A stretch of DNA of 39,525 bases from Gallionellaceae bacterium (GTDB lineage Bacteria > Pseudomonadota > Gammaproteobacteria > Burkholderiales > Thiobacillaceae), in NCBI GenBank assembly GCA_028714875.1, contig JAQTLN010000030.1, forward strand, positions 1 to 39,525, written 5' to 3'. Every line of letters starts with the position of its first letter. Position 1 is the stretch's first letter. The position numbers and the translations under genes were made by a program. Shown here piece by piece: positions 1 through 39,525 of the stretch. Below the pieces are notes generated by a model. The model searched no databases. It was not told the DNA's origin and worked only from the letters and a program-made list of their open reading frames with translations.

Positions 1-49
1 GATGCGCAATGTCGATTTTCTCTGGCAGTGCCTTGCGCGTTCTCGCCAT
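1..49 (-). CDS. N-terminus of an unidentified protein, cut by the window edge
   Basis: An ATG at 49 on the minus strand opens a frame that stays open to the first base, giving 16 codons (MARTRKALPEKIDIAH). The fragment is basic and then amphipathic. It is too short to assign to a family. No clear ribosome binding site precedes it, so it may not be a real gene. Confidence 0.25.
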   Translation of the reverse strand, partial: MARTRKALPEKIDIAH

Positions 50-118
50 CGTGTCCACATTTCAATGTCAGAATGCGCGAATTGTGATCCATAACGACAT
101 ATCTGAACAGTATTGGGG

Positions 119-246
119 TTAGGGGGGGATTCGGACGCTCGCACAGGCACAAGCCTTGGAGAAATCCCCCTCACTCCTCCTTTGAAAAAGGGGGAAGCCA
201 CGTTCCCATCCTTTTTCGCGCATATCAACGGCAAACGCGAACAGCG
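119..246 (+). repeat. Dispersed palindromic repeat E1, left arm truncated
   Basis: This is the first of nine copies of the E repeat. It starts inside the left arm (TTAGGGGGGGATT), then has the variable core and the right arm AAATCCCCCTCA followed by CTTTGAAAAAGGGGGAAGCC. A tail with GCGCATATC and AACGCGAA follows, shared with copy E5 at 9150-9210. It lies just beyond the 3' end of the secretion operon, whose last stop is at 255. Confidence 0.8.
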
Positions 247-254
247 CCCCGGCG

Positions 255-914
255 CTACTGGGGCGCGCCGGCCACGAATTGCCAATCCGCGTACTGTCTG
301 CTGCCTTCGAACGCGGCATTTTCCCGAGAGAAGCCGGTGTCTTTTATTGGGGTCGCGCTGGACGGGCTGTGCACGCCCTTGATGCCGCCCTCCTCGTCGC
401 GCAGCAGCGCCCAATCACCACCCGTGATCGGGTCCGGCCATTGGCGGCGCAGGTGGCGCACGGTGCTCGGGAAGCGGGGGTCGCGCGTCAGGTCGGACAG
501 TTTCTTCGGGTAGTGCTTGTCGGGGCTCGGCCCCAGGCGGTAATAGCTGGCGAGGGCGCGGCGATACTGGTCGCCGATGAACAGGAGTTCGGCTTCCTTT
601 TCCCGCTGACTCCGCATGCTCCAGGTCGTGCCCACCGCGGCCAGCAGCAGACCGAGAACCGTCACCAGAAAGAGCAGGCCGAGCAGGGTGAAGCCGGCCT
701 GGTGTGGGGAGCGCCGTAAATCGCCCCCGTAGACCAAGGCTCCATTCGCGTTTGCCGGTGAAGCGATTGGGACAAAGTTTCCCCCCTTTGAAAAAGGGGG
801 GTTAGGGGGGATTTTCGAGGTGGGCGACCAGGCAAATGTTGCCAAATCCCCCTCGGTCCCCCTTTGCAAAAGGGGGAAGCCACGTCCCCTGCCGCTTCGC
901 TTACCAGTCCGCAT
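255..914 (-). CDS. Minor pseudopilin of a type II secretion-like system, repeat-derived leader
   Basis: This is a 219-residue type IV pilin-like protein and the last gene of the secretion operon. The prepilin peptidase motif and hydrophobic helix (AGFTLLGLLFLVTVLGLLLA) lie near residues 67-86. Position +5 of the mature protein is Gly rather than the Glu usual in pilins, a trait otherwise associated with the GspK tip pseudopilin. The soluble part contains a YRRALASYY helix and a Pro/Asp-rich C-terminus as in GspG-like proteins. The chosen ATG at 914 overlaps the previous gene by 14 bases; another in-frame ATG is at 926. From either start, the first roughly 55 codons run through repeat E2, so the leader is unusually long and repeat-encoded. 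A TTG about 13 codons before the cleavage site is an alternative start. The family is clear; the exact role and start are inference. Confidence 0.8.
   Translation of the reverse strand: MRTGKRSGRGRGFPLLQRGTEGDLATFAWSPTSKIPPNPPFSKGGNFVPIASPANANGALVYGGDLRRSPHQAGFTLLGLLFLVTVLGLLLAAVGTTWSMRSQREKEAELLFIGDQYRRALASYYRLGPSPDKHYPKKLSDLTRDPRFPSTVRHLRRQWPDPITGGDWALLRDEEGGIKGVHSPSSATPIKDTGFSRENAAFEGSRQYADWQFVAGAPQ
743..890 (+). repeat. Dispersed palindromic repeat E2 inside a pseudopilin leader
   Basis: This is a full copy. The left arm ends GTTTCCCCCCTTTGAAAAA, then GGGGGGTTAGGGGGGATTT. After a variable core, the right arm reads AAATCCCCCTCGGTCCCCC, then TTTGCAAAAGGGGGAAGCC. It occupies the gap between two pseudopilin cores. 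Read on the minus strand it is open and in frame with the downstream pseudopilin (255-914), encoding peptides such as FPLLQRGTEGDLA and IPPNPPFSKGG. Confidence 0.85.
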
Positions 915-1278
915 AGGGTTTTCCATCCGCGCCCGCACCCGTCGCGCCGCTATGCACGTCGCGCACGCCACCCTCCTCACCCGGTTCGCTCGTCCAGGTG
1001 TCGTTCCGCTCGGTGATCGGGTCGGTCGGCACGTTGCGCAGATAGCGCGCGCCGGCCAGGGTTTCCAGGCTGTCGGGCCAGCGGCCCTTGTCGGCGTTGT
1101 ACTGGTCGAGAGCGTCGCGCAGCGTGGCGAGGTTTTCCCGCAGCACGGCTTCCTTCGAGCGCTCAATGTGCTGGAAATATCGCGGTGTGGCGATGCTGAG
1201 CAGGAGGGCGATGATGGACAGCACCACCAGCAGTTCGACCAGGGTGAAGCCGCGCTTATTTGCCACCCTCTTTACCAT
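901..1278 (-). CDS. GspG-like pseudopilin
   Basis: This 125-residue pseudopilin has a short leader ending KRG, then FTLVELLVVLSIIALLLSIA, with the conserved Glu at mature position 5. The helix continues through PRYFQHIERSKEAVLRENL. The C-terminal part has the GspG-type layout (ALDQYNADKGRWPDSLETL, then a DPITERNDTW segment). The start at 1278 overlaps the upstream pseudopilin stop by 7 bases (ATGGTAA), so the two are translationally coupled. It is the only one of the three distal pseudopilins without a repeat insertion, and so shows the normal leader length (about 10 residues). It probably forms part of the periplasmic pseudopilus. Confidence 0.88.
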   Translation of the reverse strand: MVKRVANKRGFTLVELLVVLSIIALLLSIATPRYFQHIERSKEAVLRENLATLRDALDQYNADKGRWPDSLETLAGARYLRNVPTDPITERNDTWTSEPGEEGGVRDVHSGATGAGADGKPYADW

Positions 1279-1895
1279 TCCCGGTACCTCACACCGTTCA
1301 AGCCGGTTTTCTCCGACAGGGAATGGACATCGAACACGTCCTCGCCCTCCCTGGGATCGTCCGGTGGGCTGGCATAGCTGCGTTTGCCCCAGGTTTCGCT
1401 GGCGCCGACGTCACCCGAGGCGGCGAAAGGATCGCGCGGCAGGCGGCGCAGGAAGTAGATGGGGCGGTGGTCGGGTCGGGTGATGTCGGGCACGCCTTTG
1501 GCCAGAACGTCCAGATTCGGCGGATAGCCGGAGGCGTCGGCCGGGGCTTCGATCTTTTTATCGAGCACGGCCTGCCGGTAACTATCGAGGGCGCCGCGAA
1601 TCTGGCGCAGGGCCAGGCGCAACTCGCCTTCCTTCTGGCGTTGCTGGGTCACTTCCAGCAAGGGCACGGCCATCCAGGCGAGCACGCCGACGATGGCGAT
1701 AGTGACCACCAGTTCGACCAGCGTGAAGCCGCTCAAGGCCCCGTTCGCGCTGGCCGGGGGGCGGGTTCCCCCCTTTTCCAAAGGGGGGTTAGGGGGGATT
1801 TCTGAGACGGTTGCGCGAGCGCATACGTTACAAATCCCCCCCGGCCCCCCTTTGAGAAAGGGGGGAGAAAAAGGCGTCGCCGATTTGAATGTCAT
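1272..1895 (-). CDS. Pseudopilin with repeat-derived N-terminal leader
   Basis: This is a 207-residue pseudopilin. Its core starts at the prepilin peptidase site (LSGFTLVELVVTIAIVGVLA), with Glu at mature position 5. It is followed by a QRQKEGELRLALRQIRGALD helix and a C-terminal domain with a DPFAASGDVGASETWGKRSY segment. The ATG at 1895 overlaps the secretin stop codon as ATGA, the usual coupling in this operon. Between that ATG and the cleavage site lie about 56 residues, most of them encoded by repeat E3 (peptides SPPFLKGGPGGI and IPPNPPLEKGG). Normal leaders here are 9-10 residues. No internal ATG exists; a TTG three codons before the cleavage site would give a leader too short to be convincing. 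Confidence 0.85.
   Translation of the reverse strand: MTFKSATPFSPPFLKGGPGGICNVCARATVSEIPPNPPLEKGGTRPPASANGALSGFTLVELVVTIAIVGVLAWMAVPLLEVTQQRQKEGELRLALRQIRGALDSYRQAVLDKKIEAPADASGYPPNLDVLAKGVPDITRPDHRPIYFLRRLPRDPFAASGDVGASETWGKRSYASPPDDPREGEDVFDVHSLSEKTGLNGVRYREW
1741..1866 (+). repeat. Dispersed palindromic repeat E3 inside a pseudopilin leader
   Basis: This copy has both arms: GGTTCCCCCCTTTTCCAAA then GGGGGGTTAGGGGGGATTT, a variable core, and AAATCCCCCCCGGCC then CCCTTTGAGAAAGGGGGG. Its left flank (CGTTCGCGCTGGCCGG) matches that of E2. It lies between the ATGA-coupled start of the pseudopilin at 1272-1895 and its prepilin cleavage site. Confidence 0.85.
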
Positions 1896-3778
1896 TGCGC
1901 CAGGGGCGGGACCATGACGACGGGGAGCGCCGGTTCGGTCTCGCTGGCGTTTTGTCCGAGCGCCGGGCGGGCGGCGCGCACGCGCAGGGGCTGGTCGCTG
2001 GTCTGGCTTTCGGTGCCGGCGAAGAATTCGCCGTCGGCCAGTTCCGGGCGCTCGATGTTGCGCAGGATGTGCGGGGTGATGGTGAGGATGATCTCGGTCT
2101 TGTTGAGTTCGTCGCGGTTGCTGGAGAACAGGCGGCCGATGAGGGGCAGGTCGCCCAGGCCGGGTACCTTGCTGGCGCCGGCGCGGTCTTCGTCGGAAAT
2201 CAGGCCGGCGAGCACCTGGGTTTCGCCGTCCCTCAGGCGCAGCACGGTATTGGCGTTGCGGCTGCCTAATTGGTAAGTCAGCGTGCCGGTGGCGCTCTTC
2301 ACTTCGCGCACGATGTTGGAGACTTCCATGCCGACCTTGATGGTGACATCGCCCTCCAGCCCCACCTGCGGCTCCACATCGAGCTTGAGGCCGACATCGA
2401 GATAGGCGACCGATTCGGAGGTCACGCCGGTGGAAGTGACGTTGGACGTGATGACCGGCACCTTGTCGCCGATATGGACCTTGGCCTTCTCGCGGCTCTT
2501 CACGCGGATGCGCGGATTGGCGAGGAGATTGACGTCGCTGGCATCTTTTTTCAGGTTGATCACGGCCGTGTTGATGGCGATGGCGTTGGCGTCGATGTTC
2601 TTGAGGCTGCCCAGGGTAAGCTGATTGGTGACCTGCGCCCCGGTCGTGACACTGACCCCGGTGCCAACGGTGGTCGTGGTCTGAGTACCCAGGTTCAAGG
2701 CGCTGAACTGGCTGGGCCACTGCACCCCCAAGTCCTGCAAGCGGCTCCGCTTCACCTCCATGATCTCCACTTCCAGCATCACCTCGGCATCCGGCCGGTC
2801 GGCCATCTGCACTAATTTTTCCGCCAGGCGCACCACTTCCGGGGTATCGCGCACCGCCACCATGTTCAGTTTTTCATCCACATACACGTCCTTGATGCGC
2901 GCCATGGTACGGATCAAGGTCATCACATTCTTGGCGTCGGCGTGGGCGAGGAAGAAGCTTTTCACCACCTGCTCCTGGTAATCCTTCACCTTGTTGGGCT
3001 GGTTAGGGTAGATCAGCACGGTGTTGCCGTTGAGGATTTTCTTCGCCAACTGGCTGGTGGCGAGCAGGGCATCGAGGGCGTCGGCGATGGCGGTGTCGCG
3101 CGCGAACACGGTGGCGCGCTGATCCACCCGCACGTCCTTGTCGAACACGAAATTCAGCCCGGACTGGCGGCTCAACGCGTCGAACACCTGCTTCAGCGGC
3201 GCATCGCGGAATTCCAGGCTGACCGGGCGGCGGTAGCTGGCGCCCAGTTGCGGCATGTCGATGCCGCGCGGTTGCCCCGCCTTCTCCTCGATCTGCTTGA
3301 GCAGGTGTTGCGCCTCCGGGTTGCCTGGTTCCCGCGCCAGCACGGCGCGCAAACGGGCGCGCGCGGCTTCCGGCTCATTCTTCGCCAGGTAATCCGCCGC
3401 CGCCTTCAATAACGTCTGGTTATCCAATTGCACTTGAAGGGTGCCGATGGCGCTGACGATGCGGGCATCGTCGCCATAGCGCAGGGTTAATTCCCGATAG
3501 GCCGCAAGCGTTTCCTCCAGCTTGCCGGCCCGGGCCTGTGCCTCGGCGGCGAGCAGGCCCTTGCGCAACAGCGCCTCGCGCGCCCGGACCAGAGCGGTGC
3601 GGTACTGGGCATTGCCGGGATGCGCGGCCACGGATTTTTCCAGTTCGGCCACCCCGGCCGCGTCCTTACCCTCGGCCAGCAACCTTTCGCCTTCGCGGAA
3701 TGCCGGGTCGCTGGCACAGGCGGCCAGAACAAGGGCCAGCGCGATGGCGACGAGCAACATCAATAACAGCCGTTTCAT
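1892..3778 (-). CDS. Secretin, outer-membrane channel of the type II secretion/type IV pilus family
   Basis: A 628-residue protein predicted to form the outer-membrane exit pore. It begins with a lipoprotein signal (lipobox LAAC, Cys21). Residues about 25-150 are helical and TPR-like, as in MshL/PilQ-type secretins of this architecture. An STN/N0-like segment (SLEFRDAPLKQVFDALSRQS) lies near residue 185. Secretin N-domains follow, and then the secretin core with the signature VPGLGDLPLIGRLFS near residues 538-552, and EIILTITPHI. The tail is Ala/Pro-rich. The start at 3778 overlaps the upstream stop as ATGA, and its own stop overlaps the next start the same way. The lipobox suggests it reaches the outer membrane without a separate pilotin. 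Confidence 0.93.
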   Translation of the reverse strand: MKRLLLMLLVAIALALVLAACASDPAFREGERLLAEGKDAAGVAELEKSVAAHPGNAQYRTALVRAREALLRKGLLAAEAQARAGKLEETLAAYRELTLRYGDDARIVSAIGTLQVQLDNQTLLKAAADYLAKNEPEAARARLRAVLAREPGNPEAQHLLKQIEEKAGQPRGIDMPQLGASYRRPVSLEFRDAPLKQVFDALSRQSGLNFVFDKDVRVDQRATVFARDTAIADALDALLATSQLAKKILNGNTVLIYPNQPNKVKDYQEQVVKSFFLAHADAKNVMTLIRTMARIKDVYVDEKLNMVAVRDTPEVVRLAEKLVQMADRPDAEVMLEVEIMEVKRSRLQDLGVQWPSQFSALNLGTQTTTTVGTGVSVTTGAQVTNQLTLGSLKNIDANAIAINTAVINLKKDASDVNLLANPRIRVKSREKAKVHIGDKVPVITSNVTSTGVTSESVAYLDVGLKLDVEPQVGLEGDVTIKVGMEVSNIVREVKSATGTLTYQLGSRNANTVLRLRDGETQVLAGLISDEDRAGASKVPGLGDLPLIGRLFSSNRDELNKTEIILTITPHILRNIERPELADGEFFAGTESQTSDQPLRVRAARPALGQNASETEPALPVVMVPPLAQ

Positions 3779-4248
3779 GGCGAAATCCTCAAGGTCTGCT
3801 GCATGTTCAAAGCGATCCAGGTGAAGACCAGGGCATCGTCACCGACCTGATCCAGATGCCATCCGGCCAGGGTGTCACCGACTCGCGCTTGCAGCACGCG
3901 GCTGCCCTGATCCAGAAAAATCACGTCCTTGCCGCCCTCTTTCCAACGCCCCAGGTACTGGAACGGCAGGGGTGGCGCCATCGGTGGCGGCGGCGGCAAT
4001 TCCACCCGCTTCGCCGGGGGAGGCGGCGGCGGTTGCCAGGTCTGTGCCGGAAACAGGTCGGCGCGCATGGCGCCGAGCTGGGGCGCGTGCTGAGGGTCGT
4101 GGGCGTCGGCGGCGGGCGCGACCCTCGCCTGCGTGGTCCGCGCTTTCGCCACTGCGCCCACCACCTCCGCCTCTTGCGGCCGGGGCCAGAAAGCCGCGAC
4201 CAGGGTCGCCGCCAGGGCCAGGGCGAGCAGGAGGTGGCGCGGCTTCAT
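3775..4248 (-). CDS. GspC/PilP-like inner-membrane linker protein
   Basis: This 157-residue protein has one N-terminal membrane anchor (LLLALALAATLVAAF), a proline-rich linker (QPPPPPPAKRVELPPPPP) near residues 70-90, and a small C-terminal beta domain with the motif FQYLGRWKEGGKDVIFL and a VGDTLAGWHLDQVGDDALVF segment. That layout matches the homology-region domain of GspC/PilP proteins, which link inner-membrane assembly proteins to the secretin. Its position directly before the secretin, coupled by ATGA on both sides, fits that role. Sequence similarity is weak, so the assignment rests on architecture and position. Confidence 0.75.
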   Translation of the reverse strand: MKPRHLLLALALAATLVAAFWPRPQEAEVVGAVAKARTTQARVAPAADAHDPQHAPQLGAMRADLFPAQTWQPPPPPPAKRVELPPPPPMAPPLPFQYLGRWKEGGKDVIFLDQGSRVLQARVGDTLAGWHLDQVGDDALVFTWIALNMQQTLRISP

Positions 4249-4805
4249 CGCGCCGTCTCCAGGTTCAGCACAAAGCGCAGGCGCGCATCCAGTTCTGTCG
4301 CCGCGATGTCGTCGCGCCGCAGTTCCAGGCTTTCCAGACGCAGCGCAGGGTTGTCGTCGAGCACTTCCGCGAGGAAGGCGCGCAGGGTCGGATAGGGGGC
4401 GATCACCGGCAGATCGATACGCAGAGACTGGCTTTCCCCCGGCTTGCCGGTCTCGGCATAGCGGCCTTCGTCGAGGCTCAAACCGTGATGGCGGGCGGCG
4501 AGGAACAGGCGTGGCAAAGCGGTTTCCACACGCTCACGCGGCACGGCGAGCGGTTTTTTTTGGCGCTCGGCGGGGGTCGGCAGCAGGGCGCGGCTGGCGG
4601 CCACGGACTGGGCGTCCGCGAGGCGCGCTTCCAGGGGCGCGACGAGCAACGGATCGGCGGCCAGAGCGGCCAGCAGCAACACGGCGCCCAGCGCGCCGGG
4701 CCAGCCGAGACGGGCGAGCTGGAACTGGATGCGCGCGGCGGTGGTAGCGCCGGCCTGTGAAGCCGGCGGAACGGGCCGGCGAGACGCCGGCGCACCATTT
4801 TTCAT
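4245..4805 (-). CDS. GspM/PilO-like assembly protein
   Basis: A 186-residue protein with a short cytoplasmic N-terminus, one membrane helix (PGALGAVLLLAALAADPLLV, about residues 36-55), a coiled-coil stretch and a periplasmic ferredoxin-like domain (LRIDLPVIAPYPTLRAFLAE, then LRLESLELRRDD). This is the GspM/PilO layout. The ATG at 4805 overlaps the upstream stop as ATGA, so it is preferred to an ATG four codons earlier. Residues about 3-25 (NGAPASRRPVPPASQ and onward) are encoded by a GC-rich palindromic repeat at 4744-4797, so the cytoplasmic tail appears to be a repeat insertion. It probably pairs with the GspL/PilM-like protein upstream. Confidence 0.8.
   Translation of the reverse strand: MKNGAPASRRPVPPASQAGATTAARIQFQLARLGWPGALGAVLLLAALAADPLLVAPLEARLADAQSVAASRALLPTPAERQKKPLAVPRERVETALPRLFLAARHHGLSLDEGRYAETGKPGESQSLRIDLPVIAPYPTLRAFLAEVLDDNPALRLESLELRRDDIAATELDARLRFVLNLETAR
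4744..4797. repeat. GC-rich palindromic repeat (GCCGGC family) in the GspM-like gene
   Basis: Four GCCGGC-type cores are arranged as two hairpins (GCCGGCCTGTGAAGCCGGC and GGGCCGGCGAGACGCCGGC). Shorter relatives occur at 18897-18913 and 21473-21489. It is in frame directly after the coupled ATG at 4805. Confidence 0.7.
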
Positions 4806-6013
4806 GGCTGCCCCCAATCCAGTCGAATCTCGAAGCGCACCGGCTGCCGCTCGGTTTCAAGCTGAACTTCATGCTGGACCAGGGTGGCATCGCCAAAACC
4901 GGCCGCGCGCAAGCTGTCGAACCAAGCCAGCATGTCGGCCGTGCCGCGCGCCTCGGCGGTGATGCGCGCTTCGCCACGCGCGGCGTCGCCGCGCAGGGAC
5001 AACAGCGCGATCTGTTTCGGCAGCTGGCTTTCCAGGCGGTTGAGCAGTTCGCCCCAGGGCCGCGCCGGGGTGGCCACGATGCCGCGCTCAGGGCGCGGCT
5101 TGGCGACCGCGGGGGGGGCCGTGACGGTCAAGGTGGCGAGTTGTTCCGCCAGCGTCGCCTGACGCGCGCCGACCAGGGCGGTCAGCCCGATGCCCGCCGC
5201 CAACAGCAGCCAGGCCGCCGCCGGTGGACGTGGCCGGGTTTGCAGAAAATCGGGTTCAGCGCGCCCGGAAAGGACGGCGGTCTCGGCGGCATTGGCGAGG
5301 ACACGGACACCAGGCCAGTCGCCGGCCACGCCGGCGCCGACCAGGAGCGAAGGCGCGACCCCGAGGCCATCGACCAAGGCGGCGCGCGCCAACAGGCCGG
5401 CCAGCGCCTCCGACTCGCCACGCGTGCTGTCGAGCGCGACCAGCGCGCCGCGTTGCAGGCTGGCCAGCGTGATCCGCCCGCTTTCCAGCAAGGCCAGGCG
5501 CGCCGTGCCGCTTTTTCCATAGCGAGCCAGGGCCAGCGCCGGCCAGGAGGTCACGGAAGCGATGCCGAGGCCCGCGCCTGTCAGGGTGTGCATGAGTTCC
5601 GCCCACTGGCCGCTATCCAAGCCGGATGCCAGGAGGGGTTCGCCCACCGGGGCGGGGCGAAAGGCGAGGCGCCAGTTGGCGGACAGTTCGCCGAAGCGTT
5701 CCGCCGCCTGACTTTCCACCCAGCCTCGGGTTTCCTCATGGTTCAAGCGGGTGGGTGCGCCGGGCAGCAGCCAGAGCGGGGCGAAATGCGAGGACAACAC
5801 GACGGCCACGCGGCCGCTCGGCTGGTGCGTATCCAGCAGGTTTTGCAGCGCGGCGAGCGCGCCGGGCCAACCGGGGGTGAGTGGCAATACCTGGCGCAAA
5901 GACGCCGGCGCCTCGCCCGCCGTCAGGCGCCCCCCGCGCGCGCGCAGGACGACGCGGTCTGGGCCGAGGTAGAGAGTGGCTGGTGTGAACAAATCAGCCC
6001 ACGAACGTGACAC
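4802..6013 (-). CDS. GspL/PilM-PilN-like assembly platform protein
   Basis: This is a 403-residue protein. The first about 240 residues look like the actin-like cytoplasmic domain of GspL/PilM (LFTPATLYLGPDRVVLRARG, LALLESGRITLASLQRGALV). One membrane helix follows (AAWLLLAAGIGLTALVGARQ, near 260-280), then a PilN/GspL-like periplasmic part. It would recruit the GspE ATPase to the inner-membrane platform. I chose the GTG at 6013 because GGAGG lies 9 bases upstream (6027-6023). An ATG at 6040 in the same frame is possible but has no such site. The gene overlaps the end of the ATPase gene by 20 bases and is coupled by ATGA to the next gene. Confidence 0.82.
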   Translation of the reverse strand: MSRSWADLFTPATLYLGPDRVVLRARGGRLTAGEAPASLRQVLPLTPGWPGALAALQNLLDTHQPSGRVAVVLSSHFAPLWLLPGAPTRLNHEETRGWVESQAAERFGELSANWRLAFRPAPVGEPLLASGLDSGQWAELMHTLTGAGLGIASVTSWPALALARYGKSGTARLALLESGRITLASLQRGALVALDSTRGESEALAGLLARAALVDGLGVAPSLLVGAGVAGDWPGVRVLANAAETAVLSGRAEPDFLQTRPRPPAAAWLLLAAGIGLTALVGARQATLAEQLATLTVTAPPAVAKPRPERGIVATPARPWGELLNRLESQLPKQIALLSLRGDAARGEARITAEARGTADMLAWFDSLRAAGFGDATLVQHEVQLETERQPVRFEIRLDWGQP

Positions 6014-7649
6014 GGTTCGCTTCCTCCAGTGTGGTTTCACCCTGCCGCACCAGATCGAGGGCGGCTTCGCGCAGGGGGCGCACGCCGGCGCGGGCGGCGG
6101 CTTCCTTGACCTGGCGGATGGGCGCGCGGGCGACGATGAGTTCGCGCAGTTCGTCGTTCAGGCGCATCAGTTCGGCGATGGCGCGGCGGCCCTTGTAGCC
6201 GCTGCCGCGACAGTGGGCGCAGCCGGGGCCGGCGTGGAAGTTCCAGCCTTCGCCGCCGTGGATGCCCGAGAGCGCCAGCAATTCGCCATCCGGCGTCACC
6301 GGCACACTGCAACGCGGGCAGTTGACCCGCACCAGGCGCTGCGCCAGGACGCCGTTGAGCGCGGAAACCAGGCTGTAAGGATCGACCCCCATGTGCATGA
6401 AGCGGCCGATCACGTCGAACACGTTGTTGGCGTGCACGGTGGTGAATACCAGATGGCCGGTGAGCGCGGACTGGATGGCGATCTGCGCGGTCTCCGGGTC
6501 GCGGATCTCGCCGACCATGATCTTGTCCGGGTCGTGGCGCAGGATGGAGCGGAGGCCGCGCGCGAAGGTCAGGCCCTTCTTCTCGTTGACCGGAATCTGC
6601 AACACGCCGGACAACTGGTATTCCACCGGGTCTTCGATGGTGATGATCTTGTCGCGCCCGGTATTGATCTCGGAGAGCGCCGCGTAAAGCGTCGTCGTCT
6701 TGCCGGAACCGGTGGGGCCGGTGACCAGGAACATGCCGTAGGGCTCGCGCGCCAGGCGCCGGATGGCGGTCAGGGCGGCGCCCGCGAAGCCGAGTCGTTC
6801 CAGGGTGATGCCGGAGAGTTCGTCGTCGAGTTGCTGGCGGTCGAGCACGCGCAGCACGGCATCCTCGCCGAATACGCCGGGCATGATGGAGACGCGGATG
6901 TCCACCTCGCGGCCGCGCAACTTCACCTTGAAGCGGCCGTCCTGCGGGATGCGCCGCTCGGCGATGTCCAGTTCGGCCATCACCTTCACCCGCGAGATCA
7001 CCTGTTCCGCCATCTCGCGCCCGGCGGGCTGGGCGATGCGGTTGAGCACACCGTCGATGCGGTACTTGATGGTCAGGCCCTGGGCATCGTTTTCCAGGTG
7101 GATGTCGGAAGCGCCGCTGGAGAGCGCGTCATACAGCGTGGAGTGCACCAGCTTGATCACCGGCGAAGCGTCGGCGCCGATGGCTTGTAGCGAAAGCTCC
7201 TCGGCGCGGCCATCGTCGCCGCCCACGGCGGCTTCACCCAGCATGCCGTCCATCGCCTTGAGGTTCACCTCCAGGCGATGCAGCCAGGCCAGGATGTCCT
7301 CGCTCCGCGCCAGGGCGGGCCGGAAGGCGAAGTTGAGGCGGCGTTCCGCCCACTCCAGCACCTCGGGCTTGAGCGGATCGGCGAACACGAACCAGAGATT
7401 GCCGTCGCCATCACGGCAGGCGGCGCACTCACGCGCCAGGGACTGCGCGAACGGCAACAGGTCGAAGGCCGGCGCCATATCGCGCAAGTTCGCCATGTCC
7501 AGCGCCGGATAGGAAAACGCCTCGGCCAGCGCGCGCATGAAAGCCTTGCCGTCCAGCCCGGAGAGACGCTCCAGCACGGCCAGCGCGGTTTCGCCATGGA
7601 TGAGGGCTTGTTCCCGCGCCTGGCGGACGAGGTCAGAGGTGATGGTCAT
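5994..7649 (-). CDS. GspE/PilB-type secretion ATPase
   Basis: This 551-residue cytoplasmic ATPase powers pseudopilus assembly. An N-terminal GspE-like domain (residues about 1-170) contains ALAEAFSYPALDMANL. The catalytic core has Walker A GPTGSGKTTT near residue 310, the Asp box (IITIEDPVEYQLSGV), Walker B IMVGEIRDPETA near 375, and the His box (GHLVFTTVHANN). A zinc-binding tetracysteine motif (CPRC and, about 30 residues later, CAHC) is typical of GspE. I chose the ATG at 7649 (MTITSD). The frame is open further upstream to 7832, but that stretch is repeat E4 sequence. No strong ribosome binding site precedes 7649, so coupling from the bridge ORF ending at 7660 may matter. Confidence 0.95.
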   Translation of the reverse strand: MTITSDLVRQAREQALIHGETALAVLERLSGLDGKAFMRALAEAFSYPALDMANLRDMAPAFDLLPFAQSLARECAACRDGDGNLWFVFADPLKPEVLEWAERRLNFAFRPALARSEDILAWLHRLEVNLKAMDGMLGEAAVGGDDGRAEELSLQAIGADASPVIKLVHSTLYDALSSGASDIHLENDAQGLTIKYRIDGVLNRIAQPAGREMAEQVISRVKVMAELDIAERRIPQDGRFKVKLRGREVDIRVSIMPGVFGEDAVLRVLDRQQLDDELSGITLERLGFAGAALTAIRRLAREPYGMFLVTGPTGSGKTTTLYAALSEINTGRDKIITIEDPVEYQLSGVLQIPVNEKKGLTFARGLRSILRHDPDKIMVGEIRDPETAQIAIQSALTGHLVFTTVHANNVFDVIGRFMHMGVDPYSLVSALNGVLAQRLVRVNCPRCSVPVTPDGELLALSGIHGGEGWNFHAGPGCAHCRGSGYKGRRAIAELMRLNDELRELIVARAPIRQVKEAAARAGVRPLREAALDLVRQGETTLEEANRVTFVG

Positions 7650-7659
7650 GGGCGTGTGG

Positions 7660-7860
7660 TCAACCTGAAATTGCTCGACGAGTGGGGTGGCGCTCCCCCC
7701 TTTTCCAAAGGGGGGCTGGGGGGGATTTATCCAAGGACCGCGCAACCGCAACCGTTGCCAAATCCCCCTCACTCCCCCTTTGATAAAGGGGGAAGGCGCT
7801 TGCGCCGGCACCTGCGCCGAAATCAACGCCACGCGGGGGAGTGATCATGCCGTGCTTCAT
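7660..7860 (-). CDS. Repeat-derived bridge ORF between GspF and GspE
   Basis: A 66-codon frame starts with an ATG that overlaps the gspF stop as ATGA (7857-7860). It runs through repeat E4 (AFPLYQRGSEGDLA, PPAPLWKRGER) and stops at 7660, ten bases before the GspE start at 7649. The peptide has no recognisable domain and is mostly repeat translation. It is listed because the start and stop positions match the coupling pattern of the operon. Whether a stable protein is made is unknown. Confidence 0.35.
   Translation of the reverse strand: MKHGMITPPRGVDFGAGAGASAFPLYQRGSEGDLATVAVARSLDKSPPAPLWKRGERHPTRRAISG
7690..7797 (+). repeat. Dispersed palindromic repeat E4 between GspF and GspE
   Basis: The left arm is CTCCCCCCTTTTCCAAAG then GGGGGCTGGGGGGGATTT. 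The right arm is AAATCCCCCTCACTCCCCC then TTTGATAAAGGGGGAAGG. It fills the junction between the gspF stop (7857) and the GspE start (7649). Confidence 0.85.
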
Positions 7861-9041
7861 TCGATGCTCCCCGCCAATTCAAAGATGGGCAGATACAGCA
7901 ACACGACGATGCCGCCGACCAGCACGCCGATGACGGCCATCAACAGGGGCTCGAAGACGCGGGTGAAGCTTTCCACGAAGCGGCTGGTTTCCTCGTCGTG
8001 GAAGCTGGCGAGGTTTTCCATCATCTCACCCATCTGTCCGCTTTTTTCCCCGACCCGCAGCAGGCGCGCGGCCACCGGCGTGGTGAGGCCGGCCTGTTGC
8101 ATGGCTTCGGATATGGGCTGGCCGGCGCGGATGTGGCCGGCGGCGACCGCCACCCGCGCGCGCAATTCCAGCGACAGGAGGCCCGCCGCCATGTCCAGGG
8201 CGGGCAGGATGGGGGTGCCGCCGGACAGCAACATGCCCACGGTGCGGTAGAAACGGGTGAGCTGGAATACCCGCAAACGCTCGCCCAGGCCGGGAAGGCG
8301 CCAGGCCAGACGCGCCACGGCGGCGCGCGCGGCGGGAAGGGTGGTGGCCCAAGCCAGGGCAGCCAGGGTGCCCACAAAAGCGAGGGCGGCGCCCAGCCCA
8401 TGCGCGTCGATCCAGGCGCCCAGGCCCATCAAGGCGCGCGAGGCCCAGGGCAGGCGCGCCAGGTTGTCGGCATAGATGGAGGCGAAGCGCGGCGTGACGA
8501 AGCCGATCAGGAACAGCGCCACCAGCCCACCCAGCACCAGCAGCATGAGCGGATAGATAGATGCGGAAATCACACTACGCCGCACCACGTCCACCCGTTC
8601 CTGCCAGGCGACATAGCGCGCCAGGGCGGGCGCCAGATCGCCGCTCTTTTCGGCGGCGCGCACGCTGGCGGCATAGAGGGCGGGAAACACGGCGGGGAAA
8701 TGGCCGAGGGCGACGGAGAAGGCCTCGCCTTGATTGATCCGTTCCAGCACCCCGCTCAGCACCTGGCGCGGTTCGTTGCGGGTTTCCTTTTCCAGCAGGG
8801 TTTGCAGGGCCTCGATCAGCGCCAGGCCGCTGGAAAGCAGCGCCAGGAGTTCGCGCGTGAACAGCAGCAGGGGAAAACGCGAGCGCCGGGAGAACAGGGT
8901 GTTCAGTCCCCGCTCGGGCCGCACCGCCAGCACGGTCAGGCCCTCGCCCCGCGCCTGTGTCGCCGCCTCCGCGGCCGTGGCGGCTTCCAGGCGCAGGCTG
9001 ACGCGACCGGCGGCATTGAGGGCGCGGACCTGGAAGATCAT
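7857..9041 (-). CDS. GspF/PilC-type inner-membrane platform protein
   Basis: This 394-residue polytopic protein has two GspF domains. The first (FSRRSRFPLLLFTRELLALL, LETLL-type helices) starts near residue 55 and the second (FQLTRFYRTVGMLLSGG) near residue 255. Three membrane segments are visible: YPLMLLVLGGLVALFLIGFV, LGAALAFVGTLAALAWATT, and the C-terminal LLMAVIGVLVGGIVVLLYLP. The family forms the inner-membrane base of the pseudopilus and contacts GspE. The start at 9041 overlaps the stop of the repeat-derived ORF 9038-9256 as ATGA, and its own stop overlaps the next small ORF by ATGA. Confidence 0.95.
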   Translation of the reverse strand: MIFQVRALNAAGRVSLRLEAATAAEAATQARGEGLTVLAVRPERGLNTLFSRRSRFPLLLFTRELLALLSSGLALIEALQTLLEKETRNEPRQVLSGVLERINQGEAFSVALGHFPAVFPALYAASVRAAEKSGDLAPALARYVAWQERVDVVRRSVISASIYPLMLLVLGGLVALFLIGFVTPRFASIYADNLARLPWASRALMGLGAWIDAHGLGAALAFVGTLAALAWATTLPAARAAVARLAWRLPGLGERLRVFQLTRFYRTVGMLLSGGTPILPALDMAAGLLSLELRARVAVAAGHIRAGQPISEAMQQAGLTTPVAARLLRVGEKSGQMGEMMENLASFHDEETSRFVESFTRVFEPLLMAVIGVLVGGIVVLLYLPIFELAGSIE

Positions 9042-9256
9042 GAGGTGGAGATCCCCCCCTTTTTCAAAGGGGGGTTAGGGGGGATTTCCGAGACGGCCGC
9101 ACAGGCACACGTCGCTAAATCCCCCTCAGTCCCCCTTTGAAAAAGTGGGAAGTCACCTTCCCATCGGCTTTCGCGCATATCGCCAGCTAACGCGAAAATC
9201 CCCCCCCGCCCCCCTTTGAAAAAGGGGGGAGTCAGCCCGATTTGTTCGCGAGTCAT
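9038..9256 (-). CDS. Repeat-derived bridge ORF coupled by ATGA at both ends
   Basis: A 72-codon frame made almost wholly of repeat E5. Its ATG (9256) overlaps the GspG-like stop as ATGA, and its TGA (9038) overlaps the GspF start as ATGA. Peptides include LTPPFFKGGRGGI, DFPLFQRGTEGDLA and IPPNPPLKKGG. It therefore restores an unbroken chain of stop/start overlaps across a roughly 190-bp insertion. No domain or signal sequence is visible. It could be a non-functional by-product of translation that serves only to deliver ribosomes to gspF. Confidence 0.4.
   Translation of the reverse strand: MTREQIGLTPPFFKGGRGGIFALAGDMRESRWEGDFPLFQRGTEGDLATCACAAVSEIPPNPPLKKGGISTS
9052..9235 (+). repeat. Dispersed palindromic repeat E5, compound copy
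   Basis: This copy has the usual two arms (9052-9090 and 9115-9150), the tail TTTCGCGCATATCGCCAGC, and then an extra arm, AAAATCCCCCCCCGCCCC followed by TTTGAAAAAGGGGGGAG, at 9197-9235. It looks like one and a half elements joined. It lies between the GspG-like gene and gspF. Confidence 0.85.
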
Positions 9257-9672
9257 TGCCAGCTCACGATGTCGGCGTCTTCGCCGTTGCCGCCGGCCTG
9301 GCCGTCGCGGCCGAAGGACCAGAGGTCGTATTCGCCGTGTTCACCCGGCGCGCGGTATTGGTAGGGATGCCCCCAGGGATCGTTGGGCACGGCTTTTCTC
9401 AGATACGGTCCCTGCCAGCGGCTCTCCCCGGAGGGTTGTGCGTCAAGCGCGGCGAGGCCCGACTGGGAGGCCGGGTAATGCCCCACGTCGAGGCGGTATT
9501 GGTCGAGGGCGTCTTCCAGCGCCTTGATCTGCGCGCGCGCCACCTTCACTTCGGATTTGCCCACCTGGGCGAAATAGCGCGGCGCCACATAGCTGACCAG
9601 CAAGCCGAGAATGACCAGGACGACCAGCAGTTCGAGCAGGGTGAAGCCGGCGGCGCGGGAAGGGATTTTCAT
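9253..9672 (-). CDS. GspG-type major pseudopilin
   Basis: This 139-residue pseudopilin has the short leader MKIPSRAAG, then FTLLELLVVLVILGLLVSYV with Glu at mature position 5. The C-terminal domain is typical of GspG (ALDQYRLDVGHYPASQSGL, then YLRKAVPNDPWGHPYQYR and YDLWSFGRDGQAGG). It is probably the main subunit of the pseudopilus. The start at 9672 lies 5 bases after the stop of the outer-membrane protein gene; the frame is open further upstream but only in antiphase to that gene. Its stop overlaps the next ATG as ATGA. The family match is the strongest of the four pseudopilins. Confidence 0.93.
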   Translation of the reverse strand: MKIPSRAAGFTLLELLVVLVILGLLVSYVAPRYFAQVGKSEVKVARAQIKALEDALDQYRLDVGHYPASQSGLAALDAQPSGESRWQGPYLRKAVPNDPWGHPYQYRAPGEHGEYDLWSFGRDGQAGGNGEDADIVSWQ

Positions 9673-9677
9673 GACGC

Positions 9678-10454
9678 TCACTTTTCGAAGGTCTTGCTGA
9701 ACATGGCGCCCAGGCCCCAGTCCGCGCTGCCGTCGGAAAAACCTTTGACGGCATAGGCCTGGAGTTTCATGCCGCCGCCGAACTTGTGCACCCAATAGGC
9801 GGTGGCCTCGTTGCTGGCGACGCCGGTGGCGCTGCTGGCCTGGCGGCTGTCCCACATGAGGCCGAGGCTGTTCTCGGAGGATTGCTTGTAGCCCAGGCCG
9901 AGAGTACCGCCCCAGACGTTTTTCAGATCCCGGCCCGTCGGGTCGCCGGTGAAGCGATAGGACACGGTGGCGAAAGGCGTCCAGGCGCCGGCCAGGTAGT
10001 AGAGATCGGCCAGCACGGTGTAATCGTTTTCGCCCGTGCCCAGCCCCTTGCCGGCATCCGCCGTGCCCAGTTTGACCTTGCCGGTCAGGTCCAGCAGAAA
10101 CCCCTTTACCGGCTGCGCGAACAGGCTGTGGCTGTAGCTGGCCACCACATCGCCCTGACCTTCCTGGCTGCTCTTGGCCCCGGTGCCGTCGTAGATCGGG
10201 CGGCCCTGGGCATCGACTCCGATCAGGGTGCCGCCGCCAGGCGCGCGGATGCGCACATAGGGAACCGTCAGCTTGAACGTGGAAGCCCCGGTTTCGTATT
10301 TGGCGGTCAGCGGGACATACCAGATCTCCGTGGACTGGCTGGCGCCATATTTCCCGCTGCTGGTGTCCAACCCACTGCTGAAGGTCAAATCGCCCGCGCC
10401 GGCCGGCAATGCGGGTAAGACCGAGAGCACGGCCACGGCATAAAGCTTGTTCAT
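9678..10454 (-). CDS. Outer-membrane beta-barrel protein, unknown substrate
   Basis: This 258-residue protein has a Sec signal (LYAVAVLSVLPALPAGAGD). The rest alternates polar and hydrophobic residues in strands (STEIWYVPLTAKYETGAS, FKLTVPYVRIRAPGG, VLADLYYLAGAWTPFATVSY). It ends in FSKTFEK and lacks the classic C-terminal aromatic signature. It resembles small transporter-like barrels often placed with type II secretion-like operons. I cannot name a family with certainty. The start has a good ribosome binding site (GGGGAAG about 6 bases upstream). It lies 21 bases after the DUF5666 stop and 5 bases before the pseudopilin start, within the same operon. It may be a cargo or an outer-membrane partner of the secretion machine; that is inference. 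Confidence 0.7.
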   Translation of the reverse strand: MNKLYAVAVLSVLPALPAGAGDLTFSSGLDTSSGKYGASQSTEIWYVPLTAKYETGASTFKLTVPYVRIRAPGGGTLIGVDAQGRPIYDGTGAKSSQEGQGDVVASYSHSLFAQPVKGFLLDLTGKVKLGTADAGKGLGTGENDYTVLADLYYLAGAWTPFATVSYRFTGDPTGRDLKNVWGGTLGLGYKQSSENSLGLMWDSRQASSATGVASNEATAYWVHKFGGGMKLQAYAVKGFSDGSADWGLGAMFSKTFEK

Positions 10455-10475
10455 TTCGACTTCCCCAGTTCGTTG

Positions 10476-11870
10476 CTAATCATGTCTTTCAACCCGTTCC
10501 GGCCTTTCCACCCTCTCGGGGGCTTCCACTCGTTCAGGCTTCTCGATTTTTTCCGGCTTCTCCACCTTTTCCGGCTTTTCTATTTTCTCAGGTTTCTCCA
10601 CCTTCTCGGGCTTCTCCACCTTCTCGGGCTTTTCGACCTTCTCGACCCTTTCGATCGTGTCGCTCTTTTCGAATTTGGTCTTGTCCGGCGTTTCCTTCGC
10701 CTCGGGCTTCTCCTGTTTTTCCGAACTTCCGCCGGAGGCCTCACGCTCCCGCTTTTCTTGCGAGGATTGCTTGCCCGGCCCCTCATAGCGGGTCGCGTCC
10801 GGGCGCATGGCGTCGAAGCGCACGGCTTCCAGAGCACCATGCTCATGGGTCACCACTTCCACCCGGACCCACTGCCCCGGCTCGGCGGTGACCGCCAGCC
10901 CGGCCTTGACGGACATGCGCGCGTAGCCGAGATCCAGCAGCGCCGGCCCGGCGCCGTGTTGCACCACGCCCTGCAAGATCAGCCGCTCCGGCTGCGCCGG
11001 GAATGCCAGCGCGGGCGCGACGCGGGTCTGGCTCACCCTAAGTACCCCGTTCTCCAGGACGCCGGACAGACGCACCTCCTGGCCGGGTGGCAGCGGCTTC
11101 GCGCTGATGACATTGAGCTGGCCGATGCGCCCCACATTGCCGGTTTGGTAATCCAGCGGCGCCGTCACCGACACCCGCGCCCTGGGGCTGATGTGTTGCA
11201 CCAGGGTGGCCCGCACGTTGCCCGCCGTATCGCGCAGGCCGCTGACCCGGATGAAATCGCCCACCTTGGGCGGATGGCCGCGCGCGCCCCCCAGGAGTCC
11301 ACCATCCGGCGCCATCCGCACCCGCTGCCCCATCGCCATGAAGCCGTCGCCATCGGGCGAAACCCAGTCGACCGGCCCGACCAGCGCGGAAATCAGGGCG
11401 ATGCGGCGCGCCCTCAGCGTGTTGCCGCTACCCTCCGCCTCAACTGAAACCAGTTGGCCGATGGCGAGCTGCCCGCTGTGGCCGCTTTCGCCATCGACAC
11501 TGACCGGAGTATTCGCGTCGTAAGTCACGCGCAGGCCATTGACGCAGATGCTGCCGAAACCGGTGATGACGCCCACGATTCCGGTGCCGCCCATGCCTTT
11601 GCCGTCCGCGCGCAGCCCGGTACCACCACTGCCACTGCCGTCGTGGCCGGTACCGCCCATGCCGGAGCCATCAGCGTCGTGGCCTGTCCCCCCCGTGCCC
11701 GTGCCATCACCACCGTGGCCGGTGCCTCCCGAACCTGTGCCGTCACCCTGGTGGCCGCTTCCCCCCATGCCTCCGCCATCCAGGTTCAGGCCGGGCAGCG
11801 AACAGGGGTTGGCGTGGGCGCCGCCCGCGAAGAACAGGAAGCCGGCCAGCAGCAGGCTCATGCATCGCAT
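10476..11870 (-). CDS. DUF5666 domain protein with Gly-rich head and Lys/Glu/Pro repeat tail
   Basis: This 464-residue exported protein has a signal peptide (MSLLLAGFLFFAGGAHA) and a Gly/Thr/His-rich repeat region (GGTGHGGDGTGTGGTGHD) to about residue 95. DUF5666-type beta modules follow (GFGSICVNGLRVTYDANTPV, GQLVSVEAEGSGNTLRARRI, DFIRVSGLRDTAGNVRATLV). A charged tail from about residue 370 ends in tandem EKPEKVEKPEKIEKPE units. DUF5666 proteins are secreted and of unknown function. The ATG at 11870 shares one base with the DUF6502 stop (TGATG), so the pair is coupled. The head and tail are encoded by short tandem DNA repeats, so lengths probably vary between strains. Confidence 0.85.
   Translation of the reverse strand: MRCMSLLLAGFLFFAGGAHANPCSLPGLNLDGGGMGGSGHQGDGTGSGGTGHGGDGTGTGGTGHDADGSGMGGTGHDGSGSGGTGLRADGKGMGGTGIVGVITGFGSICVNGLRVTYDANTPVSVDGESGHSGQLAIGQLVSVEAEGSGNTLRARRIALISALVGPVDWVSPDGDGFMAMGQRVRMAPDGGLLGGARGHPPKVGDFIRVSGLRDTAGNVRATLVQHISPRARVSVTAPLDYQTGNVGRIGQLNVISAKPLPPGQEVRLSGVLENGVLRVSQTRVAPALAFPAQPERLILQGVVQHGAGPALLDLGYARMSVKAGLAVTAEPGQWVRVEVVTHEHGALEAVRFDAMRPDATRYEGPGKQSSQEKREREASGGSSEKQEKPEAKETPDKTKFEKSDTIERVEKVEKPEKVEKPEKVEKPEKIEKPEKVEKPEKIEKPERVEAPERVERPERVERHD
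10495..10650. repeat. Tandem repeat coding for EKPEKV/EKPEKI units
   Basis: On the plus strand, 18-base units of the type TTCTCCACCTTCTCGGGC recur with small changes (TTTTCC, TTCTCA, TTCGACC variants). They encode the charged C-terminal tail of the DUF5666 protein. Confidence 0.85.
11590..11775. repeat. Degenerate tandem repeat coding for GGTGHDG units
   Basis: Units of about 30 bases with CCGGTACCACC- or CCGGTGCCTCC-like cores alternate with GCCATCACCACCGTGG-like stretches. They encode the Gly/His/Asp-rich head of the DUF5666 protein. Confidence 0.75.
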
Positions 11871-12733
11871 CAGCGGTTTTCTCCGCGCTTCGCCATGGCC
11901 TCTTCCGCGTAGTAGTAGACGCCGAAGGTCATGCGCTGGCTGGCGCCTTCCTGGCCCAGGTCCGCTTCCTGCAATTGCAGTGCGCGGCGGTTGATCTCCT
12001 GCATGGCGTCGATCGCCAGTTCGCGCGAGAGGGCGCGCAGGGTCGCGAGCGACGCCGGCGACAGGCCATCGCAATACACGCTGCGTTCCAGGAAGGGCGG
12101 CTGGCCGTCGAGCAGGTTGTGCGTCGCCGCCGCCAGGTGGTCGCCGATGTTCTTGCCCAGATAGAAGCTTTTCTCGTCCAGCCCGCGCGCCGGCACGAAA
12201 GCATGTTCGACCAGATGCACGCGGTCTTCGCCATCCAGCGTCACCACCCCCAGACGCAGCCATTCATCGAGCACGGCGCGCGGGCGGATGTCCTTGCTGA
12301 CGCTTTCCACCAGGCGCTCGAACGACACCGCGCCACCCTGGCTGGCGGAACGCGGCAGTGCCACGGGATGACGCTGGCTATCGAGATAAGCGGCATCGGC
12401 GCACCAGCGCGAGACCACTTGTGCGCCCAGGGACACCACCGGCGAAGGCGGCATCTGCAACAACATTTCCTCACGCAAGCGCTTGACCTCGCGGCGGTGC
12501 ACTCCGGACAGCAGGCTCACCCGGCTGTCCGTGACCGTGCCGCCGTCATCAGGGAAATCGCGCGCGGCGACATCCACGAACACGCCCTTGGCCAGGTCGC
12601 AGAACGCCACGTAATTGACACCATGGGCCATCAGCAGACGCGCCAGCGGACGCAACAAGCGCTGCACCGCCTGCAACAACCTGGGCGAGGTGACTAGAGA
12701 AGCGTGGGGGAGCAAATCCCGATTCGAGTTCAT
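11870..12733 (-). CDS. DUF6502 protein, probable HTH regulator at the head of the operon
   Basis: This 287-residue cytoplasmic protein has no signal peptide. It has the DUF6502 layout: an N-terminal helical region (LLRPLARLLMAHGVNYVAFC), then DLAKGVFVDVAARDF and a helix-turn-helix-like segment (TDSRVSLLSGVHRREVKRLR, residues about 68-87). The C-terminal part includes EKSFYLGKNIGDHLAAATHN. It shares a base with the DUF5666 start. This pairing recurs in betaproteobacteria, and the HTH-like part suggests DNA binding; both statements are recalled knowledge plus inference. As the first gene after an inverted repeat at 12778-12792, it could control the whole secretion operon. The ATG at 12733 has only a weak ribosome binding site. 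Confidence 0.85.
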   Translation of the reverse strand: MNSNRDLLPHASLVTSPRLLQAVQRLLRPLARLLMAHGVNYVAFCDLAKGVFVDVAARDFPDDGGTVTDSRVSLLSGVHRREVKRLREEMLLQMPPSPVVSLGAQVVSRWCADAAYLDSQRHPVALPRSASQGGAVSFERLVESVSKDIRPRAVLDEWLRLGVVTLDGEDRVHLVEHAFVPARGLDEKSFYLGKNIGDHLAAATHNLLDGQPPFLERSVYCDGLSPASLATLRALSRELAIDAMQEINRRALQLQEADLGQEGASQRMTFGVYYYAEEAMAKRGENR

Positions 12734-12777
12734 CCTGGGTTCATATCAAATACGTCCATCCGGCCTACATGAGGCTT

Positions 12778-12792
12778 GTGTGCAAAGCACAC
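12778..12792. promoter_or_regulatory. Inverted repeat upstream of the secretion operon, possible operator
   Basis: GTGTGC-AAA-GCACAC is a perfect 6-base inverted repeat with a 3-base spacer, 45-59 bases upstream of the DUF6502 start. This position suits a dimeric regulator. No matching factor can be named. Confidence 0.4.
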
Positions 12793-12811
12793 CTGGCGAA
12801 TCTATCAGCCG

Positions 12812-12848
12812 GTTGGACTTTTCACGCGTCTCGCATGAAAAGTCCAAC
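12812..12848. repeat. 13-bp inverted repeat between the cytochrome terminator and the secretion operon
   Basis: The arms GTTGGACTTTTCA and TGAAAAGTCCAAC are perfect and separated by 11 bases. It has no T tract on the minus strand, so it is not a standard terminator. It may be a further binding site or a small mobile remnant. Confidence 0.6.
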
Positions 12849-12861
12849 AGGTTCATGGAAA

Positions 12862-12893
12862 AAAAGCGGGTGGGAACCCTCCCACCCGCTTTT
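12862..12893 (-). terminator. Rho-independent terminator after the nine-haem cytochrome gene
   Basis: A perfect 14-bp stem (AAAAGCGGGTGGGA against its complement) with a 4-base loop is followed by a run of seven T on the minus strand. It lies 19 bases after the cytochrome stop at 12913 and separates that gene from the secretion operon. Confidence 0.92.
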
Positions 12894-12912
12894 CCTGGAC
12901 ACAGCATCAGGC

Positions 12913-15111
12913 TTAGTCGCCTTTAGGCCCATTGTGGCAGTCATAGCAGCCCACCTTCTGGCCGGCGGCGAAGTTCACCGTCTTGCCATCGGCATTGAAG
13001 CTGCGCGCGGCTTTCACCGTGGAAAGCACGCTGCCGCGATAGTCGGCGCCGTGGCAGTAAGCGCAGGCCGCCGTGTTGTTCTCGGCGTAGTTCTTGTGCC
13101 CACTGACCCAGGCGCTGCCCATGGTGTGCATGCCGTGCGGCCCCTTGTCGGCGGTCATCGGCACTTTCTTGTGGCAGGAGGCGCATTCGCCGATGGTGCC
13201 GGAGCGACCTTGCACGTCGTTCGACAACACGTTGTCGTTGGCGTGGGAACTCGGGTATACGGCATGCGTGGAACCGTGGCAGGACTCGCATTGCAGACCG
13301 CCATGACCCTTGCTGAAGCGATACAGGCTGAAACCGCTGCCGGGCACATTGGCGTTGGTGGCATAACGGGTATCCTGCCACTTCTTCAGGATGCCGGTGC
13401 CGCTGACCGCCGCCAGATCGCGCTTGCCGTCGTGGTGGCAGGCCTGGCAGTTGGGCTGATCCAGCCAGCCGGTACGGGTGGCGCTACCGACGTTGGACAT
13501 GGTGCCGTGACAGCTCTGGCAATCCATCGCCGCCTGGCCGTTGGCCAGCACCGCCTTGCCCATGGCGCCGCGCAGGCACTTGGTTTGCGAGCCGGGGTGG
13601 CACTGGTAGCAGGCGCTACGGTTGTTGATGCTGTCGAGCACCTGGCCGGTGGCCGCGTCTTTCACCATGGCGTGATGGCTGTGGATGGCGGCGGTCAGGG
13701 GTTTGATGCCGGCCACGCCGGTGCCGGGCAAGGCATTGGAGGCATGGCAGGCGGCGCACAGGATGGGCTTGCCGCTGGCGGCGGTGGCCGCCAGGCCGGC
13801 GGCGGCGTAGCCCTTGGCCTTCAGCGCGTCCTGATAGGCTTTCACGCTCAGCGATTTCTCATCGTGCAGGGCCAGGATGTTGCGTTTGTAGTCGCGTTCC
13901 GTCTGCGCATCGTTGGCCCAACCGACGGCGGGCTTGGCCGCGGCGCCGGAGTTGGAGGCATGGCAGGCGGCGCAGCTCATTTCATCGGAAACCGGCAACA
14001 CCACGCGGGCCTGGGCCAGTTGCTTGCCGGCGGCGTCGCGCGCCACCACCTTGACCATGGGATAGAAGTTCTTGCGGCCGGCGTCGTCATACGGGGTGAG
14101 GGGAATGCCATCGGCGATGTATTGGCCGCTCGCGGCCTCGAAGGTAAGCGCCCTCGGGGTGTACGACGGGGCCATGTTCCCGGTCAGGCCGACGTCATCC
14201 GGCAATTTGGCGCCATAGAGCGGCTGGGCATAGAGCCAGAAATTGCTCTTGGTCGAGGAAATACTGTTGGTCGAGCCATCCAGGTCGGCCATGGCCTCAT
14301 AGGTGAGGGTGACACCGGCGGTGACCAGCTTGTTGTTGCCGCTGTCCACCAATTGCGCGTGCAGATTGTTGAACGGCGGCAGGATGGAGAACACCGAGTA
14401 ATCACCGTCCATGCAGTGCATACCCAGATCGTTCCAGGCCACCAGCGTATAGGTGGAGGCCGTCGTGCCGCCGCCCGTCGAGCCACCACCACTGGTGGTC
14501 TGGGTGACCGTGACCGGAATGGTCAGCGTGGTCTTGCCGTCCTTGATCGTGACTTGCGCGGAACCCGTGCTCTTGGCGGTGACTTTGACGCGCGCGTCGG
14601 ATGCTTCGACTATGGCGACGCGGGTGTTGGAGGAACTCGCGCTCAGGCTACCGGAAACATTGGACAGCGCGATGTTTGCCTCGCCACCGGGCGCCAGGCT
14701 CAAGGCGCCGGGGCTGGCGCTCATGGCGGGCGGCGCGGTTTTGGGCGGTACGGTTACGGTCAGCGAAATAGCCACGCTGCCGCGCGAATCACGCACCGTC
14801 AGTTTCGCGCTACCGGCGGCCTTGGCGGTGACCTTGATCTTGCCGCTGGAATAGCTCGCGCCGGCCACCTTTGAACTGGAACTGCTCACTTCCACGTCGC
14901 CGGAGACATTGGACAGACTGACCGTCGCCGAGTCGCCCACGGTCAGCGCCAAGGTCGCTGGACTGGCCTGAAGCGCGGCTCTGGAACTGGATCTGGAAGA
15001 AGAGGACTTGCCGGATTCGGAACGATCGGAATCGGCTAGAACGGGTTGCGTAAGCAACAACAATGGCGCCAACAGCAGCGCCAACCAATGGATAGTTCGC
15101 TTAGTAGTCAT
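12913..15111 (-). CDS. Nine-haem c-type cytochrome with two Ig-like domains
   Basis: This 732-residue exported protein has a Sec signal (WLALLLAPLLLLTQPVLA), then a Ser-rich stretch. Two BIG2-like Ig domains follow (ALQASPATLALTVGDSATVS and SASPGALSLAPGGEANIALS, residues about 48-125 and 130-210). A conserved middle domain begins LVAWNDLGMHCMDGDYSVFS. Nine CxxCH haem sites are visible: CAACH twice, then CYQCH, CQSCH, CQACH, CESCH, CASCH, CAYCH and CYDCH. The ATG at 15111 is supported by GGAGG 5 bases upstream (15121-15117). The gene is monocistronic, with a terminator at 12862-12893. Such proteins carry electrons in the periplasm or at the cell surface. Ig domains and the adjacent secretion operon hint at surface display, which is inference. 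Confidence 0.92.
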   Translation of the reverse strand: MTTKRTIHWLALLLAPLLLLTQPVLADSDRSESGKSSSSRSSSRAALQASPATLALTVGDSATVSLSNVSGDVEVSSSSSKVAGASYSSGKIKVTAKAAGSAKLTVRDSRGSVAISLTVTVPPKTAPPAMSASPGALSLAPGGEANIALSNVSGSLSASSSNTRVAIVEASDARVKVTAKSTGSAQVTIKDGKTTLTIPVTVTQTTSGGGSTGGGTTASTYTLVAWNDLGMHCMDGDYSVFSILPPFNNLHAQLVDSGNNKLVTAGVTLTYEAMADLDGSTNSISSTKSNFWLYAQPLYGAKLPDDVGLTGNMAPSYTPRALTFEAASGQYIADGIPLTPYDDAGRKNFYPMVKVVARDAAGKQLAQARVVLPVSDEMSCAACHASNSGAAAKPAVGWANDAQTERDYKRNILALHDEKSLSVKAYQDALKAKGYAAAGLAATAASGKPILCAACHASNALPGTGVAGIKPLTAAIHSHHAMVKDAATGQVLDSINNRSACYQCHPGSQTKCLRGAMGKAVLANGQAAMDCQSCHGTMSNVGSATRTGWLDQPNCQACHHDGKRDLAAVSGTGILKKWQDTRYATNANVPGSGFSLYRFSKGHGGLQCESCHGSTHAVYPSSHANDNVLSNDVQGRSGTIGECASCHKKVPMTADKGPHGMHTMGSAWVSGHKNYAENNTAACAYCHGADYRGSVLSTVKAARSFNADGKTVNFAAGQKVGCYDCHNGPKGD

Positions 15112-15182
15112 GAAAGCCTCCTGACCGGAAAACATGAGGGATGAAAATCGCCCATGCCGACGACATGGTGAAACAATCATAT

Positions 15183-15199
15183 GTGTAAAAGTTTTACAC
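15183..15199. promoter_or_regulatory. Palindromic operator-like site upstream of the nine-haem cytochrome
   Basis: GTGTAAAA-G-TTTTACAC is a perfect 8-base inverted repeat with one central base, 72-88 bases upstream of the cytochrome ATG. Its symmetry and position suit a dimeric transcription factor. It does not match a textbook FNR site. Confidence 0.5.
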
Positions 15200-15432
15200 G
15201 TCAAAGAACAAATCGTTTCAAGCCGGACGAGACGGAAGCAAACCAGCAGCCTGGATTCCGCGCGCTCCCCATCCGAGCTAAGGCTCTATAGCCACGGTAG
15301 GCGGGTAATCGGGAATAAACGGATCAACACAAACAGGCAGTGGAAATCCATTCCGCGTGTGCATGGTTCACATGAAAATGAAGATCGGAGATGGCCACGG
15401 TTTGAGCAATGTGGCGCATCCGTTAGTCCACC

Positions 15433-15455
15433 GTGGGAGCGGGCTTGCCCGCGAT
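15433..15455. repeat. REP-like palindrome of the Pseudomonas type
   Basis: GTGGGAGCGGGCTTGCCCGC is followed by GAT. It contains the GCGGGC/GCCCGC stem and the GTGGGAG head known from Pseudomonas REP sequences. One copy was seen in this window, 30 bases before the deaminase stop. Confidence 0.65.
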
Positions 15456-15484
15456 GCAATGGCGCAAGCGGCCGTCGTTTCCGG

Positions 15485-16042
15485 CTAATACAGTCGCCCG
15501 CCGCGCGCCCGGTACAGGTCGAATACCTCGCGCGCTTCCTCACGCAGTACCCCATGCACCAGTTCGATGCCGCGCGCTTCGAGATAGCGGTGCGAAGCGG
15601 GGAACACCGGGCCTTCATCGAAGCCGGCCTGTTCGGCGTCCGCGCGCGTGGCGCCGCTCACCACCCGCTTGAGGCCACTCCAAAGGATCGCGCCCAGGCA
15701 CATGGCGCAGGGTTCGCAGGAGCTGACCAGTTCCAGTCGGGGCAGATCGGCCGCCCCCAGGTTGTGGCTGGCGAAATGCTTTTCCGCCAGCATGATGGCC
15801 AGCACCTCGGCATGTAACAGCGAGTTCTGTTCGGGCAACACACGGTTGACGCCCACCGCGACCACCCGCCCTTCGGCAAACACCGCCGCCGCGAAAGGCC
15901 CGCCACCATCCCGCTCGACATGCTCCCGGGCAAGCCCCAGGACCAGGTGCATGCGCGCACGATCATCGGCGTGCTCCGGCCAGGCGGCGACGTGACGAGC
16001 AACCCAATCGGGCAAGGAGAGGTCGAGGCGTATGGGGAGCAT
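15485..16042 (-). CDS. Nucleoside/guanine deaminase (CDA fold)
   Basis: This 185-residue zinc-dependent deaminase has the catalytic HAE motif (LLHAEVLAIM, near residue 77-86) and the zinc-binding CEPCAMC motif (SSCEPCAMCLGAILWSGL, near 108-125). The GGGPFAAAVFAEGRVVAVGV segment and the PEQNSLLHAE context are as in guanine/cytosine deaminase-like proteins rather than TadA, so purine salvage is the likelier role. The start at 16042 has no ribosome binding site. It lies 6 bases after the stop of a repeat-derived ORF (16049-16273) that overlaps the hslU stop, so translation may depend on ribosomes from hslU. Substrate choice is inferred. Confidence 0.88.
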   Translation of the reverse strand: MLPIRLDLSLPDWVARHVAAWPEHADDRARMHLVLGLAREHVERDGGGPFAAAVFAEGRVVAVGVNRVLPEQNSLLHAEVLAIMLAEKHFASHNLGAADLPRLELVSSCEPCAMCLGAILWSGLKRVVSGATRADAEQAGFDEGPVFPASHRYLEARGIELVHGVLREEAREVFDLYRARGGRLY

Positions 16043-16045
16043 GGC

Positions 16046-16206
16046 GCCCTACCCCCCGCTTGCCCAAAGGGGGGTTGGGATACCGAAGGGTAGGGGCTTT
16101 ATCAGAGATTTAGCGACGTTTACCTGAGCCACCGCCTCAGAAATCCCCCCTGCCCCCCCTTTGGTAAAGGGGGGAACCACTACTCCAACCGCATCACCAG
16201 TTAACG
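16046..16206 (-). repeat. Dispersed palindromic repeat E6, reverse orientation
   Basis: In reverse complement it begins TTAACTGGTGATGCGGTTGG, the same left extension as E8 (37591 on). The left arm follows with GGTTCCCCCCTTTACCAAAG. The right arm is diverged and contains CCCAACCCCCCTTTGGGC. It separates hslU from the deaminase gene. Confidence 0.85.
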
Positions 16207-16273
16207 GTCTTAGAGCCGTTGCAAAGGCGGAAATGGCCTTCGCACTCCCTTCCTTGCGCCCGTTACAACACAT
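16049..16273 (-). CDS. Repeat-derived bridge ORF between hslU and the deaminase
   Basis: A 74-codon frame starts at an ATG inside the end of hslU (11-base overlap), runs through repeat E6 ([24 protein letters not shown]) and stops 6 bases before the deaminase ATG. The first 25 codons are outside the repeat core. There is no recognisable domain. It follows the same layout as the bridge ORFs at 7660-7860 and 9038-9256. Confidence 0.35.
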
Positions 16274-17588
16274 ATCTCGCCAGGTCTTCGCTCGCCGCCA
16301 GTTCCTTCAAACGGGCATCGACATAGTCGGCGTCGATGTTGAGCGTCTCGCCGCCGCGCCGGTCGGCGTCGAAGGAGAGGTCATCGAGCAGGCGCTCCAT
16401 CACCGTGTAAAGCCGGCGCGCGCCGATGTTTTCAGTGCGTTCGTTGACGCTCCAGGCGATCTCGGCGAGGCGGCGGATGGCCTCGGGGGTGAATTCCAGT
16501 TTCACGCCCTCGGTTTCCATCAGCGCCTGATATTGCCGCGTGAGGCAGGCATCGGTGCTGGTGAGGATGCGTTCGAAGTCGGCGACGGTCAGGCTTTGCA
16601 GTTCCACCCGAATCGGGAAACGCCCCTGCAATTCCGGAATGAGGTCGGACGGCTTGGAGAGATGGAAAGCGCCACTGGCGATGAACAGGATGTGGTCGGT
16701 CTTGATCATGCCGATCTTGGTGGAGACGGTGGCGCCTTCCACCAACGGCAGCAGGTCGCGCTGCACGCCTTGCCGAGAAACATCGGCGCCCTGGCTCTCG
16801 CGGCCGGCGATCTTGTCCACTTCATCGAGGAAGACGATGCCGTTGGATTCGACGTTGTGCAGCGCCGCGAGCTTCAGTTCCTCTTCGTTGACCAGCTTGC
16901 CGGCCTCCTCGTCGGTGAGCAATTTCATCGCTTCGGCGATCTTCAGCTTCTTCTTCTGGGTGCGGCGATTGCCCAGGTTCTGAAACATGCCCTGGAGCTG
17001 GTTGGTGAGTTCTTCCATGCCGGGCGGCGCGAAGATTTCCATCTGCGAGGAGGAGGCGGCCAGATCGAGTTCGATTTCCTTATCGGCCAGTTGCCCCTCG
17101 CGCAGCATCTTGCGGAATTTCTGCCGGGTGGCCGATTCTTCCTTGTTCGCCCCTTCCTCCCAGGCGTCGCGCGCGCCCGGCAGCAGGGCGTCTAGGATGC
17201 GTTCCTCGGCGCCCTCCTCCGCGCGCATCGCCACCTTGCGGGTGGCCTCTTCACGCGCCTGCTTGATGGCGATCTCGGCCAGGTCGCGAATGATGCTGTC
17301 GACATCCTTGCCGACATAGCCCACCTCGGTGAACTTGGTGGCTTCCACCTTGATGAACGGCGCCCCGGACAGCCGCGCCAGGCGTCGCGCAATTTCGGTC
17401 TTGCCGACCCCGGTGGGGCCGATCATGAGAATATTCTTGGGCGTGATTTCCTGGCGCAGTTCGCCTTCCACCTGCATGCGCCGCCAGCGATTACGCAGGG
17501 CGATGGCACAGGCGCGCTTGGCCGAATTCTGACCGACGATGTTCTTGTCGAGTTCGTGAACGATTTCCTGGGGGGTCATCTGGGTCAT
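16263..17588 (-). CDS. hslU: ATP-dependent protease ATPase subunit HslU
   Basis: This 441-residue AAA+ unfoldase normally feeds substrates to the HslV peptidase. Landmarks: [16 protein letters not shown] at the N-terminus, Walker A GPTGVGKT near residues 57-64, the pore loop GYVGKD near 90, Walker [11 protein letters not shown] near 250, and sensor-type motifs [20 protein letters not shown]. The C-terminus ends DLARYVL, close to the usual hydrophobic tail that docks into HslV. The length equals the family norm. I chose the ATG at 17588 (MTQMTPQ); ATGs at 17579 and 17633 are alternatives. No hslV gene lies upstream, where it is usually found; a divergent DUF4426 gene is there instead. Confidence 0.96.
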
Positions 17589-17746
17589 GGTGGTTCGAGG
17601 CAAAAAAAGACGGAGCAGTTTATCTCGAAACATCGGGCTCTCTCGTCGGCAGGATTACCCTCGCGCGGCCCTGCTGACGAAGCCCAGCCAGCAGCCCACT
17701 TGGGCGCTATAGTGGCAGCCGAGACGCAAACATCGAGGAGATATTC

Positions 17747-18196
17747 ATGACCACCCACCGCGCGCTACTGCTGCTCGCCTTTCTGCTTGTCCCCCAGGCC
17801 CAGGCCAACGACCGCTACTCGACCAGGGATATCGAGTTGTTCAGCGTCGCCGTGCCCACCACGGAACTCACCGCCGAGGCCGCGAAGAACTACAACGTGG
17901 AACGCAGCCCGACACGGGGCCTGCTGACCGTGACTCTGGTGAAAAAAGACAAATCCGGCGCCAGTGAAACTCTACCCGGCCAGGTTTATGCCGGCGCCAT
18001 CAACCTGCGCAACAACCTGTCCAACATCCCCATCCGCGAAGTCCGCGACGGCAATTCGGTCTACTACCTGGGCGAATTCCAGGTCTCCACGCCGGACACC
18101 CTGCGCTTCCTGGTCAATGCCAACGTGATGGGAAAGGTGATGAAAAGCGAATTCGCGCGTGACTTCCACGGTGCGCAAACCGCCTCAACGCATTAA
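17747..18196 (+). CDS. DUF4426 family exported protein
   Basis: This 149-residue protein has a Sec signal (HRALLLLAFLLVPQAQA) and a DUF4426-like domain (FSVAVPTTELTAEAAKNYNV, LPGQVYAGAINLRNNLSNIP, YYLGEFQVSTPDTLRFLVNA). Function is unknown. The start has a strong ribosome binding site (GAGGAG, 7 bases upstream). It is divergent from hslU, and its last 12 bases overlap the convergent membrane-protein gene. Confidence 0.82.
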   Translation: MTTHRALLLLAFLLVPQAQANDRYSTRDIELFSVAVPTTELTAEAAKNYNVERSPTRGLLTVTLVKKDKSGASETLPGQVYAGAINLRNNLSNIPIREVRDGNSVYYLGEFQVSTPDTLRFLVNANVMGKVMKSEFARDFHGAQTASTH

Positions 18197-18847
18197 CTGA
18201 ACCAAGCCCCAGATACCCATCGAGGCCACCCCCAGGCCGGCAACCCGTTTCACCCAGACTCGGCGCACCCACTCCCGCAACGAATCCGCCGCCCAGCCCA
18301 TGAGCAGCAGATTGGGCAGGGTGCCGAGCCCGAACAGCAACAGCAAGGTGGCGCCCTGTCCCGCCCCGCCGGAAGCCAGGGCGGATACCAGCACGCTATA
18401 GACCAGCCCACACGGCAACCAGCCCCACAAAGCCCCGGCCGCCAGGGCCTGGGGCAGGGAGCGGATCGGCATCACCCGCGCCAGCAGCGGCTGAACCCGC
18501 CGCCACACCACCCCGCCCACCCGCTCCAGAACCAGCACGCTCTGATTCAGGCCGGCGAGATACAGCCCGAGCAGAATCAGCACCACCTGCGCCAGGAAAT
18601 AGAGCCCCTGCTGCGCGGGATACAAGGTATCGGAGAGGAAAGCCGCCGACCCGATCAACCCCGCCAACGCCCCCGCCGCCGAATAACTGGCGATGCGCCC
18701 GGCGCTATAGGCCAGATGGAACGTGAACGGCTGCTTCCCCCCCGGCTGCAAGGAAATCGCCGCGACGATGCCGCCGCACATGCCCACGCAATGCGCGCCG
18801 CCAAGCAGACCGGTGAGGAAGACGGCTAGGAAGGAAATTTCAGGCAT
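18185..18847 (-). CDS. DsbD_2/TauE-SafE-like membrane protein
   Basis: This 220-residue polytopic membrane protein starts FLAVFLTGLLGGAHCVGMCG. It has the paired motifs GGAHCVGMCGG (helix 1) and WGWLPCGLVYSVL (near residue 140), typical of the sulfite exporter TauE/SafE or DsbD_2-like group often found with cbb3 oxidase and metal-handling genes. The conserved Cys residues suggest thiol or metal transfer. It lies downstream of a dihaem cytochrome in the same direction, 95 bases apart, so a role in cytochrome or copper maturation is plausible but not shown. Confidence 0.85.
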   Translation of the reverse strand: MPEISFLAVFLTGLLGGAHCVGMCGGIVAAISLQPGGKQPFTFHLAYSAGRIASYSAAGALAGLIGSAAFLSDTLYPAQQGLYFLAQVVLILLGLYLAGLNQSVLVLERVGGVVWRRVQPLLARVMPIRSLPQALAAGALWGWLPCGLVYSVLVSALASGGAGQGATLLLLFGLGTLPNLLLMGWAADSLREWVRRVWVKRVAGLGVASMGIWGLVQLMR

Positions 18848-18892
18848 AAGAAAAGATCAAGAGCGAGTCGCCATGTGGCGCCGACATCTTGC

Positions 18893-18917
18893 AACAGCCG
18901 GCTGGAAGCCGGCACTA
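18893..18917. repeat. Small GCCGGC palindrome
   Basis: GCCGGC-TGGAA-GCCGGC at 18897-18913 is the same family as 21473-21489 and the compound copy at 4744-4797. It lies between the dihaem cytochrome stop and the membrane protein start. Confidence 0.6.
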
Positions 18918-18942
18918 CAGGCGTGGTCGCGGGCCGATTTGA

Positions 18943-19473
18943 TCACTCGCACAACATCCCCCCCGTCACCCATTCCCGCGCCTGTTTCGCGAACTCGGGG
19001 GAACCGCCGGGGACGGCGGGGAAGCGGCCGCCGGGGGTCATGCCGTTGTCCAGCGCCCAGTGGACGCGAACGTCGCCCAGCAGGTGCGCGAGCATGTTCG
19101 TGGCCGGGTCGTCGCCGGCCAGGTTGCGCTTGATCAGCATGCAGGTGTCGCGCGCGCTGAGGTCGGTCCAGTCCATTCTTTCCGGCGGGGCGATCCACTC
19201 GCCGCGTCGCAGGCCGGTGATGTTGCCGCTGTGGCAGCGGTCACAGAGGAAGCGGGCGCTATGCGAGTTGTAGGCGCGGCCCTGGTGCCGGGCGCTGTTG
19301 AACTGGTGGCATTGCAGGCAGCGTGGGTGGTGAAACTTCTGGTTGAGCGCGTCACCGAATTTCACCGGGGGGGTGGATACATCGCTCGGCACATCGGCGG
19401 CCGGCGCGGTGGTCGCCTCGGTGGTCAATACGGCGCCGACAGCCAGGAGCAGCGCGAGGAGCAGCGTTCTCAT
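18943..19473 (-). CDS. Dihaem c-type cytochrome
   Basis: This 176-residue exported protein has a signal peptide (LLLALLLAVGAVLTTEATTA) and two CxxCH sites: CLQCH near residue 53 and CDRCH near 77. The rest has a conserved-looking helix (PATNMLAHLLGDVRVHWALD) and ends GMLCE. It is coupled to the membrane protein upstream by an ATGA overlap at 19470-19473, which fixes the start. It probably transfers electrons in the periplasm. I do not recognise a named family. Confidence 0.82.
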   Translation of the reverse strand: MRTLLLALLLAVGAVLTTEATTAPAADVPSDVSTPPVKFGDALNQKFHHPRCLQCHQFNSARHQGRAYNSHSARFLCDRCHSGNITGLRRGEWIAPPERMDWTDLSARDTCMLIKRNLAGDDPATNMLAHLLGDVRVHWALDNGMTPGGRFPAVPGGSPEFAKQAREWVTGGMLCE

Positions 19474-20234
19474 GGCGTCGCGCCGTTCTCCATCACCGGC
19501 TCTTCGATGGGCGTGAAGATCATCCGGTAGGCGACATAGGTGGAGATCAAGGTTACCGGCAGGAACACCAGCATGCCCAGGCCGAAGGGAATCACCAGGG
19601 CCACCATGCCGAGCATTCCCAGGACCAAACTGTAATAGAGAATCGGGCGCCAGCTCACCCAGCAGGCCCACAGACTCCACCAGAGCGCGCGCCCGGCGGG
19701 AAAAGCATCGAACAGGGCCAGGCCGGGGGAAAACCAGGTGGCCATGAGCAGCGGCGCGAACAGGGCCGAGGCCAGCATCATGGCGGGCAGAGCGGCCGCG
19801 ACAAGGCGTTCCAATTCGGCCGGCGGCAGCGCGGCGGGGTCTTGAGCCAGCCGCATCACCTCGCGCAGATCGCTGCCGGTCAGCAGGTTGACCAGCGCGA
19901 AGACCAGCAATGAGCCGACCATGTAAGCCACACCGATGCGCAGCAACGTATCGCGGCCGCTCTGGCCGCCGGCGGCGAGATGGATGAAGGTGACCGGTTC
20001 ACCAGCGAGAGCGGCGCGACTGGCGGAGAAGTAGCCCGCCACCAGGAAGGGGGAGAGCAGTTCGATGGCGAAATGGCCGACCCAGGGGATCATGCTCACG
20101 CCGATGATCACCATGAAGGCCAGGGCAGTCATGCCCATCCAGGGAACCGGCGCCAGCTTGAACAGCCGCCAGCCTTCCTTGATCCAGAGCAGGCCGGCGG
20201 ATGCGGGAGGACGCGAAATGGTGAGCGAATTCAT
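19470..20234 (-). CDS. BPSS1780-like polytopic membrane protein
   Basis: This 254-residue membrane protein has about six hydrophobic segments (WMGMTALAFMVIIGVSMIPW, LLRIGVAYMVGSLLVFALVN, YYSLVLGMLGMVALVIPFGL, LVFLPVTLISTYVAYRMIF). The N-terminus has GLLWIKEGWRLFKLAPVPW, the hallmark of the family annotated as BPSS1780 in Burkholderia relatives. Function is unknown. It is coupled to the dihaem cytochrome by ATGA. The start at 20234 (MNSLTISR) is preferred over longer versions that run into the DUF2782 gene in another frame. Confidence 0.82.
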   Translation of the reverse strand: MNSLTISRPPASAGLLWIKEGWRLFKLAPVPWMGMTALAFMVIIGVSMIPWVGHFAIELLSPFLVAGYFSASRAALAGEPVTFIHLAAGGQSGRDTLLRIGVAYMVGSLLVFALVNLLTGSDLREVMRLAQDPAALPPAELERLVAAALPAMMLASALFAPLLMATWFSPGLALFDAFPAGRALWWSLWACWVSWRPILYYSLVLGMLGMVALVIPFGLGMLVFLPVTLISTYVAYRMIFTPIEEPVMENGATP

Positions 20235-20253
20235 GGGTTCCAGGAAATGCAAA

Positions 20254-20272
20254 CGCCGCCGGTAAGGCGGCG
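20254..20272 (-). terminator. GC-rich hairpin after the DUF2782 gene, weak terminator
   Basis: CGCCGCC-ggtaa-GGCGGCG lies 20-40 bases after the DUF2782 stop, with GTTTGCATTT following on the minus strand. The T tract is poor, so termination may be partial. Confidence 0.4.
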
Positions 20273-20292
20273 TGTGGGAAGGGAAAGCGCGT

Positions 20293-20616
20293 TCAGAACT
20301 CCGAAATGACCCACATGGGCACCTGGAAGTTCGGGGAGAGATCATCGTAGCGGCGCATCGCGCCATCTCCGCGCTGATCGACCAGATAGTAAGCGTGCCC
20401 ATGCGGCGGCGTGACCCGGATCATGTACAGCCGGCCCTTGATGCGGAACTCCTCCACCCGGTCGCCGCCGCGCTGGATGATGGTGATCCGCGGCTCCAGC
20501 GACGGATCGACCATGCCGGGTGGCGGCGGGATGTCGGGCAACGGCTCCAGACGAGGTTGCGCGGCATAAACCGGAAGAGCTAGCAGGGCGGCGAGCAGGA
20601 AAGCGTAGTTGCGCAT
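20293..20616 (-). CDS. DUF2782 family exported protein
   Basis: This 107-residue protein has a Sec signal (YAFLLAALLALPVYAAQ) and the DUF2782 pattern: PDIPPPPGMVDPSLEPRITI, then VEEFRIKGRLYMIRVTPPHG and HAYYLVDQRGDG. Function is unknown. In Pseudomonas and many relatives this gene lies next to polA; here polA is about 13.7 kb away with the surface-protein pair in between. A hairpin (GTCAGG/CCTGAC, 20644-20668) lies just upstream of the start. Confidence 0.87.
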   Translation of the reverse strand: MRNYAFLLAALLALPVYAAQPRLEPLPDIPPPPGMVDPSLEPRITIIQRGGDRVEEFRIKGRLYMIRVTPPHGHAYYLVDQRGDGAMRRYDDLSPNFQVPMWVISEF

Positions 20617-20706
20617 GATGTCGTCTCGTTGGCTGTGTTGTAGGTCAGGTTGCCGGAGGCCGCCTGACGCCTGGTATACCTGTTTTGGATTTTAGCCCGT
20701 GCCCGC

Positions 20707-21435
20707 TTACAGATTGAACAGAATCTCCCGTTCCTGCGGCGAGGGCTCGAAGCCGCGGGTTTCGTAATAGCTGAAGATGGCGGCGACCACCTGGTCGGGT
20801 TCGTCGATCACCTGGATCAGATCCATGTCGCCCGGTTCGATCATGCCTTCGTTCACGAGCCGCTCCCGGAACCACTCAACCAGGCCACCCCAGAACTTCG
20901 ACTCCACCAGGATGATGGGAATGCGCGGCGTCTTGCCGGTCTGCACCAGGGTGAGCGCCTCCATGAGTTCGTCCAGAGTGCCAAAACCGCCGGGCATGAC
21001 CACGTAGGCGCTGGCAAACTTCACGAACATGACCTTGCGCGCGAAGAAGTGCCGGAAGGTCTGGCTGATGTCCTGGAACGGGTTGCTGCGCTGTTCGTGC
21101 GGCAACTGGATGTTGAGGCCGACGCTGGGCGAGTGGCCGAAGAAAGCGCCTTTGTTGGCCGCTTCCATCACCCCTGGCCCGCCCCCGGAAATCACCGCGA
21201 AGCCGGCATCCGACAGCTTGCGGGCAATGGTTTCGGTGAGCATGTAATAGGCTGAATCCGGCGAAATCCGCGCGCTGCCGAAGATGGACACCGCCGGCCG
21301 GATCGGCGCCAGACGCTCGGTGGCCTCGACGAACTCGGCCATGATCTCGAACACGCGCCAGGATTCCCGCGCCGAGAGATTGGCCTCCTGGCTACCGCCG
21401 GGGTCGACCATCGAGGGAATTTTCGGTTTGATCAT
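20707..21435 (-). CDS. LOG-family protein (TIGR00730), nucleotide phosphoribohydrolase-like
   Basis: This 242-residue Rossmann-fold protein has the family signature PGGFGTLDELMEALTLVQTG near residues 155-175 and the nucleotide-binding GGGPGVMEAANKGAF segment near 95-109. These enzymes hydrolyse nucleoside 5'-monophosphates such as cytokinin ribotides; bacterial copies often have broader roles. The ATG at 21435 (MIKPKIP) is preferred. The frame continues upstream through a small GCCGGC repeat (21473-21489), which is unlikely to be coding. Confidence 0.92.
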   Translation of the reverse strand: MIKPKIPSMVDPGGSQEANLSARESWRVFEIMAEFVEATERLAPIRPAVSIFGSARISPDSAYYMLTETIARKLSDAGFAVISGGGPGVMEAANKGAFFGHSPSVGLNIQLPHEQRSNPFQDISQTFRHFFARKVMFVKFASAYVVMPGGFGTLDELMEALTLVQTGKTPRIPIILVESKFWGGLVEWFRERLVNEGMIEPGDMDLIQVIDEPDQVVAAIFSYYETRGFEPSPQEREILFNL

Positions 21436-21468
21436 GGACTGCGCCGCCTGGGGAATATGGCGCGATTG

Positions 21469-21491
21469 TAGCGCCGGCATCTCGCCGGCTA
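21469..21491. repeat. Small GCCGGC palindrome upstream of the LOG gene
   Basis: GCCGGC-ATCTC-GCCGGC flanked by TAGC and TAA. It belongs to the family seen at 18897-18913 and 4744-4797. Confidence 0.6.
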
Positions 21492-21535
21492 ACCACGTTC
21501 TGGGTTGCTTCGGCACCAGGGATAACCCAGACACC

Positions 21536-21637
21536 TTCCCCCTTTTTCAAAGGGGGAGTGAGGGGGATTTAGCAACGGTCGCGGTCGTGCAAGCCACAAA
21601 CAAATCCCCCCCTGCCCCCCTTTGAAAAAGGGGGGAG
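21536..21637 (-). repeat. Dispersed palindromic repeat E7, reverse orientation
   Basis: The arms are CCCCCTTTTTCAAAGGGGG with AGTGAGGGGGATTTAGC, and AAATCCCCCCCTGCCCC with CCTTTGAAAAAGGGGGGAG. The copy is inverted relative to E1-E5. It lies between the stop of the OmpA-like gene (21648) and the LOG gene. Confidence 0.85.
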
Positions 21638-21647
21638 AAAAGCGCCG

Positions 21648-24600
21648 TCACATCTTGCCGATCAAATTGATGAACCAACCGCGCGAGCGGTAGGAGACAT
21701 CGGTCAGGTCGTCCGAGAAACGGGTGAAGTTGTAGCCACCACCCAGTTTCACGTGTTTGTTCAGGTGCTTGTACACCCCGACCAGCGCGCCGGCCTGGCT
21801 GTCGCTCGCGGCGGCCACATCGAGCATGCGCAGTTCGGTGAGGATGTCCCACTCATGCACCCAATGCCAATCGGCTCTCAGAATGCCCAGCCAGGCGGTG
21901 GAGGAATACCAGTCGCCGCCCACCTTGCTGTCCTTCAACTCGCCCCGGCGCACGCCCAGCTTGCCGCCGACCGAGACCCAGGGACGCAGGTCGTAGATGG
22001 TGTCGACGGCGAGCACATGGCTCTTCTGGGCGAAGTCCGCCGCCAGGCTGTTGGACAACTGCCCCGGCGACGGCAGGTTGTAGAGATAGGTGTACTTGAA
22101 CAAGGTATTCCAGCGGTCGTTCTTGACCGGCCGCCAGGCGTAGCCGGTAACCAGTTCCAGATACTCGCCATCCTGAAAGGCGCCGCCGCTGCTGCTGGAG
22201 GTGGAAAAGTTGAGGCGTCCGAGGAAGCGCCAGTTCGGGTCGATCTGATAACCCAGGGTGTTCTTCATCAGCCAGGTTTCGCGGGTGCCGCTGACGCCAG
22301 CGGTGGTGGAACTGTCCTCGTGGCGGTATTCCAGCGCCCCGGCATAGCGGGTGGCGTCCTTGCGGTAACCGACCGTGAAGCCCACCGCCTGGCGATCCAT
22401 GTCGCCCGCCGCCGGGTCGGACAGCTTGCCGGACTCCAGTTTGAGGCCGTAACTCCAGCGCTCGTTGGGTGACAGGTCAAGGCCGAAGGCGTGGATCAGG
22501 CCGGAGGGGCCGTCGCCGTGCTGGTAACGCTCCTCGGCGTTGAGGCTGAGCGCATCGGAGTAGCGCGTTTTGCCGCCGGTCGTGAGTAGACCGGCGCGGC
22601 CACGGAAGCCGTCGTCGGTGCGATCCGGGGTCAGCGTGTAGTTGGTATACAAGCTGGAACGGTCATCCACCTGCCAGTCGCCGGAGACGCGCGCGCCGAA
22701 GCCGCCATCGCCATCGGACACCTCGCCGCCCAGCTTGAAGCGGTCGTTGACACGCCGTTCGCCACCGAGCCCGAAGCGGTCGTTGCCGTGGCGGGTACCG
22801 CTCTTGTCCAGGGTGCCCTGGCCGAAACCATAGGCGCTCCAGCCGGCTTTCTTGTCGGCATCCGGCGTGTAATCCATGCGCACCACCGCATCGGTGCGGT
22901 TGCCCGATTGCGACAGGATCGGGCTGGCATTGGCGGTGCGGGTATTGATGTCGTCCGCGCGCACCCCCACCCCGGCCTTCCAGTTGGGGTTGAGGGTGTG
23001 GCTGACATTCACCTCGGCCGCCTTCCTGGTCTGGCTGGTGGCATCCTTTTCGTCGGCTTTCAACTTGAGTTCGGTGGTGTCCGTCGCCTGCCAGGTGACA
23101 CTACCGCCCTGCTGGGTGATGGCTTCGCCGCCGCTGCTGATCTGGCCGGGGCCGGAGAAACCAGCCGCGCGATCCTGCCAGTAGAAAGTGGCCTTGCCCT
23201 TGGCGCCGTCTTTAACCTCGGCGAAATCGACGCCGGCTTCCACGCGCTGCGCGTCGGCCTTGCCGCCGGTGGAATTCAGAGGTTTGAAGCCGAAACCGCC
23301 ATCCTGCGAGGTCTGCGCGCCGGAACCGGCGCCGTCGGAACGCGCGCCCTCCACTTTCACATAGGTGCCGGGTTTGTAACGCAGCGTGGCATCAACCCCC
23401 TTGAGATTCTGGCGCGGGCCGTCCTGACGATAGCCGGAAGTCCCCACTTGCAGGTGATCGTTCACCCAGGCGCTGGCGCGGCCACCGACCACCATGCTGC
23501 TCACCGAGGTCACGCCAGGGGCGTATTCGTAGGTGGCGATCAGGTAGACCGGGTGACCGGAAAGGTCGCCGGACTGCACCAGGGTGCTCGCGCCCGCCGT
23601 GGAAGCCAGTGCCTCGCGCAGGGTGATGCGGCCCTGGAGCGCGTTCACCTCGTAGTCCTGCACCGCGACCAGTTGTTGGGTCTTCAGTACCAGGCCGCTG
23701 TCCTTGTCGCGAATCTCCACCCACACCCGCTCCGAACCCGGGGTGATGTCCATGTTGTGCAGGTAATAGAGCGAACCACCGGTGCCGCGGAATTCCTCGC
23801 GCGATTGCAGGGTGCCGGGGTCGGCGGCGAACACTTCCAGGCTGCCGCGCTTCTCGCCGTACTTCGTGGCCGAATCGGACACCAGCTTGGCGCGCGCGCC
23901 GTACAGCGCGCGGCTGTAGTTGGCGAATTCCGTGCCGGTGAGGCTGGTCTTGAAACTGCCCCACATGACTTGCGAATCGCCGCGCGCCAGGCGCACGAAG
24001 AATTTGCCCTGGGTGGGCGCGTCGTCGATGGCCGTGGAATCGTCGCCATAGACCGGGTAGTACTTGTCCGGGTCGAGGCTGCGCAACAGGTAACGCGGGT
24101 CTTTCTCGGCGAAGTTGGAGAACAGGCTCTTCAGCGGCTGTTCACGGGTGTCGGCGCTAGCGGTCAGCAGCCACTCGCCCTTCACCTTGCCCTTCAGGTA
24201 GAAGGCCAGGCGGCCATCGACATACATCTTGTTGTCGAAATGGTCGGTGGTGTCCGCCGTCACCAACTTGGCCGGGCCGCTGGTGGAATTGCGCCCCAGG
24301 GTGAGGTCGGCGATGCCGAGATAGAACCAGTCATCGGCGGCGATGGACAGGTTCCGGGAATAACGCGCGCTCCGGCCATCGGCTTTCTTCACCTCGACTT
24401 CCACCACATGCGGCCCGGCGGGCAATATCTGGCGCGCGGCGAAATCGCCCTTGGCGTCCACCGGCACCGGCTGGCCGAGGAAATACACCGCCTCGCCCGG
24501 CTGGATGCCGCCGCCATTGGCGGTGACCGCGCCGCCGTGGGTCTGGATGTTGTGGATGGCGAGGCTGTTCTCGCCGTAGCCGGCCAGGAGTTCGCGCTCG

Positions 24601-26000
24601 CGCTTGTCCACGTCTTCGGTCGGGCGGGCTTTATCGGTCAGGTCGATGCGCTTGGGCCGGGTTTCGTCGAAACGGCCGCGCGCGTCGTAAACCCGCAAAA
24701 CGTACTGGACATGATCCTGCTTGAACCCGGCGGGCATCCAGGCGGCGGGCTGCCCCAATTCCAGCGGCAACAGCGCCAGCGGCACACCCTGGGTGGACAC
24801 GCCCGGCGCGAACAGACGCAGCTCTGCCTTGGCGATGAAGGCCGCGTAATTGCTCCAGCCGGTGATTTCCACCTTGCCGTCGCGCGCCACGGCGTTGGGC
24901 CAGGCATGGGCGTTGAGCACCGGCGTCTGTTCCAGCGTGTCGTAGCGAATCTGGATGTCGGCCTTTTCCAGGGAGACGTCGGTACAACGCTGGATGTCCG
25001 GGTCGATCACGCCGCTGTCTTCCTGCGGCACACCGTCGATGCTGATGCGGAACGGCACCTCCTCGGCACGCGTGCGCGCGGCCAGCACTTCGTCGCAGGA
25101 ACGCAGCGGCTGAGGCACCACGACTTGGGCGACGGGCGCGGGAGCCATTACCGGCGCGGGCGGCGCAGGTGGCTCGACCGGCGGCAGCGGCACCACCACC
25201 TCTTCCTGATGCACCACCACATCCTCGTACCAGGCGCGAATTTCCACGCGCCTGTTCTTCGCCATACCTTCCGGGGTGTCATTTCCCGCCAGCGGCTGAT
25301 CCGGCCCCTTGGAGTCGCTGGTGATGCGATCCGTCGGCAAACCCAGTTTGTCGCCCAGATAAGCGGCGACGATGTCGGCGCGCGCCAGGCCAAGGCCACG
25401 GTTGTCGCGGTATTTCGCCTGGCTGCGTGGCGACAGACGCTGCGTGTCGGTATGGCCGATCACCGCCAGGCGCAACTTCTGGCGCCCGTTCAAATGCGCC
25501 ACCAGTTCATCCAGGCGCGATTTCAATGCATCGCCCAACTCGCTGCCGCCGGAGATGAAAGACGAAGGCGCCAGCACCGTGCGCTCGCCCGGCTGCACCG
25601 TCTTGCGTTCCACCAGGCGGATTTCCTGGGTCGGGCGTGGCGGCGCGGAAGCTGCTTCACCCTGACGTAGGTCAGGTTGGCGCGCAGCGACTACCTGACG
25701 CTCCACCGTCACAACCGGCGCCACGGCGTCGGCATCCGACAACACAAAGGTTTCCGTCGCCAGTTCCCGCTCGCCGTTACTCGGTGTGCCGCGCGCACCC
25801 AGGCTGGCGCCATGGTCGATACGCTTGCCATTCACGCGGCGACAGGATTTTTCCTCCTTGCCATCCTTGTCCTTCTCGCAGGGCGCGCAGGCGCCATCCA
25901 CCTGGCAAAAACGCGGCGCCTCGGCGGCATACAGCGGGCCGGAGGCCAACAATAGGCAGAGCAGCTTCTTGTTCATGGTTTTGCGTTTTGCGAATTTCAT
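21648..26000 (-). CDS. Large OmpA-domain outer-membrane protein with barrel-like C-terminal half
   Basis: This 1450-residue exported protein has a signal peptide after MKFAKRKTM (KLLCLLLASGPLYAAEA). A short Cys-rich part (FCQVDGACAPCEKDKDGKEE) follows. An OmpA-like peptidoglycan-binding domain lies at about residues 140-260 (RLAVIGHTDTQ, GLARADIVAAYL, MAKNRRVEIRAW). Next come a proline-rich linker, Ig-like domains, and a long C-terminal half (about 900-1450) full of alternating strands (YGFGQGTLDKSGTRHGNDRF, NTLFKYTYLYNLPSPGQLSN) ending in RGWFINLIGKM. That half looks like a large outer-membrane barrel. The start at 26000 overlaps the stop of the giant repeat protein gene as ATGA, so the two are made together. 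It may anchor or export that partner. Confidence 0.82.
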   Translation of the reverse strand: MKFAKRKTMNKKLLCLLLASGPLYAAEAPRFCQVDGACAPCEKDKDGKEEKSCRRVNGKRIDHGASLGARGTPSNGERELATETFVLSDADAVAPVVTVERQVVAARQPDLRQGEAASAPPRPTQEIRLVERKTVQPGERTVLAPSSFISGGSELGDALKSRLDELVAHLNGRQKLRLAVIGHTDTQRLSPRSQAKYRDNRGLGLARADIVAAYLGDKLGLPTDRITSDSKGPDQPLAGNDTPEGMAKNRRVEIRAWYEDVVVHQEEVVVPLPPVEPPAPPAPVMAPAPVAQVVVPQPLRSCDEVLAARTRAEEVPFRISIDGVPQEDSGVIDPDIQRCTDVSLEKADIQIRYDTLEQTPVLNAHAWPNAVARDGKVEITGWSNYAAFIAKAELRLFAPGVSTQGVPLALLPLELGQPAAWMPAGFKQDHVQYVLRVYDARGRFDETRPKRIDLTDKARPTEDVDKRERELLAGYGENSLAIHNIQTHGGAVTANGGGIQPGEAVYFLGQPVPVDAKGDFAARQILPAGPHVVEVEVKKADGRSARYSRNLSIAADDWFYLGIADLTLGRNSTSGPAKLVTADTTDHFDNKMYVDGRLAFYLKGKVKGEWLLTASADTREQPLKSLFSNFAEKDPRYLLRSLDPDKYYPVYGDDSTAIDDAPTQGKFFVRLARGDSQVMWGSFKTSLTGTEFANYSRALYGARAKLVSDSATKYGEKRGSLEVFAADPGTLQSREEFRGTGGSLYYLHNMDITPGSERVWVEIRDKDSGLVLKTQQLVAVQDYEVNALQGRITLREALASTAGASTLVQSGDLSGHPVYLIATYEYAPGVTSVSSMVVGGRASAWVNDHLQVGTSGYRQDGPRQNLKGVDATLRYKPGTYVKVEGARSDGAGSGAQTSQDGGFGFKPLNSTGGKADAQRVEAGVDFAEVKDGAKGKATFYWQDRAAGFSGPGQISSGGEAITQQGGSVTWQATDTTELKLKADEKDATSQTRKAAEVNVSHTLNPNWKAGVGVRADDINTRTANASPILSQSGNRTDAVVRMDYTPDADKKAGWSAYGFGQGTLDKSGTRHGNDRFGLGGERRVNDRFKLGGEVSDGDGGFGARVSGDWQVDDRSSLYTNYTLTPDRTDDGFRGRAGLLTTGGKTRYSDALSLNAEERYQHGDGPSGLIHAFGLDLSPNERWSYGLKLESGKLSDPAAGDMDRQAVGFTVGYRKDATRYAGALEYRHEDSSTTAGVSGTRETWLMKNTLGYQIDPNWRFLGRLNFSTSSSSGGAFQDGEYLELVTGYAWRPVKNDRWNTLFKYTYLYNLPSPGQLSNSLAADFAQKSHVLAVDTIYDLRPWVSVGGKLGVRRGELKDSKVGGDWYSSTAWLGILRADWHWVHEWDILTELRMLDVAAASDSQAGALVGVYKHLNKHVKLGGGYNFTRFSDDLTDVSYRSRGWFINLIGKM

Positions 26001-29000
26001 TTCGCGCCCCCCTTCTTCGCGGAAGCGCGCTCGAAGATTTCTTCCTCGAACACCAGGGTGTAGCAACAACCCTGGGCCTTCCACAATTCCTCCAGTCGTT
26101 CTCGTACCGCGCGCAGGCGCGCCGACGCCAGAGCGCCATCCTCCTTGCCAGCCTGATACGCCAGGCGCACGACCGAAGGCTTCACGCGCAGCGTCTCCGG
26201 CAGCTTGTCCAAAGCGCTCGCCAGGGCGGGGGCGGGATCGGACGCTCCGGCCTGGAAGGCGGCATCACTCAATTCCAGCCGAACCACGCGATGGATGGCG
26301 GCGCCGAAGTTCAGCTTCACCATCTTGCCGCGCGTGGTGCGCACCTCGCGCGGGTTCTCGGTGGTGAGGCGATATCCGGAAGGCAGGCTGCGCTCATCCA
26401 GCTTCATGATGAAGTTGGAACCGTGCTGCGCCTGCGGAATATCGGCGCAGGCCACATGGAAACGCCCGTCCTTGTCGGTGGTCACCAGCAGGCCACGCGC
26501 GGTGGCGACGCGCACATTGGGAATGCCCGGCTCGCCCTCGTCCTGATAGCCGTTGGCGTTCTGGTCGTCGAACACCTTGCCGATGATGTCGGAGCAATCG
26601 AAGGTGGGGTCGGGGACGACGCGAACGGTGGCGGCGGCGGTGTTGGAAATCCGCGTGTTGACGATGGTATTCACCGCCCAGACCAGGTTGGTGTACTCGC
26701 CCTCGCCCACCCCCGCGCCCACCACGAGTATCAGTTTGATGCGCTTGCACGACTGTGCCGTTCCGGCGGCGGTGAAGGTGCGATTCGGCCAGGTCAGAGT
26801 GCGACCACTGACCGTTGGCTCCAGGTGCACCGGCGCGATGGGCCCGTTGCAGTCATCGTCGTAGCTCGCGCTGCCCGCCTTGTACTTGAAACCCGGTGGC
26901 AGCAGGTCCGGCAAATCAACATTGCTCAAGGTACCGGTCAGGGTGTTGGTGGCGGTGATGGTGTAGGGCACCAGATCGCCCTTGGACACATTGATCAACG
27001 GCGTGGTCTTGGTCATGCGAATGGCGCCGGACAGCACCGGATCGAGCGGGATATGGTTGTTGACCACGTTGGCGGAGCCACCGCCACCAAAAGTAATGAT
27101 GAAGTCGTAGTAATACTGGCTGCTGACCTGATTGGCGGGAGCAAGACCCGCCGTGCTACCCGGACAGGCGCCGATCACGGTGGCATGCGGTGTCGCCGAC
27201 AGGTAGTTCACTCCCACACCAGGATCAACGTCGCGCACCTCCCACGGCGTGACGCTGGAGCCGACAGTCAGCGTGCCCGCACAAGCTGGCACAAAGGTCG
27301 AAGGCGCCGGCAGATAGCTGCCTGGGGCCGTGACCGCCAGGGTGAACGTGCTGCCGCTGGCCGGGCACCCCCCCGGCGGGCCGGGTAGAAGCAGGAATTG
27401 ATAGAAACCATCGCTACCGGTGGTCTGTGGATTACTGGTCACCAGACACGAAGAGGGAACCGCCACACCGCCGACGCGCAACTCCACCAGAGCGCCCGAT
27501 ACCGGTAGTCCGGTAATGGCGTCATAGATCACCCCGGCGGGGTCAAGTGGCAGACTCTGCTGGACGATGTCGTCGCCAGCCAGGAATTTCAGCCCTCGCA
27601 GGGTGCCATCACGGCTGGAAACGTCCGCGCCCGCCGGGTTGCTCGGATTGGCGGCGGCGGTGTTTACCGTCGTGGCGCCTGTATCGCGGGTGTTATCAAC
27701 GGGCGTGACGCCGCGTTCGTTGGTCACGGCATAACCAAAAATCGCTTGCGTGGTGGGCTCACGGAAACGCAGCTGATAACCGGACCCTGGTGCAATCCCG
27801 GTGATGGCATAACGGCCGTCTGAACCGGATACCGTCGACGCGACCAGAACGTTGCCGAGCAGGAGCTCCACGCCCCAACCCGACTTCACGGCTTCCCCCA
27901 CATCCTTTACCCGGTCATGGTTCACATCGACCCAGACAGAACCGGAGAGCGAGGCGGTTCCGGTGATCGGCGTCGGGTCCGTGGCCGTATTGTTGCCGTC
28001 GAAGCCGGGCGGCTCGCTACCGCCCGAGATGACGGCGGTATTGATGAGAATCTGCCCGGACAAGCCGCTGGCGACCGCCACACGCAAGGTGATGGCATTA
28101 CCCGTGGCATTGGCGGCGATGACCGCGCTGCTGGTGCAACTCACGCTGCTCGCGCCGATTGCGCCAACGCACGACCAGCCGGTGCCGGTCGCTGGCGCGG
28201 CAACGGTAATGCCGGCGGGAAGGGTATCCACCACGGTAATCAAACCGGACGTAGCAGCGCTGCCGACGTTGCTCGGGGTGATCGTGTAATAGCCGGTGTT
28301 GCCGCCCGTGCCGAAGCTATCCGGTGAGTGCGTCTTGGCAATCGCCAGATCGGGAGTCGCCGTGGCGGTTTCGGCAAAATTGTTCTCGCCGGAAACCGTG
28401 GCCGCCCCGGTCAGGACGATGTTGCCTATGACGCTGGGCGTGGTGCCGACGCCCGTAACCGTGCAACCGGCGCTGACACAGGAAGTGATGCCATTGCTGG
28501 TGCCGGTCGGCTGATTCGGTTGAGCCAGGATATAGGTGCCTTCCGGCAGCCCCGTGAAACTGTAAGTGCCATCGCTCGCGGTGGCCGTACTGGCACTGAC
28601 CGGGTTGCCGTTGATGTCCGTGCCGGTCAGGTTGATGGGCTGCGCGCCGATACCGTGATCACGCGGGCTATCCAGCGTGCCGTTGTTGTCGTAGTCGACG
28701 AACACCCGGCCGTAAATGCTCCGCGTATTGGGAATCTCGGCAAAGTTGTTGCCGCTGACACTGGTATTGGGCGGCAGGATGATGCTCGTGATGACGCTGG
28801 GCAAAGTTGTCAGGCCACTGGCCGTTCCCGCCGTTCCGCCGTTGCCGACCGCACCGGCCGTGGTGATGCCGTTGGATGTGCTGGGCGGTTGCGTCGGTTC
28901 TCGCACCGAGTAGGTTCCGGGCAGCAAGTTGCTGAAGCTGTAGTTACCGGACGCATCGGTGTTGGTGAATGTGATCAGGGTGCCACTGCCGTCCAACAGG

Positions 29001-32000
29001 TCTACGCGCACACTGCTGATGCCCGTATCCGCGCCGTTCTGGATACCGTTGTTGTTCTGGTCCAGGAACACCGTGCCGGAAATACTGGAAGGCGCAACCT
29101 CGGCGAAGTTGTTGCCGGACGAACCGCTGATCTCGCCACCGCCACCGTCACCATTGAGCACGATGCCGATAATCTGGCTGCTCGTAGACGTCGGGTTGGA
29201 AGCCGTGCCCGGCGTGCCGGTACTGCTGTTGACCGGGGTGATGGCGCCCGCCGTCGTCGTGCCGTTGGTCGTCCCGGCCGGCTGGCTGGACTGGCAGACC
29301 GAATAGGTGCCGGCCGGCAAGCTGGAAAACAGATAGTTGCCCAGCGGGTCGGTCGTGACCGGGTTGGTCAGGCCAACCTGGCTGACCAAGGCATTGCTAC
29401 AGGAAGCGCCTGTATGCAGCGCGATGCTGACACCCGCAATCGGCGTATCGGTACCCGGCTCATAAATGCCATTCGGGGTGAGGTTGTTATCCTGGAACAC
29501 CCGACCGGAGACATAGCCCAGCGTGCTGATGGTCAGGGTGGAATTGGCCGGTTGCTGGTTGTTGCCGAAATCGGTTTGCAGCGCGCCAGCGGGGATGTTG
29601 TTGTTGTGCACACCCGGCGTCGCGCCAGTGACATTCAACGTAATCGTGCAACCACCCACGGGAATTTTGCTGCCACTCGGCAGACGCACCGCCACATGTC
29701 CCGCGTTCAGCGCAACGTCGGCCTCGTTGGTAATGGTCGCCGCCGCGCTATCCGCGTTATTGCGGCAAGTGGTTGAAACGCCGGGTACCGCAGCCACGCT
29801 GATCTGCCCTGGCGCGATGGGCAGGGTATCGGTGAAAGCGGAGGCCAGCGTGAGGGCCGATGCATTGCTGTTGCCCAACACGATGGTCAGCGTGGACGTT
29901 CCATTGGGTGGAATGACAGCGGGGGCAAACTGTTTGGATACCGTCGGCGGGACGGAAACCACGAGCTTCGCACGGGTTCCTTCCTCGTTGGATACGCCTT
30001 CCGCGGTGGTCACGCCGCCCGATGCGATCGTATTGGTGTAGCTGCCGGAGATATTGCTCAGCACATCGACCGTCACGGTACAGGCGCCACTGCCCGGAAT
30101 GGTCGCGCCGGACAGTCGGATACTGGTGGAAGAGGCGGTAGCCAAAACCGTACCTCCCGAACAAGTGGTCGTCGCATTGGGCGTGGTTGCGACGACCAGC
30201 CCGGTGGGCAGATTGTCGGTAAACGCCGCCGCCGTAAGCGCCACGGCATTCGAGTTGCGCAGACGAATCGTCAACGTGGCGGCGCTGCCCGGCGTGGTGG
30301 TCGCCGTCCCGCTGGAAAAGCCCGATCCGGATTGAATCGCCGCATCCAGCGTCTTGCCGATGATGGCTTTCTGGACCTCCAGCGCTGATTTGGCGCGCAG
30401 CGTGTCGCTGGTCGGCAGCGAGTTCGTGGCCGGCGCGCCCCCCGCCGTGGCCGTTACGCCACCAGCCGGAATCGTGTTCACATAATCGCCCTGCGCCGCG
30501 ACATAGACGTCGATCTCGGCGTAACAAGAGGCCGCCGTGCCGCCCGAAGCGGCGACGATATTGCCCCCCGTCAATTGCACCTGATTGGTGGCGGGAGAGC
30601 TTAGCGTTCCCCCCAGACAATCGGTAACCGGATTGGCGCCGCTGGGCACCGTCACACCAGCCGGCAAGGTATCGGTCACCGCCAGGTTGGCCATGGGCAT
30701 GCTGGTCGGGTTGTAGAAGGTGAGGCGCAGACGCGAGCGCTCACCCGGCTTGACCACATTCGGCGTGAATTTCTTGATCACGCCGATATTGCTCGAAGTC
30801 GCCAGGCCTGTGCTGGCCAGCCCGCTGTTGCTCAAGCCCTGTTCCGTGATGATGGCTCCGGCCGGAATGGTGTTGGTGATGCCGCCGACGGCGGTGGAAG
30901 TCACGTTGACAGTGATCGTGCAGGTTGTGCTGGCGCTCATGTTGGCACCGGACAAACTGACTGAAGTCCCGCCCGGGGTCGCTGCCACCACACCACCTGG
31001 ACAGGTCGTCGCGGCGCCGGGGGTGGTTGCGATGATCATCCCGTTGGCCACTCCGCCAACCGTGCCCCCCACGGTGAAGTAGTCGGTCAGGCGCAGGTTG
31101 TTGACGGTCTGCGAGCCATTGGTAACGGTGATGGTGAGCACACTGACCTGGCCGGGGAAAGTCAACGTATTGGGATTGGTGGTTTTACCGACCGTCAGAT
31201 TCGTGGGCGCCTGATAGACCAACGTACCGACCACCGCTGATTGATTGATGACGCCACCGTCAGCGGTGATGTTGCCGACGGGGATCGTGTTGACCCAGTT
31301 GGCGCCGCCGGTTGCCGCGACGTCGAACAACAGATCGCAGGACGCATTCCCGGCGATGGTGGCACCGGTCATGCCGACACTACCTGTGTTATTGCCGGTT
31401 CCCGGCACCGCCGTGATGACGGGCGCGCCATCGCAGGTGCTGTACGCATTGGCCGGGTTGGCGACCACCATCCCGACGGGTAGCGGGTCGCTCACCGTGA
31501 CATGGGTGAGGGCGGTAGCCCCGCCATTGCTCAAGCGGATGGTCACTCTGGAGGAACCGCCGCTGGAAACCGCGCTGGGGTTGAAGGTCTTGGCGGCACT
31601 CAGCGCGGAGTTGTAAGTCAACCCCGCCGTGGCATTGGCCGCCATGTTGATGAGGTGGGTGGTGCTATCCGGATAGGTTTCGGTGGCGCTCACGTCCGTG
31701 GTCAGCACGGTGTTGGTGTAAACGCCCGCCGGGCCGATCACGTCAACCGACAGGGTACAACTCCCCGCGCTCCCCAGGCCGTTGCTGGCACGGGCCGTGA
31801 TAGAGCCGCCACTCATCGACAACACATAGGCACCGGGCGTGGCGGTAATGGTCGGGCTGCCACAAGTGCTGACGGCATTGGCGGGGTTGGCGATGCTCAG
31901 ATGTTGCCCACCGGAGGTCGGCAAATTGTCGGTCAAGGCGACATTGGTCAGCGCATTGGCGGAGTTGTTGTACAGCGCGAGAGTCAACCGCGTGATAGCG

Positions 32001-33976
32001 CCTTCGAACAACGGCCCCGCCGGACTGAAGGACTTGGCGCCGGTAAGGACGGCGGTCGAGATGGAACCGCTGGTGGTGTTGGAAGGTGCCTGATTGCAAT
32101 GAACATTGCCGGCATCACAAACCTGATTCACCTGAATGGTGTTGTCAGTGAGTGTGCCATTCGCTGCCACCTTGTCAGTCATGCCCCAGAACACCAGAGT
32201 GCAGCTACCCGCTGTGTTGACGCTGCTGCGCGCGGGGAAGCTGGCGATCGTAAAAACGGGGGTGGTAGCGCTACCTGTCGCGCTAACGGGAATATCGGCT
32301 CCGCCACAGTTGTAGTAAGCGTTGTAAGGAACCCCCTGCAGAACCGTCATGCCATTGGGCAGCGAATCGGTGACGGCTACGTTGTTCAGTACCGTATTGG
32401 AGTAGTTGTAAACCGTCAGCGAATAGCGCACCGGGTTGCCGGGGGCCGCCACGCTCGGCGTGGCACTCTTCGTGACGTGAAAGTAATCCGCCACGAAAAT
32501 ATTGGCGCTGACCGGCCCCTGGCTGACGATGGCGGTGTTCCCCACATCCACCGCCCCGCGCGGGATGGTATTGGTATAGGTAACGGGGGTCTGCGCGGCG
32601 GCGACGGTGGCTGTGAACGTTACGGTAATGGCACAGGAACCGCCCGCGGGAATCGATCCCCCTGTCTGGGTTACGCCTGTGTTGTTGGTCGTGGCCGCAA
32701 CCGCGCCACCGCAGGAAGTCGACTGCCCGGTCACGCTCAGACCATAAGCGGGATGCCCCGCGCCAGCCGGTAACACGCCGTCGATCGGGTCGTCGGTGAA
32801 TGAGGTGATGGCCAGCGGCGTGGTGCTGTCGTTGTACAGCGTGACGGTCAGCGTATCCGACTGGCCACTGGCGAGGGCGCCATTCGTGAACGCTTTGGCC
32901 ACCCGCAACGGCGAGCGCACGGTGACATTCGCCGTGGCATTGTTGGCGGCCGGAATGCCTATGTAGTTACCGAACTGGGTGGACGCATTGATCGTATTGG
33001 CCTGGGTGACGGTATCGAGGCCATTCGTATGCTTGGCCTCCACTGGCACAGTCAGGCTGCAACTGCCGTTGGCCGCCAGGGTGCCGCCGGTCGCGCTGAT
33101 CGTGGTGGCCCCATTGGCTGGTGTAAAGGTCGCCGGTATGCCGGCGCCAGTACAGCTTGAAGTGGCCGCACCGGCGTTGACGACCTGGATGATGCCTTCC
33201 ACAGCCCCGCCATTGGCTGGGTTGGCCAGCACGGGAAATACATCGGTCAAACTGAAATCGGCGATAGCGACGGAATTGCTGTTGCTGATCGTGATCGTCA
33301 AGGTGCCGGAAGCGCCACCAAGAACCAGGGTAGAGGGAGAAAAACTCTTGCTGATGGTCGGTTTGTTGAGCGCAAGGACGCCAATGCTCTGTTGCGATGT
33401 GCCCGAATTGGCCACCGGGCCGGTATCTGTTCCCTGAACATCATTCGTTACGAAGAAACCCGTTTGATAGGTTGCCGTATTTCCTGTCGAGGTCACGGCG
33501 GTCACAGGCAGAACAATGTCGCACGTTGCCAACGTGGCGCCGGCCGCCTGCGGGATCGCTCCGCCTGACAGCGTAATCGTTCGTGATCCGACTACCGCTG
33601 TCAGTGTTCCCAGACCCGCGCTGGTCGTCGGACCACTCGGGTCGGTACAGGTATAGGTCGCGGCGGAGGCAATCTTTAGTCCGTCGGTCGCGCTTCCCGG
33701 CAAGGAAACACTGAACCCGACCCCGGTGATGGATGACGAACTGTTGCTATTGGAAAGCGTGAGCTTCAGCGATGTGGTCTGCCCTGGAGAAATGCTTGTG
33801 GGATCCGAACCATTCATACTCACCGAGGCGGTCAAGCCCGCATGCGCCGCGGCACCAAAGCACATCAGCCCAACTGCCATAAACGTGTTCGCCACAATGC
33901 CTCGATGCAAGCGGTCTTTCATGGGAAGAGCGGACAGGCAAAGAGAATACATCGCGGGAAAGTTCAGTTTTTTCAT
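25997..33976 (-). CDS. Giant surface protein with DUF11 and SdrD-B-type repeats
   Basis: A 2659-residue protein, a fifth of the window. After a long N-terminal signal (cleavage after FGAAAHA near residue 45) come about ten DUF11-type repeats. Each opens with a motif like VSKQFAPAVIPPNGTSTLTI and contains FTDNLPTGL-like strands. From about residue 1485 there are SdrD-B-like modules (VSGRVFQDNNLTPNGIYEPG, ISGTVFLDQNNNGIQNGADT, IYGRVFVDYDNNGTLDS). One more DUF11 unit lies near 1875, another SdrD-B near 2007, and a DUF11 unit near 2315. A last SdrD-like module starts at CSDIIGKVFDDQNANGYQDE near 2459. The Asp/Asn-rich loops suggest calcium binding. The C-terminus (about 2550-2659) is helical and charged. 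It is probably exported and surface-exposed, possibly an adhesin. The start at 33976 is not certain; an ATG at 33921 is an alternative. Confidence 0.88.
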   Translation of the reverse strand: MKKLNFPAMYSLCLSALPMKDRLHRGIVANTFMAVGLMCFGAAAHAGLTASVSMNGSDPTSISPGQTTSLKLTLSNSNSSSSITGVGFSVSLPGSATDGLKIASAATYTCTDPSGPTTSAGLGTLTAVVGSRTITLSGGAIPQAAGATLATCDIVLPVTAVTSTGNTATYQTGFFVTNDVQGTDTGPVANSGTSQQSIGVLALNKPTISKSFSPSTLVLGGASGTLTITISNSNSVAIADFSLTDVFPVLANPANGGAVEGIIQVVNAGAATSSCTGAGIPATFTPANGATTISATGGTLAANGSCSLTVPVEAKHTNGLDTVTQANTINASTQFGNYIGIPAANNATANVTVRSPLRVAKAFTNGALASGQSDTLTVTLYNDSTTPLAITSFTDDPIDGVLPAGAGHPAYGLSVTGQSTSCGGAVAATTNNTGVTQTGGSIPAGGSCAITVTFTATVAAAQTPVTYTNTIPRGAVDVGNTAIVSQGPVSANIFVADYFHVTKSATPSVAAPGNPVRYSLTVYNYSNTVLNNVAVTDSLPNGMTVLQGVPYNAYYNCGGADIPVSATGSATTPVFTIASFPARSSVNTAGSCTLVFWGMTDKVAANGTLTDNTIQVNQVCDAGNVHCNQAPSNTTSGSISTAVLTGAKSFSPAGPLFEGAITRLTLALYNNSANALTNVALTDNLPTSGGQHLSIANPANAVSTCGSPTITATPGAYVLSMSGGSITARASNGLGSAGSCTLSVDVIGPAGVYTNTVLTTDVSATETYPDSTTHLINMAANATAGLTYNSALSAAKTFNPSAVSSGGSSRVTIRLSNGGATALTHVTVSDPLPVGMVVANPANAYSTCDGAPVITAVPGTGNNTGSVGMTGATIAGNASCDLLFDVAATGGANWVNTIPVGNITADGGVINQSAVVGTLVYQAPTNLTVGKTTNPNTLTFPGQVSVLTITVTNGSQTVNNLRLTDYFTVGGTVGGVANGMIIATTPGAATTCPGGVVAATPGGTSVSLSGANMSASTTCTITVNVTSTAVGGITNTIPAGAIITEQGLSNSGLASTGLATSSNIGVIKKFTPNVVKPGERSRLRLTFYNPTSMPMANLAVTDTLPAGVTVPSGANPVTDCLGGTLSSPATNQVQLTGGNIVAASGGTAASCYAEIDVYVAAQGDYVNTIPAGGVTATAGGAPATNSLPTSDTLRAKSALEVQKAIIGKTLDAAIQSGSGFSSGTATTTPGSAATLTIRLRNSNAVALTAAAFTDNLPTGLVVATTPNATTTCSGGTVLATASSTSIRLSGATIPGSGACTVTVDVLSNISGSYTNTIASGGVTTAEGVSNEEGTRAKLVVSVPPTVSKQFAPAVIPPNGTSTLTIVLGNSNASALTLASAFTDTLPIAPGQISVAAVPGVSTTCRNNADSAAATITNEADVALNAGHVAVRLPSGSKIPVGGCTITLNVTGATPGVHNNNIPAGALQTDFGNNQQPANSTLTISTLGYVSGRVFQDNNLTPNGIYEPGTDTPIAGVSIALHTGASCSNALVSQVGLTNPVTTDPLGNYLFSSLPAGTYSVCQSSQPAGTTNGTTTAGAITPVNSSTGTPGTASNPTSTSSQIIGIVLNGDGGGGEISGSSGNNFAEVAPSSISGTVFLDQNNNGIQNGADTGISSVRVDLLDGSGTLITFTNTDASGNYSFSNLLPGTYSVREPTQPPSTSNGITTAGAVGNGGTAGTASGLTTLPSVITSIILPPNTSVSGNNFAEIPNTRSIYGRVFVDYDNNGTLDSPRDHGIGAQPINLTGTDINGNPVSASTATASDGTYSFTGLPEGTYILAQPNQPTGTSNGITSCVSAGCTVTGVGTTPSVIGNIVLTGAATVSGENNFAETATATPDLAIAKTHSPDSFGTGGNTGYYTITPSNVGSAATSGLITVVDTLPAGITVAAPATGTGWSCVGAIGASSVSCTSSAVIAANATGNAITLRVAVASGLSGQILINTAVISGGSEPPGFDGNNTATDPTPITGTASLSGSVWVDVNHDRVKDVGEAVKSGWGVELLLGNVLVASTVSGSDGRYAITGIAPGSGYQLRFREPTTQAIFGYAVTNERGVTPVDNTRDTGATTVNTAAANPSNPAGADVSSRDGTLRGLKFLAGDDIVQQSLPLDPAGVIYDAITGLPVSGALVELRVGGVAVPSSCLVTSNPQTTGSDGFYQFLLLPGPPGGCPASGSTFTLAVTAPGSYLPAPSTFVPACAGTLTVGSSVTPWEVRDVDPGVGVNYLSATPHATVIGACPGSTAGLAPANQVSSQYYYDFIITFGGGGSANVVNNHIPLDPVLSGAIRMTKTTPLINVSKGDLVPYTITATNTLTGTLSNVDLPDLLPPGFKYKAGSASYDDDCNGPIAPVHLEPTVSGRTLTWPNRTFTAAGTAQSCKRIKLILVVGAGVGEGEYTNLVWAVNTIVNTRISNTAAATVRVVPDPTFDCSDIIGKVFDDQNANGYQDEGEPGIPNVRVATARGLLVTTDKDGRFHVACADIPQAQHGSNFIMKLDERSLPSGYRLTTENPREVRTTRGKMVKLNFGAAIHRVVRLELSDAAFQAGASDPAPALASALDKLPETLRVKPSVVRLAYQAGKEDGALASARLRAVRERLEELWKAQGCCYTLVFEEEIFERASAKKGGAK

Positions 33977-34281
33977 GTTTTTTCAGTCAATCAGCAAACG
34001 GACCATCAGATCGTCAAACATTTCCGCCCTGCCCTCTGCAACAGACAGTTTCAAGAAACAACTCGGCAAATTCTTGGTACACGAAGCCCCACCACAAGCG
34101 CAAAGCAAGGGGGCTACGTTCTATAAAACAGGTTTTTTCAGGCCCGATTTGGGCACTTCCCATACATCAAGTAATTCTTTTAGCGCGCTGATTCTATTAG
34201 GCTTTAAGGACATTATGGTGTGATTTCCCGCATAACAGCCAGGCGGCACATAAAATGCCGCCAACTTCCAGGATTACCTCC
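33977..34281. other. Divergent intergenic region between the giant gene and polA
   Basis: This 305-base stretch is AT-richer than its neighbours and contains the promoters of both divergent genes. No clear -35/-10 pair stands out. A hairpin at 34242-34262 lies just before the polA ribosome binding site. A short ORF in the antisense direction to the signal region (33842-34126) has no support. Confidence 0.5.
34242..34262 (+). promoter_or_regulatory. Hairpin in the polA leader
   Basis: GGCGGCA-cataaaa-TGCCGCC forms a perfect 7-bp stem with a 7-base loop, ending 7 bases before the AGGA ribosome binding site of polA. It could affect translation initiation. Confidence 0.4.
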
Positions 34282-37047
34282 ATGCCCCACACCCTTCTGC
34301 TGGTCGATGGCTCCAGCTATCTCTATCGCGCCTTCCATGCCCTGCCCGACTTGCGCAATCCGGAGGGCCACCCAACCGGGGCGATGTATGGCGTCATCAA
34401 CATGCTCAAGCGGTTGCGCAAGGACTATCCCAGCGCTTACGCCGCCTGCGTGTTCGACGCCAAGGGCAAGACCTTCCGCGACGACTGGTATCCCGCATAC
34501 AAGGCGCAGCGCCCGCCGATGCCGGATACCCTGGCCTGCCAGATCGCGCCGCTGCATGAAGCCGTGATCGCGCTGGGCTGGCCGTTGTTGATGCTGGAGG
34601 GCGTGGAGGCGGACGACGTGATCGGCACCCTGGCGCGGCAGGCCGAGGCGGCGGGCATGGAGACGGTGGTATCCACCGGCGATAAGGACCTCGCGCAACT
34701 GGTCACGCCCAATGTGCGCCTGATCAACACCATGACCAACGAGCTGCTGGACGAGGCCGGGGTGCTGGCGAAGTTCGGCGTGCCGCCGAATCGCATCGTC
34801 GAATACCTGACCCTGGTGGGCGACACGGTGGACAACGTGCCCGGCGTGGAGAAGGTGGGGCCGAAGACGGCGGTGAAATGGCTTGGCGAATTCGACGGGC
34901 TGGACGCGCTCATGGCGCGCGCCGACGAAGTGAAGGGCAAGGCCGGCGAAAACCTGCGCGCGGCGCTGGACTGGCTGCCGATGGCGCGCAAGCTGGTGAC
35001 GGTGAAGACGGATGTCGCCTTGCCGGAACACGTCAACGACCTCACCTGGCGCGAGGAAGACAAGGGAAAGCTGGCGGCGTTGTTCGATAAATACGGCTTT
35101 CGGACGTGGTTGCGCGAATTGCTCCCCTCCCCCTCCGGGGGAGGGGCCGGGGGAGAGGGAACGGCGCCGGATCAAGCGGCTGCGCTGGATCAACCGTTTT
35201 TCCCTCTCCCCGGTCCTCCCCCGGAGGGGGAGGGAGAAATACAACGCCACTACGAAGCCATCCTCGACGAAGCCACCCTCGCCCACTGGCTGGAGAAACT
35301 GCAAGCCGCCGAACTGATCTGCCTGGACACCGAAACCACGTCGCTCGACCCGATGCGCGCGCAACTGGTGGGCATGTCGTTCTCCATCGAATCCGGCGAG
35401 GCCGCTTATCTGCCGCTGGCGCACCACTACGCCGGGGCGCCGGCGCAACTGCCGTTGGCCGTAACCCTGGCGCGGTTGAAACCGCTGCTGGAGGACGCGA
35501 GCCGGCCCAAGGTCGGGCAGAACCTGAAATACGACTGGCATGTGTTGATGAACCACGGCGTCGACCTGCAAGGCATCGTCCACGACACCCTGTTGCAGTC
35601 CTATGTGCTGGAAGCGCACGAGCGACACGACATGGACACCCTGGCGGCTCGGCACCTGGGCGAACAGACCATCAAGTACGAAGCCGTCTGCGGCAAGGGC
35701 GCCAACCAGATCGGCTTCGACCAGGTGAGCGTGGAGCACGCCACCACCTACGCGGCGGAGGACGCCGACATCACGCTCAGACTGCATCAGAGCATGTACC
35801 CGTCCATCGCCCGCGAAACCGGGCTGGAGAAGATCTACCGCGACATCGAGATGCCGCTGCTGCCGATCCTGGCGAAGATGGAACGCACCGGGGTGAAACT
35901 GGATGCCGACCTGCTGCGCCGGCATTCCGTCACCCTCGGCCGGGAAATGCTGGAAATCGAAAAGAAGGTGCATGAAGCGGCCGGGCAGCCGTTCAACCTC
36001 AACTCACCCAAGCAACTCGGTGAAATCCTGTTCGGCCAGCTTGGCCTGAAACCGAAGAAGAAGACGCCGGGCGGCGCGCCCTCCACCAATGAAGACGCCT
36101 TGCAGGAACTGGCGCTGGATCACCCCCTGCCGAAACTGATCCTCGATTACCGGGGCCTGGCCAAGCTGAAATCGACCTACACCGACAAGTTGCCGGGCAT
36201 GGTCAACCCGGCCACCGGGCGTGTGCACACCACCTATTCGCAAGCGGTGGCGGTCACCGGGCGGCTGTCCAGTTCCGACCCCAATTTGCAGAACATCCCG
36301 GTGCGCACCATGGAGGGCCGCAAGATTCGTGAGGCCTTCATCGCCGAGGCGGGGCACGTCATCGTCTCCGCCGACTACTCGCAGATCGAGTTGCGCATCA
36401 TGGCGCACCTGTCCAACGACGCCGGCCTGCTCAAAGCCTTTGCCGAAGACGCCGACATCCACGCCGCCACCGCCGCCGAGGTGCAGGGCGTGGCGCTGGA
36501 AGACGTGACCCCGGACATGCGACGCATGGCCAAGGCGGTGAACTTCGGCCTCATCTACGGCATGTCCGCCTTCGGCCTCGCCGCGCAACTGAACGTCGAG
36601 CGCGGCGTCGCGCAGGTCTACATCGACCGCTATTTCGCGCGTTATCCCGGCGTCGCCGACTACATGGCGCGCACCCGCGAGCAGGCGAAAACGCTGGGCT
36701 ACGTGGAAACCCTGTTCGGCCGCCGCCTCTATCTGCCGGAACTCATGGGCGGCGCCCCCGCCCGCCGTCAGGGCGCCGAGCGCGCCGCCATCAACGCCCC
36801 CATGCAAGGCACGGCGGCGGACCTGATCAAACTGGCGATGATCGCGGTGCGCGGCTGGCTGGACAGCGCGAGTTTGCGCTCGAAACTCATCATGCAGGTG
36901 CATGACGAACTGATCCTGGAAGTACCCGAGGACGAGCTGGAAACCATCCGCGTCGGCCTGCCGGAGCAGATGGCGGGCGTGGCGAAACTGGCCGTGCCCC
37001 TGAAGGCGGAAGTGGGCGTGGGGCCCAACTGGGAAGCGGCGCACTGA
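34282..37047 (+). CDS. polA: DNA polymerase I with an in-frame repeat insertion
   Basis: This 921-residue protein has all three PolA domains. The 5' nuclease (residues 1-275) has LLLVDGSSYLYRAFHALPDL and STGDKDLAQLV. The 3'-5' exonuclease has LICLDTETTSLDPMRAQLVG with the metal-binding DTE intact. The polymerase domain has VSADYSQIELRIMAHLSND, the O helix RRMAKAVNFGLIYGMSAFG, and the catalytic QVHDELILEV. The start at 34282 is set by AGGA 8 bases upstream. Residues about 281-320 (SPSGGGAGGEGTAPDQ and FPLPGPPPEGEGEI) are encoded by a palindromic repeat inserted at the linker between the nuclease and exonuclease domains. All catalytic motifs remain intact, so the enzyme is probably active. Confidence 0.97.
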   Translation: MPHTLLLVDGSSYLYRAFHALPDLRNPEGHPTGAMYGVINMLKRLRKDYPSAYAACVFDAKGKTFRDDWYPAYKAQRPPMPDTLACQIAPLHEAVIALGWPLLMLEGVEADDVIGTLARQAEAAGMETVVSTGDKDLAQLVTPNVRLINTMTNELLDEAGVLAKFGVPPNRIVEYLTLVGDTVDNVPGVEKVGPKTAVKWLGEFDGLDALMARADEVKGKAGENLRAALDWLPMARKLVTVKTDVALPEHVNDLTWREEDKGKLAALFDKYGFRTWLRELLPSPSGGGAGGEGTAPDQAAALDQPFFPLPGPPPEGEGEIQRHYEAILDEATLAHWLEKLQAAELICLDTETTSLDPMRAQLVGMSFSIESGEAAYLPLAHHYAGAPAQLPLAVTLARLKPLLEDASRPKVGQNLKYDWHVLMNHGVDLQGIVHDTLLQSYVLEAHERHDMDTLAARHLGEQTIKYEAVCGKGANQIGFDQVSVEHATTYAAEDADITLRLHQSMYPSIARETGLEKIYRDIEMPLLPILAKMERTGVKLDADLLRRHSVTLGREMLEIEKKVHEAAGQPFNLNSPKQLGEILFGQLGLKPKKKTPGGAPSTNEDALQELALDHPLPKLILDYRGLAKLKSTYTDKLPGMVNPATGRVHTTYSQAVAVTGRLSSSDPNLQNIPVRTMEGRKIREAFIAEAGHVIVSADYSQIELRIMAHLSNDAGLLKAFAEDADIHAATAAEVQGVALEDVTPDMRRMAKAVNFGLIYGMSAFGLAAQLNVERGVAQVYIDRYFARYPGVADYMARTREQAKTLGYVETLFGRRLYLPELMGGAPARRQGAERAAINAPMQGTAADLIKLAMIAVRGWLDSASLRSKLIMQVHDELILEVPEDELETIRVGLPEQMAGVAKLAVPLKAEVGVGPNWEAAH
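35122..35239. repeat. Palindromic repeat inserted in frame within polA
   Basis: Two hairpin arms, CTCCCCTCCCCCTCCGGGGG with GAGGGGCCGGGGGAGAGGG, and TTTTTCCCTCTCCCCGG with TCCTCCCCCGGAGGGGGAGG, flank a core of about 40 bases. The family is different from the E repeats. It adds about 39 codons without a stop. Confidence 0.85.
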
Positions 37048-37170
37048 GGCGCGCGCGTGGGATGTGGTGAGGGACGAACCGCATCGAACCATGACCAGCC
37101 ACAAGAGGTGGTTCGCCGCGCCCCGACATAAACGGAGCTAACCAGAACTGGTAGAAAAATCTTTTCGGCA
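37048..37170. other. Intergenic region after polA
   Basis: Short stretch after polA. A weak inverted repeat (GAACCA/TGGTTC, about 37086-37114) could act as a partial terminator. Nothing else is supported. Confidence 0.35.
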
Positions 37171-37186
37171 TTAAGTGTTCGTTAAG
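37170..37186 (+). promoter_or_regulatory. Direct-repeat box TTAAG-N6-TTAAG, copy 1
   Basis: Two TTAAG half-sites start 11 bases apart (37171 and 37182). Spacing of about one helical turn is typical of OmpR-family regulators, and the pattern resembles the PmrA/QseB box (TTAA with 5-6 base spacers). The same box lies at 38962-38977, before copy 2 of the gene. Confidence 0.5.
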
Positions 37187-37263
37187 TCTTGCCGCGAATA
37201 ATGGCACTCACCGAACGCCACCTGACGCCCGGTAGTTCAACCCCACACCCTCTGGAGCCACAC

Positions 37264-37461
37264 ATGAACAAGACCCTGATCGCCCTGCTGACCGCCGCTT
37301 CCTTCCTGACCATCGCCGGCGCCCAAGCCGCTGACAAGCCCATGGACAAGCCCGCCGCCGAAGCCGCTTCCCCCGCCGATGCCGGCGCCAAGCCCGCCAA
37401 GCACGTCAAGAAAGTCAAGCACACCAAGAAAGCCAAAAAAGCTGCCGAAGCCGCCAAGTAA
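37264..37461 (+). CDS. Small lysine-rich exported protein, copy 1
   Basis: This 65-residue protein has a Sec signal (LIALLTAASFLTIAGAQAA) and a mature part of about 42 residues, rich in Lys, Ala and Pro (DKPMDKPAAEAASPADAGAK, then KHVKKVKHTKKAKK). Composition and layout recall the acid-shock protein Asr, but no homology is claimed. The start has GGAG 7 bases upstream. It has its own TTAAG box and a perfect terminator. A second copy lies 1.8 kb downstream with 8 or fewer amino-acid changes, all in the basic tail. Confidence 0.85.
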   Translation: MNKTLIALLTAASFLTIAGAQAADKPMDKPAAEAASPADAGAKPAKHVKKVKHTKKAKKAAEAAK

Positions 37462-37473
37462 TCGGTTTCTCGC

Positions 37474-37509
37474 AAAAAAGCCGGGCGACGCGAGTCGCCC
37501 GGCTTTTTT
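37474..37509 (+). terminator. Rho-independent terminator, copy 1
   Basis: AAAAAAGCCGGGCGAC with its perfect complement around a GCGA tetraloop, ending in TTTTTT. The A-flanked stem is bidirectional. It lies 12 bases after the stop of the lysine-rich gene. Confidence 0.95.
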
Positions 37510-37527
37510 GTTTTCGGAAGGCTCTGT

Positions 37528-37650
37528 ATGCGGCAATGGTTGAAACGCTTGCGGCCACGGAGAGCCGAGTCCCCCCTCAAAACGCCCTTTACGCGTGAAC
37601 TGGTGATGCGGTTGGAGCAGTGGCTCCCCCCTTTGGCAAAGGGGGGTTAG
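37528..37650 (+). CDS. Short ORF running into repeat E8, doubtful
   Basis: A 40-codon frame with GGAAGG about 6 bases before its ATG. The first 21 codons (MRQWLKRLRPRRAESPLKT) are unique, and the rest is E8 sequence ending at the TTAG of its left arm. It could be the remnant of a gene cut off by the repeat. No product is recognised. Confidence 0.25.
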   Translation: MRQWLKRLRPRRAESPLKTPFTRELVMRLEQWLPPLAKGG

Positions 37651-37735
37651 GGGGGATTTTCGGACGCTTGTACTGGCACAACCCTTGGAGAAATCCCCCT
37701 CAGTCCCCCTTTGAAAAAGGGGGAAGCCACCTTCA
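37591..37735 (+). repeat. Dispersed palindromic repeat E8, near full length
   Basis: The left extension ACGCGTGAACTGGTGATGCG is followed by GTTGGAGCAGTGGCTCCCCC, CTTTGGCAAAGGGGGG and TTAGGGGGGATTTTCGGAC. The right arm is AAATCCCCCTCAGTCCCCC, then TTTGAAAAAGGGGGAAGCC. It is the clearest copy with the left extension. Confidence 0.87.
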
Positions 37736-37821
37736 GGTGATCTCCACGAATGGCTCGTACTCGGCCGAAGAGGATGTTGAGGAGCTTCCCGAGAATTTGG
37801 TGTCGGGCTCTTGGCTGACTG

Positions 37822-38028
37822 TCACCCGCCACGCCGACCATTCAGCCTCGCCTGGCTACGCACCAGGATGCGCAGTTGATCGGCATCAGCCTGAGTGGTC
37901 AATCCTCCCAGCAGTTTCTGGCGAAGCTGGGATGAGACAGGAACGCCAAAGCCAATCAATGCGGTCAAATCCCACGAATAAGTCGTGCCCTGGGTGATAT
38001 GCGAGAGAACGATGTCAAAGGCGGCCAT
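37822..38028 (-). CDS. Small hypothetical protein
   Basis: A 68-residue protein with a strong ribosome binding site (AGGAGG, 5 bases before the ATG at 38028), which makes it credible. Sequence: a hydrophobic N-terminal half (FDIVLSHITQGTTYSWDLTA) and a basic C-terminal half (TQADADQLRILVRSQARLNG). No domain is recognised. An overlapping frame in the same direction (37647-37841) begins 20 bases before its stop and runs into repeat E8, again as in the bridge ORFs, but no downstream gene follows. Confidence 0.5.
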   Translation of the reverse strand: MAAFDIVLSHITQGTTYSWDLTALIGFGVPVSSQLRQKLLGGLTTQADADQLRILVRSQARLNGRRGG

Positions 38029-38254
38029 GTCAACCTCCTGAGCTGTGTGGCTGGTTAATCGTGTTGCGCTGATTCCAGCCTAGTGGTGACGTGTTCCTGC
38101 GCGGTTGCCGGCCGGTGAGCGTTTGTTACAGGCAGTGACAGGAGTTCATGGGAACGGTCCATCAGGACGTATGTGTGGATGGCTCTTGTTCGGCCTTATG
38201 TGAAGCTTCACATAAGGCCGAAACACGGCCATTGTCGAAACGATCAAGTGCCAT
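38029..38254. other. Intergenic region with a perfect palindrome
   Basis: Contains the upstream region of the 68-residue gene and the 34-bp palindrome at 38189-38222. Nothing else is supported. Confidence 0.5.
38189..38222. repeat. Perfect 34-bp palindrome
   Basis: Each arm is 17 bases (TTCGGCCTTATGTGAAG and its exact reverse complement) with no loop. There is no T tract beside it. It could be a recombination or operator site, or the joint of two mobile-element ends. Confidence 0.8.
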
Positions 38255-38765
38255 TCACAAAAAACAGCGAACTGCTCTTACACCCTTCGCACTCCCGGAA
38301 AAACTTGTGCCCATCCTTGCGTAGTCGTTCCTTGTGCCCTTCAACACCACAGCCCAGCTTGACCGGGGTGTTTCCCCACACGAAGCACATTTAAAGTAGT
38401 AGCCATATTTCCCGTACTGGATGGTGAGTTTCTCGCCACCACAAGCACGGCACTTCGGCGCTTCCTTGGCTGATTCAACTGGCTTGGCGGGGGTACACAT
38501 CGAGCAAGCGGTTGATCATCAGATGGTCGATCTGGGCTACCCGGCCGTTAACCTCGAAGCGGAGGTCATGCAGCACGACACGGTTCTTGTGGGCCGCATT
38601 CTCGAAGTCGATGAAGTAGGCTGACTCTTGCTCGCCTTTGTTGCCCGCGCGGACGAGCCGGATTTCCTGCTCGATCTTGGGTTTGATTGGCGCGGGCGCG
38701 CTTGCGAGTAGCGCCTCCAGTTCAGCGACGACCCCATCCTTGGATCGGAACGGTTTCAAAATCAT
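38255..38765 (-). pseudogene. Decayed NERD-domain protein gene, two frames
   Basis: The 5' part (38765-38475) encodes 96 residues with a NERD-type N-terminus (GNKGEQESAYFIDFENAAHK, then VLHDLRFEVNGRVAQIDHLM) that stops soon after LLDVY. The 3' part (38500-38255), in another frame and overlapping by 26 bases, encodes a zinc-ribbon-like segment (CRACGGEKLTIQYGKYGYYF, then KCASCGETP). In intact relatives the NERD domain continues well past this point and a zinc ribbon can follow, so the gene appears to have lost its middle and its frame. NERD proteins are nuclease-related and of uncertain role. An alternative is two small genes, but the truncated domain speaks against it. Confidence 0.7.
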
Positions 38766-38961
38766 TGTTGAATTACCCTGTCTTGGTTTTATTGGTTACT
38801 TGACCAGCGCCTGTCGCCAGCCAGCCTGGAACTTACACCAGCACAGGCCTGGCGGTCTTCCTCAGAATGTGGCGGTAACCGGTCTCGCACTCAGGTCTTG
38901 CTCAGGCCTTGGCGACAACGGACTCGCCGTCGCGGTGAATCTTGTGCCAGTGGATGGCGAA

Positions 38962-38977
38962 TTAAGTGTGCGTTAAG
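38962..38977 (+). promoter_or_regulatory. Direct-repeat box TTAAG-N6-TTAAG, copy 2
   Basis: TTAAG at 38962 and 38973, the same spacing as copy 1. A possible -10 element (AATAAT, 38988-38993) follows in both copies. The conservation starts at this box: sequence upstream of it differs between the two copies. Confidence 0.5.
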
Positions 38978-39054
38978 TCTTGACATGAATAATGGCACTC
39001 ACCGAACGCCACCTGACGCCCGGTAGTTCAACCCCACACCCTCTGGAGCCACAC

Positions 39055-39252
39055 ATGAACAAGACCCTGATCGCCCTGCTGACCGCCGCTTCCTTCCTGA
39101 CCATCGCCGGCGCCCAAGCCGCTGACAAGCCGATGGACAAGCCCGCCGCTGAAGCCGCTTCCCCCGCCGACGCCGGCGCCAAGCCCGCCAAGCACGCGAA
39201 CAAGATCAAGCACGCCAAGAAAGCCAAGAAGTCCGAAGAAGCCGCCAAGTAA
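39055..39252 (+). CDS. Small lysine-rich exported protein, copy 2
   Basis: This 65-residue paralogue of the protein at 37264-37461 has an identical signal peptide and an identical DKPMDKPAAEAASPADAGAK segment. The basic tail differs (KHANKIKHAKKAKKSEEAAK in place of the copy 1 tail). GGAG lies 7 bases before the ATG. The pattern of identical upstream DNA with a few changes in the tail suggests a recent duplication, possibly mediated by the flanking E8 and E9 repeats. The role is unknown; periplasmic charge buffering or acid/cation stress is a guess from composition. Confidence 0.85.
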   Translation: MNKTLIALLTAASFLTIAGAQAADKPMDKPAAEAASPADAGAKPAKHANKIKHAKKAKKSEEAAK

Positions 39253-39266
39253 TCGGCTTCAAGCTT

Positions 39267-39302
39267 AAAAAGCCGGGCGACGCGAGTCGCCCGGCTTTTT
39301 TT
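39267..39302 (+). terminator. Rho-independent terminator, copy 2
   Basis: AAAAAGCCGGGCGAC with its perfect complement around GCGA, ending in seven T. It lies 14 bases after the stop of copy 2. Confidence 0.95.
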
Positions 39303-39320
39303 ATGGGCTGACGCCCCTGA

Positions 39321-39420
39321 CAGCGGGTGATGCGTTTGGCGCGGTGGTTCCCCCCTTTTTCAAAGGGGGGTTAGGGGGGATTTCTGAGATGGCCGCTCAG
39401 GCAAACGTCGCTAAATCCCC
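39321..39420 (+). repeat. Dispersed palindromic repeat E9, right arm truncated
   Basis: The left extension CAGCGGGTGATGCGTTTGG is followed by GGTTCCCCCCTTTTTCAAA, GGGGGGTTAGGGGGGATTT and a core with GCAAACGTCGCTAAATCCCC. The right arm breaks off at 39421, where unrelated sequence starts. Confidence 0.85.
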
Positions 39421-39468
39421 CTTGTATGTTTCTTTTCCATCGAATTTCTTCAAACTGAATATGTGCCG

Positions 39469-39525
39469 TGGTGGTTGTGGACAATTCCTCGGCGGGGTTT
39501 GCCGGGGAATTGTCCACAACCACCA
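39469..39525. repeat. 20-bp inverted repeat at the window edge
   Basis: TGGTGGTTGTGGACAATTCC and its exact reverse complement flank a 17-base loop that itself has a CGGC/GCCG stem. No T tract is visible before the window ends. It may be a mobile-element end or an unusual terminator. Confidence 0.75.

Follow-up and report, generated by a model that had tools for sequence, protein, structure and literature searches.

Two described kinds of repeat, the mycobacterial interspersed repetitive units (MIRUs) and the Rickettsia palindromic elements (RPEs), come close to the element analysed here, and the available portions of these two accounts are the only close matches found in the literature on bridging or relay ORFs and such repeats (PMC12548453, PMC10969869). 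MIRUs, the closest known case, are described in the available portion of their source as short dispersed repeats with an ORF that couples to the following gene at a spacing of -4, and their insertion is regarded there as nearly harmless to the downstream gene thanks to this ORF (PMC12548453). RPEs, as presented in the accessible part of the account, are palindromic repeats lying in frame within protein-coding genes (PMC10969869).

The E repeat is a short palindromic repeat spread through a Hydrogenophilales-type genome. Its arms are two inverted copies with the consensus CTcCCCCCTTT...AAAGGGGGgAG, and hundreds of such hairpins are present, with a patchy distribution among close species. The dispersed, paired inverted hairpins recall REP/BIME elements; unlike these, no E hairpin (up to 2 mismatches) lies at any of the five Y1 (RAYT) transposase loci of the genome, within the 3.2–3.4 kb fetched for each. 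Similarly, the terminal inverted repeats of E are MITE-like, but no target-site duplication is seen, direct repeats in the 20-nt flanks of 40 full copies being no commoner than in mispaired controls. No Rfam family reached the gathering threshold in a search of the window (the whole stretch of 39,525 nt that was analysed), and five E core strings sought in literature text gave no match.

The distribution of E was followed over 1.64 Mb, a 40% sample of the genome that is non-random, taking long contigs first and then the first 20–40 kb of the others. It holds 122 E clusters, 13 of which lie at stretch edges and were dropped. The majority are intergenic, and copies also occur in convergent and divergent gaps and within genes. 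Wholly inside gene calls and in frame are 18/122 clusters (9/66 and 12/46 in two congeners); recurring peptides such as PPFxKGGxGGI, PPxxKGG and FPLxQRG are seen, but all three frame positions occur. One such copy lies within the linker that joins the paired ATPase domains in an ABC protein, and another separates two conserved stretches in a molybdopterin oxidoreductase. E thus resembles RPEs as they are described in the available portion of the account; unlike RPEs, E is chiefly intergenic and not tied to a single frame.

Four E junctions in a type II secretion-like operon

Four E copies of the window (E2–E5) lie at junctions of a type II secretion-like operon read on the minus strand, and two further copies lie at other same-strand junctions:

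255–914, minus strand: coupling frame across E2, an in-frame fusion with the last pseudopilin-like gene of the operon
780–880: E2 repeat, two hairpin arms, cores 782–800 and 858–876
901–1278, minus strand: pseudopilin upstream of E2 (PF07963, PF08334)
1272–1895, minus strand: coupling frame across E3; ATG 1895 overlaps the gspD stop (ATGA), and the frame continues into the next pseudopilin
1767–1867: E3 repeat, cores 1769–1787 and 1846–1864
1892–3778, minus strand: secretin, gspD-like (PF00263)
5994–7649, minus strand: gspE-like ATPase (PF00437), ATG 7649
7660–7860, minus strand: E4 relay ORF, 66 aa; ATG 7860 overlaps the gspF stop (ATGA), and the frame ends 10 nt before gspE
7693–7795: E4 repeat, cores 7696–7714 and 7774–7792
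7857–9041, minus strand: gspF-like inner-membrane protein (PF00482), ATG 9041
9038–9256, minus strand: E5 relay ORF, 72 aa; ATG 9256 overlaps the gspG stop (ATGA), and the frame ends in an ATGA overlap with gspF
9053–9231: E5 repeat, three arms, cores 9055–9073, 9131–9149 (imperfect) and 9210–9228
9253–9672, minus strand: gspG-like major pseudopilin (PF08334, TIGR01710)
16054–16173: further E at a same-strand junction, bridged from an ATG at -8 by a frame ending 6 nt before the called start
21535–21637: further E at a same-strand junction, an exception whose GTG frame stops inside E

The coupling frame crosses the repeat stop-free at all four operon junctions, and the endings given in the first-pass annotation are confirmed: the E2 and E3 frames run into the next gene, the E5 frame closes in an ATGA overlap and the E4 frame falls ten bases short. 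The same annotation had the ATG overlapping the upstream stop in every case, which holds for E3, E4 and E5 and fails at E2, where the ATG at 914 comes 11 nt before the pseudopilin stop TAA (901–903). The E2 coupling frame taken whole has no Pfam or NCBIfam match at E 0.01, and its product is judged probably pilin-like from a GFTL motif and weak similarity to other pseudopilins. In the E3 coupling frame the N-methylation motif match begins only at residue 55, and an internal start closer to this motif may be used. Between the upstream stop and the end of E, 2, 2, 1 and 1 of the three sense frames are open at the four junctions, giving a chance of (2/3)(2/3)(1/3)(1/3), about 0.05, that the coupling frame is open at all of them. 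The four window junctions alone are thus marginal evidence, and it is the genome-wide tests that take the pattern well beyond chance.

Frame bridging and phase across genomes

The genome-wide set comprises 60 same-strand E junctions with gaps of 50–400 nt, 9 of 69 E junctions having been dropped as outside this range. Bridging was scored from ATG or GTG starts overlapping the upstream stop (TTG was excluded here and included in the phase test), with gene starts from a simple codon-score caller, to which phase is robust and the exact +4 class less so. Such a start is present at 31 junctions, 23 of which bridge, where shuffling of the gaps predicts 8.8 (P 1.8e-9); ten of these frames end exactly at +4, eight within 15 nt, and five are fused in frame. 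Restriction to ATG sharpens the figures to 19/21 against 7.05 expected (P 1.5e-9). In the remaining two frames, bridging occurs at only 1 and 4 of these 31 junctions, and at the 29 E junctions without an overlapping ATG or GTG the corresponding frame bridges in 4 and the +1 frame in 7. Exceptions are thus the 8 of 31 junctions where an overlapping start is not followed by bridging and the 29 of 60 that have no such start. The first-pass annotation would have been contradicted by coupling-frame stops as frequent as expected by chance; over the 40% of the genome sampled, this was not what was found.

Both congeners, G317 and G320, sampled around E copies, agree more weakly. In G317, 16/25 E junctions bridge (P 0.002), with a weaker frame control (bridging occurs at 5/25 and 6/25 in the remaining two frames, and at 7/16 junctions lacking the start in the same frame). 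In G320 the count is 4/7 (P 0.03; ATG only 3/6, P 0.08), the other two frames each bridging 2 of 7. Junctions of the own genome without E also exceed expectation (33/76 against 23), so the relay effect is not peculiar to E; in the comparison with other repeats, 21/478 non-E gaps with 2–3 other hits were assigned to neither class. Shine-Dalgarno-like 4-mers before the downstream start offer no clear separation of classes, being found at 7/18 bridging, non-fused E junctions and 7/29 without an overlapping ATG or GTG, and at 15/23 bridging non-E junctions and 141/310 without the start.

Phase gives a second measure, obtained without shuffles. Among E junctions with DTGA (ATGA, GTGA or TTGA) at both ends, pooled over three genomes, 30/43 are in relay phase (P 1.1e-6). 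Where the upstream stop has no DTGA, phase preference is not significant (19/45 with E, 105/337 without). At 27 of the 43 double-DTGA junctions the frame is both in phase and open to +4, and in the own genome 10/31 frames end exactly at +4; in this subset of E copies, as in the available description of MIRUs, an ORF overlaps both the upstream stop and the downstream start. Each hop of a +4 relay has the common -4 geometry of termination-reinitiation coupling, with start and stop within a few nucleotides at bridging junctions. Plain ATGA coupling has one overlap, whereas a relay has two in succession, separated by a throw-away ORF.

Orthologous junctions and the origin of the relays

At the two junctions followed closely, most repeat-free relatives display a plain short overlap. 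Within the genus, pdxA-ksgA has a 4-nt overlap in 15/19 evaluable genomes and pilD-coaE a 4- or 1-nt overlap in 16/21, while at the junction before tsaB all 7 expanded junctions (9 evaluable genomes) end at +4, whether they contain E, repeats of another kind or a mere 10 nt (where the upstream homologue was missing, the locus was left out: 3/22 for ksgA, 0/21 for coaE and 12/21 for tsaB). A single overlap becomes two DTGA sites in the orthologues, with both flanking genes intact, and other, unrelated palindromic families occupy the same kind of relay, with the double DTGA before tsaB and coaE. Between the own genome and its sister G321, measured from common anchors, the gaps of seven junctions differ by 21, 36, 18 (the pseudopilin gap), 33, 24, 30 and 0 nt, all multiples of 3, although two of these comparisons are in-frame fusions, in which a difference divisible by 3 is expected in any case, and several of the junctions are related by descent. 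Departures are also found: pilD-coaE of G321 retains E and has lost the -1 start, and at gspF-gspE the frame of one relative stops 40 nt short, among the matches listed.

These E junctions were probably stop/start overlaps that have been kept as translated relays, frame-breaking changes being mostly lost. The proposal of the first-pass annotation that selection favours repeats preserving ribosome flow is well supported by the frame, phase and orthologue tests, where the flow itself would follow from the geometry.

MIRUs are reportedly inserted at DTGA sites. Targeted insertion of this type at DTGA overlaps, with duplication of the DTGA, would leave both genes intact and make the relay a by-product. 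This is an unlikely origin, with some signs in its favour: the single overlap turned into two DTGA sites between intact genes, the unrelated repeats before tsaB and coaE with the same double DTGA, and a mild enrichment of E at DTGA stops in two of three genomes (odds ratios 1.7, P 0.04; 3.2, P 0.001; 0.85, P 0.8). However, duplication alone predicts one third of junctions in phase, not the 30/43 observed. At the 31 own-genome junctions E lies at anything from 13 to 132 nt from the upstream stop, the sequences after the left and right DTGA of 26 E relays are no more alike than mispaired controls, the flanks of the 40 full copies have no excess of direct repeats, and E is not confined to such overlaps, as its copies in convergent and divergent gaps and in genes attest. 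A search of the 56 relays that end at +4, of which 26 hold E, revealed no tandem or target-site duplication beyond chance that would account for the double DTGA.

The first-pass annotation had also suggested that E carries its own stop-free bridging frame, linking neighbours wherever it lands, which is highly improbable. The in-frame copies inside gene calls, with their recurring peptides, are what such an element would leave. Across 52 full copies, however, 132/312 frames are open (42%), a share no higher than that of random intergenic 96-mers (512/1254, 41%), and shuffles of E itself are open in 57% of frames. Bridging relays use all three E frame positions (13, 7 and 3), and bridging without an overlapping ATG or GTG is restricted to the 4/29 cases of the own genome, though it reaches 7/16 in G317. 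On this openness, which does not exceed that of random intergenic DNA, an element-borne frame is rejected. The variable flanks, this ordinary openness and the several unrelated families in such relays also set E apart from MIRUs, in which, according to the available part of the source, the repeat itself carries the ORF, with fixed ends; the host belongs to a different phylum, and the likeness rests on description, not on sequence. Taken together, the tests favour selection acting on the junction over a frame carried by E.

Chance or artefact, with high-G+C gaps often open and start calls biased to overlaps, has very little probability left: open frames are common at 63% G+C, the four window cases alone reach only about 0.05 and the G317 control frames bridge rather often, but the internal frame controls, the phase test, the controls lacking DTGA and the conservation of phase between species all stand against it. 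It is equally hard to credit that the relay ORFs are genuine genes for small proteins that serve some function, since, complete as they are from start to stop codon (between 5 and 72 codons, with one above 100, among the cases read), the E4 and E5 ORFs have no Pfam or NCBIfam match and unrelated sequences occupy the same junction in different species.

Proposed translation through the repeat and its possible consequences

Selection on the junction would operate on an E copy lying between two genes once joined by a DTGA overlap. The ribosome finishing the first gene would restart on the overlapping start codon and make a meaningless peptide across E, melting the E hairpins on its way. The relay would end on the start of the next gene in a second DTGA overlap, a few bases short of it, or inside the gene in frame. 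Insertions that break the frame, and later changes of length, would mostly disappear, since termination-reinitiation fails across untranslated gaps of tens of bases. The gap would have to be bridged since coupling depends on distance, a spacing of about 20 nt nearly abolishing it in the available portion of the source (PMC10666635). Junctions beyond those followed would share this history.

The relays may be one instance of a general outcome, in which many unrelated palindromic families entering stop/start overlaps persist preferentially as translated relays with DTGA at each end; this extension is tentative, its chances somewhat short of even. If general, operons would acquire long spacers that look intergenic and are structured, yet are translated, and the genome would serve as nature's record of the distances that a terminating ribosome cannot cover.

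Repeats between coupled genes seem, from their sequences, to be tolerated by being translated through. If this is true, coupling by stop/start overlap is important enough for mobile repeats to be filtered according to their reading frame, as many natural insertions would show, and the observation made on MIRUs would apply in a second, unrelated phylum and to repeats of several unrelated families. It would also account for otherwise odd short ORFs, as well as for long N-terminal leaders, and would provide a comparative-genomics test of the disputed long-distance scanning of ribosomes after termination.

Structure, abundance and distribution of the E repeat

The E repeat is a short dispersed palindrome with two inverted arms, each composed of a CCCCCTTTnnnAAAGGGGG hairpin and, on its inner side, GGGGGATTT; the distance between hairpin starts is mostly 75-78 nt. 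The window derives from a 4.08 Mb genome, and its closest named relatives are assemblies from metagenomes that carry the labels Hydrogenophilales, Pseudomonadota, Betaproteobacteria and uncultured proteobacterium. This genome displays 780 E hairpins at up to two mismatches, against 2 for a reversed control pattern. At up to one mismatch it contains 580 and four congeners contain 356, 256, 211 and 164. At this threshold hairpins are absent from 7 of 23 genomes in the genus and present in 37 of 117 in the family. Junctions were analysed in a non-random sample of 1,639,525 bp of this genome, window included, in which our own codon-score caller identified 1,317 genes. The sample yields 246 E hairpins in 122 clusters, located in same-strand (67), convergent (13) and divergent (5) gaps, overlapping a gene call (24) or at an edge (13). 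A local hot spot is observed at C17:20000-38500 (the initial 40 kb of this contig carries 28 hairpins), where several copies occupy consecutive junctions of a cluster that appears hydrogenase-like by eye. At junctions such as C1:159907-160067 and C2:180400-180539 the next start follows the 3′ end of E (GGGGGGAG) after 2 and 6 nt, respectively, and this end may act as a Shine-Dalgarno-like sequence for the downstream gene. No description of E came to light in the consulted literature on Thiobacillus or Hydrogenophilales repeats or in papers searched for the repeat strings. The window also contains:

37170-37469 and 38961-39260: 300-nt direct duplication, 93% identical
37475-37509 and 39267-39301: identical 35-nt palindrome after each 300-nt copy
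10531-10713: low-complexity repeat within the minus-strand protein at 10476-12263, coding for KPEKVEKPE-like residues

Reading frames across E at coupled junctions

Copies E2-E5 are positioned in a minus-strand operon of gspG-, gspF-, gspE- and secretin-like genes and more pseudopilins. At each junction the first-pass annotation described an ATG overlapping the upstream stop ahead of the repeat and opening a frame that crosses it without a stop. This layout holds at all four, except that at E2 the ATG precedes the upstream stop by 11 nt. Given the open sense frames per junction, the chance that all four coupling frames are open is ~0.05, and the window alone is therefore unconvincing. Transcripts of the E5 (gspG-gspF) and E4 (gspF-gspE) junctions fold better than shuffled sequences (z -4.5 and -3.4, respectively).

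E is present at 69 of 1,009 same-strand junctions in the sample, 60 of them with a gap of 50-400 nt. The upstream stop is overlapped by ATG or GTG at 31 of these 60, compared with 76 of 386 non-E junctions in the same gap range. The frame opened by this start crosses the repeat and reaches the next gene (a bridging relay) at 23 of the 31 junctions, against 8.8 expected from gap shuffles (P 1.8e-9), which agrees with the proposal that the coupling frame is kept open more often than by chance. Ten of these relays end exactly in an ATGA, GTGA or TTGA (DTGA) overlap with the next start (+4), eight end within 15 nt and five are fused in frame. With ATG only, bridging reaches 19/21 (7.05 expected from shuffled gaps, P 1.5e-9). 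Those 31 junctions bridge 1 and 4 times in their two remaining frames, and the 29 E junctions without an overlapping ATG or GTG bridge 4 times in the coupling frame, 7 in +1 and 1 in the third.

The further suggestion that the element carries its own bridging frame is not supported, as 132 of 312 E frames are open (42%, 52 full copies) compared with 41% of random intergenic 96-mers. E lies in frame wholly within gene calls in 18/122 clusters here and in 9/66 and 12/46 in congeners; one such copy lies in the linker of an ABC protein, between its two ATPase domains, and another has a conserved stretch of a molybdopterin oxidoreductase on either side.

Replication in congeners and relays of other repeat families

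Two congeners, G317 and G320, were sampled non-randomly as stretches surrounding E copies. Bridging was observed at 16/25 junctions in G317 (9.6 expected, P 0.0018; ATG only 8/9, P 0.003) and at 4/7 in G320 (1.5 expected, P 0.03; ATG only 3/6, P 0.08). Frame controls separate less clearly in these congeners, where the alternative frames bridge 5 and 6 of 25 and 2 and 2 of 7 junctions, respectively; 7/16 G317 E junctions without an overlapping start also bridge. A phase test, independent of shuffles and of exact start calls, places 30 of 43 double-DTGA E junctions of the three genomes in relay phase against one third expected (P 1.1e-6), with 27 of the 30 open to the end; like the bridging statistics, this value ignores the kinship of junctions common to several congeners. 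By genome the counts are 11/18 (P 0.014), 16/20 (P 2.5e-5) and 3/5 (P 0.2). All E junctions with an upstream-stop DTGA, a 50-400 nt gap and any next start give 39/73 (P 3e-4), and controls without that DTGA show no departure from one third (19/45 with E, 105/337 without). Double-DTGA junctions lacking E display an excess too (52/105, P 4e-4).

Relay occupancy is not peculiar to E, and relays in relatives are occupied by different repeats. Among non-E gaps of 30-600 nt in the own genome, 153/478 hold sequence present at ≥4 other places. Those with an upstream-stop DTGA are in relay phase in 33/64 cases (P 0.002), just 22/64 bridging, compared with 29/89 in phase without DTGA and 35/88 for unique gaps with DTGA (P 0.12). 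Visual inspection revealed at least four more families of dispersed palindromes (CTCCCTCCCCC-, GTAGCGCCGGC-, GTAGGATGTGGTGAGC- and GTAGGTTGGGC-type) in double-DTGA open relays, with examples (gaps 67-142 nt) at:

C1:244251-244387
C10:22271-22407
C13:24299-24420
C21:17330-17430

Orthologous junctions and a proposed mechanism

Within the genus, 15/19 evaluable genomes join pdxA and ksgA by a plain 4-nt overlap, and 16/21 join pilD and coaE by an overlap of 4 or 1 nt; in the own genome E lies inside both gaps (160 and 190 nt) and both relays end at +4. The junction upstream of tsaB overlaps in 2/9 evaluable genomes, and the remaining seven, some related by descent and some with TTG starts, without exception show relays that end at +4 across gaps of 10 to 301 nt containing E, other repeats or nothing. 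At gspG-gspF, the frame ends at +4 in 5/6 close-clade genomes (the own genome among the six), across gaps of 214, 193, 370, 73 and 37 nt that are congruent modulo 3 throughout. In the sixth it stops 3 nt short of the start, and the more distant L020 carries a TAA stop and lacks such a frame. The six gspF-gspE frames comprise two at +4, two ending 10 nt before the start, one fused and one 40 nt short. Among the wider relatives listed, gspE mostly begins at an ATG or GTG overlapping the gspF stop, and thus the insert here would lie within the old gspE 5′ end. At gspD-pseudopilin (E3) the frame enters the pilin in 6/6 close-clade genomes, through unrelated sequence.

Seven junctions measured between common anchors show length differences of 21, 36, 18, 33, 24, 30 and 0 nt between the own genome and sister G321. 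Every one is a multiple of 3, as are the differences of the own tsaB upstream gap from three other genomes. G321 provides two exceptions, the pilD-coaE start being lost and the ksgA relay stopping 2 nt before the start. TsaB of G321, G320 and G088 (L279-L285) gives two matches ~60 nt apart within one open-frame length, broken at residue ~105, which suggests an in-frame insertion at the same site in three congeners.

In published reporter work (PMC10666635), ~20 nt separating stop and start almost abolishes coupling, and a structured 100-300 nt insert should therefore uncouple genes unless translated. The relay would replace one long hop by two short hops. Mycobacterial MIRUs, described in a 2025 review (PMC12548453) as apparently mobile repeats inserted at start codons, with an ORF that is coupled to the following gene at -4, follow an identical working principle; in contrast to these, the E relay is not element-borne and several families use such relays. 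Rickettsia palindromic elements, as covered in a review (PMC10969869), parallel the in-gene E copies. Flanking duplications, a possible origin of the DTGA at both ends, do not exceed chance. Selection would eliminate insertions or changes in length that disrupt the relay.
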